The position numbers and the translations under genes are program-made. The notes below the pieces were generated by a model, which saw only the letters and a program-made list of their open reading frames with translations, was not told the origin of the DNA and ran no database searches. Below are positions 1 through 44,214 of a stretch of 44,214 bases of DNA, piece after piece; positions within the stretch are counted from its first letter, which is position 1; every line of letters starts with the position of its first letter. Source of the DNA: a bacterium (GTDB taxonomy: Bacteria; SZUA-79; Acidulodesulfobacterales; Acidulodesulfobacteraceae); contig JAJYJI010000011.1 in NCBI GenBank assembly GCA_021789605.1, positions 1-44,214 of the forward strand, read 5' to 3'.

Positions 1-288
1 TTGTTCCACTGAATATCCGCTTCTATCCTGCGGATAGCAAGGTTCATTTTACAAAGCCGCCATGTAGTCTGGTTACTCTCCTGCCCGTAAATGGAAATAT
101 CGCCTATTCTGCCGCCGTGTTCCTGAATAAATTTTTCGGACTGGACGAACATTCCGCCGGAACCGCAGCATGGGTCATAAACTCTGCCTTTATACGGCTC
201 TATCATTTCTGTAAGGAGTTTAACTATGCATCTTGGAGTATAAAACTGCCCGGCGTATTTTAACGCAAATATCGACAAGAACGGTTCA
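1..288 (-). pseudogene. hsdM: 5'-truncated type I restriction-modification methyltransferase (HsdM) fragment
   Basis: The minus strand reads [13 protein letters not shown], then [10 protein letters not shown] (the S-adenosylmethionine-binding motif I of type I N6-adenine methyltransferases), and finally KMNLAIR near the window edge. These are hallmark stretches of the HsdM catalytic domain. The gene continues beyond base 1. On its 5' side homology stops at about 270-288, where the frame runs into the 3' end of the DUF3108 gene and meets a stop near base 300. The N-terminal helical domain of roughly 150-200 residues is therefore missing, and no credible start codon exists in frame. I read it as a decayed R-M remnant. 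A chimeric assembly join is the alternative. Confidence 0.75.
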
Positions 289-1224
289 TATTTTTTTCTT
301 AGTTAATATTGCCGTCATAAAGCCGATACGGATATTTGTAACAAGATACACGGGGGTGTGGTTCGGCCCAGTAGAAAAGTATATCTTCAAACTTCCCTTG
401 TGTGAAAAAACTCCGTTAAAGTTAAGAAACGCCTTTACTTTTATAGTATTAAATTTCCCGGCCGGCGTGTCTATGTTGTAAAAACCTTCAGCTTTTATAA
501 GAACTAAGTATCTTTTGCGATTTTCATATACTGGTATATAATAGTCTTCGCCTTTATTCAGGTTAATAAGTCTAATGAAATACAAAGCGCTTAAAGCATC
601 CTGCGTATCGTTAAAAGAAAGGAAAGGTTTCCATGGTGCATTAATCCTATCTTTATAAAGCGCCGGTTTATTGTATTTTTCGTCTGAACTTAACATTTTC
701 AGAAACTTTTCTTTTTTTAAACTTTTCCATGCAGTTTTGTATTGGTCGGCTTTAATCAAATGCCTATAAGAACCGTTTAATCTTTCTTCCATAAAATCAT
801 TATGCGAGCCTTCATGTCTTTTCATTATTAAAAAATAGGGGTAGCATCTTTTAGGCGAGAAAAAACTTTCTGTAATATCATGTACATGATAAATAAAATT
901 AAACCATTTCGCATTATATGCCTGGGCCGTAAAAACCATAATTTTTTTATTTTTGTAATAGCCTGGCTTTGCCGACAATACAGCTTTGCCGGCATCTATA
1001 GTATTCAGGTAGGTAACTTTATAGATAAGGGTCTCTTTATTATAAAAAGAATAAGATTTATCTTTTATAGATAATATGCGCCTTCGTTCTTTATCGGCTT
1101 TTTTAAGAAGCGCCATAGCCTTATGATTTATTTTATAGTTCTCTTTAGAAAAAGCCTGATGAACATATGCGGCTATTTGAAATATTATAATGCAACAATA
1201 AAAAAATATTATTCGTCTTATCAT
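286..1224 (-). CDS. DUF3108 domain-containing exported protein
   Basis: The 312-aa protein starts with a hydrophobic signal peptide (residues about 1-26, ending near AFS). The C-terminal half has the DUF3108 pattern, with [11 protein letters not shown] followed by a strand-rich stretch containing [20 protein letters not shown]3108 proteins are periplasmic or outer-membrane-associated beta proteins of unknown function in Gram-negative bacteria, related in fold to lipoprotein carriers. The stop codon lies exactly where the truncated hsdM sequence begins, so the last few residues (TKKKI) may derive from the junction. About 100 bp separates it from the winged-helix remnant upstream. No operon partner is evident. 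The family call is fairly safe; the role is unknown. Confidence 0.7.
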
Positions 1225-1327
1225 AAAAGAGTTGTTTATAAGACCTTATAAAGTAAAGCAAATATAATTTATTCTTATTTGCGGTTATGCCTTTTATGCA
1301 TATATATAGCATCTATTTATTTGCGGT

Positions 1328-1459
1328 TCAAGAATTAATTATATTTTTTATTTTTAACCTATCCAAGTATTCCTTGACGGTTTCCAAACCTATTCCAAGG
1401 TTTTTGGCCAATTCGCTTATCGATATTTTTGGATTTAAACTGAATTGTTTAAGCGTATC
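1328..1459 (-). pseudogene. Winged-helix DNA-binding domain remnant
   Basis: The minus-strand frame ending at 1328 encodes about 43 residues with NPKISISELAKNLGIG followed by LETVKEYLDRLKIKNII. This is a helix-turn-helix plus wing of the kind found at the C-terminus of AlbA_2/RecG-like ATP-binding regulators and many transcription factors. The frame runs into the intact 3' end of the molybdoenzyme gene at 1449, and the only upstream ATG (1528) lies inside that gene without a ribosome-binding site. I therefore see it as the tail of a gene whose front was lost. It could instead be a genuine 66-aa overlapping gene, but that is less likely. Confidence 0.4.
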
Positions 1460-1997
1460 TTTCTTCTTTAAGCGGGTCTGCTCCGTTGGAATAGCCTCTT
1501 TGCTCCCAGTACCCAAGCTCTTCTTCATCTAAAAAGGTAACCGTTTTTACCCATTTTGCGCTTTTATATGCATATTTATCGGGAATAACGAGGCGCACGG
1601 GAAAACCGTGCTCCGGCGTTAAAATTTTTCCGGCATATTTTAACGCAAATATCGAGTTGTCCTTGAGAAGGAAATCGGCATCCACGTTTGTAGTATAACC
1701 GTCGTACGAACCTATTAAAACATATTTTGCGCCTTTAAGCGGTTTAACTAAGGCGGCAAGTTTTTTAGACAAAACGCCCTCCCATTCCGCCGATTCTTTA
1801 GTCCAGCCGGTAACGCAGTGGAAGTCGTCTGTTACTTTATCGTTACCGATTTTTACGATATCTTCGTAAGTGAAAACCGCCGGATTTTCGACTAATCCTT
1901 GCACCGTAAGCCTGTAATCGGCAATGCTTACGTCCGGAATATATCCTAAATCAAGCCTGAGCAGGTCTTCTACTTTTTTTTGGTTTGGCGGAATCAT
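1449..1997 (-). CDS. Sulfite-oxidase-family molybdopterin oxidoreductase, cytoplasmic (YuiH-like)
   Basis: The 182-aa protein has the compact sulfite-oxidase fold. FHCVTGW (Cys61) supplies the cysteine that ligates molybdenum. HGFPVRLVIP and AKWVKTVTFLD are the usual molybdopterin-pocket segments, and the C-terminus GYWEQRGYSNGADP is typical of the family. There is no Tat signal, unlike MsrP/YedY, so the enzyme should stay in the cytoplasm, as proposed for B. subtilis YuiH-like proteins. The substrate is unknown. Its start overlaps the stop of the isochorismatase-like gene by 4 bp (ATGA), which indicates translational coupling as the last gene of a four-gene operon. Confidence 0.85.
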   Translation of the reverse strand: MIPPNQKKVEDLLRLDLGYIPDVSIADYRLTVQGLVENPAVFTYEDIVKIGNDKVTDDFHCVTGWTKESAEWEGVLSKKLAALVKPLKGAKYVLIGSYDGYTTNVDADFLLKDNSIFALKYAGKILTPEHGFPVRLVIPDKYAYKSAKWVKTVTFLDEEELGYWEQRGYSNGADPLKEERYA

Positions 1998-2632
1998 ATG
2001 ATTTTATTAAGAATATTTTCCACAATAACTTTAGAATTTTCGCATATAAACATTTTTCTCATATTTTCTAAAGACCTGCCGTGCGCGTCCTTATCCATAG
2101 AAGATACGCAGTTTTCTACAATTACGGGATAAAATCCGCGGTTTGCGGCATCCCTTGCGGAAGATTCGACTCCTATTTCCGTCGCTATTCCGGTAAAAAT
2201 AAGAGTATTTATGTTCCTGTTTTTCATCATCTGCTCAAAATAAGTTCCGATAAATATGCTCGCCGCAGGCTTCTCTAGCAGTATATCGCCCCCTTGCGGC
2301 GCTATATCTTCGAGAATATTTCTGTCGCTTGAACCCTTCGCCATAAAATCGGGAAGTTTTGCGGGATCGTCAACGCCGAAACGCCTCATCATAGCGTAAT
2401 ACGACCACGAAGACCTGAACTCTTTTGCCGCCGGGGTTATAAGGGTATATACGACTGGAATTTTACCCCTTAAGGCATTTATTAAATATTTTATATCGGA
2501 AACAAATTCCGTTTTATTATATATTCTGGAAACCAACCCGTTTTGAACGTCCCACACGACAAGACACGAGCGCTCCGGATCCAGTATCTCCTTTAAATTT
2601 TCGTAGATTTCTATGCCGTATGCTTTTTTCAT
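1994..2632 (-). CDS. Isochorismatase-like (cysteine hydrolase superfamily) protein lacking the Cys nucleophile
   Basis: I place the start at 2632 because a clear AGGAGG precedes that ATG. A longer in-frame start at 2668 lies inside the upstream gene. The 212-aa product has the family's Asp (VVWDVQNG, Asp28) and Lys (LLEKPAASIF, Lys121). The position normally held by the catalytic Cys in the motif CVESTARDA is Gly (TEIGVESSARDA, Gly154). Gly at this site is known in true isochorismatases of the EntB/PhzD type, whereas nicotinamidases and amidases need Cys. The substrate is therefore unclear and thiol catalysis unlikely. It is the third gene of the LRV-SDR-hydrolase-molybdoenzyme operon. Confidence 0.85.
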   Translation of the reverse strand: MKKAYGIEIYENLKEILDPERSCLVVWDVQNGLVSRIYNKTEFVSDIKYLINALRGKIPVVYTLITPAAKEFRSSWSYYAMMRRFGVDDPAKLPDFMAKGSSDRNILEDIAPQGGDILLEKPAASIFIGTYFEQMMKNRNINTLIFTGIATEIGVESSARDAANRGFYPVIVENCVSSMDKDAHGRSLENMRKMFICENSKVIVENILNKII

Positions 2633-2654
2633 ATTACCTCCTAAATAATTTATA

Positions 2655-3485
2655 TCATACCATTTCATAACCGCTTCTATTTATCAATTCTTCGCTCAGC
2701 CGCCATAACTTCGTCCTCGCATCTTTATTATAGGCTATATCGTGCGGTTTCGCTATTTTTGAATCGCTGAAATATTTTCCGGTTATGTTTTCTACGTCTT
2801 TAGAAACGGCTAAATAAACCGAGGTCTTAGCCCCTTCCTGCGGACTTCTGCCGAAAAAACCTCCGACTGCGCCCCAGCCCGCTTTTAAAAGTTTCGTGTT
2901 TATGACTCCAGGATGCAGGCAGTTTACGGTGATATTTTTATCCTTTATCCTTTCGCTTAACTCGAAGGTAAAAAGAATATTGCATAATTTAGAAAGGCCG
3001 TAGGCTTTGTGGCCGTCGTATTTTACCGGTTTTACGAGATTGTCGAAATCCATTTTCGAAGCGTGCGCGGTCGAACTTACGTTTATTATGCGGGCCGGTT
3101 CTCCTGCCGGTTTAATAATTGGAAGAAGATTTAACGTTAGATAAAACATCGAAAGATGGTTTATCTGAAACGTAGCTTCTATTCCTTCCGGAGACAGCAT
3201 GTAATCCTTCAAATAAACGCCGGCGTTGTTTATTAAAATATCTAAACTGCCATATCTTTTTTTTACCACTTCGGAAAAACGATAAACTTCTTTTAGGGAC
3301 AATAAATCGCAGACAAAATAATCCAAATTTTTAACGCCCGTTAAAGAAGAAATTTCCCTTACGGTTTGTTTGCATCCGTCTTCATTCCTGCCGTGAATCA
3401 GGACGGAAAAGCCTTTCTGCGCAAGAATAACGGCGGTCTGTTTTCCTATCCCGTCGGTAGAACCCGTAATAAGAACGGTTTTCAT
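2655..3485 (-). CDS. Short-chain dehydrogenase/reductase (retinol-dehydrogenase-like SDR)
   Basis: The 276-aa classical SDR has the NAD(P)-binding glycine motif TGSTDGIG (residues 7-14), with an HGRN segment favouring NADP. It also has NNAG (86-89), the catalytic Ser in INVSSTAHASK and the YGLSK dyad (Tyr162, Lys166). The closest subfamily by motif layout is the retinol dehydrogenase/WW-domain oxidoreductase-like group (PGVINTKLL, then an SPQEGAKTSVYLA-type C-terminal segment). It acts in the cytoplasm on an unknown alcohol or carbonyl. Its ATG overlaps the LRV gene's stop by 4 bp, and 22 bp separates it from the isochorismatase-like gene, so the three are co-transcribed. Confidence 0.92.
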   Translation of the reverse strand: MKTVLITGSTDGIGKQTAVILAQKGFSVLIHGRNEDGCKQTVREISSLTGVKNLDYFVCDLLSLKEVYRFSEVVKKRYGSLDILINNAGVYLKDYMLSPEGIEATFQINHLSMFYLTLNLLPIIKPAGEPARIINVSSTAHASKMDFDNLVKPVKYDGHKAYGLSKLCNILFTFELSERIKDKNITVNCLHPGVINTKLLKAGWGAVGGFFGRSPQEGAKTSVYLAVSKDVENITGKYFSDSKIAKPHDIAYNKDARTKLWRLSEELINRSGYEMV

Positions 3486-4000
3486 AATTTTACCGTCCTT
3501 TCCGCAACTATATTCCTGACGCTTTCGCTTTCGTCGTCTTTCATTAAATGCAGATATTCTTCGGGGATTCTTCTGGACACGGCTTTTCTTACTAATGCTT
3601 CGCCGTCTTTTATCATATCTTTTAAATATTTCGGCTCTATTCTTTCGGCGACTTTAATCCTGACGATAGGTTCTTTATCGCTTATTAACGAGGGCAGTAA
3701 AGATTCGTCAATTCTTTCGGCTACCGCATGCCTTACCCAGAAAGATTTATCGTTCTTCATTTTTGGAAGCTCTTTAGCGTCTATTCTTTTTGCGACTATT
3801 AAGCGGACTTCTTTGTACGGGTCGTTTATAAGGGACGTTAAATTTTCGGAGGATATTCTTGAAGCTACTTTATATCTTACGTTTTCGTCTTTATCGGTTA
3901 AAGCATGGACAAGATAAACGGGCTCTGCCATGCTCACGGCATTAAAGCGCTCTTTGAAATCGCCGTTTTTTAGAATATTTATAAATTCGTCTTCGGTCAT
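3482..4000 (-). CDS. Leucine-rich repeat variant (LRV) protein
   Basis: The 172-aa protein consists of about six degenerate repeats of roughly 22-24 residues with the pattern D-x-x-x-x-VR-x-x-VA-x-RI followed by a short Leu-rich segment (YKVASRI, LIVAKRI, HAVAERI, IKVAERI, KAVSRRI, NIVAERT). This matches the LRV family, related to HEAT repeats and first described from Azotobacter vinelandii. That protein carries an N-terminal 4Fe-4S cluster, but this one has no cysteine at all, so it should be a plain scaffold. It is the first gene of an operon with the SDR. Its first 12 codons and upstream region lie in the 90-bp direct repeat. There is no Shine-Dalgarno sequence before the ATG. Confidence 0.75.
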   Translation of the reverse strand: MTEDEFINILKNGDFKERFNAVSMAEPVYLVHALTDKDENVRYKVASRISSENLTSLINDPYKEVRLIVAKRIDAKELPKMKNDKSFWVRHAVAERIDESLLPSLISDKEPIVRIKVAERIEPKYLKDMIKDGEALVRKAVSRRIPEEYLHLMKDDESESVRNIVAERTVKL

Positions 4001-4052
4001 TTTATTTATAAATTCAAGAAATTTATAAATTTTAGTTATTATATTTAATTAT
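3963..4052. repeat. 90-bp direct repeat, left copy (intact)
   Basis: The sequence is 89/90 identical to 13287-13376 in the same orientation, with the sole difference at 3998. This copy spans the first 12 codons of the LRV gene (minus strand) and 52 bp of its upstream region. It contains a perfect 10-bp inverted repeat (4005-4014 and 4020-4029, 5-bp spacer) that could be an operator or protein-binding site. Together with the right copy it brackets about 9.2 kb carrying the DUF488, SNF2, YhaN and YhaO genes. Confidence 0.95.
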
Positions 4053-4139
4053 ACCTTAAAATTTTAAACTTCTGCTGTATATTCTTAATATTTTTTATTA
4101 TATAATTTATTCATATATAATATACCGGAGGTAAAAATT

Positions 4140-4526
4140 ATGCTGAATATAAAAAGAATTTACGACGAACCGTCGGATAAAGACGGCATAAGAATATTAG
4201 TGGACAGGTTATGGCCGAGAGGCATAAGTAAAGAAAAGGCGAAAATAGATTTCTGGTTTAAAGACATAGCCCCTTCTAACGAATTGAGGAAGTCGTTTCA
4301 TGAGGCGGCAATAGATTTTATAGAATTTAAAGCAAAATATTTGCGTGAACTTTCGGAATACGGCCGCAGGCATAATTCCTCCGCCGAGCCGGATTCGGAT
4401 AATTCGATTGCGGAAATATCAAGATTATTAAAAACCGGAGGTAAAAATATTACCTTATTATACGGGCTTAAAGACGAAATAAACAACAACGCAGCAGTTC
4501 TGAAAGAATTTATATTGAAGAAATAG
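4140..4526 (+). CDS. DUF488 family protein (YeaO-like)
   Basis: The 128-aa protein starts MLNIKRIYDEPSDKDGIRIL and continues DRLWPRGISKEKAKIDFW, which is the defining signature of the YeaO/DUF488 family. Family members are small cytoplasmic proteins of unknown function. The ATG is preceded by a strong CCGGAGG ribosome-binding site and AT-rich TATAAT-like boxes at about 4100-4120. It diverges from the LRV gene and is the only plus-strand gene inside the 90-bp repeat-bounded block. The length is close to the family norm of 115-125 aa, with a slightly longer middle region rich in Ser and Asp. Confidence 0.88.
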   Translation: MLNIKRIYDEPSDKDGIRILVDRLWPRGISKEKAKIDFWFKDIAPSNELRKSFHEAAIDFIEFKAKYLRELSEYGRRHNSSAEPDSDNSIAEISRLLKTGGKNITLLYGLKDEINNNAAVLKEFILKK

Positions 4527-4671
4527 AGTATTAATTATTTTACATCGTAAACCGATTCCGTTTTGAACATCTGCTATTCCGAATCGGGCTCAAAAATATC
4601 TTTAAGGAAAATGCTCGGGCATAAGATGTTTATAAACAGTTCTGCGGCATTAGAAGTATCTGCGGTTAAAT

Positions 4672-7600
4672 TTAGATATTTTTATTTAAAGAAAAAATCT
4701 CTTTTAATTTTTTATCGGACATTTCGGTCAGCATTTGCTCGCCTGCAGAAACCGTTAGATTTGCAAGAGTCTTTTTAGACGTTATCATTTCGTCTATTTT
4801 TTCTTCAAACGTCCCGAGCGTTATCAGTCTGTAAACCGATACGTCTTTCTTTTGCCCGATTCGGTAAGCCCTGTCGGTCGCCTGGTCTTCTACGGCAGGA
4901 TTCCACCATAAATCATAATGTATAACGTTAGCAGCGGAGGTTAGGTTGAGTCCTGTTCCGCCTGCTTTTAAAGATAATATCATTATAGATTTCAGAGATT
5001 CTGGATTTTGAAACTCTTCAACCATTTCATCCCTTTTTTTCCTTGGAACGCCGCCGTGAAAAAATATAGGCTCCAACTTAAATTCTTTTTCTATTATTTT
5101 TACCAGAATATCGCCCATTTCTTTATACTGGGTAAAAATTAAAGCCTTCTCGCCGGAATCTAAAATTTTATCGATCAGTTCTATCATTTTTAACGACTTA
5201 CCTGACAGCTCTTTTGCCGCTTCACCCTTTTTAATATAATTTACCGGATGGTTGCATATCTGTTTTAAAGAGCCGATAAGTTTTAACACTAATCCTTTTC
5301 TGTCTATTCCTTTGCTCGTTTCTATTTCGGCCATTATATAGCCTAAAGTTTTCATATATAAAGCCGCCTGTTCTTTCGTAAGGTTGCAGTATTCGTTATT
5401 AACGTTCTTTTTCGGCAAGTCGTTTATTATCGATTTATCGGTTTTAAGCCTCCTTAAAAGAAACGGCGAAGTTGATTTTTTTAAATTTTCTATTTTATTC
5501 CTATCCATATATTTTTCTATAGGAATTGAATATTGCTTTTGGAATTCATTTAAATTTAAAAGATATCCTTTATTTATAAAATCAAATATGCTCCAGAGTT
5601 CGGTAAGCCTGTTTTCTACGGGAGTTCCCGACATTGCAATTCTGCAATCCGATTTTATTGATTTCACGGCTCTTGTTTGGTCAGTCAAAGGATTTTTTAT
5701 ATTCTGAGCTTCATCTACTATTACGAGCCCCCATTCTAATTCTTTTAAGTAATCTATATCGCTTCTTACGGTTCCATAAGTAGTTATTATAAGGTCTTTA
5801 TCTTTAAAAATATGGTCGTATATATCGGAATTTTTTAATTTTGATTTAACTCTGGTTTTAGATTTGGATTTTGGCATAATCGCACGATTTAAACCGTGAT
5901 GAATAAGAACGTCTAATGAGGGGGCAAATTTTTCGCATTCTTTTTGCCAGTTCCCAAGCAATGTCGTCGGACAGACTACAAGTCCAGGCTTATTGAGTTT
6001 CTTTTCTTCTTTAAGTTTTAAGAGTAATGCGATAACCTGAAGGGTTTTCCCTAAACCCATATCGTCGGCTATGCATGAACCCAAACCTTTTACGGTATTC
6101 GAATAGAGCCATATAAAACCCCTTTCCTGATAAGGCCTTAATTTTGCTTTTAATTTTGAAGGTAATTTTACTTTTTCGGGTTTTAATATGTTTTCTAAAA
6201 TAGACTTTAATGTTTCATCGTAATCGAAACCGTATCCGCCTATTTCTTCGGCGAAAGCTCCTTTAAGTATTTCCTTGGAATCAAAAGAACGCACGGGGGC
6301 TTTCAATCTTTCCATTAAATTTTTTACTTCATCAGGGTTTATAAATAAATAACGGTTTCTAAATCTTATAAGTCCGCCTGCCGATTTTAAGAGTTCCGAA
6401 AGCTCTTTTTTAGATATTTCTTCGCCTCCGATAGCTATTTTCCACGAAAAATCAAACATTGCATTTAAAGATAAAAAAGAAGTAAGGTTGACTTTAGATT
6501 TAGACTTTGCCTGAAGTTTTAATTGCGGCCTGTTTAAATTTACGAAATCTTTAGGCAAAACAAACTTTATACCCAAAATTTCAAAAATTTTAGACGAAGT
6601 AAGGAGAAAATTGGACATTTTCTGCAAATCGAGCGAAATTTCTTCCTTGCCCTTTTTATCCACTATTTTTCTTAATTCCGGCATATATTCCGACGCTACG
6701 CTTATCTGTTTTAATATGTCTAATTTTAATGCGGAATAATAGCCGGCATCTTTTTTCTTATGTTCAAAAAGTTTTTCAAGAGGAAATATCGGCTCCATCG
6801 TATTTTTTTTATCTTCTATTAAAACATTTAAAGAAAAAGTATCTTTTTTGCGCAAATCCATAACGATAACGGGAGAAACTTTCTTGTTCCTCACGGAAAA
6901 TCTTTCAAGCCAGTTTGCTATAGACCTTCCGGTATGTTGTTCGTCGAATTTGTCCGGAATATAAACATAATCTTTAAAGAAAGATTTTAAGACCTTATTA
7001 TCGCTTCTTTTATTTCTAGTATCAGCGAAGGTTTCTTCGGAAACCTCAGAATATTTTTTAAAAATATTGGTTATTATTAACGACAAAATATTAATAACTT
7101 CCTCGTCTGAAAGCGCTTTAATTTCAGAGTCCGAACAACTATCTATAAAGAAGTTATACGGCATAATATTTTTTAAATATTCTACGGCTTTTTCGGTTTT
7201 AATATCATGAACTACCGGTTCGTAAATTAAGTAAAATTTTTCGTTTTCGCCGTTTTCAGCGTCTTCGGTTTTAATTTTTGGGATGAAAGAAAAAGATTTT
7301 ATAAAAGATAAAGAAATTGAAACGAGATAACTAATAAATTTAACGCTAAGCGAAGTTTGTTTCGTTACAACGGGAATCTTGACGAAAAAATCTATTACGG
7401 TATCAATATTTAAGAGACTTCCTTTGATTTTTTTTATCTCAACGCTATTATTATCGTTTTGTAAAAAAGGTATTTCGAAATTCGACGTTTTTGGTTTGCT
7501 TTCTAAATCTAATAAATCATAGTTTTTTAATATCGGAGTTACGAAAAAATTAAAGAAATTTTCCTTATTTTTTATTAAATAAAAGTCTGAATTTAAAATT

Positions 7601-8400
7601 TCACTGTTTATATTTTCGTTTAATTCTAAATTATTTATATTTTTTGCAACGTTTTCATAAGCATTATACAGTATATTTTTAAAATTTCCCCCCGAATAAA
7701 ACAGCGTATTGTCGCATAGAATGGTAAAAATAGATTTTAAGGCAAACGGATTAAAAGAAATATCTGGAAAATCTTCCGTTTTGTTATTTTTTGTCCTGTA
7801 TTTCGCAACGCTTTCCTCTTTAATTTCAGCCGAAAAATCTTTGTCCGTTTTTTCAGGGATTGAAACATTTACATTTATGCCTGCCGATTCTATTAAAAAT
7901 TGCGTTGAAACACCTTTTAGATTAAAAACGATGAATGGATTCTTATCGATTTCTCTCGCAACTATATAATAAACAGCCGCAAGATGTTTGCAGGGATTCG
8001 CCCAATCGGGGCAGGAACAGCTTGATCTTATATCTTTCCAGTTTTCGGGAAAAAGTTTTATGCCTTTATTGGCCAAAAGCGGTAATATGTCCTCGGAAAG
8101 TTTACCGATAAGCAAATCAGAAGTAATTGAATAGTTTTCGTTAATAATTTCCGAAATGGCTTTTATTTCATTTTCTTTAAAGGGTTCAAGGGATATGACT
8201 ACCGTGTAAGGTTTGGGTTTGGAGCCTTTAACCTTGGCCAGTATTCCCTCGCCTTTTAATTCAACGGATACCACGCTCCCGTTATTTGCGTATCTTTTGC
8301 CTCTCGGCAGCCTGTTTGTGAAACTGTCTATTTTCTCTAAAGATTTTATCCACTCGTTTCCCCACCATGTGTTTCCAAATTTTGTTTTATTCCCGCCCAT
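4672..8400 (-). CDS. SWI2/SNF2 helicase with N-terminal SWIM zinc finger (fusion)
   Basis: The 1242-aa protein joins two modules often encoded separately in bacteria. The N-terminus has a SWIM zinc finger (Cys128, Cys130, Cys137, His139 in CSCPDWANPCKHL) preceded by a WWGNEWI segment typical of SWIM proteins. A long bacterial SNF2-associated region follows. The SNF2 ATPase comes next, with IADDMGLGKT (Walker A, about residue 780) and VIVDEAQN (motif II, about 896). The helicase C lobe has LKAGGTGLNLTSA and the arginine motif ATDRAYRIGQ. Such enzymes translocate on double-stranded DNA to remodel or strip proteins. It lies downstream of, and on the same strand as, the YhaN/YhaO pair with a 51-bp gap, which suggests a shared DNA-end or repair function. 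No ribosome-binding site is obvious. Confidence 0.93.
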   Translation of the reverse strand: MGGNKTKFGNTWWGNEWIKSLEKIDSFTNRLPRGKRYANNGSVVSVELKGEGILAKVKGSKPKPYTVVISLEPFKENEIKAISEIINENYSITSDLLIGKLSEDILPLLANKGIKLFPENWKDIRSSCSCPDWANPCKHLAAVYYIVAREIDKNPFIVFNLKGVSTQFLIESAGINVNVSIPEKTDKDFSAEIKEESVAKYRTKNNKTEDFPDISFNPFALKSIFTILCDNTLFYSGGNFKNILYNAYENVAKNINNLELNENINSEILNSDFYLIKNKENFFNFFVTPILKNYDLLDLESKPKTSNFEIPFLQNDNNSVEIKKIKGSLLNIDTVIDFFVKIPVVTKQTSLSVKFISYLVSISLSFIKSFSFIPKIKTEDAENGENEKFYLIYEPVVHDIKTEKAVEYLKNIMPYNFFIDSCSDSEIKALSDEEVINILSLIITNIFKKYSEVSEETFADTRNKRSDNKVLKSFFKDYVYIPDKFDEQHTGRSIANWLERFSVRNKKVSPVIVMDLRKKDTFSLNVLIEDKKNTMEPIFPLEKLFEHKKKDAGYYSALKLDILKQISVASEYMPELRKIVDKKGKEEISLDLQKMSNFLLTSSKIFEILGIKFVLPKDFVNLNRPQLKLQAKSKSKVNLTSFLSLNAMFDFSWKIAIGGEEISKKELSELLKSAGGLIRFRNRYLFINPDEVKNLMERLKAPVRSFDSKEILKGAFAEEIGGYGFDYDETLKSILENILKPEKVKLPSKLKAKLRPYQERGFIWLYSNTVKGLGSCIADDMGLGKTLQVIALLLKLKEEKKLNKPGLVVCPTTLLGNWQKECEKFAPSLDVLIHHGLNRAIMPKSKSKTRVKSKLKNSDIYDHIFKDKDLIITTYGTVRSDIDYLKELEWGLVIVDEAQNIKNPLTDQTRAVKSIKSDCRIAMSGTPVENRLTELWSIFDFINKGYLLNLNEFQKQYSIPIEKYMDRNKIENLKKSTSPFLLRRLKTDKSIINDLPKKNVNNEYCNLTKEQAALYMKTLGYIMAEIETSKGIDRKGLVLKLIGSLKQICNHPVNYIKKGEAAKELSGKSLKMIELIDKILDSGEKALIFTQYKEMGDILVKIIEKEFKLEPIFFHGGVPRKKRDEMVEEFQNPESLKSIMILSLKAGGTGLNLTSAANVIHYDLWWNPAVEDQATDRAYRIGQKKDVSVYRLITLGTFEEKIDEMITSKKTLANLTVSAGEQMLTEMSDKKLKEIFSLNKNI

Positions 8401-8451
8401 TTTTTTGCTTTTTAAAATTTTTAGTTATTTTTTTATTATATATGTCCCTAT

Positions 8452-11400
8452 CTATAAAATATGAACTTTTATCGTTTCCCAAGGGGTAATGTCAGAAATC
8501 AAATCAATAATATGTTTATGATGAGTAAAATATATAACCTGATTTTTTTTTGAAATTTCTTCAAAAATTTTTAAACAGGATTTAGCTCTTTCGTTATCAA
8601 AATTCACCAGAACGTCGTCTATTATAAGAGGCATAGGTTCGTTAGATTCTATATATCTTTTTACGCTTGCAAGACGAAGGGAAAGATATAATTGATCGCA
8701 TGTCCCTTCGCTCATTCCGTCAACCCCAACCTCTTCTTCGGCACCTTCAAAATTCGTCCTTGTGCCGACGAGAATATTCTCGTCTTTTAAGCCGAAAGAA
8801 GCTTTTAGTCCGGAAAACGAACCTATGGTAAGCATTGAAAATATTCGACTAGCGTTTTTTAAAACAGGTCCCTGGTTTTGCGCGCGGTAACGTTCTATTT
8901 CTTTCTTTAATATATCGCCTGCAAGCCTCAATTTTATGTACCTATCGGAATAATATTCTATTTGCGATGCAATCGATGACGCTTTTTCCTCTTTATCCGC
9001 TGCATTAGAATTACCGTTGCAATCTTTTAAAAAATGTTTTTCCTCTCCAATCAATTGTTCATATCGTGAAATTTCATTTTTTAATTTCTCTATTTCTGTT
9101 TTTATGTTTGAAATCTCTCGGGGAAGCGCATACGGGTCTATCTCGGACGATTCGGCTATAAATTTTTCTATATCGGTGCCGCTGGAATATCCATGCAACT
9201 GCTTATCTAATTGTTCTAAATCATTTTTTAAAGTTGCGGCTTCTTCGGATTTTCTTTCGACTTCGTATATCTGTTCCATATTATCGCAACCGGCTTCTTT
9301 TATAAGAGATTCCATGCGCATTTGCAAACTCTGTATTTTGCCTTTTTTTTCATTCATTTCTTCATTATAATTCGCAATATCTGTCTTGCACTTTTCAAAG
9401 GTAACCTGCTCCTTGTCGATTTTGTTAAGCTCGGAACGCAAAAGCAAAACTATCGTTCGCGTCGATTTTTTTGTTATTTCAGGCATTATTTTTTCAGCTG
9501 AATTCAAAACTTCGCTTTCAAAATCCGCCATATTATTTTTAACGGAATCAATTCGGGCTTTTAACGCTTTAGCATCATTCATCTTCAAAGTTAAAGTTTG
9601 ATTTTTTTCGAGAAACTCTTCGGCATCCGAGGGAACTGTTTCCTTATCTAATTCTATACTTAGCATTTCTTTTTTCCATTTCTCTTCCCAGTCATTCATT
9701 TCTGAAATATTTTGTTCATTTTCTGCCGCTAATTCAGCTAGTTGTTCATCGGCATCTTTAACGGATTGGGATAATTGAGCCTTTTTTGTTTTTAAGCTAT
9801 CCTGTTGTTCAATTATTTTCAAACTAATATCTATAATTTCTGAAAGCGAAATGCTTTTATCTAAATTTAGGTCTTTGCAGCCTGAAGAATTCAAACATTC
9901 TAATAGTAAAAGCCGATTTTCGCTCAAATTTTTTTTCATATGCTCTATTTCTTCTTTTATGTATCTTGTTTTTTCGGCGTCTTTGGCTAATTTTTCCTGT
10001 TTTTGAAGCCAAGAACGCATTTCACGCGGAACCAAAGGAACTATTTTTAAGCCGCCCCATAAATCGTCCCATTCTTTAGTTAACCGTTCTTTTTGTTCCA
10101 TTAACTTATCTTTTTGCATTTCAAGAAATTTTATATCTTCATTTATTTTGGATAAGGCGGATAGCAAAATCGTCTTCTTGGAAACCTTGTCAGAATTGCC
10201 CCAGAGACTGTCGGCTATTTGATCGACATGTTCGATGAATTTTTCATAAGCGGGAATAAGCGGAAACTCGTCGTCATATTTTTCCGCTTCGCTTTCAGGA
10301 ATATTTCTTTCTATATATATCTGTTTTATTAATCTCCAACCTTTGTTCCTCTTTAACCTTCCATCTTTTAGATCTTTTTCGGTTGGAATTACGCCTAAAA
10401 CATCAAGTCCTGAAATTTGTAATTCAATTTTTTCTTTATTATCATAACCGTCTTTGATTTTAGATGCAATTCTATCAATTTCCGTATTTATATCTTCAAA
10501 TTCACCGTCGTATCTGTCTACGGTTTCCATTAACGGCACGGGCAACTTTTCTATTTCTTCCATGGTCCATTTACATAACGGAAGTTTTAAAAGTTCAATT
10601 TTACATAAACTCTCTGCTTTTTGAAATTCATATATTTTTTTATCTAAATTTTTTTCGATATCGCCTTCTTTAAGGATGTTATCCAGAACTTTTTTTAATT
10701 TATCCGTATTTAAATATTCGCCGATTTCTTTTAGTTTATTTTGCGAAAATAACCTTTTACTTGCTATCTTATTTATTTTTTCAGCTATTCCCGAACTTTT
10801 TTCCTCGAGCTTGCCGTATTTGCTTGCTAAAGATAAAATGTTTTTTCTTTTTTGTAAACTTATAACTAATTTTGAAGTTTCATCGATTGAAACGCCTGGT
10901 CTTATTTCAGATAACAGATGTTCGGCTTCTATGATAAAACTTTCATGCCGCCCCGAAAGAACCGGCAGATCCTCTGCTTCCTTGTTATAACTGCCAAGCC
11001 TGACGTTAATATCCTCTATTAAAGCCCTATTTTGTATAAATTGTTCCGGTATAACTATTTTTTTTATGTTTTCTTCAATATTTGCGATTTTATCGTTTAT
11101 TTTTGATTCTTCCGCAATTAAAGATTCTAAATCCTTTACGGTGTTTAATCTTTCCTCTTTAAAATCTTTTCTAAGAATTAAAACGTTTCCTAAAAGTTCT
11201 TTTTTCTGCATCAGGGCTTTTCTTTCGGTAATAATAGGCAACGCCCCGCTAATGCGCTCTAACTTGTTAAGTTTCGCGCTTAAATAATCAATCGTTTTAT
11301 TTATTTCTATTTTTTTCGTTTCTGCGCTCTTAAGGGCGTCTTCATGCTCTTGCCAGATTTTAGGCTGAAGCGAAATCTTATTAATTTCTTTTTTTAAATC

Positions 11401-11970
11401 TTCATAATCCGAAATATACTTATTAATTAAAGATTTTGAGCTTCTTTGCTTGAAAAGATTTTGGGACTCTAAATCTATTTCGTCTAATATTTTTCTTAAT
11501 CCGCTTATCCCTGCTCCTGTCGCAAAAAGACTTTGCCCTGTGTCGCCTTTGCCCAAAACTATTTCTTTGCCGCCGTTTACTAAATCATCCCGACCAAATC
11601 CAAACATATTTACAAAAGAAGCTTCGTCGATTCCGGAAATAAATTTTAGAAGAGCTTCGCGATTTAATTCGATTCCGTCTTCCGAAAGAAGCGTTCTGGC
11701 GCGACCTTTTCGTCTCTGAAAAATAAGGGTTTCGCCGGAGGAATTTTCTATTTTTGCCGATATCCTTAATTTATTTCCGTCAAATTTAAAAGCGTCGATT
11801 GTTCTTTCGGGAATTCCAAAAAAAAGGGATTTAATGGCTCTTAAGGTGGTCGTTTTTCCAGATTCGTTATATCCGTAAACGATATGGAAGCCTTCTTTGC
11901 CATCTCCAAAGTCGATTGTTTTATCTTTAAAAGAACCATAAGGATTTAACCGCATCCAGATTATTTTCAT
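8452..11970 (-). CDS. yhaN: YhaN-like AAA ATPase (Rad50/SbcC-type SMC protein)
   Basis: The 1172-aa protein has a split ABC ATPase. Walker A is GYNESGKTT at residues 33-41. A very long heptad-rich coiled coil runs from about 180 to about 1000. The ABC signature region (GMSEGTCDQLYLSLRLA) is near 1090 and Walker B (PLIIDDVLVNFD) near 1116, with the HHKH switch segment after it. The N-terminal MFGFGRDDLVNGG stretch is typical of YhaN rather than SbcC. I see no CxxC zinc hook in the coiled coil, unlike canonical Rad50. It pairs with the overlapping YhaO-like nuclease (4-bp overlap), forming a presumed MR-type complex acting on DNA ends. Confidence 0.92.
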   Translation of the reverse strand: MKIIWMRLNPYGSFKDKTIDFGDGKEGFHIVYGYNESGKTTTLRAIKSLFFGIPERTIDAFKFDGNKLRISAKIENSSGETLIFQRRKGRARTLLSEDGIELNREALLKFISGIDEASFVNMFGFGRDDLVNGGKEIVLGKGDTGQSLFATGAGISGLRKILDEIDLESQNLFKQRSSKSLINKYISDYEDLKKEINKISLQPKIWQEHEDALKSAETKKIEINKTIDYLSAKLNKLERISGALPIITERKALMQKKELLGNVLILRKDFKEERLNTVKDLESLIAEESKINDKIANIEENIKKIVIPEQFIQNRALIEDINVRLGSYNKEAEDLPVLSGRHESFIIEAEHLLSEIRPGVSIDETSKLVISLQKRKNILSLASKYGKLEEKSSGIAEKINKIASKRLFSQNKLKEIGEYLNTDKLKKVLDNILKEGDIEKNLDKKIYEFQKAESLCKIELLKLPLCKWTMEEIEKLPVPLMETVDRYDGEFEDINTEIDRIASKIKDGYDNKEKIELQISGLDVLGVIPTEKDLKDGRLKRNKGWRLIKQIYIERNIPESEAEKYDDEFPLIPAYEKFIEHVDQIADSLWGNSDKVSKKTILLSALSKINEDIKFLEMQKDKLMEQKERLTKEWDDLWGGLKIVPLVPREMRSWLQKQEKLAKDAEKTRYIKEEIEHMKKNLSENRLLLLECLNSSGCKDLNLDKSISLSEIIDISLKIIEQQDSLKTKKAQLSQSVKDADEQLAELAAENEQNISEMNDWEEKWKKEMLSIELDKETVPSDAEEFLEKNQTLTLKMNDAKALKARIDSVKNNMADFESEVLNSAEKIMPEITKKSTRTIVLLLRSELNKIDKEQVTFEKCKTDIANYNEEMNEKKGKIQSLQMRMESLIKEAGCDNMEQIYEVERKSEEAATLKNDLEQLDKQLHGYSSGTDIEKFIAESSEIDPYALPREISNIKTEIEKLKNEISRYEQLIGEEKHFLKDCNGNSNAADKEEKASSIASQIEYYSDRYIKLRLAGDILKKEIERYRAQNQGPVLKNASRIFSMLTIGSFSGLKASFGLKDENILVGTRTNFEGAEEEVGVDGMSEGTCDQLYLSLRLASVKRYIESNEPMPLIIDDVLVNFDNERAKSCLKIFEEISKKNQVIYFTHHKHIIDLISDITPWETIKVHIL

Positions 11971-13229
11971 TGTTCTGCCGCCGACGATAATAAGCGAGAC
12001 AACAAAATTTGCCGAACTTCGTCGATAATTTCAGAAGTTTTTTCGCCGTTAGTTAAATTGTTTTGGTCTTTTAATTCGTAAGGGAGTTTTTCTTTTAAAT
12101 CCGATAGGATATTCGTCAGTATATCTTGTATTTCTTGATTTCCTTCGCCGGATAGAGTATCTATATAGCGCATCAAATCCCCCATGGGGTCGTTTCTTTT
12201 TTTCATCCGTTCTATATTCGCCTCGGCGGATGTTTTTATAAGTATCTTTTCAAGCCATACCAAACTATTGCACGAGTCAGCGACGGCAAGGCGTATTTCG
12301 TTTTTCCATTTTTCCGTATTGGATATAAGGGCATTATGGGCGCCGCAGGCACCTTTTATCAATGCCCTTACGGCCGTAAATAAACCGTCGTTTTTTAAAA
12401 ATTCTTCTTTGGCTTTTTTGCTTACCTTCTCGACAACTTCGTATGGGTCATTAACTCCGGTTACGTCCGTTTCGCAAAAAGACCACGCAAGAGAACATAA
12501 ATTTTTAAATTCCGACGAAACATTATAATCATCATATACGCTAACTATCATGCATCCCTTGAATCCAGTCTCTTTAATATGCCTTCCTTGGATATTTCCA
12601 GGAAAAACTATCCATGGATTTTCATTTAAAATCTCTCTTTTATGAATATGTCCTAGCGCCCAATAGTTATAATCCTTCCTTTTAAGGTCATCTATAGAAC
12701 AGGGGGCGTAATTTTCGTGTCCTTCCCTGCCGTTAACGGAGGTATGCAGAACGCCTATATTGAACATGTCCTTCTGGGCGGGAGGATAATTGGAAGCTAG
12801 ATTTTCTTTAACGGCGGAGGCGGCAAAACTTTGACCATGAATTGCAATATTAATGTTTTCTAAAAAAAATGTTTCTGGGCGTTTTGAAGAAAATATTTTA
12901 ATTCCTTCCGGCAATTTCAAATTTTTAGTTATCTTGCTTTCGGCATCATGATTGCCTTTTGCTATAAAAACATTAATGCCATTCGAGGTTAATTTTGAAA
13001 GTTGGCTGAGTAAAAATAAACCGGTATTATAATCTTTCCAATCTCCGTCATACATATCTCCCGATATTATTACAAAAGATACATTTTCTTCTAATGCTAA
13101 ATCTATTAGATTTTCTAAGGCTTTTCTTGCCGCACCGCGAATTTCTTCGGCTGGAGCGTCTTCATAATTTTCAAGTCCACGTAATGGACTGTCCAGATGA
13201 ATATCTGCCGCATGTATAAATTTTATCAT
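11967..13229 (-). CDS. yhaO: YhaO/SbcD-like DNA exonuclease (metallophosphoesterase)
   Basis: The 420-aa protein is an Mre11-type calcineurin-like phosphoesterase. FIHAADIHLDSPL gives motif I (Asp9, His11), ISGDMYDGDW motif II, KGNHDAES motif III, and LGHIHKRE plus FPGNIQGRHIKE the downstream metal-binding motifs. With the YhaN-like ATPase it should form a Mre11-Rad50-type nuclease complex that processes DNA ends. The C-terminal helical region (about 300-420) would contact the ATPase coiled coil. It is the promoter-proximal gene of the YhaO-YhaN-SNF2 set. A TATAAT box lies 6 bp before the ATG and there is no ribosome-binding site, so translation is probably leaderless. Confidence 0.92.
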   Translation of the reverse strand: MIKFIHAADIHLDSPLRGLENYEDAPAEEIRGAARKALENLIDLALEENVSFVIISGDMYDGDWKDYNTGLFLLSQLSKLTSNGINVFIAKGNHDAESKITKNLKLPEGIKIFSSKRPETFFLENINIAIHGQSFAASAVKENLASNYPPAQKDMFNIGVLHTSVNGREGHENYAPCSIDDLKRKDYNYWALGHIHKREILNENPWIVFPGNIQGRHIKETGFKGCMIVSVYDDYNVSSEFKNLCSLAWSFCETDVTGVNDPYEVVEKVSKKAKEEFLKNDGLFTAVRALIKGACGAHNALISNTEKWKNEIRLAVADSCNSLVWLEKILIKTSAEANIERMKKRNDPMGDLMRYIDTLSGEGNQEIQDILTNILSDLKEKLPYELKDQNNLTNGEKTSEIIDEVRQILLSRLLSSAAEQ

Positions 13230-13264
13230 TTTAATATTATACTGTTATTATTTATTGGCTCCAA
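13230..13264 (-). promoter_or_regulatory. Promoter of the yhaO-yhaN-SNF2 operon, predicted leaderless
   Basis: On the minus strand, TTGGAG (13264-13259) and TATAAT (13241-13236) are separated by 17 bp. Only 6 bp lies between the -10 box and the ATG, so the expected transcription start coincides with the start codon. The promoter sits just inside the right copy of the 90-bp repeat. Confidence 0.6.
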
Positions 13265-13286
13265 AATATCTGACAAAAAACTGCCT

Positions 13287-13376
13287 CCGTTTTTTAGAAT
13301 ATTTATAAATTCGTCTTCGGTTATTTTATTTATAAATTCAAGAAATTTATAAATTTTAGTTATTATATTTAATTAT
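13287..13376. repeat. 90-bp direct repeat, right copy (orphan LRV gene start)
   Basis: The sequence matches 3963-4052 at 89 of 90 bases in the same orientation. The single change (13322) turns the LRV start codon ATG into ATA on the minus strand, and after 12 codons the sequence diverges completely, so no LRV gene is present. Farther right (about 13399-13455) there is weaker resemblance to the DUF488 upstream region and first five codons (MLNLK against MLNIK), which then stops at the 3' end of the next gene. The 217-bp gap 13230-13446 otherwise holds only the yhaO promoter. Confidence 0.95.
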
Positions 13377-13446
13377 GCATAGAAATATTGCATATGGGAT
13401 ATAATTTAATCATAAGAAAATAAGGGGGTAAAATATTATGCTCAAT

Positions 13447-14790
13447 TTAAAAGGGGGTTTCGAGTATATAAACCTGGTTATTTTTATATTTAAACAGATA
13501 CAGGTTCTTTTTAAAAGTATTTACGCTTAATCTGCTTTCCCCGCACACCCCTTTAAAACGTCTGACTCTTAAAAGAGCGCGGTAAAATATTAATCCTTCG
13601 GCGCCTCCGGCGAATAGCCGTTTTTGGGGTTGTTCCTTGCGCTTTTGCGGAAATACATAGATATAAGGGCTTTTAACGGAGACGGCGTCAATATCCTTGT
13701 TATAGGAAAGGTTAATCCTTTCCGCCGCCTTGATTACTATCCCACCTATATCGTATCCTTCCGCGCTAAGTATATTGGGCATTTCTCCGTAATTTTTTTT
13801 ATATGCCGCCGCAAACGCTTTAACGGCTCTGTTGTCGTCATGTTTAAAAAACCCATCGGTAAAAATTGCGTTTCGCATATAAAACCCATATTTTTCGATA
13901 AAAGATTCCGAATCGAAGGGGCTTAATCCAAAAATTGGAAATCCTGTAATGTTATAATACATAAGCTGGGTTAAAATTAATCCGAGTTTCGAAGGGCCGC
14001 CTATTACGAAAAGGCCGCCGAAAGGTATTATCGGCTTTAATTTCGTAATGCCGTGCATCATATTGTACTTGGTAACGCCTAGCTCCGCTTCCTTTTTTGA
14101 TATATTATGTGCGGCGGCGGTGTTTTTAAACTTGACGATAGAATTGAAATTATAAAAAAAATCAACCGTTTTTTCGCTATATGCGGTAGTATCGGAAATA
14201 TTTATTCCGTACTTTTTTGAAAATTTAACGATATAATGCAGCAGTTTCAATCCGTAACCGTAGTCGGGATATATAACCGCAACCGAACTCAAATCAGCAT
14301 ATTTTGCATATTCGATTTCGGTCTTAATCTCCTGTTTTAACGTCATTCCGTAATTAAAGACGTAAGGCGAAAAATCTTTACCGGAAACGACCGGCGACGG
14401 AGTTATCACGGGAATTTTGAACATTGCGGAATTGTACGCAAAATATTTTAACTGCCCTTCAAAAATAGGGCCTATTACAGCGCTTACCCTTTTTTTCGCC
14501 AAAGAGGAAAACATTTTGCCGATGCTTTTATTGCCGGCGCTTATCGGCAGGTTTTTTATTATATAATTAATCTTTCGGCCGCCCGCCTGTTTACCGAGGC
14601 TTAAGAGCAGGCCGTTTATAAACTGTCTGCTAAAGAAAGAATAGCTTCCCTCGGTAGGAAGCGCTATAACAATTTTTATCGAGCCGGCCTTGCCGAAGCC
14701 GTTTTCGACGCCTGTTGTTTTGCCCCAAGACGGAAAAGGCGGGAGCAGGGCGGCAAGCAAAAATAATATTCCCGTAAAATAAATTTTCAT
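13447..14790 (-). CDS. Periplasmic ligand-binding protein (Peripl_BP_6 / LpoA-like)
   Basis: The 447-aa protein has a signal peptide (residues about 1-23, MKIYFTGILFLLAALLPPFP then SWG) and a type I periplasmic-binding fold. IKIVIALPTEGSYSFFSRQF opens the first lobe; SAVIGPIFEGQLKYFAYNSA and IPVITPSP follow; VAVIYPDYGYGLKLLHYIV opens the second. This fits the branched-chain amino-acid-binding/penicillin-binding-protein-activator superfamily. No ABC permease or ATPase gene is adjacent, so an LpoA-like regulatory or sensory role is as likely as transport. The lack of a Cys lipobox suggests it is soluble in the periplasm. A 264-bp gap separates it from the divergent dprA-like gene. Confidence 0.72.
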   Translation of the reverse strand: MKIYFTGILFLLAALLPPFPSWGKTTGVENGFGKAGSIKIVIALPTEGSYSFFSRQFINGLLLSLGKQAGGRKINYIIKNLPISAGNKSIGKMFSSLAKKRVSAVIGPIFEGQLKYFAYNSAMFKIPVITPSPVVSGKDFSPYVFNYGMTLKQEIKTEIEYAKYADLSSVAVIYPDYGYGLKLLHYIVKFSKKYGINISDTTAYSEKTVDFFYNFNSIVKFKNTAAAHNISKKEAELGVTKYNMMHGITKLKPIIPFGGLFVIGGPSKLGLILTQLMYYNITGFPIFGLSPFDSESFIEKYGFYMRNAIFTDGFFKHDDNRAVKAFAAAYKKNYGEMPNILSAEGYDIGGIVIKAAERINLSYNKDIDAVSVKSPYIYVFPQKRKEQPQKRLFAGGAEGLIFYRALLRVRRFKGVCGESRLSVNTFKKNLYLFKYKNNQVYILETPF

Positions 14791-14930
14791 ATTTTTTATC
14801 GTTTCTATAAATATAAAATCAATAAAATCTTTAACATTTTTTATTTATACAACTAATCCTTGCAACAGTCAATCATAATTATCCGAAATAATTCGGTCCA
14901 AATCCCGATTTTAAAATATTAATATATTTC

Positions 14931-14988
14931 AACGCAGCGCGAACGGACTGGCGGGTCTAAACACGCAGACAAAAGCGGGCATGCCGTT
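14931..14988. other. GC-rich island in the intergenic gap 14791-15054
   Basis: These 58 bp contain 35 G or C (60%), while the flanks are mostly A and T. It includes GTCT/AGAC arms around an 8-nt loop and a GGCATGCC-like palindrome, and is followed on the plus strand by an A/T palindrome and a long T-rich run. That layout could be a small structured RNA with a terminator. No known RNA family was recognised. The rest of the gap is AT-rich with a CCGAA/TTCGG hairpin at about 14883-14896. Confidence 0.35.
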
Positions 14989-15054
14989 AAAATAATTATT
15001 TTATTTTTTTTTATTTTGCCTTATTATTGAATAATATAATCCGATAAATTTTGA

Positions 15055-16119
15055 ATGCCTGTTTTTAAACGGTTGCATATGGAAATAAACGATTGCCGAT
15101 TATATCTTAATTATAGAATTATTGCAAAAGCTAAAGCGGGATTATGTCTTGGTCTTGGAATCCCGCGCTTTAAACGCGAAATTGCCGGCAGAGGTTTGGA
15201 AAATGCCGATTTTTACAAAAAGTTTAAAAACGAAGCGGAAAAAGAAATTGCCGCACTGGCTAAATGCGGGATAAAACCCGTGCCTACAAACCTCCTGATA
15301 AACAAAAACAAAAAATCTTATTCTCCGGCTATGCCGGATTTTTTACATATCTACGACCCGGAAAACTTATTATCCGGCGATTTTGAATCGGCAATACGGC
15401 AGGGAAAAGGTTTGTTTTTAACCTCGTCCAGATTTAAAGACGCAAAAATTTATAAGCCGGGCGCTAATATTGCAAAAGATTTCGACCGCTTTTATTGCGG
15501 CCGAGCCGATAATAGGGCTTTTGATTTTATCTGCATCGGAACAAACAGCGAAGCAGAATTAAGCTTCATCGGAAAGTTTTCGGGAAATCCGCCGCTTATA
15601 ATTTTGCCGGCATATTCATTGATTAATTTTTTCGCAAAAAATAAATTTAAGCCGGACAAACTGCCCAATTTTAAAAAAGCTATCCTCATTTCGGCGCTTG
15701 ACCCGTTTTCTAAATTTCCAAAATACGGATTCTCTTTAAGAAACAGCCTTGCTTTTCATTTATCGCAAGAAATGGCTATCTTATATTTATCGGAAAAAAG
15801 CTCTTTATCCGCCGCCGTTAAAAAATTTAAATCTGCCGGAAAACCTGTAAAAATTTTCGAAGCTGCCGAAAGCGCCCGCTATTCCGGCGGCGGCTCCGTA
15901 AAAACCGCCGAAAATACCATTAATATTAATTGCGCCGGATGTGACCCCGTTCAAAAATTTATAATGCAAATTTTGGAAAAAGAAAATATTACTATTGACA
16001 ATTTATTAAAACTAAGCAATATTAAAATAAACGCAAACGATATTGTTAAAGCCATCTCGATATTGGAAATAAATTCGCAAATCGAAAGACGCCCCGGAGG
16101 GATTATTAAAAAAATATGA
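15055..16119 (+). CDS. Highly divergent DprA/Smf-like protein
   Basis: The 354-aa protein lies directly upstream of topA with a 4-bp overlap, the classic dprA-topA arrangement. A degenerate DprA core is visible: the segment FSLRNSLAFHLSQEMAILYL corresponds to the usual FPxRNRIIAGLSxxxxVVEA. A tail of about 55 residues (VQKFIMQILEKENITIDNLL onward) matches the winged-helix DprA_WH domain. The usual SGxAxGID and GGxT nucleotide-loop residues are not recognisable. Family DprA loads RecA onto incoming single-stranded DNA; function here is uncertain. Translation may start at 15079 (MEINDCRLYL). Neither start has a ribosome-binding site, and a TATAAT lies at about 15034-15039. Confidence 0.6.
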   Translation: MPVFKRLHMEINDCRLYLNYRIIAKAKAGLCLGLGIPRFKREIAGRGLENADFYKKFKNEAEKEIAALAKCGIKPVPTNLLINKNKKSYSPAMPDFLHIYDPENLLSGDFESAIRQGKGLFLTSSRFKDAKIYKPGANIAKDFDRFYCGRADNRAFDFICIGTNSEAELSFIGKFSGNPPLIILPAYSLINFFAKNKFKPDKLPNFKKAILISALDPFSKFPKYGFSLRNSLAFHLSQEMAILYLSEKSSLSAAVKKFKSAGKPVKIFEAAESARYSGGGSVKTAENTININCAGCDPVQKFIMQILEKENITIDNLLKLSNIKINANDIVKAISILEINSQIERRPGGIIKKI

Positions 16120-18497
16120 AAAATCTAGTTCTTGTAGAATCTCCGTCAAAAGCCAATACTATAAATAAATACCTCGGAAGCGATTTTACGGTTAAGGCTA
16201 CCGTCGGACACATTAAAAACCTGCCTAAAAACACTATAAGCGTGGATGTTAAAAACGGGTTCGAGGCTAAATACGAAATTATAAAGGGTAAAGAAAAAAC
16301 CGTAGAAGAAATAAAAAAACTTGCGAAAAATGCAGATACGGTTTACCTTGCCCCCGACCCCGACAGAGAAGGAGAAGCCATCGCATGGAACATAAAAGAG
16401 ATTATAGACGAAATTAAGGGCAAGAAGCCCGTAATAAAACGCGTGCTTTTTCATGAAATCACCAAAGACAAAGTTATAGAAGCCATAAATAATCCCGTAG
16501 AGCTAAATATGCCGATGTACGAATCTCAAAAAGCCAGAAGAATTTTAGACAGGCTTGTCGGCTACAATCTCAGCCCTTTCCTATGGGATAAAATAAGAAG
16601 GGGGCTTTCGGCCGGAAGAGTCCAATCTATAGCTTTATATCTTATCGTAGAAAGAGAAAAAGAAATAAGCGGTTTCGTGAAAGAAGAATACTGGACCATA
16701 AAGGCGGTATTTGCGATAAAAAATAATGACGCCGGCAAAAAGCACAAGGAGTATGCCTTAAACATAGAAGGGGAACTTTCTAAAATAAACGGCAAAGAGC
16801 CTAAGATAACCGATGAAGCCGCGGCAAGCAAATTAAAGGAAAATCTTCTTAAAATCGGCGATAATTACGCGATAGAAGAAATAATTAAAAAGCAGGCATC
16901 CAGAAAACCTCCTCTTCCTTTTATAACAAGCACTCTTCAGCAGGAAGCCGCAAAAATATTAAGGTTTCCCGTCAAAAAAACTATGTCCGTAGCCCAAAAA
17001 CTTTATGAAGGCATAGAACTGGGCGCCGTGGACGGCGTCAGCAAGAAGCCTATGGGGCCGGTTGGGCTTATAACGTATATGAGAACCGATTCCACGAGAA
17101 TATCGGCCGAAGCCGAAAGCCATGCCAAGAATTTTATAGAACAAATTTACGGCTCGAGTTACGTTTCCGGCAAAGGAACCGGCAAAAAAAAAGGCGGCGG
17201 CGGAACGGAAGCTAAAAAAATTCAGGACGCCCACGAAGCGATAAGGCCGACCGATATATTATTGACCCCAGCAAAAATTAAACATTATTTAACTCCGGAC
17301 GAGTACAAGCTTTATAACCTTATATGGACATACTTCACGGCGTCTTTTATGAGCGAAAGCGTTTACGACCAGTATAGCCTTACCGTAAAGGGAATTTATA
17401 GCGATTCGCAAAAAACTCAAAAAACGGATTACAGCTTTAAAACTACAGAAAGCGTTTTAAAATTCGACGGCTTTCAGAAGGTTATAAACGAAAATTTTAA
17501 ACAAAAGGGGGAAGAAGACGGCGAAACCGACGATACCCAGACGGCCGCTTTTTCCTCTATAATAAAAATATTTGAATTCCTTTCTAAGGGGGACAGCGCG
17601 TCTATAAAAAAAGCCGACGCTTTTCAGCATTTTACTTCGCCTCCCCCCAGATATACGGAAGCAACCTTGGTAAAGGCTTTGGACGAAAACGGCATCGGAA
17701 GGCCTTCCACTTATCAGAGTATAATTGCAAACATAAAAACCAAAGATTACGTAATTATGACGACTGAAACGAAGTACAGCGCAAGCTCATCGGCCGACGC
17801 TTCAAAAAAAGGCGGCTCCACCCAAAAATTTAAACCTACCGAACTTGGTATGACCGTTTCGGATATATTAAGGGCCGGATTTTCGGATATAATAAATCTA
17901 AAATTTACGGCAAATATGGAAATAGGCTTGGACGATATAGAAAAAGGATTGATTGGCAAAAACGATTTATTGACCGATTTTTATAACAAATTTACGGAAA
18001 GTCTCGGCGACGCTAAAAAAAATATAAAAAATATCAAGGGGGCTTCCGAACCCACGGATATTATATGCGAAAAGTGCGGAAAACCTATGGTGATAAAAAT
18101 GGGGCGGTTCGGAAAATTCCTTGCGTGCAGCGGATATCCGGAATGTAAAAACACGAAGGAACTACCTAAGGAAAATAAGGACGGCGGGGACAATTCTGCC
18201 GAAACGGAAGAAACCGGCGAAATATGCGAAAAGTGCGGAAAACCTATGGTGATAAAAATGGGGCGGTTCGGAAAATTCCTTTCGTGCAGCGGATATCCGG
18301 AATGTAAAAATATAAAACCGATACCGGTCAAATATAATAAATCCAAGATTCCCTGTCCTACCGGCTGCGGCGGTTACTTAACGGAAAAAAGAACTAAAAA
18401 GGGGAGAAAATTTTACGGGTGCTCCAATTATCCGAAATGCGATTATGCGGCTTGGACTTTGCCCGTGAAAGCCGCTAAAGAAATCGGCGGAGATTAA
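16116..18497 (+). CDS. topA: DNA topoisomerase I
   Basis: The 793-aa type IA topoisomerase relaxes negative supercoils by transient single-strand cleavage. The TOPRIM domain opens with LVLVESPSKANTINKYLG and has APDPDREGEAIAW. The catalytic tyrosine is Tyr321 in GLITYMRTDSTR. FTSPPPRYTEATLVKALDE and GIGRPSTYQSII are conserved body segments. Three C-terminal four-Cys zinc ribbons follow; the first two share CEKCGKPMVIKMGRFGKFL and are nearly identical at DNA level (18063-18151 and 18222-18310). The third is CPTGCGGYL...CSNYPKCDYAAW. The start overlaps the dprA-like stop by 4 bp. A GC hairpin (18486-18503) after the stop may be a weak terminator. Confidence 0.98.
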   Translation: MKNLVLVESPSKANTINKYLGSDFTVKATVGHIKNLPKNTISVDVKNGFEAKYEIIKGKEKTVEEIKKLAKNADTVYLAPDPDREGEAIAWNIKEIIDEIKGKKPVIKRVLFHEITKDKVIEAINNPVELNMPMYESQKARRILDRLVGYNLSPFLWDKIRRGLSAGRVQSIALYLIVEREKEISGFVKEEYWTIKAVFAIKNNDAGKKHKEYALNIEGELSKINGKEPKITDEAAASKLKENLLKIGDNYAIEEIIKKQASRKPPLPFITSTLQQEAAKILRFPVKKTMSVAQKLYEGIELGAVDGVSKKPMGPVGLITYMRTDSTRISAEAESHAKNFIEQIYGSSYVSGKGTGKKKGGGGTEAKKIQDAHEAIRPTDILLTPAKIKHYLTPDEYKLYNLIWTYFTASFMSESVYDQYSLTVKGIYSDSQKTQKTDYSFKTTESVLKFDGFQKVINENFKQKGEEDGETDDTQTAAFSSIIKIFEFLSKGDSASIKKADAFQHFTSPPPRYTEATLVKALDENGIGRPSTYQSIIANIKTKDYVIMTTETKYSASSSADASKKGGSTQKFKPTELGMTVSDILRAGFSDIINLKFTANMEIGLDDIEKGLIGKNDLLTDFYNKFTESLGDAKKNIKNIKGASEPTDIICEKCGKPMVIKMGRFGKFLACSGYPECKNTKELPKENKDGGDNSAETEETGEICEKCGKPMVIKMGRFGKFLSCSGYPECKNIKPIPVKYNKSKIPCPTGCGGYLTEKRTKKGRKFYGCSNYPKCDYAAWTLPVKAAKEIGGD
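18063..18310 (+). repeat. Tandem zinc-ribbon duplication inside topA
   Basis: Positions 18063-18151 and 18222-18310 are identical in 88 of 89 bases; the one change replaces Ala with Ser in FLACSG/FLSCSG. Synonymous sites have not diverged, so the duplication or a gene-conversion event must be recent compared with the age of topA. Confidence 0.93.
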
Positions 18498-18513
18498 GCC
18501 GCCATTTTATTTT
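18486..18513 (+). terminator. Possible intrinsic terminator after topA
   Basis: GGCGG (18486-18490) can pair with CCGCC (18499-18503) across an 8-nt loop, followed by ATTTTATTTT. The stem overlaps the topA stop codon. It is short, so read-through into the yggS homologue is likely. Confidence 0.35.
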
Positions 18514-18525
18514 ATAAAATTTTAA

Positions 18526-19245
18526 ATGCTAAATTCTTTTCCTTCAATATCGGATAATTTAAAAACCATATTCGAAAAGGTAAAATCCGCCGCGGAAAAA
18601 AGCGGCCGCAATTTTTCGGATATTACTATTCTGGCGGCATCTAAAACAAGAAGCACCGAAGAAATTCTAGAAGCATACAATAGCGGAATAAAAGTTTTCG
18701 GGGAAAACTACGTTCAGGAATTTTTGCAAAAATTTGAATCGCTAAATAGATATAAGAAAGCCAACCTAAGCTGGCATATAATTGGACATCTTCAAAAAAA
18801 TAAGGTCAAATATATAATCGGCGGCGCCGATTTAATTCATTCCGTGGACAGCTTTGCTCTTGCAAAAATTATCGATAAATATTCCGTTTTAAAAAATACC
18901 GTTACTAATATTTTAATCGAAGTAAACCTCGCCGGCGAAAAAACAAAAAATGGAATAACGATAGACGAAACGCATAACTTGGTTAGAGAAATAAATAAAT
19001 TGCGGGGGTTAAATTTGCGCGGTCTTATGGCGATGCCCCCTATGGGTAAAGATAATAGGATATATTTCAGGTCATTAAGAGAACTTCTCTTGGATATAAA
19101 TATTAAAAACATTTATAAAAAAAATCTTTCCGTGCTCTCTATGGGAACGTCGGACGATTTTGAAGCCGCCGTAGAAGAGGGCGCCACTATAATAAGGCTT
19201 GGAACCTTAATATTCGGAAGCAGGCGTTCAAAATTAATAATATAA
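18526..19245 (+). CDS. yggS: YggS/PLPBP-family pyridoxal-5'-phosphate homeostasis protein
   Basis: The 239-aa protein is a fold-type III PLP-binding protein without enzymatic activity, involved in vitamin B6 and amino-acid homeostasis. The PLP lysine is Lys40 in ILAASKTR. GENYVQE, SWHIIGHLQKNK, the LMAMPPMG loop and the phosphate-binding LSMGTSDDFEAAVEEGATIIRLG region (written here from several family motifs) are all present and in order. It lies 28 bp downstream of topA and 8 bp upstream of maf. There is no ribosome-binding site; a TATAAA-like box is only about 8 bp before the ATG. Confidence 0.95.
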   Translation: MLNSFPSISDNLKTIFEKVKSAAEKSGRNFSDITILAASKTRSTEEILEAYNSGIKVFGENYVQEFLQKFESLNRYKKANLSWHIIGHLQKNKVKYIIGGADLIHSVDSFALAKIIDKYSVLKNTVTNILIEVNLAGEKTKNGITIDETHNLVREINKLRGLNLRGLMAMPPMGKDNRIYFRSLRELLLDINIKNIYKKNLSVLSMGTSDDFEAAVEEGATIIRLGTLIFGSRRSKLII

Positions 19246-19253
19246 ATAATTTA

Positions 19254-19850
19254 ATGAAAGGTCTGATAGAAAAACCGCTCATATTGGCGTCGTCGTCGGA
19301 AAGAAGAATCTTTTTGCTGAAGGAGACAGGCGTTCATTTTATTGCCGCAAGCCATAAGATTCAAATAGAGCCGGAATTTAACAAATCTTTAAAAAATATA
19401 TCTATCGGCGATTTTGTCGAAAATTTGGCTTTAAAGAAAGCTCAAAGCCTAGGAAATGACTATCCGGAAAACTTTATATTAGGCTCGGATACCCTTATAT
19501 ATCAAAATGGAACGGTTTACGGCAAGCCCAAAGACGCCGGCGGCGCATTCGATATGCTCAAAGAACTTTCCGGGAAAACACACTGCGTCTATACCGGCAT
19601 AGGTTTGTTTAATAAACAAAAAAATATAAGCATGACCGAATGCGATATTACCGCCGTAAGGGTAAGAGCGCTCAACGATAACGAAATAATGGATTATATA
19701 AGAAAATACCCTCCGCTTGATAAAGCAGGAGGCTACGGAATTCAGGATGAAGAGGGCATAGTCGAATCTTATGAAGGTTCTTTCGAAAACGTTTTGGGAT
19801 TGCCGGTTCAAAAATTAATCCCGATATTAAATAAATACCGTCTGCATTAG
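19254..19850 (+). CDS. maf: Maf-family nucleoside triphosphate pyrophosphatase
   Basis: The 198-aa protein has the N-terminal Maf signature ILASSSERRIFLL, the catalytic Asp region ILGSDTLIY, and KPKDAGGAFDMLKELSGKTHCVYTG. Maf proteins hydrolyse non-canonical or ordinary dTTP, UTP or CTP to monophosphates as housecleaning or septum-related enzymes. The segment DKAGGYGIQDEEGIVESYEGSF fits the dTTP/UTP-type (YhdE) subfamily. It follows yggS by 8 bp without its own ribosome-binding site and converges with proC, whose stop lies 31 bp away. Confidence 0.95.
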   Translation: MKGLIEKPLILASSSERRIFLLKETGVHFIAASHKIQIEPEFNKSLKNISIGDFVENLALKKAQSLGNDYPENFILGSDTLIYQNGTVYGKPKDAGGAFDMLKELSGKTHCVYTGIGLFNKQKNISMTECDITAVRVRALNDNEIMDYIRKYPPLDKAGGYGIQDEEGIVESYEGSFENVLGLPVQKLIPILNKYRLH

Positions 19851-19881
19851 CAATTTACGGTGCGCCGTCATATCCGGCTTT

Positions 19882-20733
19882 TCAAACTAATCCTTTTGCC
19901 CTTAAATATGCCGCGTTTACAGCGGAATCCAAAACATACTTGATTCTTCCCTCTTCCAATTTCGCAAGTCCGTATGCCGTAGTTCCCCCGGGCGACGTCA
20001 CCATATCCCTTAAGTCTTTCGTGGAGGTTTTTGAAAATTCCTCGCTGTTTAACAATTCTGCCGAACCGAGAATAGTTTGAACCGATAAATCCTTTGCGAT
20101 ATCCCTTGGAAGGCCCAGTTTGACTCCAGCTTCTATGAGGCCCTCGGCGATTAAAAAAATATATGCGGGTCCGCTTCCGCTTAAAGCGGTAACGGCATCA
20201 AAATATTTCTCGTTTATAGCCAAAACTTTCGAAGACGTTTCCAATATCTTGGCCGCGGTTCTGATATCCTGCCCGGAAACGTTGTTATTATGGCACATTG
20301 CGCTTAATCCTTTGCCTATAAGGGAATTTATGTTCGGCATTATTCTGAAAATTTTTATAGGAAAAATATTTTTCAGCGTACGGTTGAAGACTTCTTCTAT
20401 GAATCCAATTTTTATTCCGCCGGCTATTGAAATAAATACCGGAAAATCTTTATTGTCTTTAAAATTTTTTAAAGCCTGCGCCGAAACTTCTATAACGCTT
20501 TCTACGGAATAAGGCTTTACCGCGATAAAAACTACGTCGCAATTTTCGACGATTTCTCCGATGCTGTTAAACGGCCGAACTTTTAAGGCGGCCGAAACAA
20601 AGTCCATCCTCGCCGCATCTGTATCGTAAACATAGATTTTCATATCCTGATTTACGCCGGCGATTCCTTTGATTAATCCGTAAGCCATATTACCGGCGCC
20701 TATAAAACCTACGGCAGTATTTTTTACAGACAT
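19882..20733 (-). CDS. proC: Pyrroline-5-carboxylate reductase
   Basis: The 283-aa enzyme performs the NAD(P)H-dependent final step of proline synthesis. The Rossmann motif GFIGAGNMAYGLI opens the protein. AVKPYS, ISIAGGIK, IMPNINSLIGKG and the C-terminal ALSGSGPAYIFLIAEGLIEA and MVTSPGGTTAYGL signatures are all present, and the length is normal. It is separated from the upstream MFS gene by 79 bp. The start codon is preceded by GGAGG on the minus strand, supporting the assigned ATG. Confidence 0.97.
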   Translation of the reverse strand: MSVKNTAVGFIGAGNMAYGLIKGIAGVNQDMKIYVYDTDAARMDFVSAALKVRPFNSIGEIVENCDVVFIAVKPYSVESVIEVSAQALKNFKDNKDFPVFISIAGGIKIGFIEEVFNRTLKNIFPIKIFRIMPNINSLIGKGLSAMCHNNNVSGQDIRTAAKILETSSKVLAINEKYFDAVTALSGSGPAYIFLIAEGLIEAGVKLGLPRDIAKDLSVQTILGSAELLNSEEFSKTSTKDLRDMVTSPGGTTAYGLAKLEEGRIKYVLDSAVNAAYLRAKGLV

Positions 20734-20812
20734 TTTTCCTCCAGACCTGTAAAGTTATATGACGATTTTTATTTAATGCAATATTATATAATAAAAATAC
20801 ACAATAAAAAAA

Positions 20813-22015
20813 TTATTTATATTTTCCTTCTTTTATTAGCGCGGAGAGCATAAAAGACAAGAGCAATACAAGGCCGTACAATGCAAATATCCAGTGCAGG
20901 GCGAATCTCTGGGCGATAATTCCCCCTATGGGAGCGGCAACCGAACCTATGCCGAAACCAGCAAAGAAAAATATGCCGTATGCTGTTGCCCTGTATTTTT
21001 CATGCGCATTCTGGCTTATCATAAGATTTGAAATAGGGTTCAGGGAAAAGTTGAATGCAGAAAAAGCAAGAACCGAAATGAACAATAAAATTCCGCCGGC
21101 GACCCCGGATATTAAAAGAAATATTCCGCTCGCTAATATTAAAAAAGAAAACACCCTGTTAGCTTTGTAATTTTTCGTTATTTTCGTGCTGTTATACTGG
21201 AAAATTACTCCCACGATAAGCGCCGCGGTCACAAAAAAACCGCCGGCTGCTGCGGCTTGGTCATGAAAAAAAAGATAATTTTTCAATTCCGTGCCTACAT
21301 ATGCCGGCAAAAACGAAAATACGCCCTGAAAGACGAATCCGTTTAAAAATTCGGCAATAAAAATTATCATTAAATTTATATGAAAAAATTCTTTTAAAAA
21401 AGCGTTAACAGCGGTTTTTATTTTAACTTTTCCGCCGTCTTTTATTTCTTTTTTGCCTTTCATATCGGCGCCCAATTTAAAAAAATACGACAGTCCGAAA
21501 AGAAATAAAAATATAAAGCCGAGCATTAAATAAGGGAAATTATAGCCGAAAAAATAGCCCAGCATTCCCGCAAAGCCGGCGCTCAAAGCCACGCCGAGCG
21601 TTCCTGCAATGCCGTGAATAGCAAAAGCTCTCAGTTTGTCGCTTCCGATAAAAGACATCATGCTTAAACCGACCGGATGATAAATGCTTCCGGTTAGCCC
21701 GATAAGAATTATGGAGGCGGAAAAAATGTAAAAATTAACTGAAACCGCGGCGGCAAAAGAAAAAACGCCCATTCCCAGCAGGTATATTCTCAAAATATGT
21801 TTTTTATCGATTTTATCGGCTATAAAACCTATGGGCAGGGATCCTGCGCCGAACAAGAAAAGGTAAATTCCGGCAACCGTTCCCAGCGTTTCATAATTTA
21901 CGTTAAATTTTTCTTTAATGAGTATCAAAATAGCGGGATATGTCAGAATCGCGACATGGCAAAAAAAATGCGAAAGGCTTAAAAGCGCGATAGTTTCTTT
22001 TTCTTTTTTTTCCAT
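20813..22015 (-). CDS. MFS transporter
   Basis: The 400-aa protein has about 12 hydrophobic segments in two halves. The loop between helices 2 and 3 (LPIGFIADKIDKKHIL) carries the MFS motif A pattern. TGSIYHPVGLSM and the ALSAGFAGMLGY segment resemble the fosmidomycin-resistance/FSR-like group, in which HPVG is typical. It probably exports a small molecule across the inner membrane; the substrate is unknown. It is divergent from the CDF exporter, with a 94-bp shared upstream region. Confidence 0.88.
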   Translation of the reverse strand: MEKKEKETIALLSLSHFFCHVAILTYPAILILIKEKFNVNYETLGTVAGIYLFLFGAGSLPIGFIADKIDKKHILRIYLLGMGVFSFAAAVSVNFYIFSASIILIGLTGSIYHPVGLSMMSFIGSDKLRAFAIHGIAGTLGVALSAGFAGMLGYFFGYNFPYLMLGFIFLFLFGLSYFFKLGADMKGKKEIKDGGKVKIKTAVNAFLKEFFHINLMIIFIAEFLNGFVFQGVFSFLPAYVGTELKNYLFFHDQAAAAGGFFVTAALIVGVIFQYNSTKITKNYKANRVFSFLILASGIFLLISGVAGGILLFISVLAFSAFNFSLNPISNLMISQNAHEKYRATAYGIFFFAGFGIGSVAAPIGGIIAQRFALHWIFALYGLVLLLSFMLSALIKEGKYK

Positions 22016-22072
22016 TGTCGTAATATTTTACAAAATTTAACCTTTCTAAGCAATTAATTTGATTAATTTGAT

Positions 22073-22109
22073 TTAAAAATAGCATTAAAATATGCTATAA
22101 TTTTGTTAA
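22073..22109 (+). promoter_or_regulatory. Extended -10 promoter with overlapping palindrome, CDF exporter gene
   Basis: TGCTATAAT (22093-22101) is an extended -10 box; the -35 region is weak. The inverted repeat TAGCAT (22080-22085) and ATGCTA (22092-22097) overlaps the -10, the position of a typical repressor operator. The ATG follows the -10 by 8 bp, so the mRNA is predicted to be leaderless. Confidence 0.5.
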
Positions 22110-23162
22110 ATGAAAGTATCCAGCATAGAAAATATTATAAAAACAAAATTCGCAGAGTTTGGTTTGCATTCGGATGACGGACTGGGGCCGGGCGGAAATA
22201 ATCGCATCGTACCGCAACAACCTCATGCGCACGAGCACCGCCATTCTCATTCGCTAAATTTAAGCGGCGAATCATTCAGGTCTGAAAAAAACTTAAAAAT
22301 TGCTTTTTTTCTTACTATTTTTATTCTTATAACCGAATTCGGCGGGGCGGTCATTTCAAAAAGCATGGCCTTATACTCCGATTCGGGACATATTTTGGTA
22401 GATGCATCGTCGCTCTTGCTTGCTTGGCTTGCCCAAATGCAGGTAAGAAAAATGCCGACCGAAAAAAATACTTACGGATTCCACAGAATAGGAATACTCG
22501 CCGCCCTTTTAAATTCTTTTTTACTTCTGACGATATCCGTTATTTTGATTTACGAAAGTTATTTGAGAATAATTCATCCGGAACCTGTCGCTTCGGGATT
22601 TATGGTAATTTTTCCCTTGATAAGTCTTGCCGCAAACATTATAATTGGCGTTAAAATCCACAAGGATATCGGCGGCAATTTAAACCTTAAAAGCTCTTTT
22701 TTCCACATACTTGGAGATTCCTTAATTTCTATAGCTATTATAACAGCCGGAATAATTATTTATTTTACTAAATTTTATTATATAGACCCCGCGGTGAGTT
22801 TGTTGGTATCGCCCGTTATTGCGATAGGCGCTTTTTCCGTTATAAACGAAACTATAAATATACTGCTCGAAGGGGTTCCTAAAGAAATAGATTTTTTAGC
22901 CGTCAAAACCGAAATACTTAAAACCCGCGGCGTAAAAGACGTGCACGACCTTCATATATGGAGCATGTCTAAATCTTTTAAATTGTTAAGCGCGCACGTT
23001 CTCATAGACGAAAATATATTAAAGCCTTCCGACATGTGCTGTATCATAAATAATATCCAAAATATGCTCGGAGAGAAATTTAACATAAGCCATGCGGTAA
23101 TTCAGCCGGAACTTACGGCATGCGATACGGCAAGCGGTTTTTGCGTTCATCAGAATATATAA
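22110..23162 (+). CDS. Cation diffusion facilitator (CzcD/ZitB-like) metal exporter
   Basis: The 350-aa protein belongs to the CDF family, which exchanges Zn2+, Co2+, Cd2+ or related ions for protons at the inner membrane. The N-terminal cytoplasmic tail has alternating histidines (HAHEHRHSH, residues 39-47). Six membrane segments follow. The transport-site pairs are SDSGHILVD in helix 2 and HILGDS in helix 5. The C-terminal cytoplasmic domain (VKDVHDLHIWSMS) is the ferredoxin-like dimerisation domain. It is monocistronic. The promoter palindrome suggests regulation, plausibly by metal. Confidence 0.95.
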   Translation: MKVSSIENIIKTKFAEFGLHSDDGLGPGGNNRIVPQQPHAHEHRHSHSLNLSGESFRSEKNLKIAFFLTIFILITEFGGAVISKSMALYSDSGHILVDASSLLLAWLAQMQVRKMPTEKNTYGFHRIGILAALLNSFLLLTISVILIYESYLRIIHPEPVASGFMVIFPLISLAANIIIGVKIHKDIGGNLNLKSSFFHILGDSLISIAIITAGIIIYFTKFYYIDPAVSLLVSPVIAIGAFSVINETINILLEGVPKEIDFLAVKTEILKTRGVKDVHDLHIWSMSKSFKLLSAHVLIDENILKPSDMCCIINNIQNMLGEKFNISHAVIQPELTACDTASGFCVHQNI

Positions 23163-23193
23163 TTGCGGTTTATTTTTTCTATTTATTTTTTTC

Positions 23194-23221
23194 TTGAAAT
23201 TATTTTGTAAATGTGTAAAAT
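23194..23221 (+). promoter_or_regulatory. Promoter of the fumarase-sucCD-korDABC operon
   Basis: TTGAAA (23194-23199) and TAAAAT (23216-23221) are 16 bp apart, with TGTG just before the -10. This is the best sigma-70-type match between the CDF gene and the fumarase genes, leaving a leader of about 25 nt with the ribosome-binding site GGAAGGA at 23241. Confidence 0.45.
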
Positions 23222-23253
23222 ATTTATAACATGAAAACTTGGAAGGAAATATA

Positions 23254-24099
23254 TTGCCGATGAGGGTCATCGCATCCGAAGAAATATCAAACGCCGTTAA
23301 AAATTTAATAATAGGCTCTAGCGTCAACTTGCCCGAAGACACCTATGAAAGCCTAAAAAGAGCATTAGAAAATGAGATATCGGATTCCGGGAAGACCGTA
23401 TTAAGCCAGATATTATTAAATGCCGACATCGCAAAAACCGAGCATAAACCTCTATGTCAAGATACGGGGCTTGCCGTGTTTTTTATCGAAGTAGGCAAAG
23501 ACGTCGGGATTAAAGGAAAAAATTTAACGGATGCGATAAACGAGGGCACAAGATTGGGCTATTCCGAAGGTTTTTTAAGAAAATCGACCTGCGACCCTTT
23601 TACTAGAAAAAATATCGGCGACAATACGCCCGCAATAATTCATTATGAATTTAAAGACGGGGATAAAATAAAAATAATGTATGCCGCAAAAGGAGGCGGG
23701 AGCGAAAACATGAGTAGGATAAAAATGATGCGCCCTTCTGACGGAAAAGACGGCATAATAGAATTCGTCGAAGAAACGATGCGGGCGGCCGGACCGAATC
23801 CCTGTCCTCCAAATATTATAGGGGTCGGCATCGGCGGAAATTTTGAAAGGTCTGCCATTCTTGCAAAAAAATCTCTTTTCAGAAAACTCGGGGAAAGAAA
23901 CAGCGACAAAGAATTAGACGAAATGGAAAATATTATCTTTCGAAAAATAAACGATATAGGTACGGGGCCTATGGGATTCGGCGGAATCTGCACCGCGCTT
24001 GGCGTTCATATAATTAAAGAGCCCTGCCATATTGCAAGTCTTCCCGTTGCCGTAAATATCGAATGCCATTCTCATAGGCATTCCGAGATTACGATTTAA
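23254..24099 (+). CDS. Class I fumarate hydratase, alpha subunit (N-terminal domain)
   Basis: The protein of about 281 aa is the Fe-S-binding half of a two-subunit class I hydro-lyase (FumA/TtdA family). Cluster cysteines are seen in LCQDTGLAVFF and RKSTCDPFTRKNIGDNTPA, and the GGGSENMS, PNPCPPNIIGVGIGG and GTGPMGFGG loops are typical. It catalyses reversible fumarate hydration to malate; tartrate dehydratase is the usual alternative call. The start is ambiguous: TTG at 23254 has GGAAGGA 6 nt upstream, ATG at 23260 has 12 nt spacing, and a TTG at 23239 is without support. The beta subunit follows after 51 bp. Confidence 0.92.
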   Translation: MPMRVIASEEISNAVKNLIIGSSVNLPEDTYESLKRALENEISDSGKTVLSQILLNADIAKTEHKPLCQDTGLAVFFIEVGKDVGIKGKNLTDAINEGTRLGYSEGFLRKSTCDPFTRKNIGDNTPAIIHYEFKDGDKIKIMYAAKGGGSENMSRIKMMRPSDGKDGIIEFVEETMRAAGPNPCPPNIIGVGIGGNFERSAILAKKSLFRKLGERNSDKELDEMENIIFRKINDIGTGPMGFGGICTALGVHIIKEPCHIASLPVAVNIECHSHRHSEITI

Positions 24100-24150
24100 T
24101 TCAATGCGGATTAGAAACAATAATATTATTGAAATATAATACATATATAT

Positions 24151-24720
24151 ATGGACAAAATAAAAATTACCGCTCCTCTTTCCGACGAAACCGTTTTGAG
24201 GCTTAAAACGGGCGACGAGGTTTTAATCAGCGGAACTATTTATACGGCAAGGGACCAGGCTCATTTCAGATTAGTCAAACTAATAGAAGAAAATATGCCT
24301 CTTCCTTTCAATCTTCAGGGACAGATTATTTACTATGTTGGACCGACTCCGGAAAAGCCCGGCGAAGCTATCGGCTCCGCCGGTCCGACGACAAGCTACC
24401 GAATGGATAAATATGCGCCTGCGCTTATGAAGCTTGGCTTAAAGGGCATGATTGGAAAAGGCAGAAGGTCCGAAGAAGTTAAAGACGCCATGAAAAAATA
24501 TAAGTCGGTTTATTTTGGAGCGATAGGCGGAGCGGGAGCCCTAATATCTAAAACTATAAAATCAAGTAAAATCATCGCTTACGACGACCTTCTTTCGGAA
24601 GCGGTAAGAGAACTCACGGTCGAAGATTTTCCGGCTATCGTGGTTAACGACGCATACGGCATAGACCTTTATGAAGAGGGGAGAAAAAAATTCGAAAACA
24701 GGTACGGCATTGCTATATAA
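24151..24720 (+). CDS. Class I fumarate hydratase, beta subunit (C-terminal domain)
   Basis: The 189-aa protein matches the C-terminal domain of class I fumarases. Signatures are VLISGTIYTARDQAHFRL, YYVGPTPEKPG, the substrate-binding GSAGPTTSYRMD, and GMIGKGRR with FGAIGGAGALI. It forms a complex with the alpha subunit to hydrate fumarate. The ATG has no Shine-Dalgarno sequence; TATAAT ends only about 8 bp before it, so it may also have a leaderless transcript of its own besides the operon message. Confidence 0.92.
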   Translation: MDKIKITAPLSDETVLRLKTGDEVLISGTIYTARDQAHFRLVKLIEENMPLPFNLQGQIIYYVGPTPEKPGEAIGSAGPTTSYRMDKYAPALMKLGLKGMIGKGRRSEEVKDAMKKYKSVYFGAIGGAGALISKTIKSSKIIAYDDLLSEAVRELTVEDFPAIVVNDAYGIDLYEEGRKKFENRYGIAI

Positions 24721-24795
24721 AGTATAACCCATAACAGGATTTTTAAATTAATTTTAATTAAAAAAATTAAAGCGTAAAAAGGTGCGGATAATTTT

Positions 24796-25959
24796 ATGGA
24801 TATTCACGAATATCAAGCAAAAGAACTGTTGGATAAGTATGATATAAAAATACTAAGGTCTATTTTATGCCATAACGGCGAAGAAGCGTATAAAGCATAC
24901 CAAGCCCTATCTTCGGGGGTTGTTGCCGTAAAGGCTCAAATTCATGCCGGAGGCAGAGGAAAGGGCGGCGGCGTTAAAATCGCAAAATCCGCCGATGAAA
25001 CCCAATCCGCCGCCGAAAAAATGCTTGGAATGAATTTGATTACCGCACAGACCGGAAAAGAAGGAAAAACAGTAAGAAAAGTCCTAGTAGAAGAAGGCGC
25101 AAATATTAAAAAAGAGTTTTATTTATCGCTCACCATAGACAGAAAAACCGCCTCTGTTGCTTTCGTAATAAGCGCTGAGGGAGGAACTGAAATAGAAGAA
25201 GTATCCAGAAAAAATCCAGAAAAAATTTTAACCGTATTAATTAATCCTTCTCATGGTTTGGAACCGTTTCATATACTAAGAATGGGGCTATTTCTCGGCA
25301 TCGAGAAAAATCTTCACGGGGATTTTTCCGAACTCGCAAATCTTTTATATTACGCCTTCATCAAGGAAGATATGTCTATGCTTGAAATCAATCCTTTAGT
25401 CCTTACGGATGCAAATATTTTTATACCGCTGGACGCAAAAATTATATTGGACGACAATGCGTCTTTCAGGCATCCTTATTTTAACGATTTTATAGACGAG
25501 GACGAAGAAGAGCCTTTGGAAGTAAAGGCTAAGAGCGTCGGGCTTAACTATATAAAATTAGACGGAAACGTCGGATGTATGGTTAACGGGGCGGGGCTTG
25601 CCATGGCTACCATGGATACCATTAAAGAATTCGGCGCGTCGCCTGCCAATTTTTTAGACGTAGGAGGAACTGCGGACAGCAAAAGGGTAGAAACGGCATT
25701 TAATATTCTTTTATCCGATAAAAACGTAATGGGGATATTTATAAATATTTTCGGCGGAATAGTGAAATGCGATATGGTCGCCGAAGGAGTTGTGGCGGCC
25801 GCTAAAAATATAGGCTTGAAATTGCCTGTCGTCGTAAGGCTTGAAGGCACTAACGCCGATGCAGCTGCGGAAATAATCGAAAACTCCGGTATGAATTTTG
25901 TCTCCGCGGAAAGTCTTGCTGACGGGGCAAAAAAAATTTCCGCCATAGTGAACGGATAA
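24796..25959 (+). CDS. sucC: Succinyl-CoA synthetase (ADP-forming), beta subunit
   Basis: The 387-aa ATP-grasp protein starts MDIHEYQAKELLDKY, the standard SucC N-terminus. It has VVAVKAQIHAGGRGKGGGVK, SMLEINPLVLT with the metal-binding Asp/Glu, LDGNVGCMVNGAGLAMATMD, and FINIFGGIVKCDMVAEG for CoA/phosphate contacts. It interconverts succinyl-CoA with succinate, conserving ATP. It lies 75 bp after fumarase beta and 69 bp before sucD in the operon. Confidence 0.98.
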   Translation: MDIHEYQAKELLDKYDIKILRSILCHNGEEAYKAYQALSSGVVAVKAQIHAGGRGKGGGVKIAKSADETQSAAEKMLGMNLITAQTGKEGKTVRKVLVEEGANIKKEFYLSLTIDRKTASVAFVISAEGGTEIEEVSRKNPEKILTVLINPSHGLEPFHILRMGLFLGIEKNLHGDFSELANLLYYAFIKEDMSMLEINPLVLTDANIFIPLDAKIILDDNASFRHPYFNDFIDEDEEEPLEVKAKSVGLNYIKLDGNVGCMVNGAGLAMATMDTIKEFGASPANFLDVGGTADSKRVETAFNILLSDKNVMGIFINIFGGIVKCDMVAEGVVAAAKNIGLKLPVVVRLEGTNADAAAEIIENSGMNFVSAESLADGAKKISAIVNG

Positions 25960-26028
25960 TTTTAAAATTATTAAAACTTTTTGAATAAATTTTAATTAAA
26001 TAAATAAAAATATTAAGGAAACGCAAAT

Positions 26029-26904
26029 ATGAGTATTCTCGTAAATAAGGACACTAATGTTTTGGTTCAGGGAATCACAGGAAAAGAAGGCTCTTTTCAC
26101 GCCCAAAAATGCCTTGAATACGGCACTAAAATAGTTGCCGGAGTAACGCCGTTTAAAGGAAAAACATTATTTAACGGTTCGGTGCCTGTTTTTAATACGA
26201 TAGAAGAGGCAAAAAAAGAACATCTCATAGACGCCACGATGATTTTTGTTCCCGCCGGCTTTGCGGCTTCGGGCATTACCGAAGCGATAGAAGCCGAAAT
26301 TTCTTTAATCGTTTGCATTACGGAAGGCATACCCGTTTCGGATATGCTTAACGTAAAATCAGCCCTGAACTGTTCAAAATCCATGATGATAGGCCCTAAC
26401 TGTCCTGGAATTATTACGGCGGATGAATGCAAAATAGGCATTATGCCGGGTTTTATCCATAAAAAGGGAAGCGTGGGCGTGCTGTCGAGAAGCGGAACTC
26501 TCACATATGAAGCCGTCAACCAGCTTACCGGGGCCGGATTCGGAGAAACAACCTGCATAGGCATAGGCGGCGACCCGATAATAGGCTCTTCTTTTATAAC
26601 TTTTCTAAAAATGTTCGAGGAAGACCCGGAAACAAAAGCCGTCGTTATGATAGGCGAAATCGGCGGAACCGCGGAAGAAGAAGCGTCGGAATTCGTTAAA
26701 AACCATATGAAAAAACCCGTAGTAGGCTTTATTGCCGGTAAGACCGCTCCTGCCGGCAAAAGAATGGGGCATGCCGGCGCAATAATTTCCGGCGGCGTAG
26801 GCACGGCATCCGAAAAACTTAAAACTATGGAAAAAAACGGCGTATATATAGCCGATAATCCTTCGGTTATTGCTGAAACCGTTAAAGCGGCATTAAAAAT
26901 TTAA
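26029..26904 (+). CDS. sucD: Succinyl-CoA synthetase, alpha subunit
   Basis: The 291-aa protein begins [21 protein letters not shown], the CoA-binding Rossmann domain. [27 protein letters not shown] and [13 protein letters not shown] follow. The phosphorylated histidine lies in [12 protein letters not shown] near residue 246. It forms the heterotetramer with SucC. An AAGGAAA-type ribosome-binding site precedes the ATG. It sits 50 bp before korD, so substrate-level phosphorylation is tied to the ferredoxin-linked enzyme producing or consuming its substrate. Confidence 0.98.
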
Positions 26905-26954
26905 CAGGGTTTATTATAAATTAATCTAACAATTATTACCCGTGGGAGGCTAAT

Positions 26955-27284
26955 GTGCCCGAAAAAGACGATAAAAACTTAAATAGCGCAAGCGACACTG
27001 CCGCAATGCCGCCAAACTTTAACGCTTGCGACAGCATAGAAACCGAAATTAAAACAAAAAATAATCTTACGATAAAAGAGGTTTCCGGAAAAGGCAAAAA
27101 GGAATTCGTTAAAATCGATATTATTGTTAACTACTGCAAGGGATGCGAAATTTGCGTAGCGTTTTGTCCGGAACACGTTCTTGCCATGAACAAAGAGATA
27201 GCAGAAGTCATCGATATATCAAAATGCACAAAATGCAATATTTGCGAATATTTATGTCCAGATTTTTCAATTAGCGTAGAATAA
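26955..27284 (+). CDS. korD: 2-oxoacid:ferredoxin oxidoreductase, delta (ferredoxin-type) subunit
   Basis: The 109-aa protein has two [4Fe-4S] motifs, CKGCEICVAFCP and CTKCNICEYLCP, in its C-terminal half, with a hydrophilic 45-residue N-terminal extension. A GTG start at 26955 is chosen because GGGAGG lies just upstream; the overlapping ATG at 26953 is out of frame. In KorDABC-type enzymes this subunit passes electrons between the catalytic core and ferredoxin. It is followed by korA after 29 bp. Confidence 0.92.
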   Translation: MPEKDDKNLNSASDTAAMPPNFNACDSIETEIKTKNNLTIKEVSGKGKKEFVKIDIIVNYCKGCEICVAFCPEHVLAMNKEIAEVIDISKCTKCNICEYLCPDFSISVE

Positions 27285-27313
27285 ACGGTTAATAATGGAG
27301 GATTAATACAATA

Positions 27314-28450
27314 ATGGGTAAAAATATAAAACTGATGCAGGGAAACGAAGCAATTGCGGAAGGAGCCCTTATAGCCGGATGTAACTTTTTCGCTGGCTAT
27401 CCAATAACGCCGTCTTCCGAGGTGGCGGAAATTTTATCGAATAAACTGCCGAAAATAGGCAGGGTATTCCTTCAGATGGAAGACGAAATATCCGCCTTAG
27501 GAGCGGTGCTCGGCGCTGCATTGGGCGGAGCAAAGGCGATTACGGCTTCGTCGGGTCCCGGCATTTCATTAAAGCAGGAGCACATCGGCTATGCGTCGAT
27601 GTGCGAAATTCCATGCGTTATACTTAACGTTATGAGGGGAGGGCCCTCAACCGGACTGCCGACCCTCCCGGCTCAGGGCGATATTATGCAGGCAAGGTGG
27701 GGAACGCACGGTGACCATGCGATTATAGCTATTACTCCTTCAAGCGTCAACGAATCCCTCTATGAGACTATAAGGGCATTTAATCTTGCGGTAAAATACA
27801 GAACTCCCGTTATGATTTTAACAGACGAAATAATTGGACATATGAGGGAAAAAGTCGTAATTCCGGATAAAAACGACGTGGAAATAATAGACGTAAAATT
27901 GCCGGATGTGTCTCCGGAGAATTATAAGCCTTACAATTATACTTCCGGAAAAGTAACTCCGTTAGCGCCAATGGGGGAAGGATACAGGTATCATGTAACG
28001 GGGCTTATTCACGGAGAGACAGGTTTTCCCTCGCAAAAAATTGACGTTATACGCGATGCGCAAAACTGGCTTATGGACAAGATTTATAAAAATATTGCCG
28101 ATATAGAAAAATTTGAAGAATTTTTGACGGAAGACGCGGATATTCTTTTAGTTGCTTACGGTTCTACTTCGCGCTCGGCGCGGCAGGCTATTGCCATGGC
28201 GAGAAGCGCAGGCATAAAAGTCGGCATGTTCAGGCCGATAACGATATGGCCGTTCCCCGAAAAGCAAATTGCCGAACTCTCAAAAAAAATTAAAAAAATT
28301 TTAGTTCCCGAAATGAATATGGGGCAGGTGATTCTGGAGGTTCAAAGAAATTCCTGCGGAAGCAAGGTTTACGGATTAAATATCGTCACCGGCGAACCTA
28401 TAACGCCTGACCAGATTTATGAAAAGATAAAAGAAGTGGCTCTGCTTTAA
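27314..28450 (+). CDS. korA: 2-oxoglutarate:ferredoxin oxidoreductase, alpha subunit
   Basis: The 378-aa protein carries LMQGNEAIAEGALIAGCNFFAGYPITPSSE in its opening domain (given here as the sequence of family landmarks LMQGNEA, GALIAGC and YPITPSSE), then ITASSGPGISLKQEHIGYA and GGPSTGLPTLPAQGD. VAYGSTSRSARQA marks the C-terminal domain II. These fit the KorA group rather than pyruvate oxidoreductase. The complex oxidatively decarboxylates 2-oxoglutarate to succinyl-CoA with ferredoxin reduction, or runs in reverse to fix CO2. The ribosome-binding site is GGAGG. Confidence 0.94.
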   Translation: MGKNIKLMQGNEAIAEGALIAGCNFFAGYPITPSSEVAEILSNKLPKIGRVFLQMEDEISALGAVLGAALGGAKAITASSGPGISLKQEHIGYASMCEIPCVILNVMRGGPSTGLPTLPAQGDIMQARWGTHGDHAIIAITPSSVNESLYETIRAFNLAVKYRTPVMILTDEIIGHMREKVVIPDKNDVEIIDVKLPDVSPENYKPYNYTSGKVTPLAPMGEGYRYHVTGLIHGETGFPSQKIDVIRDAQNWLMDKIYKNIADIEKFEEFLTEDADILLVAYGSTSRSARQAIAMARSAGIKVGMFRPITIWPFPEKQIAELSKKIKKILVPEMNMGQVILEVQRNSCGSKVYGLNIVTGEPITPDQIYEKIKEVALL

Positions 28451-28499
28451 TTAAAAACTTATTAACTAATTTATTAGTTTGACCTTGGGAGATTTTAAA

Positions 28500-29327
28500 A
28501 TGATAAAGACAAAATTCGATTACGACCAATATTTACGGAAAAATACGCTGCCGCATATATGGTGTCCCGGCTGCGGAGACGGAATTATCCTTAAGGCTCT
28601 GTTAAGGGCAATCCATAAATGCGGCTATTCTAAAGACGAAGTCGTTATTACGTCCGGCATAGGATGCGCTTCTAGGCTTCCCGGTTATGTCGATTTTAAC
28701 ACGGTTCATACAACGCACGGAAGGGCATTGACATTCGCTATCGGAATTAAAATGTTTAAGCCGCGGCTTAAGGTTATTACGATATCGGGAGACGGAGATG
28801 CTTTGGCGATAGGCGGAAACCACTTTATACATGCGGCAAGAAGAAATATCGACATTACCCTTATAGTTTTTAACAATTTTACTTACGGAATGACAGGCGG
28901 ACAGTATTCGCCCACCCAGCCTTTGGAAAGCTATTCTACTACTACGCCATTTGGAAATATAGAATCCCCTTTCGACGTGTGCGCTCTTGCTCAGGCCGCA
29001 GGGGCGACGTGGGTAGGCCGTTCGACCTCTTATCACGCGGTACAGCTTGAAAAATTTATGACCAATGCGCTGGACCACACAGGTTTTTCTGTATTAGACG
29101 TTATCACTAACTGCCATATTTCATATGGAAGGAGAAATAAAATGAAATCTCCGGTAGATATGGTCAAATATCAGAAAGAAAAGGCTATAGCAGCGCGTTC
29201 CGCCGAAAATATGTCAGCCGAAGAACTGGCGGGGAGATTTAAAACTGGAGTTTTATATGAAAAAAAGGATAAGCCAGAATTTTGCGGCGAATATCATAAA
29301 AGATTGGAAACTTTAAAGTCAAAATAA
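28500..29327 (+). CDS. korB: 2-oxoglutarate:ferredoxin oxidoreductase, beta subunit (TPP-binding)
   Basis: I start it at the ATG 28500 (GGGAG lies about 9 nt upstream) rather than the in-frame TTG 28479. The 275-aa protein has the cluster/TPP segment LPHIWCPGCGDGIIL, GIGCASRLPGY, and the TPP motif GDGDALAIGGNHFIHAARRN with NNFTYGMTGGQ. These are characteristic of KorB. It binds thiamine diphosphate and the catalytic Fe-S cluster. It lies 49 bp after korA and 34 bp before korC. Confidence 0.95.
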   Translation: MIKTKFDYDQYLRKNTLPHIWCPGCGDGIILKALLRAIHKCGYSKDEVVITSGIGCASRLPGYVDFNTVHTTHGRALTFAIGIKMFKPRLKVITISGDGDALAIGGNHFIHAARRNIDITLIVFNNFTYGMTGGQYSPTQPLESYSTTTPFGNIESPFDVCALAQAAGATWVGRSTSYHAVQLEKFMTNALDHTGFSVLDVITNCHISYGRRNKMKSPVDMVKYQKEKAIAARSAENMSAEELAGRFKTGVLYEKKDKPEFCGEYHKRLETLKSK

Positions 29328-29361
29328 TAATATTTATAATTTAAATAGGGGATAATCGAAT

Positions 29362-29916
29362 ATGAACAATAGGATTGAATTCAGGTTTTCCGGTTCGGGC
29401 GGGCAAGGCTTAATACTTGCCGGAATCATATTGGCTGAAGCGGCGGCGATTTACGAAAATAAAAACGCCGTTCAAACCCAGTCGTACGGGCCAGAGGCGC
29501 GAGGGGGCTCCAGCAAATCCGAAGTTATTATATCGGATAATCCTATCGAATATCCTAAAGCGACAAAAGTCGATTATATGGTTTCCTTAACTCAGGAATC
29601 ATTCAATAAATATATAAACGACGTAAAAGACGACGGCATAGTTATAGCAGATAAAGAGCTTGTAACCGACCTTTCAAAAGCAAAAGGCAATATTTATTCA
29701 GTAGATATGGTAAAATCGGCAAGGGAGGAGCTTGGCAAACTATTAGGCTTAAATATAATCGCCCTAGGTTTATTAGTGGGAATATCCGGAATAGTTTCCC
29801 GCGATTCGCTTGAAAAAGCCCTTATGAAAAGAGTGCCTAAGGGATTTGAGGAGTATAACGCCAAGGCCCTTGAAATCGGCTTCAGATTGGCTGCGGAAAT
29901 TAAAAATAAAAAATAA
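29362..29916 (+). CDS. korC: 2-oxoglutarate:ferredoxin oxidoreductase, gamma subunit
   Basis: The 184-aa protein opens IEFRFSGSGGQGLILAGIIL and has QTQSYGPEARGGSSKSEVIIS, the two hallmarks of the gamma subunit of 2-oxoacid:acceptor oxidoreductases. LNIIALGLLVGISGIVS and a C-terminal helix complete the domain. With KorA, KorB and KorD it makes a complete four-subunit enzyme. ndk follows after 33 bp. Confidence 0.95.
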   Translation: MNNRIEFRFSGSGGQGLILAGIILAEAAAIYENKNAVQTQSYGPEARGGSSKSEVIISDNPIEYPKATKVDYMVSLTQESFNKYINDVKDDGIVIADKELVTDLSKAKGNIYSVDMVKSAREELGKLLGLNIIALGLLVGISGIVSRDSLEKALMKRVPKGFEEYNAKALEIGFRLAAEIKNKK

Positions 29917-29949
29917 CAACTATCTATAAACTAAAAGGAGTACTTTAAA

Positions 29950-30366
29950 ATGGCCGAACAGACGCTTTCAATTATAAAGCCGGACGGGGTAAAAAAAGGG
30001 CTGACCGGTAAAATTATATCTATCTTCGAGGAAAACGGCTTTGAAATAAAAGCAATTAAAAAGGTTTGGCTTACAAAAAAACAGGCCGAGGGATTTTATT
30101 ATATACATAAGGAAAGGCCGTTTTTCGGCAGTCTGGTGGATTTTATGACCGAGGGGCCTATAGTTCCAATGGTTTTATTCCGCGAAAACGCTATTTTAAA
30201 AAATAGGGAGATTATGGGAGCTACAAATCCAAAAGATGCGGCCGAAGGCACAATCAGAAAGTTATTTGCCGAAAGTATCGAAAGAAACGTCGTTCACGGG
30301 TCGGATTCTTTAGAATCTGCAAGATTTGAAGTTGCGTTTTTCTTTAACATTTTCGAGATACTTTAA
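29950..30366 (+). CDS. ndk: Nucleoside diphosphate kinase
   Basis: The 138-aa enzyme transfers the gamma-phosphate among NTPs. It starts [20 protein letters not shown]. The active-site histidine lies in NVVHGSDS, and [15 protein letters not shown] is the nucleotide-binding loop. AAAGGAG provides the ribosome-binding site. Its place behind succinyl-CoA synthetase and 2-oxoglutarate oxidoreductase would let ATP made at SucCD be spread to other nucleotides, which is an inference from position only. Confidence 0.98.
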
Positions 30367-30375
30367 AATATTAAT

Positions 30376-31020
30376 ATGCCATGGGCGAAATTTAATAAAA
30401 ATGATATAAAAGCCGTAACAAGCCTGTTTGAAAAAAACTACGGCGATTTAAAACCATTTTTAAATTTTAACAACGCTTTTCAGCTTTTAATAGCTGTCGT
30501 GCTTTCCGCCCAATGCACCGATAAACGCGTAAATATAATAACGCAGGAGCTGTTTAAGCGCTACTCCAAACCGTCGGACCTTGCAAAAAAAAGCCTTAAA
30601 GACTTCGAAGAAGAAATTAAAACATGCGGCATGTTTCATAATAAGGCAAAAAATCTTATAGAATCCTCAAAAATTCTTTTGGAAAAATTTAACGATAGCG
30701 TGCCCGGCGATTTCGATTCTCTAACGGGTCTTCCGGGAATAGGAAGAAAATCCGCCAACGTAATACTCGGCACTTACTTTCATAAGGATACTTTTCCGGT
30801 CGACACCCACGTATTCAGGGTCGCAAACCGCATGGGCCTGGCGGATGCGAAAACACCGGAAAAAACCGAAAACGAGCTTACCGCTCTAATTCCTAAAAAC
30901 TGCTGGATGAAATTCCACAGATGGCTTGTTTATCATGGGAGGATTTGCTGTACGGCTAGAAATCCCAGATGTCCCACGTGTTTTTTAAAAAATTACTGCA
31001 AATACTACGCGGAAAAATAA
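30376..31020 (+). CDS. nth: Endonuclease III (DNA glycosylase/AP lyase)
   Basis: The 214-aa protein has the helix-hairpin-helix LPGIGRKSANVIL with catalytic Lys125 and the Asp143 of VDTHVFRVANRMGL. The [4Fe-4S] cluster is C-x6-C-x2-C-x5-C (Cys192, 199, 202, 208). It removes oxidised pyrimidines and nicks abasic sites. It starts 9 bp after ndk without a ribosome-binding site, so translation probably depends on coupling. The stop codon overlaps the terminator hairpin. Confidence 0.97.
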   Translation: MPWAKFNKNDIKAVTSLFEKNYGDLKPFLNFNNAFQLLIAVVLSAQCTDKRVNIITQELFKRYSKPSDLAKKSLKDFEEEIKTCGMFHNKAKNLIESSKILLEKFNDSVPGDFDSLTGLPGIGRKSANVILGTYFHKDTFPVDTHVFRVANRMGLADAKTPEKTENELTALIPKNCWMKFHRWLVYHGRICCTARNPRCPTCFLKNYCKYYAEK

Positions 31021-31041
31021 AACGCCGGTTTTATTTTTTTA
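31013..31041 (+). terminator. Intrinsic terminator after nth
   Basis: A perfect 11-bp inverted repeat (31013-31023 and 31028-31038) has a GCCG loop and runs into a T tract. The left arm covers the nth stop codon. It closes the fumarase-sucCD-kor-ndk-nth transcription unit. Confidence 0.6.
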
Positions 31042-31101
31042 TAAACAATTGTGACAAAAATCATATAAATTATTTAACTCGACTGATAAAATAAAATTCA
31101 A

Positions 31102-31521
31102 ATGAGCCCTATAATAAAATATTTTACGATCGCTTCTTTAATTTATTTGATTACCGGCGCGGCTATAGGCTTAATTATGGCGGTATATCCGGCATCGATT
31201 AACTATCTGCTTTTGTCCCATGTGCATTTTCTCCTGCTCGGATTTATCGCCATGATGATTTATTCGGTCGGATATCATGTTTTGCCTAGATTCAGCGGTT
31301 TTAAATTATACAGCGAACTTCTTATGACCGTCCAATTTTATCTCGTAAATATTGGTTTAATAGGAATGGCTTTGACATGGTCAGTTTCTGGCGACATAAT
31401 TTCCGGGTTTTATCCGGTTTTAATCCTAGGCATTTTTGCTCTTATGGAGTTTGCCGGGATATTTATCTTTGTTTTTAACAATATTATGACATTGTCGGGA
31501 AAGGGCGGAAGAATGGTATAA
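31102..31521 (+). CDS. Small CcoN-like (heme-copper oxidase subunit I-related) membrane protein
   Basis: The 139-aa protein has four hydrophobic helices. LSHVHFLLLGFIAMMIYSVG followed by YHVLPRF resembles the helix of cbb3/NO-reductase subunit I that carries heme-ligand histidines (SHxHLLLLGW...GYHLLPRF). It is far too short to be an oxidase (subunit I has 12 helices). Similar short orphan proteins occur in anaerobes, with unknown function; heme binding or oxygen/NO sensing is possible. No oxidase genes flank it. There is no ribosome-binding site; a TAAAAT box lies just upstream of the ATG. Confidence is good for the family resemblance, low for the role. Confidence 0.6.
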   Translation: MSPIIKYFTIASLIYLITGAAIGLIMAVYPASINYLLLSHVHFLLLGFIAMMIYSVGYHVLPRFSGFKLYSELLMTVQFYLVNIGLIGMALTWSVSGDIISGFYPVLILGIFALMEFAGIFIFVFNNIMTLSGKGGRMV

Positions 31522-31526
31522 GGATT

Positions 31527-32162
31527 CTATTTCAACATAAGAATTTTATGCAGTTGTATTCCTAATCGCACATTCAATTCATTTTCCAAAATTTTTAACG
31601 CAAGTTTTTTAAGCGGCATAACAGCGGATACGGCAGAAAATATTATGCGTTTTGTCTTTAGTTTTTCTTTGTTCAAAAAATCCACGGCAAAATCGTAATC
31701 GTTATCCGTTCCTATAACAAATTTTATCTCGTCGGTTTCGTTTATATAGTTTAAATTTTCATAATCGAATCTATTGGAAAAACCGCTGGACGGACATTTT
31801 ATATCTACAATTTTAATTACTTTTTCGGGAACTTTTCTCAAATTTATCGTTCCGTTTGTTTCCAATAAAACTAAATAGTTTAATTTAAGCAATTCTTCGA
31901 AAAGGCGGTAAACATTTTCCTGAATTAACGGTTCTCCCCCTGTAACTTCTATTAGCTTAACATTTTTCCCGCCGGCATTGTTTAAGGCGTTTAAAATTCC
32001 TTCTATATCCATGTTCATAGAATATGCGCTATTAAGCGCCTCTTTCGAATCGCAGTACGAGCACTTAATGTTGCATCCGGCAAGCCTTATAAACCTGCAC
32101 GGATACCCCGCAAAAGACGATTCGCCTTGAATACTGTAAAAAATATCATTTATATTCAGCAT
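31527..32162 (-). CDS. queE: 7-carboxy-7-deazaguanine synthase (radical SAM)
   Basis: The 211-aa enzyme converts 6-carboxytetrahydropterin to 7-carboxy-7-deazaguanine in queuosine and 7-deazapurine synthesis. The N-terminus DIFYSIQGESSFAGYPCRFI is diagnostic. The SAM cluster cysteines are Cys30, Cys34 and Cys37 in AGCNIKCSYCDS. VTGGEPL and the LLETNGTI segment bind SAM. No other queuosine genes lie in the window, so the pathway must be completed elsewhere. Its stop lies 6 bp from that of the convergent CcoN-like gene. Confidence 0.95.
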   Translation of the reverse strand: MLNINDIFYSIQGESSFAGYPCRFIRLAGCNIKCSYCDSKEALNSAYSMNMDIEGILNALNNAGGKNVKLIEVTGGEPLIQENVYRLFEELLKLNYLVLLETNGTINLRKVPEKVIKIVDIKCPSSGFSNRFDYENLNYINETDEIKFVIGTDNDYDFAVDFLNKEKLKTKRIIFSAVSAVMPLKKLALKILENELNVRLGIQLHKILMLK

Positions 32163-32170
32163 AAAGCAAT

Positions 32171-32199
32171 TTGAATAATTAAATAAATTGTTATATAAT
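32171..32199 (+). promoter_or_regulatory. Promoter of tatA
   Basis: TTGAAT (32171-32176) and TATAAT (32194-32199) are spaced 17 bp apart, about 25 bp before the tatA ATG, with AAGAGGTG as ribosome-binding site. It is the cleanest sigma-70-type promoter in the window. Confidence 0.65.
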
Positions 32200-32223
32200 T
32201 AATTTTATAATTAAGAGGTGAAA

Positions 32224-32583
32224 ATGTTTGGAATAGGAACTCCTGAATTAATTATCATTGCGATAATCGCTTTATTAATATTCGGACCTTCGAAACTCCC
32301 CGAACTTGGAAAAACTCTCGGCAAAGGTCTTAGGGAATTCAAAAAAGCTTCGTCAAATCTAAAGGAGCAGGTTAATCCGTTAAGCGGCGCCGATAATGAA
32401 ACATCCTCCGAAACAAACAACAATAATCTTATAGAAGAAAAAAACAGCGAATTTAAAAAATCGGTAAAAAGAAAAACGGTAAAAAGGCCTGCAAAAGTAT
32501 CGGCTTCTAAATCTAAATCCCAAACCCCCCGAAAATCAAGCCCAAAAGCGTACAAAGACGATAATAAGCCAAAGGTGGAATAA
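32224..32583 (+). CDS. tatA: Twin-arginine translocase subunit TatA/TatE
   Basis: The ATG at 32224 is chosen (AAGAGGTG upstream) over an in-frame GTG at 32218. The protein of about 119 aa has the canonical layout: a single membrane helix ([20 protein letters not shown]), the [11 protein letters not shown] hinge, and the amphipathic helix [17 protein letters not shown] long Lys/Ser-rich charged tail follows. TatA oligomers form the pore of the Tat system exporting folded proteins. tatC is not in the window. It converges with gyrB. Confidence 0.92.
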
Positions 32584-32646
32584 CAACCGGCTTAGTTAGC
32601 GTAGATATTTGCGGCATCCTTCAAACGTTCAAACGTTGCGGATATT

Positions 32647-35136
<2,490 letters not shown>

Positions 35137-35161
35137 TTAATAACCTCTTTGTTTTATTTTT

Positions 35162-36391
35162 TTAATATCTCATAGGCATAAATACGCCTATAAACTTCGT
35201 TATTTTATTGGAATTATTTTTATCTTCCGATTCTACGAACGGTTCGATAATAAAAGGGGTGTAAATTGTATTAAACCGGACATTTATATTATTTTCCCCG
35301 ATATTAGAAATAAAATCCATGATATATCTTGAATTTAATTTAATACTTATAGGCTCTCCTTTATAATTAATTTCAAGCTCGTCGCTTGCCTCTCCTATAT
35401 TAGTATTTACTGTTTTAATCGATAAATTATTTTCTGCGAAACTTAGTTCTATCGAATGGCTTTTTTCTTCCGCCAGCAATGAAACGATTTTAATAGAATT
35501 ATAAAACTTTTTCGTGTTTATTACGGAGGTTTTATAGCCGTCTTTGGGAAGAACGGTTTCATAATCAGGGAATTTCCCTTCGACTAATCTCGAAATAAGC
35601 TTGGTGTTTTTATTTAGGGCATCAGTGGTATCTTCGGCTTCCGCCTTTTTTTCAAATTCAAAAATTACGTTGTTTAAATTTATTAAAATTTTTACCGCGC
35701 TTTCTTTATCTATTTTTAAAACTTCTGTTAATATTTTCTTGGGTATGATTATTCCTTTTTTTAATAAATCATAAATCCCGTCCGTTTTTTTTCCGCTATA
35801 AACAACCTCGGACTGGGCTAAAGACAACCTGTGACCATCAGTTGCAACTAATCTAAGATAATCTTTTCCGTCTATATTTACTAAAACAAAATACACCCCC
35901 GTAAGATTCCTCTTTGTATCCTCGTTTAATGCCGTCGAAAATACAACTTTACCGATAAGTATTTTTAAAGTTTTTAAATCTATATTAAAATTATCTTCGG
36001 ATTTAAAATCTATAATCGTAGGATAATCGCTTGCCGGCACGGTAGTTAATTTAAAAACGGTTTTTTTATAGCTTACCGTAACCACTCCGCTTTCATTTTC
36101 GGTAAAATTTATATACTCTTCTTCATTTTCCTTGGTTTCTTGGAATTCTTTTATTATGCTGTATATTTTCTTAGAATTAATGGTTGTTTTACCCTCTGAT
36201 AAGATGTTTGCCCCGCAATATGTAATAACGCTAATTTCTAAATCGGTCGCGCTTATTTTAATAAAGTTATTTCCTATGTTTTCTATTAATAAATTAGAAA
36301 TTATAGGCATAGAACCCTTTTTTTCCGAAGCGCCCTGTACCGCTGATAGGCAATTTAAAAAAATCTGTTTTTTAATCTGAAAATTTAACAT
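35162..36391 (-). CDS. dnaN: DNA polymerase III beta sliding clamp
   Basis: The 409-aa protein starts MLNFQIKKQIFLNCLSAVQG and has the three-domain clamp layout, with KGSMPIISNLLIEN, VATDGHRLSLAQ in domain II and the terminal FIGVFMPMRY, matching the usual PMR ending. It is about 35-40 residues longer than typical clamps, with an Asp/Glu/Lys-rich insertion around FEKKAEAEDTTDALNKN. The clamp encircles DNA for replication and repair. AGGT-type spacing supports the ATG. It is downstream of dnaA with a 223-bp gap. Confidence 0.97.
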   Translation of the reverse strand: MLNFQIKKQIFLNCLSAVQGASEKKGSMPIISNLLIENIGNNFIKISATDLEISVITYCGANILSEGKTTINSKKIYSIIKEFQETKENEEEYINFTENESGVVTVSYKKTVFKLTTVPASDYPTIIDFKSEDNFNIDLKTLKILIGKVVFSTALNEDTKRNLTGVYFVLVNIDGKDYLRLVATDGHRLSLAQSEVVYSGKKTDGIYDLLKKGIIIPKKILTEVLKIDKESAVKILINLNNVIFEFEKKAEAEDTTDALNKNTKLISRLVEGKFPDYETVLPKDGYKTSVINTKKFYNSIKIVSLLAEEKSHSIELSFAENNLSIKTVNTNIGEASDELEINYKGEPISIKLNSRYIMDFISNIGENNINVRFNTIYTPFIIEPFVESEDKNNSNKITKFIGVFMPMRY

Positions 36392-36542
36392 AATTAAGTT
36401 ACCTATTATTATTTTAATTTATTTATTTTTAAAAATACTAATAGTAATAATAACGTTTAAAATGTTTATAAGTTTATAAGTTATTAAAATTATTTTATAT
36501 ATCAATGTTTAAAAACCTGTGGTATTTTCCCGTCTATTTTTT

Positions 36543-36600
36543 TAAAAATTGTTTAATTTTTCATTTATAAATTAATTAAACATAAATTAAACAATTTTTA
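36543..36600. repeat. Perfect 17-bp AT-rich inverted repeat between dnaA and dnaN
   Basis: Positions 36543-36559 and 36584-36600 are perfect reverse complements with a 24-bp spacer that itself repeats ATTAAACA. It sits 14 bp after the dnaA stop. No T tract follows on either strand, so it does not look like a terminator. A regulatory or replication-protein site is more plausible. The remainder of the 223-bp gap (36392-36614) has tandem GTTTATAA octamers near 36464-36480. Confidence 0.7.
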
Positions 36601-36614
36601 GTATATTATTTTAA

Positions 36615-38036
36615 TTATTTTTTAATTATTTTAATAATATCGCTTAACGTCTTTTTTAATTCTTCATTATTTTTTAAACTATTTTTAATTTTATTTACGG
36701 CATAAATTATCGAAGAGTGGTCTTTTCCTCCAAATTTATCTCCTATTTCCGGAAACGATAATTCAGTATAATTTCTTATTAAATACATTGCAATCTGTCT
36801 AGGCCATACAAATTCTTTTAATTTTTTATTAGATTTAATATCGCCTATTTTAATATTAAAATAATTACACACCGATTTTATGACGTTTTCAGCGGTAATG
36901 ACTTTTTCAGTTTCTTTTAATAAATTTGAGGTCGCCTCTATTGCAAGGTCTATAGAAACAGGTTTGCCTATAAAAGACGAATATGCGGATATTTTAATCA
37001 TAGCCCCTTCTAATTCCCTTATATTTGAACTTATTTTATTTGCTAAAAGGTTTAAAACGTCGTCGGGAAAATTTATATTATTTAAAGCGGCCTTCTTTTT
37101 AAGAATCGCGACGCGGGTTTCGAAATCGGGCGGCTGTATATCCACTATTAATCCCCATTCAAATCTAGACCTTATTCTTTCTTCAAGGCTTACTATGTCC
37201 CGCGGAATTTTATCGCTTGATACTACAATCTGTTTTTGATTTTCGTATAATGCGTTAAACGTGTAAAAAAACTCTTCCTGCGTTCTTTCTTTACCAGCGA
37301 TAAACTGAATATCGTCGATTAACAGTACGTCTATATTTCGATATTTATTTCTGAATTCTGCCATTTTATCATCCCTTATAGATGTAATCATTTCGTTAGT
37401 AAATTTTTCAGACGATACTAAGCAGACGTTTAAATCTTTTTCTTTAATTATTTTATTTGCGATGGCGTTAAGCAAATGCGTTTTGCCAAGCCCTACGTCG
37501 CTATAAATAAACATCGGATTATATGTTTGCCCCGGAAGTTTCGCGACGGCAAAACTTGCGGCATGGGCAAATTGATTTCCCGAACCTATAACGAAATTTT
37601 CGAATGTATATTTTGGATTTAAATTAATGTAATTTTTTTTAAATATTTTTTTGTTTTCAAAGATTTTTTCGACCCCGGCTTCTTTATCGATGAAGCTTTT
37701 ATTTAAGTTGTTTATATTATTTCCGGTAGAATTTGGGCCTGTAATTCCATCGTTAATCTTATCGTTGACGGCGCCGTTAAAATTAATCCTGCAGGGCTGG
37801 CAGTCATTTATGTTATATATAAAATTAAGCTCTCCCGTATCGTTTAATTTTTTCCAGATATTTAGAATAGTTTCTTTATAAGATTCGTTGATTATATCTT
37901 TAAAAAATTTGTTAGGCACGGAAAATGTAATAGTATTGTCGTTTAATTTTATATTGGTTGGAATAAACCATATATTATAATTGCTAATGCCGATTTCTTT
38001 TTTTAATTCTTCCAGTAAAGGTTCAACTTTATCCAT
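36615..38036 (-). CDS. dnaA: Chromosomal replication initiator protein DnaA
   Basis: The 473-aa AAA+ initiator has four domains. The N-terminal segment LLEELKKEIGISNYNIWF begins domain I, and a low-complexity Asn-rich linker is domain II (about 95-150). Walker A is SDVGLGKTHLL (about 178-188) and Walker B VLLIDDIQFIAG. RIRSRFEWGLIVDIQ contains the arginine-finger region. The DNA-binding domain IV ends with GGKDHSSIIYAVNKI, which contacts DnaA boxes. There is no ribosome-binding site. It is divergent from rpmH across the probable origin. Confidence 0.98.
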   Translation of the reverse strand: MDKVEPLLEELKKEIGISNYNIWFIPTNIKLNDNTITFSVPNKFFKDIINESYKETILNIWKKLNDTGELNFIYNINDCQPCRINFNGAVNDKINDGITGPNSTGNNINNLNKSFIDKEAGVEKIFENKKIFKKNYINLNPKYTFENFVIGSGNQFAHAASFAVAKLPGQTYNPMFIYSDVGLGKTHLLNAIANKIIKEKDLNVCLVSSEKFTNEMITSIRDDKMAEFRNKYRNIDVLLIDDIQFIAGKERTQEEFFYTFNALYENQKQIVVSSDKIPRDIVSLEERIRSRFEWGLIVDIQPPDFETRVAILKKKAALNNINFPDDVLNLLANKISSNIRELEGAMIKISAYSSFIGKPVSIDLAIEATSNLLKETEKVITAENVIKSVCNYFNIKIGDIKSNKKLKEFVWPRQIAMYLIRNYTELSFPEIGDKFGGKDHSSIIYAVNKIKNSLKNNEELKKTLSDIIKIIKK

Positions 38037-38447
38037 AAATAAATTTTTAATTTTTAAAAACGGAAATACTTAAAATTAAACAGAGTTGCCAACAACTGTT
38101 GATAACTCTAATAGCTTAATGATTTTAATAGGTTATATGTAAAATAAATGACTTTATTTATTAAAATTATGCCGATTTTTTATTTTAAAGAACATTAAAA
38201 AAAATATAGATTGCGACCGGATAATTCAACCTTATCAAATTTTAAAATATATTTCAATTAATCCATTATAAACTATTTGTAATAAAATCGGCATGTTAAT
38301 TAATAAGCAGCCGCGTTATTCCTTATAATACCACAATTTAAAGAGTAATCGAAAAAATTAAAAAAAAATAAAAAGCTTGACATATTTTAGCCTATTTGCT
38401 TAAATTAAAGTTTATCATAATTTTAAAATTTAGTTCGGAGTTAATTT
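38037..38447. other. Probable chromosomal origin (oriC) between dnaA and rpmH
   Basis: This 411-bp gene-free AT-rich gap lies between divergent dnaA and rpmH, a common oriC position. It contains an imperfect 12-bp inverted repeat (38083-38108) whose right arm TGTTGATAA is one base from a DnaA box. An 11-bp inverted pair ATGCCGATTTT/AAAATCGGCAT lies at 38169-38179 and 38284-38294, and A/T runs suitable for unwinding occur at 38190-38215 and 38351-38375. Gene orientation switches here: leftward to gyrB, rightward to mnmG. Only one good DnaA box is visible, so the call rests mainly on context. Confidence 0.6.
38377..38405 (+). promoter_or_regulatory. Promoter of rpmH-rnpA
   Basis: A perfect TTGACA (38377-38382) is followed after 17 bp by TTAAAT (38400-38405). 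The predicted leader to the rpmH ATG is about 35 nt and includes a CGGAG ribosome-binding site. Confidence 0.65.
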
Positions 38448-38597
38448 ATGAAACAAACATTTCACCCCAGTAAATTAAAAAGAAAAAGAACCCACGGATT
38501 CATGCGCCGCATGGGCACGAAAAACGGCAGACTGGTTTTATCGAGACGCCGCAGGAAAGGACGGAAGATACTTGTCCCGGTTATAAGTTACAAATAA
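38448..38597 (+). CDS. rpmH: 50S ribosomal protein L34
   Basis: The 49-aa highly basic protein reads [18 protein letters not shown], then [19 protein letters not shown], the invariant L34 pattern. CGGAG lies 8 nt before the ATG. It is preceded by the strong TTGACA promoter and followed after 62 bp by rnpA, the near-universal rpmH-rnpA pair beside dnaA. Confidence 0.98.
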
Positions 38598-38659
38598 ATT
38601 TCGTTAATTTTACCGCTGTCCGGTGCGCGGGCTACAAATACAATTAATTAGCTATATTA

Positions 38660-38992
38660 ATGGCTATTTTGCGAGTCAGGTTTAAATTAAACGAAGTCGT
38701 CAAATTAAAAGATAAAGGATATATAAATTATATCTTTAAGCAAGGAATTAAAAAACTTCAAAAATCTTCAATCATTTTTTTCGTCGAATCCTCCCGGTTT
38801 AGTTTTTTGATATCTTTTAAGAAAAAGCTTTTAAATTCGGCAAAACGAAATAGCTTAAAAAGAAAAATCAAAGAATTTATTAGGCTTAACCAGCACGGAC
38901 TTAAAAAAATAGATTGCGCAATATTAATCGTAAAAACGCCCTCATCTAAAATACAACTATTGAAAGAACTTGAATTTTTATTAATAAAATGA
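38660..38992 (+). CDS. rnpA: Ribonuclease P protein component
   Basis: The 110-aa basic protein assists the RNase P RNA in maturing tRNA 5' ends. The family signature is SAKRNSLKRKIKEFIR, preceded by the FLISFKKKLLNSAKR strand-helix and followed by CAILIVKTP. The N-terminus is more divergent than usual. It overlaps yidD by 4 bp (ATGA). Confidence 0.93.
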   Translation: MAILRVRFKLNEVVKLKDKGYINYIFKQGIKKLQKSSIIFFVESSRFSFLISFKKKLLNSAKRNSLKRKIKEFIRLNQHGLKKIDCAILIVKTPSSKIQLLKELEFLLIK

Positions 38993-39213
38993 ATATCGTA
39001 AATAAATTCTTTATATTAATTATCATTTTTTACAGAAGATTTTTATCTCCTGCGCTGCCGCAAAACTGCAGGTTTTATCCGACCTGTTCGGAGTATGCCC
39101 TTGAGTGCTTTAATTCGTTTAATTTTATCAAGGCGCTCTATCTTGCAGTATACAGGCTCTTAAGGTGCAATCCGTTATCTAAGGGGGGATTCGATCCCGT
39201 TCCAAAACATTAA
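38989..39213 (+). CDS. yidD: Membrane protein insertion efficiency factor YidD
   Basis: The 74-aa protein has the complete family core: YRRFLSPALPQNCRFYPTCS, then EYALECF, and CNPLSKGGFDPVP with the conserved cysteines. It is an amphipathic inner-membrane-associated factor helping YidC insert proteins. It overlaps rnpA by 4 bp and precedes yidC by 41 bp. Confidence 0.96.
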   Translation: MNIVNKFFILIIIFYRRFLSPALPQNCRFYPTCSEYALECFNSFNFIKALYLAVYRLLRCNPLSKGGFDPVPKH

Positions 39214-39254
39214 AAGCAATATTTTAGTCAATATTTAAAAAAATCGGAGATTTT

Positions 39255-40805
39255 TTGGAAAAAAGAATTATAATAGCTTCTGTTTTATCGGTCGCTCTCA
39301 TTTTAGCTTGGGGCTATTTTATGCCTCATCCAAATCATAATGCCGGCAATATTAAAAAATCCGCTGCGCCTAACGTCTCCTTTCCCGTTCCGGCAGTTAT
39401 AAAGACTAAAACCGCCGAACAGGCTGCAAAAAAAGCAAAATCTATCGTCGTATCAAAATCGGTTCGGTCCATTAAAAGCGTGTCGTACAACGACGACAAA
39501 ATTTATGCGAGATTTAATATGCCTGAGGGTTCGGTTTCAGGATTAAATCTTTTAAATTATTCATATACTGAAAAAAATCCGGAAGATAAGGTCGATATGG
39601 CAAATTCAAAAAATATCTCCCGGATATTTGATTTTATTCCAAATAACGCAGGAACTGCCCTCAAACTTGTAAGCGTCATAAAAGAAAAAAATTCCGTCAA
39701 ATTTATTTACGACGCTGATAAAAAAATAATTTTGATAAAAAAATATATATTTTCAAGAGGCAAATATATTTTAACGGGCAACGTTTCTATCAAAAACATC
39801 TCGGACAAACCTGTTGAATTCAAAGGCGATTTTATTTTTTCATCGGCGTTGAAACCTTCCCCGAAAGATGCCAACTATATTAATTTTTTGCCCATTATAT
39901 ATGTCAATAAAAGTTCGTCGAACCCGGTCATAGGCAAAACTAAAAAGTATAGAGGAGCGATATCGTTTGCCGGTTTTAACTCAAAATATTTCCTGTTTGC
40001 GGCGATATCTCCCGGCAGAACCGTTTTATTTAAAAAGAACGGCAACACAATTTCTATTTTAATCCCTAAAAAAATCGGAATTCTTCCAGGAAAAACCGCA
40101 GATATATCTTTAAAGCTGTACGGAGGTCCAAAAAAATTATCCCTGCTTACGCCGCTCGGCCATAACCTTAATTCCACTTTAAGCTACGGTTTTTTCGGTT
40201 TTTTTTCGATAATCTTATTGCACGTGCTTGAATTTTTTTACGGTTTTGTCCATAACTACGGTCTTGCCATAATACTCCTTGTTTTGGCTATTAGAATCGT
40301 ATTTTATCCCCTTACCTATAAGGGGTTTAAGTCTATGAAGCAGATGCAGAAATTAACCCCTAAAATCAACGAGTTAAGAGAAAGATATAAAGACAACAAG
40401 GCCGAATTGAATAAAAAAATCATGGAGCTTTATAAAGAAAGCAGGGTAAATCCTTTCGGCGGATGCCTTCCCATGATTTTGCAAATTCCGGTTTTTTACG
40501 GCCTATACGAGACTCTTTTAATGTCCATACAGCTCAGAAATACACCTTTTATTTTATGGATACATAATCTTTCAATACAGGACCCTTATTATATTCTACC
40601 GGTTTTAATGGGGCTGTCCATGCTGATTTCTCAAAAAATGAATCCCGTCATCGGCGACCCTACCCAGGCTAAAATTATGTTAATTCTCCCGATAGTTTTT
40701 ACTTTTATTTTTATACATTTTCCCGCGGGACTTCTCTTGTATTGGACGGTTAATAATATATTGACCATTGCGCAGCAGTATATTATCAATAGAAAATTTG
40801 CTTAA
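39255..40805 (+). CDS. yidC: Membrane protein insertase YidC
   Basis: The 516-aa insertase begins at a TTG (39255) behind a CGGAGA site. It has one N-terminal helix (IIIASVLSVALILAWGYFM), a large periplasmic beta-sandwich (about 60-310) as in Gram-negative YidC, and the five-helix core with YGLAIILLVLAIRIVFYPLT and PFGGCLPMILQIPVFYGLYE. FIHFPAGLLLYWTVNNI ends the core. It inserts proteins alone or with SecYEG. The periplasmic domain argues for a Gram-negative cell. Confidence 0.97.
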   Translation: MEKRIIIASVLSVALILAWGYFMPHPNHNAGNIKKSAAPNVSFPVPAVIKTKTAEQAAKKAKSIVVSKSVRSIKSVSYNDDKIYARFNMPEGSVSGLNLLNYSYTEKNPEDKVDMANSKNISRIFDFIPNNAGTALKLVSVIKEKNSVKFIYDADKKIILIKKYIFSRGKYILTGNVSIKNISDKPVEFKGDFIFSSALKPSPKDANYINFLPIIYVNKSSSNPVIGKTKKYRGAISFAGFNSKYFLFAAISPGRTVLFKKNGNTISILIPKKIGILPGKTADISLKLYGGPKKLSLLTPLGHNLNSTLSYGFFGFFSIILLHVLEFFYGFVHNYGLAIILLVLAIRIVFYPLTYKGFKSMKQMQKLTPKINELRERYKDNKAELNKKIMELYKESRVNPFGGCLPMILQIPVFYGLYETLLMSIQLRNTPFILWIHNLSIQDPYYILPVLMGLSMLISQKMNPVIGDPTQAKIMLILPIVFTFIFIHFPAGLLLYWTVNNILTIAQQYIINRKFA

Positions 40806-40835
40806 TTTTGGTTTATAGTTTATTAGATAAGCATT

Positions 40836-42251
40836 ATGTCGATTAATTCATCTTTGATTCGGGAAATCGATACGATTTGCGCAATATCTTCTCCGGAAGG
40901 AGAGGGCGCCATAAGTATTATCAGAGCTTCCGGCGCCGAGAGCCTTCCTATATTAAAAAAAGCCTTCAAGCCTTATTCCGAAAATTTTTACAAGATAAAA
41001 TCACGCCGCTTTTATACCGGACGAATTTTTGATTTCCAAACCGGAGCATACGTCGACGAGGTTGTATGCGTTTTTATTAAAGGCCCAAATTCTTATACCG
41101 GAGAGGATATGTTTGAATTATATCCGCATGGAGGAATATTCAACACTAAATATATTCTTGAAATTATGCTCAAATTAGGAGCAAGGCTCGCATATAAAGG
41201 GGAATTTACGAAAAGGGCATATTTAAATAATAAGATAAATCTTATAAAAGCAGAAGCAATCCTTGAAATCATTAAGGCAAATTCGTTAAAAACCCTTGTT
41301 ATTGCAAATAATGAGTTGAACGGACTTTTAGATGAAAAGATAAATAAAATCAAAGAAGATTATATTTACTTGCTTGCTTCCATAGAGGCCTTAATCGATT
41401 TTCCCGAGGAAATTTTTGAGAGTATTAACGACGATTTTCTAAAAAAAGCTAATGAATCGGCAGAGTTAATCGGCGGACTTATATCGTCTTACGAAAATTA
41501 CGAACTGAATAAGCGGGGGTTTAGCATAGTTATCGCAGGCGCTCCCAATGTCGGAAAATCGAGCATAATGAACAGGCTCGTCGAAAAAAAAAGAGCGATA
41601 GTTTCTGATATGCCGGGCACAACCAGGGATTATATAGAAGAAAACCTATTCTTATCCAATAAACCCGTTAAGATAATAGATACCGCCGGCTTAAGAGAAA
41701 CCTGCGAAACATTGGAGCAAGAGGGCATAAGGCAGAGCCTTAACCAGATTAAAAGCGCGGACATTGTTTTATACGTTTTTGACATTAACGATTTAGAGGA
41801 AAGTAAAATTTTAAGAAATACTTTAGAGGAACAAAAAGACGGCTTAATACCCGTTGTAAACAAGGTTGATACGTTTGGCGGGGAAGACCTTAAAATAATA
41901 GAAAAAAACATTATGCAAAAGTTTGGATTTGCAAATAATCCGGTTTTTGTCAGCGCTAAGACGCGCATTGGTTTTGAATCGATGAAACAAGCGCTGCATG
42001 AAGTTATTTTAAAAATAGAGGCGGGAATTAAAGACGACGTCGGCATTACCACTCTTAGACAAAAAAACCTGCTGGCAAAATCTTTAAATTTTTTATTGAA
42101 TGCAAAAGACAAATTTACCGAAGGACAGCCGCTTGAATTAATATCGATAGATTTAAGAGACGGCATTATAGCTCTCGACGAAATTGTCGGAGGAGTAACG
42201 GGCGAAGACGTTTTGGATATGCTTTTTAAAGAATTCTGCATAGGAAAATAG
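40836..42251 (+). CDS. mnmE: tRNA uridine-5-carboxymethylaminomethyl GTPase MnmE
   Basis: The 471-aa protein has the N-terminal tetrahydrofolate-binding domain (TICAISSPEGEGAISIIRASG), a helical domain, and an inserted G domain with GAPNVGKSS, DMPGTTRDY, DTAGLRE and VVNKVD. The C-terminal CIGK supplies the conserved Cys. With MnmG it installs the cmnm5/nm5 group at U34 of certain tRNAs. It lies 30 bp after yidC; no jag gene lies between. Confidence 0.98.
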   Translation: MSINSSLIREIDTICAISSPEGEGAISIIRASGAESLPILKKAFKPYSENFYKIKSRRFYTGRIFDFQTGAYVDEVVCVFIKGPNSYTGEDMFELYPHGGIFNTKYILEIMLKLGARLAYKGEFTKRAYLNNKINLIKAEAILEIIKANSLKTLVIANNELNGLLDEKINKIKEDYIYLLASIEALIDFPEEIFESINDDFLKKANESAELIGGLISSYENYELNKRGFSIVIAGAPNVGKSSIMNRLVEKKRAIVSDMPGTTRDYIEENLFLSNKPVKIIDTAGLRETCETLEQEGIRQSLNQIKSADIVLYVFDINDLEESKILRNTLEEQKDGLIPVVNKVDTFGGEDLKIIEKNIMQKFGFANNPVFVSAKTRIGFESMKQALHEVILKIEAGIKDDVGITTLRQKNLLAKSLNFLLNAKDKFTEGQPLELISIDLRDGIIALDEIVGGVTGEDVLDMLFKEFCIGK

Positions 42252-42337
42252 TATTAATTAGACGGAATGGCTTAAATCCCGCGTCGATTAAAGCTTATAA
42301 TAAATGCAGGCATATTAGTATAAAAGAAAACTATATA

Positions 42338-44152
42338 ATGAAAAACAAAAACGATAACGAAACAAATAATTTCGACGTCATTGTCGTAGGCGCCGGACAT
42401 GCAGGCATAGAAGCTTCACTTGCGCCCGCAAGAATGGGTTTGAATACCGCCGTCATCACGATTAATCTGGACAATATCGGACAGATGTCTTGCAACCCGG
42501 CTATAGGCGGGTTGGCAAAGGGGCATCTCGTGCGCGAATTGGACGCCCTCGGCGGCGAAATGGCAAAAGCAATAGATAAAACCGGTATCCAGTTTAGGAC
42601 ATTAAATACTAAAAAGGGTCCCGCCGTCAGGTCGTCGCGCGCTCAAGCCGATATGTTCAAATATAAAACTTATATGAAAACCGCCCTGGAGTCCGCCGAA
42701 AATCTGACCCTAATTCAATCTATGGTCGATTCCTTGATAGTCGAAGACGGAAAAGCCAAAGGAATCGTTTTATGGACGGGTGAAGAGCTTTATTCCGATG
42801 CCGTCATTTTAACCACGGGAACTTTTTTAAGGGGGCTGGTCCACATAGGCCTTTTTAATTATAATGCGGGAAGAGCGGGGGATTTTGCTTCTAATAAACT
42901 TTCTTTAAGCCTGCTCGAAAATGGTCTTGAGCTTGGAAGGCTTAAAACGGGAACGACTCCAAGATTAGACGGCAGGACTATCGATTTTTCAGAGCTTGAA
43001 GAACAAAAAGGGGAAGAAGATTTTATACCGTTTTCCATGGCAGATAAAAATATAGCTAACGAAATCAGCTGTTATATAACATATACAAATAAAAATACGC
43101 ATAGTATAATTTTAAACGATCTGGACAAATCCCCGTTATACTGCGGAGTAATTAAAGGGGTCGGTCCCAGGTACTGCCCATCTATTGAAGATAAAGTCGT
43201 CAGGTTTAAAGACAAGGAAAGGCACCAGATATTTTTAGAAAGGGAAAGCCTCGATTCCGTAGAATACTATCCCAACGGACTTTCGACTAGTCTGCCTTTG
43301 GAGACTCAGCTTAAATTTTTAAGAACGATAAAAGGGCTTGAAAATGTAAAAATAATGAGGCCGGGGTATGCCATTGAATACGATTACGTTCTGCCCGACC
43401 AGCTTAAACATTCCTTAGAAACTGAAAAGATAAACGGGCTTTTTTTAGCGGGGCAAATTAACGGAACGTCAGGTTATGAAGAGGCGGCGGCGCAGGGTAT
43501 TATCGCCGGAATTAACGCTTCCTTAAAGATTAAAGGCGAAGACCCTTTAACGCTTGAAAGAGAAGAGGCGTATATAGGCGTCTTAATTGACGACCTAATT
43601 ACGCTCGGAACGAGCGAACCATACAGAATGTTTACGTCCCGCGCGGAATACAGGCTTTTATTGCGAGAAGACAATGCCGATTTCAGGCTTTGCGAATACG
43701 GAAAGCGCGTAGGACTGCTTGATGAAGAAAGATATTCTGTATATAAAAAAAGATTGGCCAAGTTTAACGAATTAACCGTTTTTTTAAAAACTTATGAAAA
43801 CGGAAAATATTATTCCCTATTAAAGCGGCCGGATTTTTCTATTGAAAACCTTAAAGCGGGGCTCGGCATAGAATTGGATAAATACAGCGCGGATATATTA
43901 AACAGAGTTCAGCTTTTTATTAAATATGAAGGTTATATAAACAGGCAAAAGGATGAAATCGCCCGTTTAAAAAAATTCGACGGGATTAAATTAAACGAGG
44001 ATATTGATTTTAAAACCATCCCCGGTTTATCGCTTGAAGTAATCGAAAAGCTTGACAGGATAAGGCCGGCAACTATTGCCGAAGCAGGTAAAATTTCTGG
44101 CGTTACGCCCGCCGCCGTCAGCATTTTATTGATGAAATGCCGCAAACTCTGA
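42338..44152 (+). CDS. mnmG: tRNA uridine-5-carboxymethylaminomethyl modification enzyme MnmG
   Basis: The 604-aa FAD protein partners MnmE. FDVIVVGAGHAGIEASLAPA is the FAD-binding motif. SCNPAIGGLAKGHLVRE, GTFLRGLVHIG, GRLKTGTTPRLDG and AGQINGTSGYEEAAAQG are family signatures. The C-terminal helical domain mediates MnmE and tRNA binding. It is 86 bp downstream of mnmE with no clear ribosome-binding site. The length is slightly short of the usual 620-630 but intact at both ends. Confidence 0.98.
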   Translation: MKNKNDNETNNFDVIVVGAGHAGIEASLAPARMGLNTAVITINLDNIGQMSCNPAIGGLAKGHLVRELDALGGEMAKAIDKTGIQFRTLNTKKGPAVRSSRAQADMFKYKTYMKTALESAENLTLIQSMVDSLIVEDGKAKGIVLWTGEELYSDAVILTTGTFLRGLVHIGLFNYNAGRAGDFASNKLSLSLLENGLELGRLKTGTTPRLDGRTIDFSELEEQKGEEDFIPFSMADKNIANEISCYITYTNKNTHSIILNDLDKSPLYCGVIKGVGPRYCPSIEDKVVRFKDKERHQIFLERESLDSVEYYPNGLSTSLPLETQLKFLRTIKGLENVKIMRPGYAIEYDYVLPDQLKHSLETEKINGLFLAGQINGTSGYEEAAAQGIIAGINASLKIKGEDPLTLEREEAYIGVLIDDLITLGTSEPYRMFTSRAEYRLLLREDNADFRLCEYGKRVGLLDEERYSVYKKRLAKFNELTVFLKTYENGKYYSLLKRPDFSIENLKAGLGIELDKYSADILNRVQLFIKYEGYINRQKDEIARLKKFDGIKLNEDIDFKTIPGLSLEVIEKLDRIRPATIAEAGKISGVTPAAVSILLMKCRKL

Positions 44153-44154
44153 TT

Positions 44155-44176
44155 AAAAATTGCGCCTTAGGCGCAA
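44155..44176 (-). terminator. Possible intrinsic terminator read on the minus strand
   Basis: TTGCGCC and GGCGCAA (44160-44166 and 44170-44176) form a 7-bp stem with a 3-nt loop. The T run lies on the minus-strand side (complement of AAAAA at 44155-44159), while the plus-strand side is A-rich. It may end a leftward gene located to the right of the window. Confidence 0.4.
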
Positions 44177-44214
44177 AAAATAAGGATATAAATTTTAAGT
44201 CGGGATTTTGGGTT

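Follow-up and report, generated by a model that had tools for sequence, protein, structure and literature searches.

The 90-bp direct repeat that brackets a block of DNA-processing genes in the window (the whole stretch of 44,214 nucleotides analysed here) is best explained as a mosaic scar of rearrangement, a reading to which we give a probability of approximately 58%. The genes carried between the repeats would have entered by recombination between two neighbourhoods of an LRV gene, with one end homologous and the other illegitimate.

The two repeat copies, at 3963-4052 (copy A) and 13287-13376 (copy B), both on the minus strand, match in the same orientation at 89 of 90 bases with a spacing of 9324 bp, exactly as reported in the original prediction. 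The only mismatch is at position 3998 (C in copy A, T in copy B); read on the minus strand, the ATG that starts LRV in copy A is ATA in copy B. The longest exact run within the pair is 54 bases, counted from the mismatch position, while the longest exact repeat of the window (60 bases) is part of a TopA repeat and not of this pair. A search of the own genome at E 0.001 retrieved copies A and B as the sole matches. The 90-bp pair is not a chance match, because the window repeats far exceed the 15-20 bases reached by the longest exact repeats in 20 windows simulated with its 3-mer statistics. Homology to a DUF488 gene start, more diverged, runs past copy B on the LpoA side; the 90 bp are thus only the near-identical portion of a longer relic.

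Copy A consists of the 5' end of the LRV coding sequence (38 nt, approximately 13 codons including the start codon) and 52 bp of the native intergenic DNA between LRV and DUF488. The intact LRV/HEAT repeat gene (3482..4000, minus strand; PF01816) has matches in 22 of 30 genomes, and its resident neighbour, the DUF488 gene (4140..4526, plus strand), in 25 of 30 genomes of the phylum. Among the fetched loci of relatives, 14 contain divergent LRV/DUF488 pairs, 15 in all. Window positions 3940-4174 align without a break to locus L136 of a relative (G010:C56; 92.8% identity over 236 columns), which lacks the cargo and otherwise shows the gene order of the window: LpoA C-terminus, DUF488, LRV, SDR, isochorismatase-like, sulfite-oxidase-like (SUOX) and W286 genes, on a 5.2-kb contig from an 84% complete bin. 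Judged from these alignments, copy A belongs to the native divergent region of LRV and DUF488 and is not an insert boundary. The idea that the repeats mark both ends of an insert is contradicted by this unbroken block and by the wide distribution of DUF488, which is resident and not cargo. At the cargo/DUF488 junction lies a possible relic of 36 bp of the isochorismatase-like gene (4529..4564, minus strand), a tentative assignment that matches 31 of 36 bases of the window's own gene at 2480-2515 and has an alignment score of 47, against a maximum of 30 in 1000 shuffles.

By comparison with these relatives, the cargo is SNF2-YhaN-YhaO alone, located between LpoA and DUF488, and the 9.3-kb interval is not one unit. 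The gene names first proposed hold (DUF488; SWIM/SNF2; AAA_27 for YhaN-like; metallophosphatase for YhaO-like). One cargo gene (4672..8400, minus strand; PF00176, PF12419, PF04434) encodes a SWIM-SNF2 (DUF3670) helicase-like protein with SNF2 and SWIM motifs. The YhaN-like ATPase (AAA_27; 8452..11970, minus strand; PF13514, E 3e-61) contains a P-loop and a DD motif, and its gene overlaps that of YhaO by 4 bp. The YhaO-like metallophosphatase of the Mre11/SbcD type (11967..13229, minus strand; PF00149) contains the motifs DxH at 9, GD at 57, GNHD at 92 and GHxH at 193, and matches Mre11 chains in the PDB (best E 3e-12). The names YhaO and YhaN are those of the Bacillus pair. The resident boundary opposite DUF488 is a gene with a periplasmic-binding-protein fold (13447..14790, minus strand; PF13458; matches in 27 of 30 genomes), for which the label LpoA was kept from the original prediction.

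The YhaO-YhaN pair resembles SbcCD or Mre11-Rad50-type pairs in that a metallophosphatase adjoins a P-loop ATPase and the catalytic motifs of both subunits are present. In contrast to these pairs, all SbcC/SbcD and Rad50/Mre11 models stay below their curated cut-offs here (sbcd 44 bits vs 77.65; Rad50 26.6 vs 700), and YhaO/YhaN are absent from the fetched stretches, some of them short, of 14 loci outside the phylum that carry relatives of the window's SNF2. These are what remained of 15 loci sampled via two peptide patterns after L152, whose length and match position are the same as those of G026:C52, was set aside. A YhaO profile, built from close relatives only, had matches in 0 of 10 genomes among 10 of those 14 loci, an empty result that proves nothing by itself. 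Within the phylum, full-length SNF2 was found in 2 of 30 genomes, the window's own and G026 alone among the other 29, and the YhaO profile had matches in 8 of 30. The nearest cargo is that of G026, where SNF2 and YhaO-YhaN lie on separate short contigs. A PADLOC scan of six proteins identified no known anti-phage defence system: the SNF2 protein matches the SNF2 core of ZorD/DpdE and others, YhaN weakly matches LmuB (E 8e-13), and YhaO matches an 'Effector' endonuclease model (E 3e-7). Since these matches are limited to generic shared domains, a defence-system reading of the cargo was dropped.

Comparison with relatives supports a gained block for SNF2-YhaN-YhaO, acquired in this lineage while relatives lack the cargo, but not for the resident DUF488. 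The gene 3' of LpoA could be read in 20 fetched loci from 17 genomes: it is DUF488, end to end with LpoA, in 5, YhaO in 3, a 218-aa gene in 4, LRV in 2 and another gene in 6, and SNF2 occurs in none of the 20 stretches. The tally leaves out G016, G029, G025, G028, G023, G021, G027, G020 and G018, as well as G010:C65, whose contig stops at LpoA; of the 218-aa genes, the G005 copy was scanned (Nitroreductase) and the other three were assigned by length and look. Five empty loci from four relatives (L120, L121, L136, L147 and L054) keep DUF488 next to LpoA. Excision between the repeats would delete DUF488, which these five loci retain. Two other loci have the form predicted for an excised site: G003 (L122) and G006 (L138) lack DUF488 and read LpoA-LRV, and neither genome has a YhaO or SNF2 match. 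G006 retains a short DUF488-start-like remnant whose deletion end differs, by eye, from that in the window, and plain deletion of DUF488 therefore explains the LpoA-LRV order, which may also stem from an old excision.

These data bear on the main reading of the original prediction, in which the 90-bp repeats are attachment sites of an island moved by a site-specific recombinase. Direct repeats and a patchily distributed cargo are features of integrase-driven islands with att repeats, and the LpoA-LRV order in G003 and G006 is what excision would leave. However, copy A lies off the insertion boundary, the resident DUF488 falls inside the interval, and three YhaO-bearing relatives (G014, G005 and G001) have YhaO directly after LpoA with no such repeat between. 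No recombinase was found in 30 scanned proteins (26 window proteins with Pfam and 4 more with NCBIfam; smaller ORFs and 36615-38036 were left out), in agreement with the earlier remark that the interval holds no integrase or transposase, and no tRNA was found in the window. We consider such an island very unlikely.

Copy B has a different history from copy A. It lies upstream of YhaO and is continued by the relic of a second DUF488 gene start (13392..13450, plus strand), with an RBS-like GGGGGT, an ATG at 13438 and approximately four codons, joined to the LpoA stop. The best match of 13392-13450 outside the own genome, in a search against the fetched loci, is G009 L121 6638-6586 (81% over 59 columns, E 4e-9), with an alignment score of 70 against a maximum of 29 in 300 shuffles. 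Between the LRV start and the LpoA tail (13287-13515), the window also runs collinear with G006, at 71% identity in 242 aligned columns. From these matches, copy B is a mosaic relic that represents an entire divergent region of DUF488 and LRV; its DUF488 side is nearest G009, its LRV side is the 90-bp copy, and it is more than a copied promoter. This mosaic weighs against the scar model: the 90 bp on the LRV side are 99% identical to the own copy A and the DUF488 side resembles G009, which takes two or more events, or gene conversion at a later stage. Between copy B and YhaO, a possible 16-codon leader ORF was read by eye (13226..13276, minus strand), with a TTG start 7 nt behind GGAGG (13284-13288) and a stop that overlaps the YhaO start. 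The 66-bp stretch 13227-13292 has nothing better than E 1e-3 elsewhere in the 30 genomes, only chance-level matches. An operator role for AATTTATAAAT palindromes in the copy was considered and dropped, as they are unconserved upstream of LRV in most relatives (alignment, by eye).

Fragments of this kind are not confined to the window. Truncated LRV starts were identified in three relatives (G014, G015 and G016), and LRV C-terminal pieces in G002, G022 and G023. The relics of G014 and G015 are located upstream of a same-strand gene, whereas that of G016 faces a convergent gene. An 18-base LRV-start pattern occurs at 39 places in the 30 genomes; the 11 loci examined, with G005:C126 left out, comprise the known LRV start L201 and otherwise other genes or short ORFs. 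Of the weak matches to the LRV start, four were examined: those in G014:C20, G028:C18 and G020:C82 revealed no LRV start on alignment, and one in G007:C11 was rejected by eye as not LRV. The resulting tally is three LRV-start relics and copy B, and since the pattern needs an ATG, relics without one, such as copy B, are invisible to it.

It is possible, though on the unlikely side, that the cargo came first to lie beside LpoA and that the LRV 5' end was later copied from copy A onto relic B by gene conversion or short segmental duplication, perhaps to be kept as promoter and leader of the YhaO operon. Copy B is indeed closer to its own copy A (99%) than to any LRV start found in relatives (at most 93%). 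Another repeat of the window behaves alike: its two copies of an 89-bp TopA zinc-finger stretch share 99% identity, whereas copies in 16 relatives' loci are 79-91% identical to the first of the two, so short-tract homogenisation fits this repeat too. The GGAGG and coupled leader before YhaO (by eye) and the same-strand genes downstream of the G014 and G015 relics also agree with such a use. Promoter-like sites, however, are at shuffle level near both copy B (4; shuffles mean 3.2, sd 1.8) and copy A (3; mean 3.8, sd 2.2), in the best site near A (TTAAAA-18-TATAAT) the first hexamer falls beyond the repeat, with no equivalent site listed at B, and the G016 relic has the wrong orientation toward its neighbour.

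Sequence divergence changes sharply at the LpoA/DUF488 boundary. Window 1450-4519 shares 94.9% nucleotide identity with L136, while the last 111 bp of LpoA share 79%; in L147 and L054, DUF488 is 95-97% identical and LpoA 70%. The genus background at 20800-26900 shows 72-78% identity (matches >1 kb, 12 of 15 relatives). Block 1445-4519 is only 80-84% identical in G010:C28, G009 and G006, and high identity is thus confined to some lineages. The 94.9% block beside the cargo, set against this background, would fit homologous exchange. Composition separates inside from outside weakly: GC3 is lower in the cargo (0.30-0.34) than in DUF488 (0.41), but YhaO and DUF488 have the same GC content (37.7% vs 37.5%) and the flank gene W286 has a GC3 of 0.31.

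The same divergence data argue against a single crossover, by which a circle carrying DUF488-SNF2-YhaN-YhaO and an LRV 5' end would have entered an LpoA-LRV chromosome of the G003/G006 type. Homologous integration, with no integrase, would then have produced the repeats, and the cargo would have brought DUF488 back. G003 and G006 have the predicted recipient form, and a crossover within copy B agrees with its mosaic. Yet one relative is approximately 93-95% identical throughout DUF488, the intergenic region and the LRV-to-SUOX block, as would be expected of a shared history without a junction at A, and no replication or circle-borne gene was seen in the interval; we regard this route as improbable. 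An assembly artefact, in which two molecules sharing 90 bp were mis-joined (for example, a free DUF488-SNF2-YhaN-YhaO circle and an LpoA-LRV chromosome), is also distinctly improbable. A shared 90 bp is within the mis-join range of short-read assemblers, the genome, probably a metagenome bin, has 87 contigs and 5.21% contamination, and the LpoA-LRV order exists in G003 and G006. Against this, the two copies can be told apart by one base and by their flanks on both sides, the DUF488-A-LRV order is conserved, and YhaO follows LpoA in three other genomes.

In the scar model that we prefer, LRV, DUF488, SDR, isochorismatase-like and SUOX genes would have been repeatedly reshuffled in this zone, with fragments left behind, and copy B would be the remnant of an older resident DUF488/LRV divergent region beside LpoA. 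Incoming DNA of the order YhaO-YhaN-SNF2-DUF488-LRV may have entered at the resident LRV locus by homologous recombination on the LRV/DUF488 side and by illegitimate recombination at the opposite end. In the copy B region, the DUF488 body would have been deleted, and LRV would have been cut at approximately codon 13, the point of attachment of the cargo. At this proposed illegitimate junction, the cut LRV adjoins the leader stretch without relatives, and the rest of that LRV and its DUF488 are absent. The product would be a direct duplication of the LRV 5' end for which no recombinase is needed. The order of events, the pairing of one homologous with one illegitimate end and any later gene conversion are deduced from the scar, and a donor of the order lrv'-YhaO-YhaN-SNF2-DUF488-LRV was not found. 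The LpoA-LRV order of G003 and G006 also fits loss by repeat recombination or circle entry, which counts against the model.

A comparable process is homology-facilitated illegitimate recombination (HFIR), which combines one homologous end with one non-homologous junction and a deletion in the product, has been described in three naturally competent species and in Escherichia coli conjugation, and is rare in experiments (PMC3240628). The proposed event in the window would share the homologous end, non-homologous junction and deletion. It differs in that the process is read from a natural scar that needs extra steps. In Vibrio cholerae, T6SS effector-immunity modules are displaced by successive insertions beside a conserved anchor, leaving orphaned genes, and an HFIR-like mechanism has been proposed (PMC5361080). 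Leftovers beside a conserved anchor are common to both cases; the genes and function differ, and what is left behind here is the 5' or 3' end of an LRV, DUF488, isochorismatase-like or SDR gene.

An excisable 9.3-kb element is therefore unlikely, and the scar is an ordinary but instructive case. A mosaic scar can produce a perfect-looking island signature, with a long direct repeat around a functional block. What is informative is to test each junction for its native state, rather than the presence of a repeat. More speculatively, and rather doubtfully, the LRV start (promoter and first 8-13 codons) may be a recurrent landing point in the phylum, where joined cargo operons use its promoter and ribosome-binding region and YhaO-YhaN-SNF2 is one captured module; in a hotspot of rearrangement next to LpoA, LRV would then work as a natural expression trap. 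The locus identifies a variable zone of a probably uncultured phylum, in which DNA-repair-like genes are gained and lost.

An original prediction of a near-perfect 90-bp direct repeat was borne out by sequence comparison: copy A (3963-4052) and copy B (13287-13376) run in the same direction, agree at 89 of 90 positions and stand 9,324 bp apart. The sole mismatch lies in the LRV start codon, which is ATG in copy A and ATA in copy B. A sequence search of the 2.0-Mb source genome found no third copy, and exact repeats longer than 20 bases were absent from 20 simulated sequences with the same 3-mer composition.

Copy A spans approximately the first 13 codons of the LRV gene (3482-4000, minus strand) and reaches 52 bp into the intergenic region that separates this gene from the divergent DUF488 gene (4140-4526, plus strand). 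This divergent pair was seen 15 times in relatives, in 14 fetched loci. The closest, L136 (genome G010, contig C56), aligns without a break from the LRV start through the intergenic region into DUF488 (92.8% over 236 columns). L136 has the gene order of the window (LpoA C-terminus, DUF488, LRV, SDR, isochorismatase-like, the sulfite-oxidase-like gene SUOX and W286, a 312-aa flank gene) and yet lacks the cargo. DUF488 matches were found in 25 of 30 genomes of the phylum, compared with two for full-length SNF2 and eight for YhaO. These comparisons show that copy A is not an insertion boundary and that DUF488 is not cargo, contrary to the view of the repeats as the two ends of an insert that includes DUF488. 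A G021 locus (L145 8854-13782) carries two LRV/DUF488 pairs, mutually inverted and about 3 kb apart.

The cargo consists of SNF2 (SWIM-SNF2; 4672-8400), YhaN (8452-11970) and YhaO (11967-13229). Full-length SNF2 occurs in the source genome and G026, with only weak matches in G005 and G011. Among the eight genomes with YhaO, two have a partial gene beside LpoA and one a gene interrupted by a contig end. The cargo proteins carry the expected metallophosphatase, P-loop ATPase and SWIM-SNF2 motifs. No SbcC/SbcD family model scored above cut-off for them, and matches to known defence systems were confined to shared domains. YhaO/YhaN were not found in the fetched stretches around 14 SNF2 loci elsewhere (11 Bacteroidota, going by record title). 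On contig C170 of G026, the last 21 SNF2 codons (L142 8009-8071) lie immediately 5' of a second, full-length YhaO-YhaN, so SNF2 and YhaNO adjoined there too, in the permuted order SNF2-YhaO-YhaN. A co-located set of DNA-processing genes is the best description of the three, which do not amount to a proven system. Among the papers listed for YhaN/YhaO/SbcCD and for DUF488/leucine rich repeat variant, no title points to this locus, which is no proof of absence. The proposed comparison of codon use showed a partial contrast. GC3 is lower in the cargo (0.30-0.34) than in DUF488 (0.41) and most flank genes (0.36-0.44), but W286 has 0.31 and the overall GC of YhaO (37.7%) equals that of DUF488 (37.5%). 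Taken by itself, composition is therefore weak evidence.

On its LpoA side, copy B runs on into the start of a DUF488 gene (13392-13450), with an RBS and some four codons counted from an ATG at 13438, and the stop of the LpoA-like gene (13447-14790, minus strand) directly adjoins this remnant. The closest match to the remnant is in G009, with 81% identity over 59 columns (E 4e-9) and a score of 70, where 300 shuffles gave at most 29. The window's own copy A matches more weakly, with 77% over 69 columns and a score of 56, the shuffles giving at most 31. The LRV side is near-identical to copy A, which makes copy B a mosaic with a G009-like DUF488 side. Both genes are truncated near their starts in copy B. 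By eye, its LRV frame reads through into an unrelated tail, and GGAGG at 13284-13288 is followed by a 16-codon ORF that begins with TTG and has its stop overlapping the start of YhaO. Around both copies, promoter-like sites did not rise above shuffle level.

The stretch from the LRV start to the LpoA tail (13287-13515) is collinear with G006 (71% over 242 columns), which likewise has no DUF488 between LpoA and LRV. In a rival explanation, a circle would have entered, by one crossover, a chromosome that read LpoA|LRV as G003 and G006 do. We favor a process like homology-facilitated illegitimate recombination (HFIR), which PMC3240628 describes; PMC5361080 accounts for leftovers in a similar manner. 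In this scheme, incoming DNA would have carried YhaO-YhaN-SNF2 next to a DUF488-LRV block, and the recipient would have been an LRV locus already present beside LpoA. Recombination that was homologous on the LRV/DUF488 side and illegitimate at the other end, near LRV codon 13, would directly duplicate the LRV 5' end, with no recombinase required. The mosaic within copy B would require an additional crossover or gene conversion.

TopA contains a pair of 89-bp zinc-finger repeats (18063-18151 and 18222-18310) that are 99% identical to each other. Within-locus identity of the pair is 81-99% across 17 loci, and compared with the first copy of the window the copies in relatives reach 79-91%. This looks like concerted evolution and suggests homogenisation of short tracts in this lineage. 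Further along, 32647-44152 carries gyrB, dnaN, yidC, mnmE and mnmG genes and a 473-aa ORF (36615-38036) that may be dnaA; this is perhaps the replication-origin region.

The neighbourhood of the cargo is a shuffling zone. Among 20 fetched loci with a readable LpoA 3' neighbour (17 genomes), this neighbour is DUF488 end to end in five (four genomes), DUF488 in opposite orientation in one, LRV in two, reversed LRV in one, YhaO in three, a 218-aa gene in four (Nitroreductase where domain-scanned) and others in four; SNF2 occurs in none of the 20 stretches. On the expected empty site with a single repeat, the loci point both ways: the two LpoA|LRV loci would fit it, the five that read LpoA|DUF488 do not. 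Truncated LRV starts lie upstream of SUOX in G014 (L123 15110-15197) and G015 (L129 3031-3068), and beside a convergent amino-acid permease in G016 (L140 12742-12774). LRV 3' ends are left in G002, G022 and G023 (E 6e-7 to 1e-4). Pieces remain of other genes too: the isochorismatase-like gene (G014, G002), SDR (G026) and DUF488 (loci L132 and L149). YhaN carries an internal deletion in G014, and YhaO-YhaN is reduced to fused fragments in G005 and G001. These decayed copies (L124 13307-14953 and L146 2093-3406, respectively) share the same YhaO break at residue 164 and lie directly behind LpoA. RhuM-Fic family genes share this neighbourhood in G026 (L141 5993-6952) and G002 (L127 8169-9215).

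Nucleotide identity to L136 is 96.9% over 249-1320 and 94.9% over 1450-4519, and falls to 79% in the last 111 bp of LpoA. Similarly, L147 and L054 are 95-97% identical to the window in DUF488, falling to about 70% in LpoA. Other relatives reach 87-93% (L129, L126, L123) or 80-84% (L120, L121, L138) in the LRV block. As a background, matches longer than 1 kb at 20800-26900 show 72-78% identity in 12 of the 15 relatives compared, with shorter pieces at 84% (744 bp) and above. Overall, window 1-4519 is 91-97% identical to L136, and recent cross-species exchange of this segment would place its far edge beyond the contig start. High identity in the block against low identity in LpoA and the background indicates a probable recent exchange of the LRV block with some lineages; an edge of the exchanged segment falls at the site of the cargo, the LpoA/DUF488 boundary.
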